From the IMG/VR virus record IMGVR_UViG_3300038306_000202, positions 1-23,766 of that record: a stretch of DNA of 23,766 bases. One strand, 5' to 3'. Position 1 is the first letter of the stretch, and each line of letters opens with the position of its first letter. The notes beneath the pieces are model-generated. The model made no database searches. It saw nothing but the letters and a program-made list of their open reading frames with translations, and was not told the origin of the DNA. The stretch comes from a virus. Positions 1 to 23,766 of the stretch are shown here, piece by piece. Made by a program: the position numbers and the translations under genes.

Positions 1-41
1 ATTCAATTCCCTTAAACGTGGTGATATGCTTTTAGGTTAGG

Positions 42-1058
42 CTACTCCCCTCCTGCCCAATAAGGGTATTGGCGGCCCGATACCATTTGAAGGGTCAATA
101 CGTCACCTGCATTACCGGATGGTAATCTTACCAAATTACCACCAGAATCAACATACAACAAATCCCCCGCTGATAATGACCCTACCACATCTTCCAAAAG
201 ACCTTTAAAAGTCTTTAATACAGGTGCGGGAGTTGTACCTTCAAAATATGGGATTGTACCTGAAGCACCTGAAAGGCTTGATACCGCTGAAGCACCTGTA
301 GTAATTACAAGGGAGTTCTTATCTACACCTCCAACTTCAGGTAGAGCAGCATCAGCAGTAGCGGTTGTAATGGCTAGAGAAGTAGTCGTAGCATAAGTAG
401 CTCCAGGACTTATGTTATAATTCTCATTAGATAGAATTTGTGCAAAAGTCTTGAATGCGGGTGCAGGAGTTGTGCCTTCAAAGTAAACTATAGATCCTGA
501 AGCACCTGAAAGGCTTGATACCGCTGAAGCACCTGTAGTAATTACAAGGGAGTTCTTATCCACATTTGATAGAGTTGCATTTCCGTCAGTTGTAAATACA
601 GTATCCCCAATAGTTAGAGTGCCTCCGACAACTAAGTTACCATTAGAGTTAGTGATATTAGTGGTCCCTACGGACAAATTACCATTAGAGGTAATATTTG
701 TATTAGTATTCCCAAAACTATTAGTTGCGGTTGTAAATGCGTTAGCTCCATTTAAAGTAGGAAGATTTGCTTCAGCCGGTGTACCGCTTAAACTACTGAA
801 GTAAAGGGAAACGGCCCCTGTTAAAGTATTGACACTATCAACAGCACCTCCACCACCACCACCACCACCGGTTGCAACGGTTGAAGGGCACCACTCGCCA
901 TCAGTCGCACCACTCCACGTTAATACTTGACCATTTGTGGGAGTCGCTTCACAAACATCCCCTACATCACTTAAACCAAGGGTAAACTCAACTAAACCCG
1001 ACGCATTGCCCGTTGAACTATTAAATCCAAGGGCAAGTGGTATCTTATTAAAGGTCAT
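42..1058 (-). CDS. Repetitive fibre-like structural protein
   Basis: A 338-residue protein rich in Gly, Ser, Thr and Asn with almost no charged residues, the composition of phage fibre or whisker-type proteins. An eight-glycine linker lies near residues 65-72. A segment beginning VDKNSLVITTGASAVSSLSG occurs twice, 79 residues apart, each followed by YFEGTTPAP and KTF. Asn/Thr/Gly-rich strands between them (GNTNTNITSNGNLSVG) suggest a trimeric beta structure. The start is supported by an AAGGA Shine-Dalgarno sequence overlapping the stop of the upstream gene, 10 bp away, so it is probably translated in the same late transcript as the portal block. The sequence shows no enzymatic motif. Attribution to a tail or head fibre is inference from composition and location; the exact virion position is unknown. 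Confidence 0.6.
   Translation of the reverse strand: MTFNKIPLALGFNSSTGNASGLVEFTLGLSDVGDVCEATPTNGQVLTWSGATDGEWCPSTVATGGGGGGGGAVDSVNTLTGAVSLYFSSLSGTPAEANLPTLNGANAFTTATNSFGNTNTNITSNGNLSVGTTNITNSNGNLVVGGTLTIGDTVFTTDGNATLSNVDKNSLVITTGASAVSSLSGASGSIVYFEGTTPAPAFKTFAQILSNENYNISPGATYATTTSLAITTATADAALPEVGGVDKNSLVITTGASAVSSLSGASGTIPYFEGTTPAPVLKTFKGLLEDVVGSLSAGDLLYVDSGGNLVRLPSGNAGDVLTLQMVSGRQYPYWAGGE
259..560 (-). repeat. Two identical 65-bp direct repeats inside the fibre-like gene
   Basis: Bases 259-323 and 496-560 are identical over 65 bp. The 237-bp period keeps the reading frame (79 residues), so the protein carries the repeat too. Perfect identity at silent positions points to recent duplication or gene conversion. 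Confidence 0.9.
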
Positions 1059-1068
1059 CTATTTATCC

Positions 1069-2955
1069 TTAAGTCTTATACTGTTCGGGATCCGGCTTCT
1101 TCTTTTTCTTACCCTTTACTTTTTCTTCAAAGTCTTCTTCCTCGTCTTCGAAGTCTTCTTCCTCGTCTTCGAAGTCTTCCTCACCTTCCTCTTCAAAGTC
1201 CTCCTCTCCATCCTCTTCAAAGTCCTCTTCCTCACCTTCACCATCAGGCTTAAGGTCGGACAGGAGGTCTTCAAGCTTAGACAGCAGGCCAGTTAGATCG
1301 TCTTGAGGCATCTCTTCTGCTTCTTCTTCTTCGTCCTCCATGGGGAACTCGTCACCCTCTTCTTCGTCCTCCATGGGGTCTTCTGCCTGAGGCATAGCGT
1401 CATCTACTTCCTCTTCTTCATCGGCAACTTCACCGTTTACCTCTGCGGCTGCTGCCTCTGCATCCATGCCGTCATTAGACATAGGAACTTCAGAACCACT
1501 GTCTAACTCATCTGGAGTTCCTAGTGGATCTTCTGGAGCCTCGTCATCCATAGGGGCTTCATCGCCCATAGGAGCTTCATCGCCCATAGGAGCCTCAGCA
1601 CCCATACCCCCCATATCTCCACCGTGATCTTCGACTTGATCAGCAGCCTTCTCTACAGCAGGGACAAGCATCTTAAGCACTTGACCAATCTTACCAAGAT
1701 CAGCAGCGACCTTCGTAAAGTCCATGTAATCCATCAAACTGGCTTCGTTAAGTGATTCCCCATGCCCAGCTTCGATGAACAGATCTTCAAGGAATACAGC
1801 AAGGTCAATAGCTTCTGCGCCATTCTTAGTTCTTAAAGAATTAACAAACTCAACAAGAGTTTTCCTAACAATTGAACCCTTCGCAGCGTGCTTTGCAATT
1901 TGAGCAATTATCTCAGCTTCAGTTATAGCTAGCGTCTTGAACGTAGGAACTTCATCAAGCTTACGAACATCAATGCCATACTTCTCATTCAGAACATCAA
2001 GCACATATTGCTTAATAGGCTTCTTCATCTCATAGATCTTTCCTGAGAACTTGTTAAGATCCCTTTGAGTTACTCTAATCTCACTCAAAGATAACGAGTT
2101 ATGCACAAGACCAGTGATCTGCTTCTTAGTTGCTAATGCAAGATAAGGAGCATCAGAAATGGTTTGAGCCACTTTATATCTTATTGTCTCTAAGTCGCTC
2201 TCAAAGATCATGGAGGCTAAATCTTGAACGCAAACGTTATCTACCCATAAGTTGTCGAAGCTCTGCTTTGCCTCCAATAATTCCTTCTGGATAAGCTCCT
2301 TTCTGCAAAGATGCTCGTAGATGTTGGACTTACCAACAAACTTAACCTCAATCTCCTTAGCCTCTTGAATCTGATCGATAGTGCGCTTAGGAAGATTAAA
2401 ACTGGTGGAGACTAGGCTTACTAGTTTCATACCCGTCTTCATACCAGTAGATTCAAGTAAGTTGCTATTATCCTTTAGGAAGGATACTAACTGACTTCTA
2501 ATCTCATTGACACGTTGGAATTCATCTGATGAGGTGATCTTAGTAGTCTCTCCAAATCTTTCAGTCTTCTCTTGTAGTCTAATCTTAATTCTATCGTAAG
2601 TAAGCTTAGTCTCATACAAAGAAAGAATCTTATCAAAGGAACCTTCAGCCCCTTGGTAATCATCTTCAAGTAAGTTTGAAAGTATGTCAGTTACCTTATT
2701 GTTGGTAGCCTCTTCAAAAGTCTTAATGTTCTCAAGGACTTCTGCATCCTCAACAATAATCTTGCTTAACTTTAAAGTTGGTTTGAAAGTATACTTACCT
2801 CTAATTACTGAGCCATTCTCAGTTAAATAGGTAGCTACACCCTCCTCAGCAGAAAACAGTTCAACGTTCTCTCTTAGAGTACGAGCCAAGTAATCCCCAA
2901 TCTTAATTAGGTTGCTAAACTCTTTTCCACGGTTTTCAATCAGATTCGTTAACAT
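1069..2955 (-). CDS. Acidic portal-adjacent structural or scaffold-like protein
   Basis: A 628-residue protein directly downstream of the portal gene (21-bp gap). Residues 1 to about 430 look mostly helical with mixed charge. Residues of roughly 440-480 form a Met/Pro/Gly/Asp stretch with repeated APMGDE units. The last 110 residues are extremely acidic, with about five repeats of the type EEDFEEE, and then switch abruptly to a basic end (KVKGKKKKKPDPEQYKT). In T4 the genes after the portal encode prohead core proteins (gp67, gp68, gp21, gp22), and acidic tails are common in core and scaffold proteins, so a prohead-core role is a reasonable inference. No family match is clear to me. The start ATG is preceded by an AT-rich TAAATATATT stretch resembling a T4-type late promoter. 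Confidence 0.55.
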   Translation of the reverse strand: MLTNLIENRGKEFSNLIKIGDYLARTLRENVELFSAEEGVATYLTENGSVIRGKYTFKPTLKLSKIIVEDAEVLENIKTFEEATNNKVTDILSNLLEDDYQGAEGSFDKILSLYETKLTYDRIKIRLQEKTERFGETTKITSSDEFQRVNEIRSQLVSFLKDNSNLLESTGMKTGMKLVSLVSTSFNLPKRTIDQIQEAKEIEVKFVGKSNIYEHLCRKELIQKELLEAKQSFDNLWVDNVCVQDLASMIFESDLETIRYKVAQTISDAPYLALATKKQITGLVHNSLSLSEIRVTQRDLNKFSGKIYEMKKPIKQYVLDVLNEKYGIDVRKLDEVPTFKTLAITEAEIIAQIAKHAAKGSIVRKTLVEFVNSLRTKNGAEAIDLAVFLEDLFIEAGHGESLNEASLMDYMDFTKVAADLGKIGQVLKMLVPAVEKAADQVEDHGGDMGGMGAEAPMGDEAPMGDEAPMDDEAPEDPLGTPDELDSGSEVPMSNDGMDAEAAAAEVNGEVADEEEEVDDAMPQAEDPMEDEEEGDEFPMEDEEEEAEEMPQDDLTGLLSKLEDLLSDLKPDGEGEEEDFEEDGEEDFEEEGEEDFEDEEEDFEDEEEDFEEKVKGKKKKKPDPEQYKT

Positions 2956-2976
2956 GATAAATATATTTATTCAGAA

Positions 2977-4779
2977 TTATTTAGCCCTTTCTTTAGGGGA
3001 TCTTTTGTTAAAATGTTCTTTCTCGCTCATATCCTCAAGTAACTTGATCAATTCATAGTCACAACCTGATTCAATTGCTAAGGACTTCATAGCATCATAG
3101 TCCAGAGATTCTGCTGCTGGAGCGGGAGGAATACCCTCCTCACCCGGCATAGGAGGCTCGCCCATAGGGGGACCGCCCATAGGAGGTGCGCCACCCATCA
3201 TAGGATCGGCAGTAGCCATCATCGGTCCAAACACCGGATCCTTTTGATTTTCCTCAAGACCCTTCTTGGCATCTTTAATCTCAGCATCCGACATCTGATA
3301 GTAGTCTTTATAGATTTGTTCAATTGGGAATATACCAAGGCCCTTCACGGCTTGAACCACTCTAGCCTTCTGCTCGTCAGTGTCCAACATTCTCTTAAGA
3401 GCCATGTCAGATGGAGCAGGTAACTTAATCTTTAACTTATCAATAAGCGTAGTTGGGAAACCCTTAAGCATTAAGTGTCTCTTAGCCAACGTTTCTAATC
3501 CAAGTTCAATGGACTTTTGAATTCTAGTAATAACTCTAGAAAACTTTACATCTAATTGAGATAGGTTAGCTTTGCGCTCAGGGGCTTGATCCTTTTCAAC
3601 AATGTAATCCTTTGGAATCTTAAGAGCAGCTAACAACTTATCTCTGAAGTATTTAACATCATCAACTTCACCGAGATTCTCTGCACCTGGGAGAGTTTCA
3701 ATCTTGGTTCCAGTTCCCTTTCCGTTGACCGCAATGTAGAAATCCTCATCAGCGGCTAACGCATTAAAGTTCTCTTCAATGTTGCCTGTTTGGGCGTTGT
3801 AGCTCTTACGCTTCTTAAACTTATCCATCTGCTTCTTGATATGCATTTCAGCCTTAGAAGCAGGCAGTGATCCGGTATCAATATAGAAGATACGACGCTC
3901 AGGAGCACGAACTAGACGATAGATAAGCATTGCATCTTCCATCATCTTAAGGCTCTTGTAGACTACTCTGCCAGCCGCTGCTATCGACTTACCGTAAGGA
4001 TAGTGAGTAGGGTCTGAGGTATGCAACCTTAGATGAATGATCTGCCCAGGATCCAAAGGAATCATCTGAGCGTCATCAAGTGCTGGGCCAATAGAACCGT
4101 AGGTTGTCCAATCGTTCTTCTTAGGAATCTCCTGCAAGAATTGCTTTAGATAACCAAACTCGTCTTCAACCCTAAAGATATAACTTGGGTTAAGAATCTT
4201 AATCCGCTGGATACCACGCTTGATGTTGTTGAGATCAACAATGGTTTCAACGAAGATATCACCATACTTAACAACATTTCTTGAAATGTCCCAAAGGTAT
4301 CGATTCATGTTTGTTTGTTCAAACATGTTCTGAACCTCTTGCTTACTCATTTCATCGTCAGTTACAATATCCCAAGCTGTGCCATCAAGATTCTCTTGAG
4401 TACACTCATCACTATAAATATCAAAGGCAGATGAGATCTCAGGATATCCATCCATATCCTCATACTCCTTATATCTCTTCTTTCTATCATATTCTACTGC
4501 GGGTAGAATTGGATAGAACGTCCTCTTATGACCCATCTCAGATGGGATTTTAATAACATCTTGAGCCTGTACGGTATCGCCTGCGAGAGTCTTAGGCTTA
4601 TCAACCAACCGTTTGGAGATGGGATCCTGGTATTGATCTTCGGTATGATCCTCAACCTCACGGGCAAAGAATTTCTTAAAGAACCGGCCAATCAGACCAA
4701 AAGGTTGATTATAAGGTTTTTGAGGGCTTCCAAATTGGGTGTAGCCTTCACCCCCTTCGTTTAGTTTCTTAGCAGCCAT
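2977..4779 (-). CDS. 20: Portal vertex protein (T4 gp20 family)
   Basis: The dodecameric portal forms the head-tail connector vertex and the channel through which terminase pumps DNA. The protein has 600 residues (T4 gp20 has 524). Family signatures seen include YPYGKSI at 260-266 followed by a long helix with KMMEDAMLIYRLVRAPERR (about 278-296) leading into IFYIDTG, and a tunnel-loop-like GKGTGTKIETLPG at 353-365 followed by DDVKYFRDKLLAALKIPKDY. The extra length is mainly a C-terminal tail: a Met/Pro/Gly-rich linker (about 518-555) and a charged end. The gene overlaps the 3' end of the terminase gene by 19 bp, which implies co-transcription and translational coupling. The identification is solid from family knowledge; the function of the tail is unknown. 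Confidence 0.93.
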   Translation of the reverse strand: MAAKKLNEGGEGYTQFGSPQKPYNQPFGLIGRFFKKFFAREVEDHTEDQYQDPISKRLVDKPKTLAGDTVQAQDVIKIPSEMGHKRTFYPILPAVEYDRKKRYKEYEDMDGYPEISSAFDIYSDECTQENLDGTAWDIVTDDEMSKQEVQNMFEQTNMNRYLWDISRNVVKYGDIFVETIVDLNNIKRGIQRIKILNPSYIFRVEDEFGYLKQFLQEIPKKNDWTTYGSIGPALDDAQMIPLDPGQIIHLRLHTSDPTHYPYGKSIAAAGRVVYKSLKMMEDAMLIYRLVRAPERRIFYIDTGSLPASKAEMHIKKQMDKFKKRKSYNAQTGNIEENFNALAADEDFYIAVNGKGTGTKIETLPGAENLGEVDDVKYFRDKLLAALKIPKDYIVEKDQAPERKANLSQLDVKFSRVITRIQKSIELGLETLAKRHLMLKGFPTTLIDKLKIKLPAPSDMALKRMLDTDEQKARVVQAVKGLGIFPIEQIYKDYYQMSDAEIKDAKKGLEENQKDPVFGPMMATADPMMGGAPPMGGPPMGEPPMPGEEGIPPAPAAESLDYDAMKSLAIESGCDYELIKLLEDMSEKEHFNKRSPKERAK

Positions 4780-6332
4780 GTAATGTTCTCTTCTGTTAAA
4801 TCATCCGTAGATGTCTTCACTTTATATGTATAAGCGTTACTGATAGCTGGAGGGATATAAGTGTCCTCTTCTCCCCTTTCTATGAAAGCATTCCCTCTTA
4901 AGTTATTAAAAACGTTAATAGCGGTAGCAAACGACATAATTAAATCGTCATGACAGTTAGTATCGGGCTTTACCTTACCCGTGTCAGAATCTATAATGAA
5001 TGTTAAAAGTTCATTAATGAGTCTCTCCGAGTTAATTAAAACTCTACCTGACCTTATATTATGCTCAAGATCGGCTAATAAAGTCTCTTTATTTTTCTGA
5101 GTAATCAAAATTCCGATCTCTCGCTTGTCATCCATCACCAAGTTCTCATACTCTAATTCATCCCTTAGAAAGTAAATTAGATTGTTGCCAATGCCATTTC
5201 TCTCAGGACATACGAAGGCAGTATTGTATAGGCGACCCTCATCTGATATGATTTTAGCAAATTCATTGATAGGTGTTCTATTCGAGTAAAACTCAGCCAC
5301 CTGTTTACCATTATAGATGTCAATGATATGAAATGCAGAATAATCTCTCTCACGGCCAATTGAGGGGTCGGCAGCTAAGACATATTCATGGTTAGGTTTA
5401 GGATCCTCCCAGATACGCATCCTATTGTTGTACTTAATCCAATAATCGTTGTTACAATTTTCTTTCAAATTACGAAGAATCTCTCCCTCGATATAAGTCT
5501 CGCCAGTACCTAGGAAGCTAGCCTCATACTCTTGTAACCATTCCTTGTAGCTATGCTTTCTTCTGGTCTGGTGCTCCCACTTATCAACATCGATGGGTGG
5601 GCTACATGACTCCATCTCCTCATACAACCATTCAAAGCCCTTATGTCTTTTATACTCTGGGTGCTGTTGCCATTTAATATTAATTGGATGAAATCCATTA
5701 TCACCCTCCATGGCCTGTGTATACATTTTATGAAACCAGTTACCAATACCGTTAACTGTAGATAAACACACCACACGACCCCCTGTAGACGTTGTCGGAC
5801 CAACAGCCGCCCAAATGGTATCAATATGCTCAATAAAAGCTGCCTCATCAAGAATTAACAACGAAGCGGATATTGAACGACCTGATTGCTTACCTGATGC
5901 TTTAGACTGAATTGATGACCCATTTTCAAAAGAAAGAGTGTGGTCGTTGTCTCTGGTGGTCTTAGGCTTCATCCAGAACGGTAATTCTTCATACATGATC
6001 TTTATACGAGAAATAACTTCCTTTGCTTCAGCATCACCTTTAGATAAGATAGCAACTCTTTTGTTTGTACCAAATATGCAAAAGTGTAATGCATACGCAG
6101 CCATTAAAGTTGTGCAACCTGCCTGTCTGAACTTCCTTAGGATGGTTAAGCGATAATCTTGGAATTCATCCAGGATACGAGATTGAAACGGGTAAAGTTT
6201 AAAGTTGACCATTCCACGCATTGGATGCACAACTTTGATGTAGTTGTTTGTAAAATATTCACAGTCACGAGAACATTTTTTAAATTCTTCTGAAATTCTT
6301 TCGAGGTCTTCGCTATTATTATTAGAGTTCAT
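4761..6332 (-). CDS. 17: Terminase large subunit (T4 gp17 family)
   Basis: The DNA-packaging motor ATPase and headful nuclease. The 523-residue protein has the two expected domains. ATPase: the P-loop region is RKFRQAGCTT (66-75), where the usual GKT lysine is replaced (GCT) and basic residues precede the loop, a deviant Walker A type known in terminases; Walker B is SLLILDEAAF with D162 and E163; the coupling motif is CLSTVNG (189-195). Nuclease (RNase H fold): D322 in AADPSIGRERDYSAFHIID, E377 in CPERNGIGN and D462/D463 in HDDLIMSF match the three acidic sites of gp17. It lies directly upstream of the portal gene, the usual order. Its start codon overlaps the oppositely oriented start of the glycosyltransferase gene. 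No small terminase subunit is visible in the window. Confidence 0.95.
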   Translation of the reverse strand: MNSNNNSEDLERISEEFKKCSRDCEYFTNNYIKVVHPMRGMVNFKLYPFQSRILDEFQDYRLTILRKFRQAGCTTLMAAYALHFCIFGTNKRVAILSKGDAEAKEVISRIKIMYEELPFWMKPKTTRDNDHTLSFENGSSIQSKASGKQSGRSISASLLILDEAAFIEHIDTIWAAVGPTTSTGGRVVCLSTVNGIGNWFHKMYTQAMEGDNGFHPINIKWQQHPEYKRHKGFEWLYEEMESCSPPIDVDKWEHQTRRKHSYKEWLQEYEASFLGTGETYIEGEILRNLKENCNNDYWIKYNNRMRIWEDPKPNHEYVLAADPSIGRERDYSAFHIIDIYNGKQVAEFYSNRTPINEFAKIISDEGRLYNTAFVCPERNGIGNNLIYFLRDELEYENLVMDDKREIGILITQKNKETLLADLEHNIRSGRVLINSERLINELLTFIIDSDTGKVKPDTNCHDDLIMSFATAINVFNNLRGNAFIERGEEDTYIPPAISNAYTYKVKTSTDDLTEENITWLLRN

Positions 6333-7062
6333 GATTTACCTAAGTATATGTACAAGACAAAAAGAAGAAGATAAAGTAAGTAATACTCTTCAATCACTTA
6401 TTGATTATAGTAATATAACATCTATAGGATATCATAAAGTAAATATGAAGTGTAAAATTGCTACTAATGCACCTTCGATATATGAAGGTCACACAGAAAA
6501 TATTAATTGGTCATTCTTGACTGATGACGATATTGTGGTGTTTATACATGATGATGTAGAGATCCTGTCCACCCCAGACAAGTTTAAAGAATATATAGAA
6601 ATTGCAAAAAAGCCTGGGGTAGGATTTGTAGGTGTAGCTGGTGCCGCTAGCTTCCAGAAGAATGGAGCTTGGTGGACGGCCAGAAACTCAGGACAAACAC
6701 GAGGGTTTGTATGGCAAGGTAAAGATGACGCGACGATGAGTCCTAATTATTTCGGGCAGTCAGGTCAGGTCGTAGTTCTTGATGGGTGCTTAATTGCGGC
6801 AACATACAAGACAATAAAAGACGTAGGTCTGGGTAAGCCAGACTATCTATCTAGTGGATGGGACTTTTATGATATCCACATGACATTTACGGCACATTAT
6901 AAGGGTTATTCTAACTACGTTGTGCCTATAATGATTAGGCATGAGTCTGATGGGCAGATGAGAGAAGGTTGGCATCATGCAAAAGATGAGTTTATGAAAA
7001 AGTGGAACAGAGATATTCCTTGCTCCCTCCCAATGGATAAAACCAACGGATTACCAAAATGA
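6331..7062 (+). CDS. Glycosyltransferase, GT2-like (GT-A fold)
   Basis: A 243-residue predicted nucleotide-sugar glycosyltransferase. The N-terminus IYLSICTRQKEEDKVSNTLQ matches the first strand and helix of GT-A enzymes. A DxD-type metal and sugar-nucleotide site is seen as FIHDDVEIL (71-79). Then come VGVAGAA (100-106), DGCLIAA (151-157), and GWDFYDIHMTFTAHYKGY with VVPIMIRHES, the acceptor and second acidic region typical of the StrF-like Glyco_tranf_2_5 group. I chose ATG 6331 because the fold starts exactly there; an upstream in-frame ATG at 6244 would add 29 residues that overlap the terminase coding strand. Substrate is unknown: virion proteins, phage DNA bases or host surface glycans are all possible. 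It overlaps the next gene by an ATGA. Confidence 0.8.
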   Translation: MIYLSICTRQKEEDKVSNTLQSLIDYSNITSIGYHKVNMKCKIATNAPSIYEGHTENINWSFLTDDDIVVFIHDDVEILSTPDKFKEYIEIAKKPGVGFVGVAGAASFQKNGAWWTARNSGQTRGFVWQGKDDATMSPNYFGQSGQVVVLDGCLIAATYKTIKDVGLGKPDYLSSGWDFYDIHMTFTAHYKGYSNYVVPIMIRHESDGQMREGWHHAKDEFMKKWNRDIPCSLPMDKTNGLPK

Positions 7063-7370
7063 GTTATTTAGTAGAAGTATTAGTTTGGATCGTGGCTGTG
7101 TTTGGAACAACCACTATTGTCGTTAACAGCACAATCATGGAGCCGGTAAGGAATCTTATTACTAAACTAGTTCCTCTATTAGGCAAACTTGTGAACTGCT
7201 TTCTGTGTACAAGCTTTTGGATAGGGGTGTTTTGGGCAACACTACATTGGGATCCCTTCTACCAGCATGGTACAAATGCCTTCCTTAGTGCTTTGTTCGC
7301 AGGCTGTATAGGTAGTGGTGCTAGCTGGATTATGTATTTGAAAATATTCCCTCTAATGCAAAACAAGTGA
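7059..7370 (+). CDS. Small membrane protein with CxxCxxFW motif
   Basis: A 103-residue protein coupled to the glycosyltransferase gene by an ATGA stop/start overlap. It has an N-terminal hydrophobic segment (about 3-25), a middle motif NCFLCTSFWIGVFW (about 46-59), and a C-terminal hydrophobic segment (about 74-96). The C-x-x-C-x-x-F-W-x-G pattern is reminiscent of DUF1360-type membrane proteins; that comparison is from memory and not certain. Tight coupling suggests it works with the glycosyltransferase at the host inner membrane, for example in handling a lipid-linked or surface glycan, but no direct evidence for this exists in the sequence. Confidence 0.6.
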   Translation: MSYLVEVLVWIVAVFGTTTIVVNSTIMEPVRNLITKLVPLLGKLVNCFLCTSFWIGVFWATLHWDPFYQHGTNAFLSALFAGCIGSGASWIMYLKIFPLMQNK

Positions 7371-7425
7371 CGCGGATAAGAACCATCAATACGGTTCGTA
7401 TTACATTTTAATGATTAACCTAACC

Positions 7426-7436
7426 TATATAAATTA
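7426..7436 (+). promoter_or_regulatory. Late-type promoter, TATATA-N5-start
   Basis: TATATA at 7426-7431 followed by five bases and a GTG start at 7437. The spacing is identical to that before the genes starting at 8814, 8929, 15437 and 16289. TATATAAAT is also close to the T4 late promoter box TATAAATA. Confidence 0.5.
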
Positions 7437-8147
7437 GTGATGATAAAAAAACTATTATGTGTTGCTTTGCTAGCAACGTCGTTACACGCTCACGGAGGTC
7501 AGTATCGCGGTCCTGGCGACGTAGTCCCTCCTGGTCCTGGTGGTGGTAATACTGGTCGGCCAAGTGGCCCCACTACGGGTGGTCCTGCTGGACCTAGCGC
7601 AGGAAGACCTTCAGGGCCTGCTACAGGTGGTCCTCAGGGGCCTGCGACTGGTGGCCCTACCGGACCAAGCGCACCTGGAAGAGGCCCTCAGACTGGCGGC
7701 AGGGGATCCAGACTAGGACTTGATCTTACTCAATGGTCGTTCTGGTGGGAGTTTAATAAGGATCCCTTTATCCACCTAAAGAATGCCGTTCACAGTAAAG
7801 GCCCTCAAACTGGATCGGATGACTTCTACTTGGGTAGCACGCGAAAGTCTGCACATAACAGCCTAGCTCCGACTAAGGAAGATAAGTTGGATATCCTTGC
7901 AACCCTTCGTAGGGCAATGAAGTCCACTAACAACAAAGATATCATCTCTGCTTGCATGATTGCTATGGCAAAAGTTGGAATGGATCACCCAGAGTTTAAG
8001 CTAAAGGATGTATTCAAACCTTACTTGAAATCTCTTAACCAAGAAGTTAGAGAGACTGCTGCACTAGCACTTGGGATTGCCGCTCAAACCGAATCGGATG
8101 AGCTTGATATCCTAATCGCATTGGCACTTGGCAAAGAAGTAAAGTAA
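7437..8147 (+). CDS. Exported Gly/Pro-rich protein with C-terminal HEAT-like helices
   Basis: A 236-residue protein. Residues 2-18 (MIKKLLCVALLATSLHA) form a Sec signal peptide. Residues 20-90 are a low-complexity Gly/Pro/Thr/Ser stretch with collagen-like GGPxGPxTGGP repeats. A conserved-looking block LDLTQWSFWWEFNKDPFIHL (95-114) and TGSDDFYLG (125-133) precedes HEAT-like helix pairs, with NQEVRETAALALGIA at 201-215. I associate the WWEFNKDPF plus SDDF arrangement with secreted HEAT-repeat proteins of Planctomycetota, which would suggest host acquisition; this rests on recall only. The start is GTG 7437 (fits the TATATA-N5 rule) or ATG 7440. A signal peptide on a phage protein means action in the envelope or outside, not packaging. 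Function unknown. Confidence 0.65.
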   Translation: MMIKKLLCVALLATSLHAHGGQYRGPGDVVPPGPGGGNTGRPSGPTTGGPAGPSAGRPSGPATGGPQGPATGGPTGPSAPGRGPQTGGRGSRLGLDLTQWSFWWEFNKDPFIHLKNAVHSKGPQTGSDDFYLGSTRKSAHNSLAPTKEDKLDILATLRRAMKSTNNKDIISACMIAMAKVGMDHPEFKLKDVFKPYLKSLNQEVRETAALALGIAAQTESDELDILIALALGKEVK

Positions 8148-8253
8148 ACATTATTAGTTATACATGTTTACTTGGACCATTGGGAGGGCTACAGTTACTG
8201 GGTCTGGACCCGGAGGAATGTACCATAGTAATCTTATATAGGATGTGACGAGA

Positions 8254-8814
8254 TTAAGTTTTCTTACGACGCGGCCCGGTCAAATCGCGGAACTTGCGAT
8301 TTCCGCCATCGATACCTTCTTTTGAAAGTTTATATCTAACAGAGTTTTTGAAGTTACGAGCACTGTTTCCACCCGTATTGCCCATGTCCTCAGGTTGATT
8401 ACCTGTTGAGGGCGTTTCTATAGCCGAGTTACGCATCTGGTTTGGGGTCCCTAAGAGGTCCTTCATCTTTTTGTTTTCTCTTTCCTTACGTTTAGCAATC
8501 TTCGCTAAAGCCGAGGCAAACATGTCCTTGCCCTTACGTTTAGCAATCTGCGCTCGACGGACCTCTAAGGAAGGTATGTTATATCCTTTTGAAGGAGCTT
8601 CTACTGCTGTTGGGGCTTTCGACACATCAGGTCTCACACCACCACCACCAAGCGCACCCGCTGCCATTCCTGCTGCTAAAGCCCCACCCATTAGCTTCCG
8701 CTTAAGACCTTCATCTAGGTCGCTACCAGATAGACTCTCTAATACTTTAATTGCAAGCTGTTCTCGCGCACGCCTAACGTTTTTAGATTTTTCTTTAAAA
8801 CTAGTAAAGGTCAT
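8254..8814 (-). CDS. Basic protein with prohead-targeting-like N-terminus
   Basis: A 186-residue, Lys/Arg-rich protein. Its first 13 residues, MTFTSFKEKSKNV, nearly match MSFTSFKEQFKNV of the protein encoded at 15462-16289, and the first 40 or so bases plus promoter are almost identical in DNA. SGSDLDEGLKRK near residue 33 and FKNSVRYKLSKEG near the C-terminus repeat the motif theme (FKN, hydrophobic positions, then E-G) found in the other two basic proteins. An Ala/Gly-rich segment (about 43-60) could be a short hydrophobic helix. By analogy with the T4 capsid-targeting sequence and its cleavage by gp21 at hydrophobic-x-E|G/A/S, I infer a processed internal head protein; this is untested. 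It lies alone on the minus strand between plus-strand genes. Confidence 0.6.
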   Translation of the reverse strand: MTFTSFKEKSKNVRRAREQLAIKVLESLSGSDLDEGLKRKLMGGALAAGMAAGALGGGGVRPDVSKAPTAVEAPSKGYNIPSLEVRRAQIAKRKGKDMFASALAKIAKRKERENKKMKDLLGTPNQMRNSAIETPSTGNQPEDMGNTGGNSARNFKNSVRYKLSKEGIDGGNRKFRDLTGPRRKKT

Positions 8815-8825
8815 GCTATTATATA
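8815..8825 (-). promoter_or_regulatory. Late-type promoter, TATATA-N5-ATG
   Basis: Reading the minus strand, TATATA (8820-8825) is followed by ATAGC and the ATG at 8814. The same arrangement, with nearly the same flanks, is found before the gene starting at 16289. Confidence 0.55.
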
Positions 8826-8917
8826 GGGAGATGCGGTGGGATTAACGATTCTTAAGTCGATATTGCGTTGGCTCTTAAAGAAGAAATTAACTAAGCCCAG
8901 ACTAGTTAAACTGATAA

Positions 8918-8928
8918 TATATAATAAT
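8918..8928 (+). promoter_or_regulatory. Late-type promoter, TATATA-N5-ATG
   Basis: TATATA at 8918-8923, five bases (ATAAT), then ATG at 8929. No Shine-Dalgarno sequence is present, consistent with a leaderless or nearly leaderless message. Confidence 0.5.
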
Positions 8929-10236
8929 ATGCGTAACAAACTACCAAACATCCCAGAAGCTAACATCCCCAATGCTAATGGCTCCAATCTTGAGTCAATC
9001 GCTGCCTTTGATCCTGTGGTCAAACCAGAGACAGTGATCGATATTAAAGCAGATAGCATAACTGCCAAACCTCAGTTGAAGAACTGGAATCCTATAGCTA
9101 ATGCCATGGCTGATGCTCAGGGCATAGAGGTTGGGTCTTGGTCTTGGATGTTGGGTGGCATCGCGCCTTACTCTGGTTCATCTGGCTCACAATCGAGCTA
9201 CGGCTGGAGGCACACCCATAAGCTAACCCCGCACTACATCCGTTCAGTGTTGGCAAACTATGGTCACCGTCGCTCTTATTATACAAACGCACCGTTCAGG
9301 CAGTTTGGCTATGAGGCTGCTGGTAGACCCCATGGATGGACTCCTGAGTCCCCTGGTGATATGCCAAATGGAACTGCCGTCTACATGGCAAGCAGAGGCC
9401 CTGTCACAGTTACGGGTCCTGACGCAGAGCACTTTTGGCTCACACCATTGTTTGCTCTTATTGATGACCCAAACCCAATCCTGGTTGAGACTGGTCTGGG
9501 CAACAAGCTACCTTCAAACGTGGTGGCTAAATGGCTTGCGACAATGCTCGTATCTTCTGCGGTTGGCATGGTTCGAGATCAAAACGGAGATGGCGTTCAG
9601 CCTTACCCGTGGGCTTATGGTGACCGTGCTACAAGCAGACTTTTGCACACAATCACTGAAGGACAAAAGCGAGGCTGCTTACTTAACGAAGATGTTCCAA
9701 CCGCCGCATTCTTTCTCCGTGACATCGTGTTGGCATTCTATGAGACGAGTCCCGGCATTCACTCCTTTGGCGCACCTCGTGAAGGTAGGTTCCCTGTAGG
9801 ACTGTTCAACGGCCTCGATTGGATTATGCCTGCCTGCTACGACGCAGCAAAACATCTCGAAACAATCAACGGATTGAGCGATTGGTCAAACCGTTACATG
9901 GCTCTCGTATCTAGGTGGTCACAGTGGATGGTGGACATGAACGAGACTTTGCCTTTGGAGTGCTTCCGCGCTGACCGAGTGTTCGTTGACAATGCAAACA
10001 ATGCATTTATTCAAAGCGATGGCCCTGTTGCCTCAATCAAGAAACTCATTCGAGAAGAAGACTTCCTCTTCTCATTCGATTTCATGCCATGGGCTTTCCG
10101 CGCTGTGGACATTGCTGCGACCGTCACTGGTAATTCGAAACTAAAGGATTCAAGAGATGCGATCATCAGCCAATACGGGACAGATCCAAACGCACGTATT
10201 TGGATGGTTGGAGCGGATGGTGAGTATGTAGGATAA
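8929..10236 (+). CDS. Unknown 435-residue Trp/His-rich protein
   Basis: I do not recognise this family. The protein starts with an Asn/Pro/Ala-rich segment (NKLPNIPEANIPNANGSN) and continues as a compact aromatic-rich domain (WSWMLGGIAPYSG, YGWRHTHKLTPHYIRSVL, FGYEAAGRPHGWTPESPGD, WFEDVFLRD-like helices). The alternation of helices with Trp, His and Asp suggests an alpha/alpha fold such as those of some carbohydrate-active enzymes, but no catalytic motif is clear. ATG 8929 is chosen because it follows TATATA by five bases; an in-frame GTG at 8836 would add 31 basic residues across the promoter. It is six bases upstream of the G8-domain gene and looks more GC-rich than the minus-strand structural genes, so the pair was probably acquired together and may act on the same substrate. 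Confidence 0.6.
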   Translation: MRNKLPNIPEANIPNANGSNLESIAAFDPVVKPETVIDIKADSITAKPQLKNWNPIANAMADAQGIEVGSWSWMLGGIAPYSGSSGSQSSYGWRHTHKLTPHYIRSVLANYGHRRSYYTNAPFRQFGYEAAGRPHGWTPESPGDMPNGTAVYMASRGPVTVTGPDAEHFWLTPLFALIDDPNPILVETGLGNKLPSNVVAKWLATMLVSSAVGMVRDQNGDGVQPYPWAYGDRATSRLLHTITEGQKRGCLLNEDVPTAAFFLRDIVLAFYETSPGIHSFGAPREGRFPVGLFNGLDWIMPACYDAAKHLETINGLSDWSNRYMALVSRWSQWMVDMNETLPLECFRADRVFVDNANNAFIQSDGPVASIKKLIREEDFLFSFDFMPWAFRAVDIAATVTGNSKLKDSRDAIISQYGTDPNARIWMVGADGEYVG

Positions 10237-10242
10237 AAGCTC

Positions 10243-12954
10243 ATGATGAATATGCAAAAAATAATTGCGGCTTTAGTTTTTCTGCTCGTCTCAGTTTCAC
10301 TTGTAGGACAGATTATTACCACTCCAGGGACTTACCCTAAGAAGAACTGGGACAGTCCCTGGGTTTGGGCGAACAACATTCCTCCTGTATTGGGAGACGA
10401 TGTTATCATCCGCCAGGGTCAGGTTATTAATCTGACCAGTACTACTGTCCCCTTAGGGCACGTAGACGTATATGGAACCTTGCAGGCCAACTACCTGTTT
10501 GACTTCCATCTTATTGCTGACAGTATCACTATCCATGTGGGCGGTGCTATTCTTATCGGTAGCGTAGACAACCCATACAGGATGAGCGCATCCATCACCT
10601 TGACTGGTACCACTTCCGCTCACTTGCCACGGACCCAGGACAACGGACTGTCTAATGATGGTATTAGCCGAGGCATCCGATGTATGGGCCTGCTGGCACT
10701 CTACGGAGCAACTCCCGGTGTTACCAAGACCAAGATAGCGGCTCACAGTGCCGATGGAGCTACCTCGTTCACTCTGGCCGACAACGTGAATTGGAAGGCT
10801 GGAGATACCATTGCCATCTCCACCACCGACTTCTACGGCGAGCAAGAGACGGAGATCCTCACCCTGGCAGCAGACTCGGTTGGCAACCAAATTATGACAA
10901 CCACGCCCTGCGCCAAGGGTCGCTGGGGCTTGCTTCAATACCCTACAGACTGGGGCATGTCTTTGACTCCGGGTCAGTTCTCCAAGACAAGTGACCTTAC
11001 ACCCACAGTTCTAGATGAGCGTGCAGAGGTGGTGAACCTGTCTCGAAACATTGTTATCCAGGGAGCAGACGATGCCGACTGGGCTGACGATGGCTTTGGC
11101 GCACATGTGATAATCAGTGGCGACATGAGCCGGGCATCAATTGCCGGAGTCGAGATGCGCCGAGTAGGACAGCGACAGGCTATGGGTCGATACCCGATCC
11201 ATTGGCATATGCGCTCATGGTCTGGCAGTACCTTCAAGGGCAACGCATCCCACGACTTCATGATTGAAAGCTCGGTGTGGGATAGCCAGAACCGCGCAGT
11301 GACAATCCACGGCACCAACGGCGTTGTCCTCGGTAATGTCTACGCAGTAGACATTAAGGGTCACGCCTTCTTCCTTGAGGACGGATCGGAGCAGCACAAC
11401 ACCATTGTGGGATGCGTAGCAATGAAGGTGCGCGATCCAGGTGTTGCACATCGCATCAAGAATCACGACCGTAATGCTTCCGGTTTCTGGCTTACCAACC
11501 CAGCCAACTACATCTACCGTAATTCGGCTAGCGATTGTGAGGGGAGGGGCCTCTGGAATAGTTTCGCGGAGCAGTGTTTCGGGGAGTCCAGTCAGGTTCC
11601 TCTTGAGCCTAGGTTTATTGTTGTCGAAAAGTTTGATGACAACACCGGACATGGCTGCGGCCAAAACGGCATTGCGACCGATGACATTGTAATCAATGAG
11701 GCAGGTAATACTACCACTCAACGATACCTTGAGCGGTGGAATACCGCACAGGAGTTCGTCTTCCACATGCGACGTAACATTGTCTGGAAGAATAGCAACA
11801 ACGGTTACCAGAACCGAGTCATGTCTGCCCAATACCTGGGCTGGACGGGTGCAGACAATAACGGAAAAGATTTTAACGGAAGCACCTTCAAGGCATACAT
11901 GGAGGGAACGCTGCTGGTTGGGCAGTCTCTAAACAATGCCACGGCTTTTACTAACCCGTTACGGAACGGCATGAGTAGCTACCACTACCTACTGGACACG
12001 GTAAGTATCTCGGCAATCAACTACCCTTACCAGCCACCTATGATGGTTAATGGCGGTCAGTTTGTTCGGGGCGGTGGAGTTATTGACGGCTCGGACAACT
12101 ACATTGACGGCATTGGCCTCGGGGGCATCCGCAACCCTGGTTGGCACCTAGTGAACAGTTTCCCTGGGTTCCTAACTCCCCCACCATACTTCGATGGCTT
12201 CCCGTTGCAGATACCTAACGGATCATATCGCCACTGGTCAACTGACAGCGCGATCTGGGATCCCCATGGATACTGGGCTGCTCCAGGCAGCTACTTAGTG
12301 GTGAATAATCCGTTCTACACCTACGAGCTTACTGATGCCGCTAGCCTATTCCCTGAAGTTGGGTTTGTGGGCACGATGCAGACGTTCTATGGAATCCGCA
12401 ATATCACGGTTGACAACTACCCTGCAATCAATAGGAACACTTTGATTACGCTTAGGGCCTCTAGACTTGACTCCAACCTACAAGAGGTGAGTCATAATTT
12501 AATTGGCGACCCTGCCCTAACTACTTGGTTGCCCGGTATGCGTCACTTCGCATTCGCTAAGGACGGAACCTACGCACTCCAGTTTCCTACCATTCCTGCT
12601 CCATGCGATAAAATCCAGATTGGTCTTAGCAATGCTTACCGGGCAGATGATGGGTTCCTGATAAGTATCCCCTGGGATGGCAACACCCCCGTGAACGGCC
12701 GCATCGAATCAGGTTACGGAGTAAACATCAGCACCGGGGTTGCACAGGGGCTACTGAGGTTCCTGGTTAACGGCACCTCGCTCAACGACGTACAGAACGA
12801 TGCAACGGGCATCACGATGTGGCAAGACACTGCCAATGACGTAGTGTGGATCAATTATGTTGGCGGCTTGACATGGAATATCACCCCCTGGAGTGGTGGT
12901 CCTCTTTCAGATACTAACATTGACCGAGAGCAGAGAATTATTCTTGAGAAATAG
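10243..12954 (+). CDS. Secreted G8-domain/beta-helix protein, CEMIP/TMEM2-like
   Basis: A 903-residue protein with a signal peptide (about 1-23, MQKIIAALVFLLVSVSLVGQ region). Residues about 34-150 form a G8 domain: WDSPWVWANNIPPVLGDDVI, then VDVYGTLQ and ITIHVGGAILIG. From about 290 a right-handed parallel beta-helix follows with the hallmark segments of CEMIP (KIAA1199), TMEM2 and PKHD1L1: YPIHWH (317-322), NRAVTIHGTNG (350-360), GHAFFLEDGSEQHNT (373-387) and ASGFWLTNPANYIYRNSASD (412-431). CEMIP and TMEM2 take part in hyaluronan breakdown, so a polysaccharide-binding or -cleaving role is a fair inference. AGGA nine bases upstream supports ATG 10243; ATG 10252 is an alternative. The signal peptide argues for export from the infected cell rather than assembly as a tail spike. 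GC content is higher than in the structural genes, suggesting transfer. Confidence 0.8.
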   Translation: MMNMQKIIAALVFLLVSVSLVGQIITTPGTYPKKNWDSPWVWANNIPPVLGDDVIIRQGQVINLTSTTVPLGHVDVYGTLQANYLFDFHLIADSITIHVGGAILIGSVDNPYRMSASITLTGTTSAHLPRTQDNGLSNDGISRGIRCMGLLALYGATPGVTKTKIAAHSADGATSFTLADNVNWKAGDTIAISTTDFYGEQETEILTLAADSVGNQIMTTTPCAKGRWGLLQYPTDWGMSLTPGQFSKTSDLTPTVLDERAEVVNLSRNIVIQGADDADWADDGFGAHVIISGDMSRASIAGVEMRRVGQRQAMGRYPIHWHMRSWSGSTFKGNASHDFMIESSVWDSQNRAVTIHGTNGVVLGNVYAVDIKGHAFFLEDGSEQHNTIVGCVAMKVRDPGVAHRIKNHDRNASGFWLTNPANYIYRNSASDCEGRGLWNSFAEQCFGESSQVPLEPRFIVVEKFDDNTGHGCGQNGIATDDIVINEAGNTTTQRYLERWNTAQEFVFHMRRNIVWKNSNNGYQNRVMSAQYLGWTGADNNGKDFNGSTFKAYMEGTLLVGQSLNNATAFTNPLRNGMSSYHYLLDTVSISAINYPYQPPMMVNGGQFVRGGGVIDGSDNYIDGIGLGGIRNPGWHLVNSFPGFLTPPPYFDGFPLQIPNGSYRHWSTDSAIWDPHGYWAAPGSYLVVNNPFYTYELTDAASLFPEVGFVGTMQTFYGIRNITVDNYPAINRNTLITLRASRLDSNLQEVSHNLIGDPALTTWLPGMRHFAFAKDGTYALQFPTIPAPCDKIQIGLSNAYRADDGFLISIPWDGNTPVNGRIESGYGVNISTGVAQGLLRFLVNGTSLNDVQNDATGITMWQDTANDVVWINYVGGLTWNITPWSGGPLSDTNIDREQRIILEK

Positions 12955-12957
12955 AAA

Positions 12958-13338
12958 ATGAAACTACTACTACTATTACTTCCCCTATTGTTCCTCGCTA
13001 GTTGTGACCTAGGAAAGAGCAATAACACAACTATACCAAATGTGTCAGAGCCGGAAGGTTACGCTAATCTACAAGACATCGCTGGGTATATTGGTTTGAA
13101 CCAGACTGGGGATGTCGAACTTTGGGTGTACTCCCATAGCGGTAATTATGGAGACTATACCGCAATTGTAACAGGGGCATCTCATGCTGAATTAGGATCT
13201 GTCACCTACGCTGGGTATGGTAGATTCAGGATCGAACGCCTCGACCATACGATTGATTATTGGAATACTACGCTCGCGATTGGTAACGTTATTGTATTAG
13301 ATGCCGGGCTGCTCGGAATTTTTTATATACAGATTTAA
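12958..13338 (+). CDS. Small lipoprotein
   Basis: A 126-residue protein with a textbook lipoprotein signal: MKLLLLLLPLLFLASC, lipobox L-A-S-C with lipidated Cys16. Asp at +2 (CDLG) is the residue that retains lipoproteins in the inner membrane of E. coli; whether this host follows that rule is unknown. The mature part is about 110 residues, Gly/Tyr-rich and probably all beta. It begins three bases after the stop of the G8 gene, so the two are co-transcribed. Known phage lipoproteins act in superinfection exclusion, receptor masking or lysis (o-spanin); nothing in the sequence separates these, and the mature size is larger than a typical o-spanin. Confidence 0.7.
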   Translation: MKLLLLLLPLLFLASCDLGKSNNTTIPNVSEPEGYANLQDIAGYIGLNQTGDVELWVYSHSGNYGDYTAIVTGASHAELGSVTYAGYGRFRIERLDHTIDYWNTTLAIGNVIVLDAGLLGIFYIQI

Positions 13339-13364
13339 TTTCTAATTAAATGGTTGAACTTGCC

Positions 13365-13387
13365 CCAATAGTTGTAGATACTATTGG
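13365..13387 (+). promoter_or_regulatory. 8-bp inverted repeat overlapping a ribosome binding site
   Basis: CCAATAGT (13365-13372) and ACTATTGG (13380-13387) are perfect inverted arms with a 7-base loop. The 3' arm contains the GG of the GGAGA Shine-Dalgarno sequence of the gene starting at 13397, so the hairpin could hide it; it could also be an operator. Confidence 0.45.
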
Positions 13388-13396
13388 AGAAAGTTT

Positions 13397-13600
13397 ATGA
13401 AAGTATTCCCCTCTGGTCTCAGGAGAGATATCCAATCTCTTGAGAATTCTTTGAGTTTGTTGGTGACGATTACTAATCCAACATTGAAATGGTCTGGTCT
13501 TCCAAGATCTGAATTGAAGATCCTAGAAGAGAGGGTGAGTCTCATGAATGAGACTCTAGACGAGATTTATACTAGGTTAAATAAATATGAGGTCGCCTAG
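13397..13600 (+). CDS. Small helical protein, unknown
   Basis: A 67-residue protein, almost certainly a helical coiled coil: heptad-like hydrophobics in LRRDIQSLENSLSLLV and again in LKILEERVSLMNETLDEIYTRL. GGAGA seven bases upstream is a good Shine-Dalgarno sequence and lies at the edge of an inverted repeat. It follows the lipoprotein gene by 58 bp. No family recognised; a small accessory or regulatory partner is possible. Confidence 0.55.
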   Translation: MKVFPSGLRRDIQSLENSLSLLVTITNPTLKWSGLPRSELKILEERVSLMNETLDEIYTRLNKYEVA

Positions 13601-13636
13601 ATTATTAGGTTTCTAACCTCATTAAAGTGAGATAGA

Positions 13637-13897
13637 ATGCCCAACGACCGACAAACTAAAAACCTTCTCCTGGACAGCATTAAGCTCGCAGTAAGCAATA
13701 AAGCCTTAAGGGTGATATCTGAAACTAAAGAGCCAAATGACCTAGAACTCGATGCCATAGCTGTTCGGCATATGCGCTGCTTGTTTGTACCTAAAGCATA
13801 TGAGAAGCTTAAGGGTGACTGGGAATGGGCTACAAAAAAGAAGATACCCATCACCCTAAAAGAAGCTTTAGATTATATGGACGATATTCCTAGCTAA
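13637..13897 (+). CDS. Small hypothetical protein
   Basis: An 86-residue protein, mixed charge and probably helical (KNLLLDSIKLAVSNKALRVI, then LELDAIAVRHMRCLF), with a C-terminal segment WEWATKKKIPITLKEALDYM. No motif or family recognised. Its stop codon is four bases from the stop of the convergent minus-strand gene, with no obvious terminator between them, so the two transcription units may run into each other. Confidence 0.5.
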   Translation: MPNDRQTKNLLLDSIKLAVSNKALRVISETKEPNDLELDAIAVRHMRCLFVPKAYEKLKGDWEWATKKKIPITLKEALDYMDDIPS

Positions 13898-13901
13898 GGG
13901 A

Positions 13902-15437
13902 TCACTTCGAGCCAAGACCCGGACGATCACCCTTTTTAGGATCCTTCAGGACACCATCGTAAACCATCTTCATTGATTTATCAAATAATTTCCTTGAAAC
14001 ATCTTTAGATGCCCTACGAGGTGATCTGTCTCTATTGATGTGTTTAGCCACCGTGTCGAGGTCGTTGCTATCACTCGGATCTTTAAGTGAATCCTTATGC
14101 TTCTGGAACTGCATACCAGTCTCAATATGGTCTTTAGTGTCTCCGAATCTGGTAGAGGTATTGGCCGTTTTCTTCTTTATTCTTTTGATCTGGTCGTAGT
14201 AGTCTTGATCAGTTTTATCCTTACCTAAATGAGTGACAACTCTCATTCTCTTAGGGTCTCCAACAGACCCTGCACCGCGCCTTCCACGCTTTACTTCTCC
14301 TCTCCTCAACTTAGCCATGAAGTTACCAACCCTACCTCCGGTCATCATGGGGTTCTCACCACTTGAGGACCCTTCATTCAAGTAGTTTAAAATAACGTTC
14401 TTAAATTTATATTCGAAAGATTCTCTATTTTTAGTATATTCTCTTCTAAATCTATCCTGCGCGGCCCTATCGACTTGATGGGCATGAGGGCGAGTATCAC
14501 GCCCGCCTTCCCTATTGAGCATATCCTCTTTTCCTCTATTTTGTACTTGACGATAGCCAACCTTACTCATAATTCTTTTAGCTTGTTTTCTTTTAGCTTG
14601 AATCTTTTCTGGTGATGGGTCTTCACTATACATTTTAGTCATCGCCCTTCCAACTCTAGCTCCCGTTTGTGTTGGACTGTCTCCAAAGGAAGGTCCCTCA
14701 TTCAAGTAGTTTAAAATAGAGTTTCTAAACTGTTCTGTAAAGTGCCCTGCACCCCAACCTCCTCCTACCATTTTTCCACCTTTTTGTGCCTTTTTAAGTT
14801 GTAACTTTGCTCCATGCCTTCTAAGTCTATTTATGATTTGTTGCGCTTGATTAAACCTAGCTTGCCTTGGAGTTTGTTTCTCTCCAGGATAATCTTCCTG
14901 ACCGTATGCTGCCTTATACCCTTCTGTATCTTCGTCAGCTAAGTAAGCGGCTTTCATAGCTTCAGCTTGTTCCGGTCCATATTTTTTAATTAAGAATCTA
15001 CCCATCTTAGTTGATCTTAAGTCTGCTTCAATGTCTGTCCTAGGATCTTCAAGGGTGCCTGTAGAAAACTCAACGCCTTTCTCTTTTGCATACTTTTCGG
15101 CATAGTCTTTCATTGGCCTTTTTACTCCACCTTCATCCTCCGATCCAGATGAACCCTCATAACCGTAGTGATAACCCTTCTTACCCGAAGAATCAATTTG
15201 TTTACGAATATGTGCCTGTTGTTTTTGTCCAGACTCAGATTCTGGATCTATAACTCCGGTGGGACCATGCTCTTCAGGATATAAAGGGGAATTAGACTTA
15301 TTAAACAGTTTTTTCTTTTGTAAGGGTTTACCGTCTCCAGATTCTTCAGCCGATTTCATCGCTGCCGTCCAAGCACCCTCATCCAAAGCAATTAAGAAAG
15401 CCTCTAGTAATTCTTCTTTTAAGTCTTCATTACCCAT
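13902..15437 (-). CDS. Modular basic protein with three L-x-E-G processing-like sites
   Basis: A 511-residue, strongly basic protein of low complexity. Two near-identical modules stand out: FTEQFRNSILNYLNEG (233-248) and FEYKFKNVILNYLNEG (341-356), each followed by a similar stretch with TGxRVG and a Met. The N-terminus LLEAFLIALDEGAW (11-23) is a third related helix ending in L-D-E-G. T4 prohead protease gp21 cuts after Glu in hydrophobic-x-E|G/A/S, so cleavage after E20, E247 and E355 would give three basic products. I infer an internal head polyprotein carrying repeated capsid-targeting helices; the repeats are seen, the processing is a hypothesis. The start ATG 15437 follows TATATA by five bases. 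It lies downstream of the related gene at 15462-16289. Confidence 0.6.
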   Translation of the reverse strand: MGNEDLKEELLEAFLIALDEGAWTAAMKSAEESGDGKPLQKKKLFNKSNSPLYPEEHGPTGVIDPESESGQKQQAHIRKQIDSSGKKGYHYGYEGSSGSEDEGGVKRPMKDYAEKYAKEKGVEFSTGTLEDPRTDIEADLRSTKMGRFLIKKYGPEQAEAMKAAYLADEDTEGYKAAYGQEDYPGEKQTPRQARFNQAQQIINRLRRHGAKLQLKKAQKGGKMVGGGWGAGHFTEQFRNSILNYLNEGPSFGDSPTQTGARVGRAMTKMYSEDPSPEKIQAKRKQAKRIMSKVGYRQVQNRGKEDMLNREGGRDTRPHAHQVDRAAQDRFRREYTKNRESFEYKFKNVILNYLNEGSSSGENPMMTGGRVGNFMAKLRRGEVKRGRRGAGSVGDPKRMRVVTHLGKDKTDQDYYDQIKRIKKKTANTSTRFGDTKDHIETGMQFQKHKDSLKDPSDSNDLDTVAKHINRDRSPRRASKDVSRKLFDKSMKMVYDGVLKDPKKGDRPGLGSK

Positions 15438-16270
15438 GCAAATATATATCCCGGTATAAAATTAAGGTTTAATAACTTTTTTAGTTTTAGGATCCGAACG
15501 GCTTCTTCTTTTAAACTTACCTTTAATAGTCTTTCCTTTGGAGTCTCTCTGATACTTAGAAGCATCACTCCTATCTACTGTAACTGTGCCATCATCATTT
15601 TTTGTTACCCGTGTAGTTTTTCCTGCGTCGTGTCTAGAATTCACATCGCGGGTGTTGCCGGTTTCGTCATCATCGCCATCAGGGTGATAGCCCCTTTTCT
15701 TAGCAGCTTTCATAACGCCTTCTGCCGTCCACTCATTCAAGTAGTTTAAAATAACGTTCTTGAATTGTTCTTCATATGCCCTGCCTTTGGGCTTTATATA
15801 GTCTAGTGCTGGATCCTGCGAAAGTCTCCTAGAATAAGGTCTACGAAGCTTTGCGCCCTCCTTGTTGATTTGATCAGGCTTTACAATCGAATCTCTATCC
15901 GGTGATTCGCCTCGCCATCCGGTGCGAAAGCCGCGCACGTTCACCTGGAAATCTTTTGGTGATTTATCTACAGCATCAAACCCTTTCTTTTTAAGTCTTG
16001 TCGGTCTAGGACCCTTTTCCCCAGGAACTCCGAAAGAACTTTTAATTTTATCTCCCAAAGTATCTCTGCCTTTTCTAACTTTAGCAACACGATTATTACG
16101 GACCTTACTTAATTTATTTATACTTTGTCTGGCGACCTTATCTCGCGGCTTCGAATACCTGGGATCCAATTCTCCTCGATCACTATTCGTATAATCAGTA
16201 GACTTCTGTAATCTAGCCTTATAAGCCTCAGGACTTAAATATTCTAAGATAACGTTCTTGAATTGTTCTT
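14373..16270 (-). repeat. Four DNA copies of the helix-motif coding segment
   Basis: Near-identical segments of about 35 bp lie at 14373-14408, 14698-14732, 15733-15770 and (more diverged) 16235-16270. They share AAGTAGTTTAAAATA and AACGTTCTT cores and encode the F-K-N-V-I-L-N-Y-L-N-E motif. Conservation at the DNA level suggests recombination between copies. Confidence 0.75.
15443..15448 (-). promoter_or_regulatory. Late-type promoter, TATATA-N5-ATG
   Basis: On the minus strand TATATA is followed by TTTGC and the ATG at 15437. No Shine-Dalgarno sequence is present. Confidence 0.5.
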
Positions 16271-16289
16271 TAAAACTAGTAAAGCTCAT
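15462..16289 (-). CDS. Basic protein with duplicated FKEQFKNVILxYL helix
   Basis: A 275-residue, Lys/Arg-rich protein. The N-terminus MSFTSFKEQFKNVILEYLS and an internal copy YEEQFKNVILNYLNEW (172-187) are the same motif found in the genes at 13902-15437 and 8254-8814. The sequence after the internal copy (WTAEGVMKAAKKRG) resembles the start of the 511-residue neighbour (WTAAMKSAEESG), so modules appear to have been shuffled between genes. The N-terminal placement and FxEF-like core recall the T4 capsid-targeting sequence of internal proteins. The mature part is basic and probably disordered, as expected for a DNA-packed internal protein. The start ATG follows TATATA by five bases, and this is the first gene transcribed leftward from the iteron junction. 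Confidence 0.6.
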   Translation of the reverse strand: MSFTSFKEQFKNVILEYLSPEAYKARLQKSTDYTNSDRGELDPRYSKPRDKVARQSINKLSKVRNNRVAKVRKGRDTLGDKIKSSFGVPGEKGPRPTRLKKKGFDAVDKSPKDFQVNVRGFRTGWRGESPDRDSIVKPDQINKEGAKLRRPYSRRLSQDPALDYIKPKGRAYEEQFKNVILNYLNEWTAEGVMKAAKKRGYHPDGDDDETGNTRDVNSRHDAGKTTRVTKNDDGTVTVDRSDASKYQRDSKGKTIKGKFKRRSRSDPKTKKVIKP

Positions 16290-16294
16290 GCTAG

Positions 16295-16300
16295 TATATA
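16295..16300 (-). promoter_or_regulatory. Late-type promoter, TATATA-N5-ATG
   Basis: On the minus strand TATATA is followed by CTAGC and the ATG at 16289. It sits at the left edge of the divergent junction. Confidence 0.55.
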
Positions 16301-16615
16301 GGGCGATGCAACGGGACTCCTAACCTTTTGAATATATTATATTTTTTTATAGGGTAACAGTAATGAAATAGGGGACCCTAAAGGTTTTCTGATAATAATA
16401 TAATTGAGATCTAATTGAGATCTAATTGAGATCTAATTGAGATCTAATTGAGATCTAATTGAGATCTAATTGAGATCTAATTGAGATCTAATTGAGATCT
16501 AATAAGATTTTAGTAGGGTTAACAAATGTGAAATACTACATGGGGAGCGGGACCGATGGGTTCCCTTTTGCAAAACGTAATATTCTACGGTGGCATCATA
16601 CTAACCTAAGCCACT
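16301..16615. other. Non-coding divergent junction
   Basis: No credible gene. Contents in order: an AT-rich stretch with TATTATATTTTTTTA (about 16333-16351), the nine iterons (16402-16500), then a possible weak hairpin GGGACC/GGGTTCCC followed by TTTT (16551-16573) that could end a rightward transcript. The last part leads into the first promoter cassette. Confidence 0.6.
16402..16500. repeat. Nine perfect 11-bp iterons, candidate origin
   Basis: AATTGAGATCT is repeated nine times without a single change, followed by a partial copy. Each unit contains the palindrome AGATCT and one GATC. The 11-bp period is close to one helical turn, so every unit faces nearly the same side of the DNA, as in replication-initiator iterons or cooperative repressor arrays. 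The array lies between the leftward late-type genes and the rightward early-type genes, next to an AT-rich stretch (16331-16352). I see no initiator gene nearby. Confidence 0.85.
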
Positions 16616-16700
16616 GCCATACAAAGAGTTGTGTTGGTTGGAGGAGCACGGGGCCGTCGCCCTAAGTCCTTTGTTCACAAGCACTTACATCAATTGAAAG
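16616..16700 (+). repeat. Structured promoter cassette, copy 1 (most diverged)
   Basis: It contains CCATACAAAGAGTTGTG, a GC-rich middle, TAAGTCCTTTGTTCACAAGC ending in ACTTAC, and ATTGAAAG. The middle GC hairpin is degenerate compared with the other copies, but the flanking arms are retained. The extended -10 box lies 40 bp downstream. Confidence 0.75.
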
Positions 16701-16736
16701 ATTTCTAAAGATTGCATCCCCTTTCTTCTGCGAGTT

Positions 16737-16751
16737 TGGTATAATTGGGGC
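16737..16751 (+). promoter_or_regulatory. Extended -10 promoter, leaderless, cassette 1
   Basis: TGGTATAAT (16737-16745) and TGGGGC, then ATG at 16752. With the last T of the -10 box at -7, the A of ATG is +1. No consensus -35 box is seen. Confidence 0.7.
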
Positions 16752-16898
16752 ATGAGTGAGACTTCAGACATCATCTACAGCAACTGCTGCCTATCGTCCC
16801 TACTTGGGGTCACCAGCGGCGACATCCTGCGAGGGTGCCCCGAATGCCGACCCCATGCCGAGGTCGATGCCACGTATGAAGGCATGGACAGGGAGTAA
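16752..16898 (+). CDS. Cys-rich microprotein, MSETS family, copy 1
   Basis: A 48-residue protein (MSETSDIIYSNCCLSSLLGV...). It is a paralogue of the 64-residue protein at 21762-21956: both begin MSETSxIIYSNCC and have a second cysteine pair (CPEC here, CLEC there) followed by H-A-E. The CC...CxxC layout suggests a small zinc site. Its start is set by the promoter: ATG lies exactly six bases after TATAAT with no Shine-Dalgarno sequence. This copy is shorter and lacks the acidic C-terminus of its relative, so it may be a decaying or diverged version. Function unknown; early expression suggests a host-directed role. Confidence 0.6.
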   Translation: MSETSDIIYSNCCLSSLLGVTSGDILRGCPECRPHAEVDATYEGMDRE

Positions 16899-16902
16899 GG
16901 CC

Positions 16903-17019
16903 ATGAGCGACCAATACAAGCCTGATACAGACAGCCTTACCAACATGGACCAGATCGGCGGTTGTGTCATGATCGTTGTTGTGATTTGGGGTGGATTTCT
17001 ACTGATGGGTATGATATAA
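16903..17019 (+). CDS. Single-span membrane microprotein
   Basis: A 38-residue protein with a polar N-terminus (MSDQYKPDTDSLTNMDQIGG) and one transmembrane helix (CVMIVVVIWGGFLLMGMI). It starts four bases after the previous stop, with AAGG just upstream. Its TAA overlaps the next ATG (TAATG), so it is part of a translationally coupled chain. Similar single-span microproteins end two other modules in this region (18034 and 20696). Confidence 0.5.
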   Translation: MSDQYKPDTDSLTNMDQIGGCVMIVVVIWGGFLLMGMI

Positions 17020-17150
17020 TGCAGTGCGCAGAATGCAGAACAACAGCCCCGAGTGAGTTCTCGGGAATTAATCCCTACTACTGTGATCACTGTCATTTCG
17101 AATTAATCGAAAAAGATCCAAGCAATCCTCTAATCAGTTGGTATAATTAA
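17019..17150 (+). CDS. Zinc-ribbon microprotein
   Basis: A 43-residue protein with two CxxC knuckles: CAEC at 3-6 and CDHC at 22-25, a typical zinc ribbon. Translation is coupled to the upstream gene through TAATG. The last codons (W-Y-N-stop) are written by the promoter of the next gene, TGGTATAATTAA, so coding and promoter sequence are superimposed here. Small zinc ribbons of phages often bind nucleic acid or host polymerase; that is family knowledge and not shown for this one. Confidence 0.6.
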   Translation: MQCAECRTTAPSEFSGINPYYCDHCHFELIEKDPSNPLISWYN

Positions 17151-17154
17151 CAGC
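17139..17154 (+). promoter_or_regulatory. Extended -10 promoter nested in the end of the upstream gene
   Basis: TGGTATAAT (17139-17147), seven bases (TAACAGC), ATG at 17155. The -10 box overlaps the last codons and stop of the zinc-ribbon gene. It has no structured cassette in front. Confidence 0.6.
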
Positions 17155-17592
17155 ATGAACCACTTCAACGACAACTACCGCCAAGCAAAAGTCCACGCAT
17201 CACGCCGTGGGTTCCAGTATACCCTGCCAAATGGTTACCGTCTTTCGGTGATGTTCGACCATGGGAACTACTGCGACAATCGCTCCAGTGGGTCGTTCCC
17301 TTTAGAGAGGCCGATGAGTAGCAGCAACTTCGAAGTTGCAGTGTTCACCCCAGATGATAAGTTCCTCGATCTAGTCGATGAAGTTGATGATGAGGATGGC
17401 ACTCGTCGCGTTGAGCAGGTGATCGGTTGGGTTCCTGCTTGGACTTTGCCAAATCTTATTCAAAGGATTAAGTATTTTCCTGAGTATCGCCTGAACTTGC
17501 ATGATGAGCTAAGGGTATACGCTCTAGCATTTGGCAAGTTCTGCGAGAAAGCGAAGGATGGGCAAGACCCTAGGACAATCACGGACATCTAA
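17155..17592 (+). CDS. Hypothetical early protein, 145 residues
   Basis: A soluble 145-residue protein; no family recognised. Features: a basic N-terminal helix (RQAKVHASRRG), a beta-rich middle (YTLPNGYRLSVMFDHGNYCDN), an acidic segment DLVDEVDDEDG (about 77-87), and a C-terminal helical part with WVPAWTLPNLIQRI. The promoter embedded in the end of the preceding gene places the start codon one base from the expected transcription start, so the message should be leaderless. It is followed closely by the tandem paralogues at 17597 and 17815. Confidence 0.6.
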   Translation: MNHFNDNYRQAKVHASRRGFQYTLPNGYRLSVMFDHGNYCDNRSSGSFPLERPMSSSNFEVAVFTPDDKFLDLVDEVDDEDGTRRVEQVIGWVPAWTLPNLIQRIKYFPEYRLNLHDELRVYALAFGKFCEKAKDGQDPRTITDI

Positions 17593-17596
17593 GGCT

Positions 17597-17815
17597 ATGC
17601 CATACATTACAACAATCAAAACCATTGAGCGGACAGTTAAATACTGGGTGCCTCAAGAGATCATTGATAAGTCGCACACTAACTGCGGCGACAGTGCATA
17701 CTCTTACATTGTCGAAGCAGATGGAAGAACCCAATGCATTGAAGTAGAGGAGCAAGAAATCGACGAGCGAATCATTCTCCCTCAATTCCCTAAAACTCAA
17801 TATTATTCGGACTAA
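17597..17815 (+). CDS. Tandem paralogue A, MPYIT family
   Basis: A 72-residue protein, about two-thirds identical to its downstream neighbour. Shared blocks: IKTIExTVxYWVPxEII, KSHTNCGDSAY and EQEIDERII-P-FPKTQ. The start is ATG 17597, with AAGG six bases upstream; an in-frame upstream ATG would run through the previous gene. The TAA overlaps the next ATG (TAATG). The two cysteines and the acidic C-terminus do not point to a known fold. Function unknown. Confidence 0.6.
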   Translation: MPYITTIKTIERTVKYWVPQEIIDKSHTNCGDSAYSYIVEADGRTQCIEVEEQEIDERIILPQFPKTQYYSD

Positions 17816-18030
17816 TGGCATACATTACAGTAATCAAAACCATTGAGAAGACAGTGGAATACTGGGTTCCTGATGAAATCATCGAAAAGTCGCACACTAA
17901 TTGCGGGGATAGTGCATACTGTTACCTTGCATCCCTAAAAAGGTATCACCCTCACAAATACATCGACGAGCAAGAAATCGACGAGCGAATCATCGACCCC
18001 GTCTTCCCTAAAACTCAAGTGAAGGACTGA
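17815..18030 (+). CDS. Tandem paralogue B, MAYIT family
   Basis: A 71-residue protein from a tandem duplication of the gene just upstream. The N-terminal 38 residues and the last 20 are strongly conserved; the middle (YLASLKRYHPHKY versus YIVEADGRTQCIEVE) has diverged. A duplicated pair kept in frame with TAATG coupling suggests the two proteins may form a heteromer or have split targets. No family recognised. Confidence 0.6.
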   Translation: MAYITVIKTIEKTVEYWVPDEIIEKSHTNCGDSAYCYLASLKRYHPHKYIDEQEIDERIIDPVFPKTQVKD

Positions 18031-18033
18031 CGC

Positions 18034-18123
18034 ATGGCATACTGGCAAATACTAATCATTGCAATCGTTGGCCCTTTGCTGATCTGTAGGCTTAGAGAGC
18101 CATTGACGAAACGCCATAAGTAA
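18034..18123 (+). CDS. Single-span membrane microprotein
   Basis: A 29-residue protein: MAYWQILIIAIVGPLLIC forms one hydrophobic helix, followed by a basic tail (RLREPLTKRHK), the positive-inside pattern of an inner-membrane peptide. It begins three bases after the previous stop and ends exactly where the next structured cassette begins. Very short, so moderate confidence; support comes from its position in the chain and from similar peptides at 16903 and 20696. Confidence 0.45.
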   Translation: MAYWQILIIAIVGPLLICRLREPLTKRHK

Positions 18124-18210
18124 CCGCCCTGCAAGGAGTTGTGGAGGTTGGCGGGGGGCGGCCCCGCCGCCGTAAGTCCTTTAACCACAAGCACTTACAA
18201 CGATTGAAAG
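18124..18210 (+). repeat. Structured promoter cassette, copy 2
   Basis: CCGCC, CAAGGAGTTG, GGAGG, then hairpin GGCGGGG/CCCCGCC, hairpin GTAAGT/ACTTAC with a 15-base loop containing CCTTT and CCACAA, and GATTGAAAG. One base of the outer first stem (GGAGG for GGCGG) is changed. Confidence 0.85.
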
Positions 18211-18256
18211 AAATAGAAGCACAAACAAAGATTGACCTACATTTTAGCCTCAACTT

Positions 18257-18271
18257 TGCTATAATAACAGC
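18257..18271 (+). promoter_or_regulatory. Extended -10 promoter, leaderless, cassette 2
   Basis: TGCTATAAT (18257-18265), six bases (AACAGC), ATG at 18272. The sequence between hairpins and -10 differs from the other copies, but the -10-to-ATG spacing is unchanged. Confidence 0.7.
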
Positions 18272-19078
18272 ATGACGATTACACTAGAACAACTCGAAGT
18301 CCTTACTCCTGCCGCTTTCTCCGATACCGCTGCTGATCATGTTAGCAAGCGATATAATCACGTTCGCACTGCTGATGTGGTTGAGCACCTGCTTGATGCT
18401 GGTTTCGAGATTACTCACGCTACGCAGCAAAAAACGCAGAAGCGTTCCGAGCACAAGGCATCGAACCAAAAGCATCGCATCCGAATGCGTATGCCCTACA
18501 ACGGGGAAACGTCCGCACGAGTCGGTCAGATCTTCCCTTCGATGGACTTGATCAACTCTGGCGATTGGTCTAGCAATCTCATCTTTGCGTCTGGCCTCTA
18601 CCGTTTCATCTGCGAGAATGGCATGATTGCGCCCTTCGGTAATCAGAACACGACGATCAAAACTCGTCACGACCGTATCGACGAAACCGTGATGCAGAAA
18701 ATCGAGGAAGGAATCCAGGCTGCTCCTGCCCTCTTCGAGTTCGCAGAACAGTGCGCTGATACCCGTATGTCTCCTGATGATGCTAGGAACTTCGCAAAGC
18801 AGGCTGCACGCATTCGCTTCGACATCCCCGAGGAAGATACCGTAGACGATGGCATTGTGACGGGTCTGTTGCAACGTCGTAGGTCTGAGGATGCCGCTGA
18901 TGACCTGTGGGGAGTCTTTAACTCTGTTCAGGAGAATGGCACCCATGGTGGTTTCCGTGCCCCTAGCCTCAACGGTAGGCTTCGCAGGGTCCGTGCTCGT
19001 AGCAACATTGGTGCTGATATGTCTTGGAATCAGAACCTGTGGGAACTTACGCAGGCTTTCGCAAACCGCCTCAACTAA
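18272..19078 (+). CDS. DUF932-family protein
   Basis: A 268-residue protein with the pattern of the DUF932 (phage/plasmid-like) family: KHRIRMRMPY (67-76), a Gly-rich turn, IFPSMDLINSGDWSSNLIF (87-105) and GLYRFICENGM (108-118), followed by a helical half and a C-terminal WNQNLWELTQAFANRL. DUF932 proteins occur in phages, plasmids and defence islands; a biochemical role is not established to my knowledge. The start is fixed by the leaderless promoter at 18257. The gene is a single-gene module, bounded by cassette 2 upstream and cassette 3 downstream. A long reading frame on the opposite strand is a by-product of codon usage. Confidence 0.75.
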   Translation: MTITLEQLEVLTPAAFSDTAADHVSKRYNHVRTADVVEHLLDAGFEITHATQQKTQKRSEHKASNQKHRIRMRMPYNGETSARVGQIFPSMDLINSGDWSSNLIFASGLYRFICENGMIAPFGNQNTTIKTRHDRIDETVMQKIEEGIQAAPALFEFAEQCADTRMSPDDARNFAKQAARIRFDIPEEDTVDDGIVTGLLQRRRSEDAADDLWGVFNSVQENGTHGGFRAPSLNGRLRRVRARSNIGADMSWNQNLWELTQAFANRLN

Positions 19079-19100
19079 GGGGTGTCGCCCTAACCCACTG

Positions 19101-19184
19101 CCCCGCAAGGAGTTGTGGCGGTTGGCGGGGGGCGGCCCCGCCGCCGTAAGTCCTTTAACCACAAGCACTTACGACGATTGAAAG
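19101..19184 (+). repeat. Structured promoter cassette, copy 3
   Basis: CCGC, CAAGGAGTTG, GGCGG, hairpin GGCGGGG/CCCCGCC, hairpin GTAAGT/ACTTAC with CCTTT and CCACAA in its loop, and GATTGAAAG. The outer first stem is one pair shorter than in copy 4. Confidence 0.87.
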
Positions 19185-19230
19185 AAAACAGAGCACAAAA
19201 GAATAATAAGCCCCCCAAACTGGTTCAAGT

Positions 19231-19245
19231 TGGTATAATTGGAGC
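19231..19245 (+). promoter_or_regulatory. Extended -10 promoter, leaderless, cassette 3
   Basis: TGGTATAAT (19231-19239), TGGAGC, ATG at 19246. The preceding 14 bases (ACTGGTTCAAGT) are conserved with cassettes 4 and 5. Confidence 0.7.
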
Positions 19246-19389
19246 ATGTACAGTGAAGCAGAATACATCACGATGCCTTGCAGCCAAGAGATTGCAAACA
19301 TCCTAGAAATCGACAACCCGCACCTCTTCGGTCTGGGTCTTAGCGGTTTCGAAATCTACGAACTACTGGCCGATGGACAAATCGCATGA
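19246..19389 (+). CDS. Acidic microprotein with no Lys or Arg
   Basis: A 47-residue protein (MYSEAEYITMPCSQEIANIL...). It has eight acidic residues and not one Lys or Arg, giving a net charge near -8. The start is set by the leaderless promoter. It ends in ADGQIA, encoded by 21 bases that are repeated exactly at the end of the next gene, and its TGA overlaps the following ATG (ATGA). The charge suggests a protein-interaction or DNA-mimic role, but it is too short and unique for a call. Confidence 0.5.
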   Translation: MYSEAEYITMPCSQEIANILEIDNPHLFGLGLSGFEIYELLADGQIA

Positions 19390-19583
19390 ACGGATCAGAG
19401 AGACAAGCGGAGTATTTTCAATTTCTAACCGAGATACGCGAAAGCGGCATAGCTAATATGTTTGCCGCTGCTCGTTACCTGGAGGATGAGTTTCCAGAAC
19501 TCAGCCGCCAAGAGGCTACCACCGAGTTGTCCGCTTGGATGAAATCTTTCGACAACGAAGCCGCCGATGGACAAATCGCATGA
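19386..19583 (+). CDS. Hypothetical early protein, 65 residues
   Basis: A 65-residue acidic helical protein (RQAEYFQFLTEIRESG, FAAARYLEDEFPELSRQEATTELSAW). The middle resembles a short helix-turn-helix arrangement, but no family is recognised. It begins within an ATGA overlap with the upstream gene and ends with the same ADGQIA tail and the same ATGA coupling to the next gene. The copied tail looks like gene-end duplication that preserved coupling. Confidence 0.55.
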   Translation: MNGSERQAEYFQFLTEIRESGIANMFAAARYLEDEFPELSRQEATTELSAWMKSFDNEAADGQIA

Positions 19584-19912
19584 GTGCCGCAGCAGAAATG
19601 GTAGTTGATAACGTTCGCATCTCGATGCACAGCGTCCTAGAAGCCTCGTTCGATCAATTTTACGAACTCGGCCAATCCAATACCGACACCGACGACAGAG
19701 TCTATGCCGTAGGATTCAACTTGCACGCCAAGCCCGACGTTTGGGATCGCGGCCGAATAATGAGAACAACCCTGTATTTTGATAGTGCAGGCAACATGCA
19801 AGACTTTTTGTCTGGCTTGAAGAATCAAATCGACGAACTCCGCAGCAAGCTTTATGCCTCCATGGAGAAAAACAACGACACTTTGGAAGAACCAAGTGTT
19901 GACACCCTCTGA
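19580..19912 (+). CDS. Hypothetical early protein, 110 residues
   Basis: A soluble protein that begins MSAAAEMVVDNVRISMHSVL, has a probable beta-sheet core (RVYAVGFNLHAKPDVW, MRTTLYF) and a C-terminal helix (FLSGLKNQIDELRSKLYASM). No family recognised. I use ATG 19580 because it overlaps the TGA of the gene upstream as ATGA; an upstream in-frame ATG would overlap that gene extensively. A consensus sigma-70 promoter for the next gene begins inside its last codons (TTGACA at 19899). Confidence 0.55.
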   Translation: MSAAAEMVVDNVRISMHSVLEASFDQFYELGQSNTDTDDRVYAVGFNLHAKPDVWDRGRIMRTTLYFDSAGNMQDFLSGLKNQIDELRSKLYASMEKNNDTLEEPSVDTL

Positions 19913-19927
19913 ACCTTTCGCTATAAT
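19899..19927 (+). promoter_or_regulatory. Consensus sigma-70 promoter
   Basis: TTGACA (19899-19904), a 17-bp spacer and TATAAT (19922-19927): a perfect host-type promoter. Expected start near 19934 gives a leader of about 27 bases before ATG 19961, unlike the leaderless cassette promoters. Confidence 0.75.
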
Positions 19928-19960
19928 TAGCACCTTACTCGTTACCGATAGAAAAATCTT

Positions 19961-20209
19961 ATGACACAGTTAAACTCCCGTTTCTCCAATTCCGTTCCGC
20001 TTCGTCACGTTAAGACTTATGGAGCCTTTCACATTTACAAGCGACAGCCGAACCAGACTGCCGTGTATTTCCTGATCATCGGTGGTCAGATCAAGCACCA
20101 GGGATCACGCAAGCACGTTTTTGCAAAGTTTATGTCCTACGTGCGTAACTCGATCGCTGCCAGCCTCAGCAGTAAGACTCTGGCGCAACTCAAGGAGCTT
20201 CAAGCATAG
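19961..20209 (+). CDS. Small basic protein with its own transcription unit
   Basis: An 82-residue basic protein (RFSNSVPLRHVKTYGAFHIYKRQ, then QTAVYFLIIGGQIKHQGSRKHVFAKFMSYV). The probable fold is beta strands followed by a helix, and the high positive charge would suit nucleic acid binding. It differs from its neighbours in having a consensus sigma-70 promoter, a true leader and a possible terminator, and no structured cassette. No clear Shine-Dalgarno sequence. This arrangement suggests expression immediately after infection, or continuous expression. No family recognised. Confidence 0.6.
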   Translation: MTQLNSRFSNSVPLRHVKTYGAFHIYKRQPNQTAVYFLIIGGQIKHQGSRKHVFAKFMSYVRNSIAASLSSKTLAQLKELQA

Positions 20210-20218
20210 GGTAACGCT

Positions 20219-20315
20219 GGGGAGCCGAGTCAACGCCTCCTTTGCCCTTCGGGGACATCAGGGTAAGACCTGTGGCGGTTTATGGGAATATGGCGTTTCC
20301 CACTCCCCTTTTTTT
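20219..20315 (+). terminator. Possible branched intrinsic terminator
   Basis: GGGGAG (20219-20224) can pair with CTCCCC (20303-20308), which is followed at once by seven T (20309-20315). Inside, TGGGAA (20283-20288) pairs with TTCCCA (20297-20302). A long closing loop makes this weaker than a classical terminator. Confidence 0.4.
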
Positions 20316-20340
20316 ACTAACGATAGCTAGCTCCTAACCT

Positions 20341-20428
20341 ACCGCCCTACAAGGAGTTGTGGCGGTTGGCGGGGGGCGGCCCCGCCGCCGTAAGTCCTTT
20401 AACCACAAGCACTTACAACGATTGAAAG
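20341..20428 (+). repeat. Structured promoter cassette, copy 4 (reference copy)
   Basis: ACCGCC (20341-20346) pairs with GGCGGT (20361-20366), with CAA/TTG inside and a GGAG loop. GGCGGGG (20368-20374) pairs with CCCCGCC (20380-20386). GTAAGT (20390-20395) pairs with ACTTAC (20411-20416). The last loop holds CCTTT and CCACAA, complementary to AAGG and TTGTGG of the first hairpin, so a pseudoknot or switch is possible. Confidence 0.9.
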
Positions 20429-20474
20429 AAATAGAAGCACAAAAGCACATTAAGCCCCAAAAACTGGTTCAGGT

Positions 20475-20489
20475 TGGTATAATTGGGGC
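20475..20489 (+). promoter_or_regulatory. Extended -10 promoter, leaderless, cassette 4
   Basis: TGGTATAAT (20475-20483), TGGGGC, ATG at 20490. In this copy GCCCCAA upstream and TTGGGGC at the start site form a perfect 7-bp inverted repeat around the core promoter; other copies do not keep it. Confidence 0.7.
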
Positions 20490-20693
20490 ATGAACCATGA
20501 GCCTTTGCACGATGCCATCATCGCCCGTATCATCGAACTTTACGAGCAAGGTGGCGAACCCTCCGACATTTACGACCGATTGGATGGGCGAGTGAGCCTG
20601 GACGACATCATCGCCACTTTGGACGATTACGACTCTTCAGATGAAGATTTTGATTACGAAAACACTATCGACCGCATAATGGAGATGTTCTAG
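20490..20693 (+). CDS. Highly acidic small protein
   Basis: A 67-residue protein with 20 Asp/Glu, four Arg and no Lys (net about -16). The N-terminal half is helical (HDAIIARIIELYEQGG), and the C-terminal half is dominated by acid (LDDIIATLDDYDSSDEDFDYEN). Size and charge are in the range of phage DNA mimics such as Ocr-like or some anti-CRISPR proteins, but sequence alone cannot show this. It is the first gene of its module with a leaderless start. It is followed directly by a membrane microprotein. Confidence 0.6.
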   Translation: MNHEPLHDAIIARIIELYEQGGEPSDIYDRLDGRVSLDDIIATLDDYDSSDEDFDYENTIDRIMEMF

Positions 20694-20695
20694 TA

Positions 20696-20800
20696 ATGAA
20701 TCGCTACCGCTCATCTACTCCCCTTTTAAGTTCTGAGATGCTCCCCTTAGTGATAATTATTATGATTATCAGTTTACTTTGGGCCATCTTCTTGGTATAA
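20696..20800 (+). CDS. Single-span membrane microprotein
   Basis: A 34-residue protein: a short polar N-terminus (MNRYRSSTPLLSSEM) and one strongly hydrophobic helix (LPLVIIIMIISLLWAIFLV). It begins two bases after the previous stop. Its final codons L-V-stop (TTG GTA TAA) are at the same time the -10 box of the next gene, so the end of the gene is constrained by the promoter. Confidence 0.5.
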   Translation: MNRYRSSTPLLSSEMLPLVIIIMIISLLWAIFLV

Positions 20801-20808
20801 TGCACGCT
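20793..20808 (+). promoter_or_regulatory. Extended -10 promoter nested in upstream stop codon
   Basis: TGGTATAAT (20793-20801), seven bases (GCACGCT), ATG at 20809. The TAA inside the -10 box is the stop codon of the membrane microprotein. Confidence 0.6.
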
Positions 20809-21060
20809 ATGAAACAACACATCGAACAAGCCCTTCACAATACCTCTCTCTCCCTTGCTAGCATCTACCATGAGCTACGCAATTCGAACGATGACCATCA
20901 GACCCAGATGGACAACATCATGCTAGCTTACACCTCTACCCGTCGCGCAATGGAAAAGAACCACGACGGCAAACGTTTCGGATCTGCGGAAGCATATCGT
21001 GCAATGTCCCTTGGTGAGCAACCCATCTGCGGAAGCATATCGTGCAATGACCCTCGGTGA
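20809..21060 (+). CDS. Hypothetical early protein, C-terminus frameshifted by a 43-bp duplication
   Basis: An 83-residue helical protein (MKQHIEQALHNTSLSLASIY...). After GSAEAYRAMSLGEQP the reading frame runs into a second copy of the same 43 bases in another frame and ends as ICGSISCNDPR. Read in the second copy, the ancestral end would be SAEAYRAMTLGEQPNAALA with its TAA at 21083-21085 overlapping the next ATG, the coupling typical of this region. So the present C-terminus is a recent alteration. Start 20809 is preferred because the promoter -10 box ends seven bases before; ATG 20800 in the same frame is an alternative. No family recognised. Confidence 0.55.
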   Translation: MKQHIEQALHNTSLSLASIYHELRNSNDDHQTQMDNIMLAYTSTRRAMEKNHDGKRFGSAEAYRAMSLGEQPICGSISCNDPR

Positions 21061-21067
21061 GCAACCC
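20982..21067 (+). repeat. 43-bp tandem duplication
   Basis: Copies 20982-21024 and 21025-21067 differ at two positions only. As 43 is not a multiple of three, the second copy shifts the frame of the gene that contains it. Confidence 0.92.
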
Positions 21068-21084
21068 AACGCAGCCTTAGCCTA

Positions 21085-21381
21085 ATGAACGACACCTACA
21101 ACTGCAACATCGTCAAAGACGATACTGTTATGTCTTGGAAGACTGGAACCCTTGAGGGTGTAACATACGATGACCTCATTGTTACCCTGGGGGAACCCAA
21201 CTTGCTAGATGATCCTGGCAAGGTCCGATGGTCCTGGGGCTTTAAAGTGCTGCCCTCTGCCTCTCCCATGGCCCTATGGGATTGGAAGGGTTCAGGTGAT
21301 CGGGACACTTGGAGCATCTACGGCAATTGCGATACATGGCGAAAACTATTCCCCGAGGCTACGATCAAGTCAGGGATCTAA
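21085..21381 (+). CDS. Small conserved phage-type protein (TLEGVTYDDLIVTLGEP family)
   Basis: A 98-residue protein. The layout TGTLEGVTYDDLIVTLGEPN, then KVRWSWGFKV, an aliphatic strand, WDWK and a final TWSIYGN resembles a widespread family of small phage and bacterial proteins of the type LQGxxxxxYxxLVxxFGxP...W...IYDWK. That family has no function I can name. The ATG overlaps the ancestral stop codon of the gene upstream (TAATG), so the 43-bp duplication there may have weakened coupling for this gene. Confidence 0.6.
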   Translation: MNDTYNCNIVKDDTVMSWKTGTLEGVTYDDLIVTLGEPNLLDDPGKVRWSWGFKVLPSASPMALWDWKGSGDRDTWSIYGNCDTWRKLFPEATIKSGI

Positions 21382-21382
21382 C

Positions 21383-21604
21383 ATGAAAAATAGACTAAGC
21401 CAATACGACCTATCCGCAGAGGATCAGGAGGACTACGAAATGTGGGCCGATGCACTCTTTGAGGTTGCATACAATCAACCAAATGATGTTGGGACTTTAG
21501 TATTTGGGCCTAGCAGAGAAAATGGCCTCGAAGACTTTAGCCTTACGCAAACCAAAGCACAACAAAAACGCTTGCAAGACAACTTCAAAGACAGAAGGGG
21601 CTAA
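21383..21604 (+). CDS. Hypothetical early protein, 73 residues
   Basis: A charged 73-residue protein (MKNRLSQYDLSAEDQEDYEM...). The N-terminal half is acidic and helical, and the C-terminus is basic (TKAQQKRLQDNFKDRRG). AGGGA lies 10 bases before ATG 21383, and the gene follows the previous stop by one base. A longer in-frame reading upstream is unlikely because it would overlap the conserved gene before it. It is the last gene of its module; cassette 5 begins 12 bases downstream. Confidence 0.55.
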   Translation: MKNRLSQYDLSAEDQEDYEMWADALFEVAYNQPNDVGTLVFGPSRENGLEDFSLTQTKAQQKRLQDNFKDRRG

Positions 21605-21615
21605 CCTAAACCCCT

Positions 21616-21700
21616 GCCATACAAGGAGTTGTGGCGGTTGGCGGGGCACCCCCCCGCCGCCCTAAGTCCTTTAACCACAAGCACTTACGGCGATTGAAAG
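21616..21700 (+). repeat. Structured promoter cassette, copy 5
   Basis: The first hairpin uses GCCATACAA/TTGTGGC. The GC hairpin keeps its GGCGGGG/CCCCGCC stem, but the loop is CACCC instead of GGCGG, as expected if the stem is under selection. The third stem is TAAGT/ACTTA. Confidence 0.87.
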
Positions 21701-21746
21701 AAAACAAAGCACAAAAGCATTTTGATGCTCACAAACTGATTCAGGT

Positions 21747-21761
21747 TGGTATAATTGGGGC
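21747..21761 (+). promoter_or_regulatory. Extended -10 promoter, leaderless, cassette 5
   Basis: TGGTATAAT (21747-21755), TGGGGC, ATG at 21762. The sequence from -10 through the first eight codons is nearly identical to cassette 1. Confidence 0.7.
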
Positions 21762-21956
21762 ATGAGTGAGACTTCAGGCATTATCTACAGCAACTGCTGC
21801 TTTTCAGACTTCAACGAAGACCACGGGATATGCCTCGAATGTGGCGAACATGCCGAGGGAGTATACGAGTTGGAAAATGGCACTTTCTCCGATGACGAGG
21901 AAGATATGGAGTATGCGGAACTCTGGCACCATGAAGGCAGGGATCAGGACTACTAG
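21762..21956 (+). CDS. Cys-rich acidic microprotein, MSETS family, copy 2
   Basis: A 64-residue protein. The N-terminal zinc-site-like part, SNCCFSDFNEDHGICLECGE, has the CC...CxxC layout shared with the 48-residue copy at 16752. The rest is acidic (ENGTFSDDEEDMEYAELWHHEGRD), with a His pair. The first eight codons and the promoter are almost identical in DNA to those of copy 1, which indicates that a whole promoter-plus-gene-start unit was duplicated. It ends one base before the next gene. Function unknown. Confidence 0.62.
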   Translation: MSETSGIIYSNCCFSDFNEDHGICLECGEHAEGVYELENGTFSDDEEDMEYAELWHHEGRDQDY

Positions 21957-21957
21957 A

Positions 21958-22680
21958 ATGCAACTCCTAACAACATCGAACCCAAAGATTCAGAAGGGCG
22001 TGAAACGTGGCTACTTTACAACGATTCAGCACTTCGCCCCATCTAAGCTATCCGGTGTCAACGTATGTCTTGATGCAACACCTGAGTGTATTCGGTTCTG
22101 TTTGAATAAAGCAGGGCGTGGTGGTATCTTCAAAGCTGGCGAGAAAACAAACGTAATTCAAGAAGCCCGCAAGCGTCGAACTCGTTTCTTCCACAATGAT
22201 ATCGTTGGCTACCATACCAAATTGATCAAGGAAATCACCGCACACGTTAAGAGGGCCAACAAGCTAGGTCTAAAGCCTTGTGTTCGATTAAATGGCACTA
22301 GTGACCTAGCATGGGAGGATGGATTCGCTCCCCTATTTTGGAGGTTTGAGGATGTGCAGTTTTACGACTACACCAAGAGTTTCGACCGTATGATGCGATA
22401 CCTTAAGGGTCCATGGCCTACCAAAAATTACCATCTCACCTTTTCCCGTTCCGAATTAAATGATGCTGAATGCAATAAAGTCCTGGCTGCGGGAGGCAGT
22501 GTTGCTGTTGTTTTTGAGTCTGTTCCTCATACTTTTCGTGGTCGTGCCGTTCATGATGGCGATAGTGATGACTTGCGGTTTTTGGATCCTCCAGGTTCTT
22601 GGGTTGGCCTCAAAGCCAAAGGCAAATTGGCACGCGAGCTATCCTCCTTCAAAATAACCACATACGGTGGTTGGAAATAA
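21958..22680 (+). CDS. Gene-88-type phage protein (GP88 family)
   Basis: A 240-residue protein resembling the gene 88 protein family first described in mycobacteriophages. Signature: LLTTSNPKIQKG at the N-terminus, a cysteine cluster C37-x6-C44-x3-C48 in VCLDATPECIRFCLNKAGRG, then the helix RKRRTRFFHNDI and CVRLNGTSDLAWE (108-120). Three closely spaced cysteines raise the possibility of a metal or iron-sulfur site as in radical enzymes, but the spacing is not the canonical CxxxCxxC. The start is ATG 21958, directly after the preceding stop. The family is common in phages; its biochemical activity is not established as far as I know. Confidence 0.7.
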   Translation: MQLLTTSNPKIQKGVKRGYFTTIQHFAPSKLSGVNVCLDATPECIRFCLNKAGRGGIFKAGEKTNVIQEARKRRTRFFHNDIVGYHTKLIKEITAHVKRANKLGLKPCVRLNGTSDLAWEDGFAPLFWRFEDVQFYDYTKSFDRMMRYLKGPWPTKNYHLTFSRSELNDAECNKVLAAGGSVAVVFESVPHTFRGRAVHDGDSDDLRFLDPPGSWVGLKAKGKLARELSSFKITTYGGWK

Positions 22681-22702
22681 TAAATACACAATAGGTAAAA
22701 CA

Positions 22703-22882
22703 ATGGATGAATACGAATACGATGAAGGTTCTGATCTCGACAATTGGGAGACTGAACAAGTCTTCCAGGATAACCAACAGGACAAAAAGGATGAGGAGGA
22801 CGACGAGTTGCCGCCAGTGGTTGACCGCGCCGACAAGTTCCTAGCTGACCTCTTGGCAATACTGGAGCAAACCCGGCACTAG
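22703..22882 (+). CDS. Highly acidic small protein
   Basis: A 59-residue protein with 21 Asp/Glu and five Lys/Arg (net about -16). The N-terminus is Tyr/Asp/Glu-rich (MDEYEYDEGSDLDNWE), the middle is KKDEEDDELPP, and the C-terminus is a short amphipathic helix (DKFLADLLAILEQTRH). AGGT lies eight bases before the start. Like the acidic gene at 20490, it could be a DNA mimic or a protein-binding inhibitor; that is inference from charge and size. It is the last gene before cassette 6. Confidence 0.55.
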   Translation: MDEYEYDEGSDLDNWETEQVFQDNQQDKKDEEDDELPPVVDRADKFLADLLAILEQTRH

Positions 22883-22892
22883 ACATAGACCC

Positions 22893-22979
22893 CCGCCATA
22901 CAAGGAGTTGTGGCGGTTGGCGGGGGGCGGCCCCGCCGCCGTAAGTCCTTTATTGACAGACACTTACATCAATCAGAGG
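22893..22979 (+). repeat. Structured promoter cassette, copy 6
   Basis: The first stem (CCGCC/GGCGG), the GC hairpin and GTAAGT/ACTTAC are intact. The last loop has changed to CCTTTATTGACAGAC, losing complementarity to TTGTGG, and the end reads AATCAGAGG instead of GATTGAAAG. Confidence 0.83.
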
Positions 22980-23025
22980 AAATAAGAGCACAAAAGCATT
23001 TTAAGCCCCCGAAAGTGGTTTAGAT

Positions 23026-23040
23026 TGGTATAATGAGAGC
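23026..23040 (+). promoter_or_regulatory. Extended -10 promoter, cassette 6
   Basis: TGGTATAAT (23026-23034), GAGAGC, then ATG at 23041. It would start transcription at 23041 and drive the structured RNA region to its right. Confidence 0.68.
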
Positions 23041-23115
23041 ATGACAGAGGATGACATGGGTAGGCCCCGAGTCCTCAAGTATCGCAAGGTGCTATATAGA
23101 TACATGGTTAATTAA
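23041..23115 (+). CDS. Possible leaderless 24-residue peptide (doubtful)
   Basis: ATG 23041 lies six bases after TATAAT, as in the other cassettes, and opens a 24-codon frame (MTEDDMGRPRVLKYRKVLYR...). Against it, the same bases can fold: GAGGAT (23047-23052) with GTCCTC (23071-23076), and GTATC (23079-23083) with GATAC (23099-23103), continuing the hairpin series of the RNA downstream. It may be only the 5' end of a non-coding RNA. Confidence 0.3.
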   Translation: MTEDDMGRPRVLKYRKVLYRYMVN

Positions 23116-23628
23116 AGCGGCATTGGACCCGAAGAAAGGGCCGCGACAACAAAAATACCCTTCAGGTGCAACCTAGGAGAATGACCCGATATCGTTCCTA
23201 GGCCAAGGTCATAATGACCAGGATATCGGGAGTGTCAGTCTAGCTAGATGGCACTATAAAGAAAGCGACTCCCCGTGGTCGGGAATTACACGGGGAACTT
23301 TTAAACTTATTTTGATGATTCCTGTAGGGGACATACTACACCCTACCATAAAGGAATGAGCTAGTTGAGTAGCGAATAGGAGTTGATGGCGGTAAGCCAG
23401 TTTGAGTGGCCGTTTGGATCCGGACGAACCTATCGAACAGCTTGCGACAGTTTCAGGCAGTCAAGTCCTACAGGAATCATCAAAATACTTTTACATTTTA
23501 CATTTTACATTTGGAGTACAATCCGATGGGCATTCAATGGGCCGCACCGAAGTGATTACCGGGTAAGGGCGCAACGAAACAAATACTAGAAATTTTCCAA
23601 GGAATCATCAGCCTTGACTTTTACATTT
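23041..23628 (+). ncRNA. Candidate large structured RNA with pseudoknot and 21-bp helix
   Basis: About 590 bases without a credible gene but full of complementary arms. Hairpin GCGGC (23117-23121)/GCCGC (23140-23144). An H-type pseudoknot: CCTAGGA (23172-23178)/TCCTAGG (23196-23202) interleaved with CCCGATATC (23185-23193)/GATATCGGG (23222-23230). GGTCA/TGACC (23207-23219). AGTGTC/GGCACT (23231-23255). CCCCGTG/CACGGGG (23271-23295). A perfect 21-bp long-range helix joins 23308-23328 and 23467-23487. Within it, ATTCCTGTAGGG can alternatively pair with CCCTAC and AGGAAT (23341-23357), so two states compete. Large ornate phage RNAs such as GOLLD lie near tRNA genes, and this one lies beside a tRNA-like gene; the class is not assigned. 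Confidence 0.6.
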
Positions 23629-23750
23629 GGGGTAGACTTAGCAATCGATTAGAAGTTTCGAGTTGAAATACTCACCTGCGAAAGGCCATTGTACCATACA
23701 CGCAGGCTTGACTTTCTAAGACCAGGGTGCAATTCCCTGCTACTCCACCA
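23629..23750 (+). ncRNA. tmRNA-like, alanine-type RNA with encoded CCA
   Basis: Acceptor arms GGGGTAG (23629-23635) and CTACTCC (23740-23746) pair over 7 bp with one G.U at position 3.70, the alanine identity element also present in tmRNA. Discriminator A and an encoded CCA follow. The T arm is CAGGG-TGCAATT-CCCTG. In place of a D stem there is a 13-base loop with ATCGA, as in the tmRNA D-loop region. TTAGAAGT then pairs with ACTTTCTAA (one bulge), like tmRNA helix P2, closed by hairpin CCTGCG/CGCAGG. At 122 bases there is no room for the usual four pseudoknots and no convincing tag frame. The alternative is a degenerate tRNA. Confidence 0.5.
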
Positions 23751-23766
23751 TTTACCTATAGATGTT

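Follow-up and report, generated by a model that had tools for sequence, protein, structure and literature searches.

The DNA analysed here, referred to as the window, is a 23.8-kb virus fragment and not a complete genome (23,766 bases, IMG/VR record IMGVR_UViG_3300038306_000202). It carries an intact open reading frame of 903 residues at 10243–12954, which is predicted to encode an exported G8/CEMIP-type protein and lies in a locus that varies between related phages. The features considered are:

2977–4779, minus strand: T4-type portal protein, phage marker (PF07230, E 2.9e-82)
4761–6332, minus strand: terminase large subunit (TerL), phage marker (Terminase_6N and 6C in Pfam; PHROG 2, E 3.4e-47)
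7440–8147, plus strand: predicted secreted protein by which the variable locus can be recognised in related phages (HEAT_2 at E 2.9e-4, below the cut-off)
8929–10236, plus strand: upstream cassette gene, 435 aa, no signal peptide
10243–12954, plus strand: predicted exported G8/CEMIP beta-helix protein, 903 aa (Pfam, AlphaFold and structural match to TMEM2; alternative start ATG at 10252)
10243–10308, plus strand: predicted signal peptide, about residues 1–22 (MMNMQKIIAALVFLLVSVSLVG; from hydropathy, charge and low pLDDT at residues 1–5 and 15–30)
10366–10737, plus strand: G8 domain, residues 42–165 (PF10162, E 6.6e-16; same place on the DNA in a second search)
11092–11673, plus strand: CEMIP beta-helix core, residues 284–477 (PF24606, E 2e-49)
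12958–13338, plus strand: small lipoprotein downstream of the G8 gene, 126 aa, lipobox LASC

Judged by its portal protein and TerL, the contig is that of a T4-like phage. The nearest reference TerL is only about 32% identical to that of the window, and a TerL search identified 80 related loci in IMG/VR, several of them 98–99% identical. Neither a tRNA nor an Rfam match was found in the window. In nearly all related phages a Glycosyltransferase-2-like gene (PF13712; 6244–7062 in the window) is conserved next to terL, which it overlaps in antisense in many of them.

Past TerL the plus strand holds a variable locus composed of the 7440–8147 gene, the 8929–10236 gene, the G8 gene and the lipoprotein gene. 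The 8929–10236 gene is 94–97% identical between phages although their TerL identity to the window spans 55% (L168) to 99% (L169), and the locus is thus exchanged between phages. Its product gave no match in Pfam, PHROG or NCBIfam and an AlphaFold pLDDT of 30. Weak relatives of this protein (31–33%) occur in one planctomycete genome (L211, L212); since weaker matches were also obtained in the control class, we drew no conclusion about the host from them. Empty sites are present in two related phages, L140/L165 and L166, where the homologue of the 8929–10236 gene directly abuts the lipoprotein gene and the joint reads TAAAAGAGAATG in place of the 2.7-kb G8 gene. The sequences flanking the G8 gene are 95% and 94% identical to L140 at the DNA level and the junctions lie between stop and start codons. 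Insertion or loss of the gene was therefore clean and probably recent, and the G8 gene is an optional accessory (moron-type) cassette consisting of a single gene.

A different G8 protein (E 2.9e-21) is encoded at the same locus in L099, a phage contig with 92% TerL identity, just past the homologue of the 7440–8147 gene. It carries a lipobox; only its start is seen as the contig ends inside the gene. Between this gene and the 7440–8147 homologue, L099 also encodes a repeat-rich, beta-helix-looking protein of 375 aa that has no Pfam match (912–2039 of that contig).

The GC content of the window G8 gene is 0.52 (GC3 0.58), whereas the four structural genes on the left of the window have 0.38–0.44 (GC3 0.26–0.41). 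GC is also raised in genes towards the right end, so that composition was taken as no more than supportive of a foreign origin. The higher GC, together with the fact that the searches of IMG/VR found no close copy of the gene in another contig, might also be expected if the contig were an assembly chimera carrying a bacterial gene. Against this, the two flanking sequences run on without a break in other phages, each junction is intergenic and a G8 gene occupies the corresponding locus in L099, so a chimera appears extremely improbable.

Further repeats and motifs were noticed elsewhere in the window. Six copies of a 100–170-nt repeat, 73–89% identical, occupy gaps between small genes within 16601–23051 (copies at 16601, 18115, 19089, 20333, 21605 and 22884). 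Most copies carry a GC-rich hairpin (GGCGGGGGGCGGCCCCGCCGCC) and have as their last element an extended -10-like box (TTGGTATAAT) placed 6–8 nt ahead of the following ATG, so that transcripts would be leaderless. At 16376–16525, between the divergent gene blocks, an 11-bp unit (ATTGAGATCTA) is repeated in tandem about 9 times. Three proteins (8254–8814, 13902–15437 and 15462–16289, minus strand) share the short motif SFKE.FKNV / FKNVILNYLNEG, which is repeated inside the larger proteins; these might be capsid-targeting tags of internal head proteins.

The 903-aa protein scored 58.8 bits against PF10162 (cut-off 22.9, profile positions 2–123 of 124) and 168.6 bits against PF24606 (cut-off 27.3, profile positions 1–212 of 212). 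By these profile scores, both above the curated cut-offs, it is a member of the G8 and CEMIP beta-helix families. The original prediction had proposed a G8 domain followed by beta-helix signatures of CEMIP/TMEM2 in a phage genome, and the profile searches bear this out: both domains are found beside portal and terminase genes, and the four motifs named (YPIHWH, VTIHGTNG, FFLEDGSEQ and FWLTNPAN) are all present. TMEM2 (8c6i) was the sole match by sequence in the PDB (E 2.4e-30). A PHROG search with the protein returned no match, and a GG-type Pfam domain was not found in it at E values up to 10. The phage protein retains all 42 columns that are invariant in a 34-sequence family alignment, in which the phage row itself is included. 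Among these residues are R316, Y317, H320, H322, R351, H356, H374, E379 and E383, and the gene shows no sign of decay.

At the N-terminus a positive n-region is followed by a 12-residue hydrophobic core with a mean Kyte-Doolittle value of 3.22, the highest of the 15 window proteins scored. A lipobox was not found at this N-terminus. Signal peptides were called here from hydropathy and charge instead of a trained predictor, and on that basis the protein looks Sec-exported, in agreement with the secretion that had been predicted for it. The L099 version is a putative lipoprotein by its lipobox, which suggests that export is common to both phage G8 proteins.

The AlphaFold model, calculated with 34 homologues, has a mean pLDDT of 88.3 and a pTM of 0.88. 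Its confident part begins at about residue 31 and is already beta-helix there. In VIA-align the best structural match is the human TMEM2 ectodomain with Z 34.7 over 760 aligned residues (model residues 30–903), and Foldseek matched the CEMIP/TMEM2-type fold at E 3.5e-36. The alginate epimerases AlgG (Z 22.5) and AlgE (about 22.0) come next, followed by RbmB lyase (about 19) and phage capsule depolymerases (about 18), with Z of about 18–20 overall for these last groups. Due to this gap in Z and the alignment over the whole length we single out TMEM2: the predicted structure is of CEMIP/TMEM2 type, with G8, beta-helix and C-terminal domains continuous as in 8c6i. The G8 fold that the original prediction called for is thus present in the model. 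The shared beta-helix by itself tells little of function, as this fold is common to lyases, hydrolases and epimerases.

Phage tail spikes with the same beta-helix fold (K1 lyase 7w1c, P22 and CBA120) raise the question of whether the protein is a virion tail spike or depolymerase that serves entry, with a hydrophobic N-terminus that does not work as a signal peptide. Curvibacter phage PCA1 points in the same direction, as it encodes, beside a tail fibre gene, a 981-aa protein (L196, 305–3250) that looks like a beta-helix and begins with a weak G8-like stretch (16.6 bits, below the cut-off), possibly representing a separate G8-like tail family. However, the PCA1 protein has neither a signal peptide nor the CEMIP core. 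Apart from the signal-like stretch our model contains no N-terminal particle-binding domain, and the N-terminus looks more like a signal peptide than like a domain that binds the virion. The best whole-length match is TMEM2 and not a trimeric spike, and the lipobox of the L099 version would be of no obvious use to a virion protein, which is assembled in the cytoplasm. Since neither the Sec signal nor the lipobox has an evident virion role and no particle-binding domain is modelled, we judge a tail spike to be quite unlikely.

Relatives of the G8 protein are encoded at 341 candidate loci in bacterial genomes, and by sequence the G8/CEMIP family is widespread in bacteria. The closest cellular relatives are L005 (53–55% identity), L006 (48%), L016 (47%) and G528 (47–50%). 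L005 derives from an uncultured bacterium and L006 and L016 from Planctomycetota; a search of the class of the L006 genome returned the genomes of L005 and L016 and G528 as a fourth relative. The closest relatives are hence exported-looking proteins of one planctomycetal class. In the phylogeny the phage protein grouped with L005, L006 and L016 at 100% SH-aLRT support, placing the phage gene among planctomycetal genes.

We also assessed the gene neighbourhoods of these relatives. L005, L006 and L016 share a polytopic Wzy-like membrane protein beside the G8 gene (26–52% identity), an assignment based on membrane topology and context, with Wzy_C at E 0.018, below the cut-off, in one of them. L006 and L016 additionally have GT4 and GT2 glycosyltransferases and a 2OG-Fe(II) oxygenase nearby, and G528 is accompanied by a Polysacc_synt_3 flippase (E 4.7e-42) and a DUF218 protein. 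Polysaccharide-assembly genes thus lie beside all four closest relatives, a small sample of loci. By the same crude search, most other bacterial homologues had no detectable exopolysaccharide genes beside them; outside the closest clade, glycosyltransferases lay near the G8 gene in L028 and L011 only. Once antisense shadows of the G8 gene were set aside, no general recurrent neighbour was found across all bacterial homologues, and a shared neighbour was seen only in the closest clade. Together with the fold, the neighbourhood of the relatives points to processing of a secreted polysaccharide. It also lends support to the suggestion that such a protein could alter the polysaccharide at the cell surface.

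On balance we consider it probable, if only by a little, that the G8 protein is an accessory enzyme which is exported while the phage infects its host and which depolymerises or modifies the exopolysaccharide of that host. As its nearest bacterial cousins are found among genes for sugar-polymer synthesis, it most likely trims or remodels the coat of the host. The donor of the gene would have been a planctomycete-like bacterium, and the T4-like phage would carry it as a single-gene cassette in the variable locus beside terL. Judging by its signal peptide and by the L099 lipobox, the product would be exported by the host via the Sec pathway during infection. The mature right-handed beta-helix, with the residues of the CEMIP core intact, would then act on the exopolysaccharide of the infected cell itself, either by cutting the polymer or by modifying it in the chain. 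Progeny might thereby be released and diffuse more easily, or polymer that traps progeny might be removed. In line with this, the beta-helix fold is common to enzymes acting on anionic or capsular polysaccharides such as AlgG, AlgE, RbmB lyase and the capsule depolymerases.

Cutting and epimerising are both compatible with the present data. An enzyme that edits and does not cut, such as an AlgG-like exopolysaccharide epimerase or modifier, could alter the surface or receptors and perhaps exclude other phages. After TMEM2, the closest structures are those of AlgG and AlgE, and inside polysaccharide-assembly clusters an enzyme that modifies the polymer is as likely to be encoded as one that cuts it. 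The match to them spans only the beta-helix (about 320 residues, 14% identity), though, a fold shared with lyases and hydrolases, and we hold a purely editing role to be unlikely, if less so than a tail spike.

The hyaluronan metabolism of vertebrates, with which the family had been associated, requires separate consideration. Hyaluronan degradation by mouse TMEM2 depends on the GG domain and on residues within it (PMC10276149), and a list of residues of the TMEM2 GG domain is available (PMC10206443). The phage protein contains no GG/lectin-like domain following G8: the lectin-like GG stretch of TMEM2 (chain residues 128–319) faces only 33 phage residues, 126–158, in the PDB sequence alignment. 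Since this domain is absent, hyaluronan is not the predicted substrate. The kinship with CEMIP/TMEM2 stands, while the emphasis on vertebrate hyaluronan misleads, given the missing domain, the many bacterial relatives and the grouping of the phage gene with planctomycetal genes. Human TMEM2 had no measurable hyaluronidase activity (PMC10206443, PMC10276149), which would fit a non-catalytic carbohydrate-binding surface protein acting as an adhesin or superinfection-exclusion factor. Yet the His, Arg and Glu residues of the core do not vary across phyla, a degree of conservation that a scaffold should not require, and the lectin-like domain of TMEM2, its likely binder, is absent from the phage protein, making mere binding very unlikely. 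The invariant residues are compatible with an exopolysaccharide depolymerase. To our knowledge, neither a catalytic residue nor a mechanism is established anywhere in the G8/CEMIP family.

Among 50,697 reference phages the G8 protein had no match. The PCA1 protein was considered as a second reference-phage case and rejected owing to its sub-threshold G8 score and lack of the CEMIP core. In IMG/VR (P0001 and two alignments) no copy beyond the window was found using short exact peptide patterns and leaving out near-window records, and PF10162 searched over 49 related phage records, mostly fragments, yielded one match. That so few phage copies were found may be due to how the search was done. The literature searched contained no description of a phage G8/CEMIP protein or of a characterised bacterial one. 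We tentatively propose, without regarding it as probable, that this T4-like lineage repeatedly borrows planctomycete-like exopolysaccharide proteins, which the host exports during infection, so that its coat is dismantled or edited from inside and not by the virion.

Known phage depolymerases are mostly parts of the virion. An enzyme exported by the infected cell, from a family unseen in reference phages, would, if true, be a different way of handling the coat of the host. In the phage protein the CEMIP/TMEM2 core is present in a compact form without the lectin domain. As catalysis by this core is disputed in animals, the phage protein and its bacterial cousins offer a simple setting for the question of whether the beta-helix itself is an enzyme.

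With TMEM2 and CEMIP (HYBID, KIAA1199) the phage protein has in common the G8, beta-helix and C-terminal domains as well as the motifs RYP.H.H, VH/IHGTNG and GH.FFLEDG.EQ. It differs in lacking the GG/lectin-like domain that interrupts the helix of the animal proteins, as well as the end of the animal C-terminus and the type II transmembrane anchor of TMEM2. The alginate C5-epimerases AlgG, which is periplasmic and part of alginate synthesis, and AlgE share the right-handed beta-helix, but the likeness is confined to it at 12–14% identity and no G8 match is found. Tail-spike capsule depolymerases (K1 lyase, P22, CBA120) are likewise phage-borne beta-helix proteins with polysaccharide substrates; these, however, are virion proteins without signal peptides, and the CEMIP core was matched by no reference phage protein sequence. 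The bacterial G8/CEMIP_beta-hel proteins (for example Vitreoscilla WP_089418387.1 and the planctomycetal L005, L006 and L016) differ in that the phage gene is an optional cassette with a shorter N-terminal linker, and many bacterial members look like lipoproteins whereas the phage protein has a plain signal peptide. Nevertheless the homology to them extends over the whole length at 33–55% identity, with the same domain order, exported-looking N-termini and the same invariant residues.
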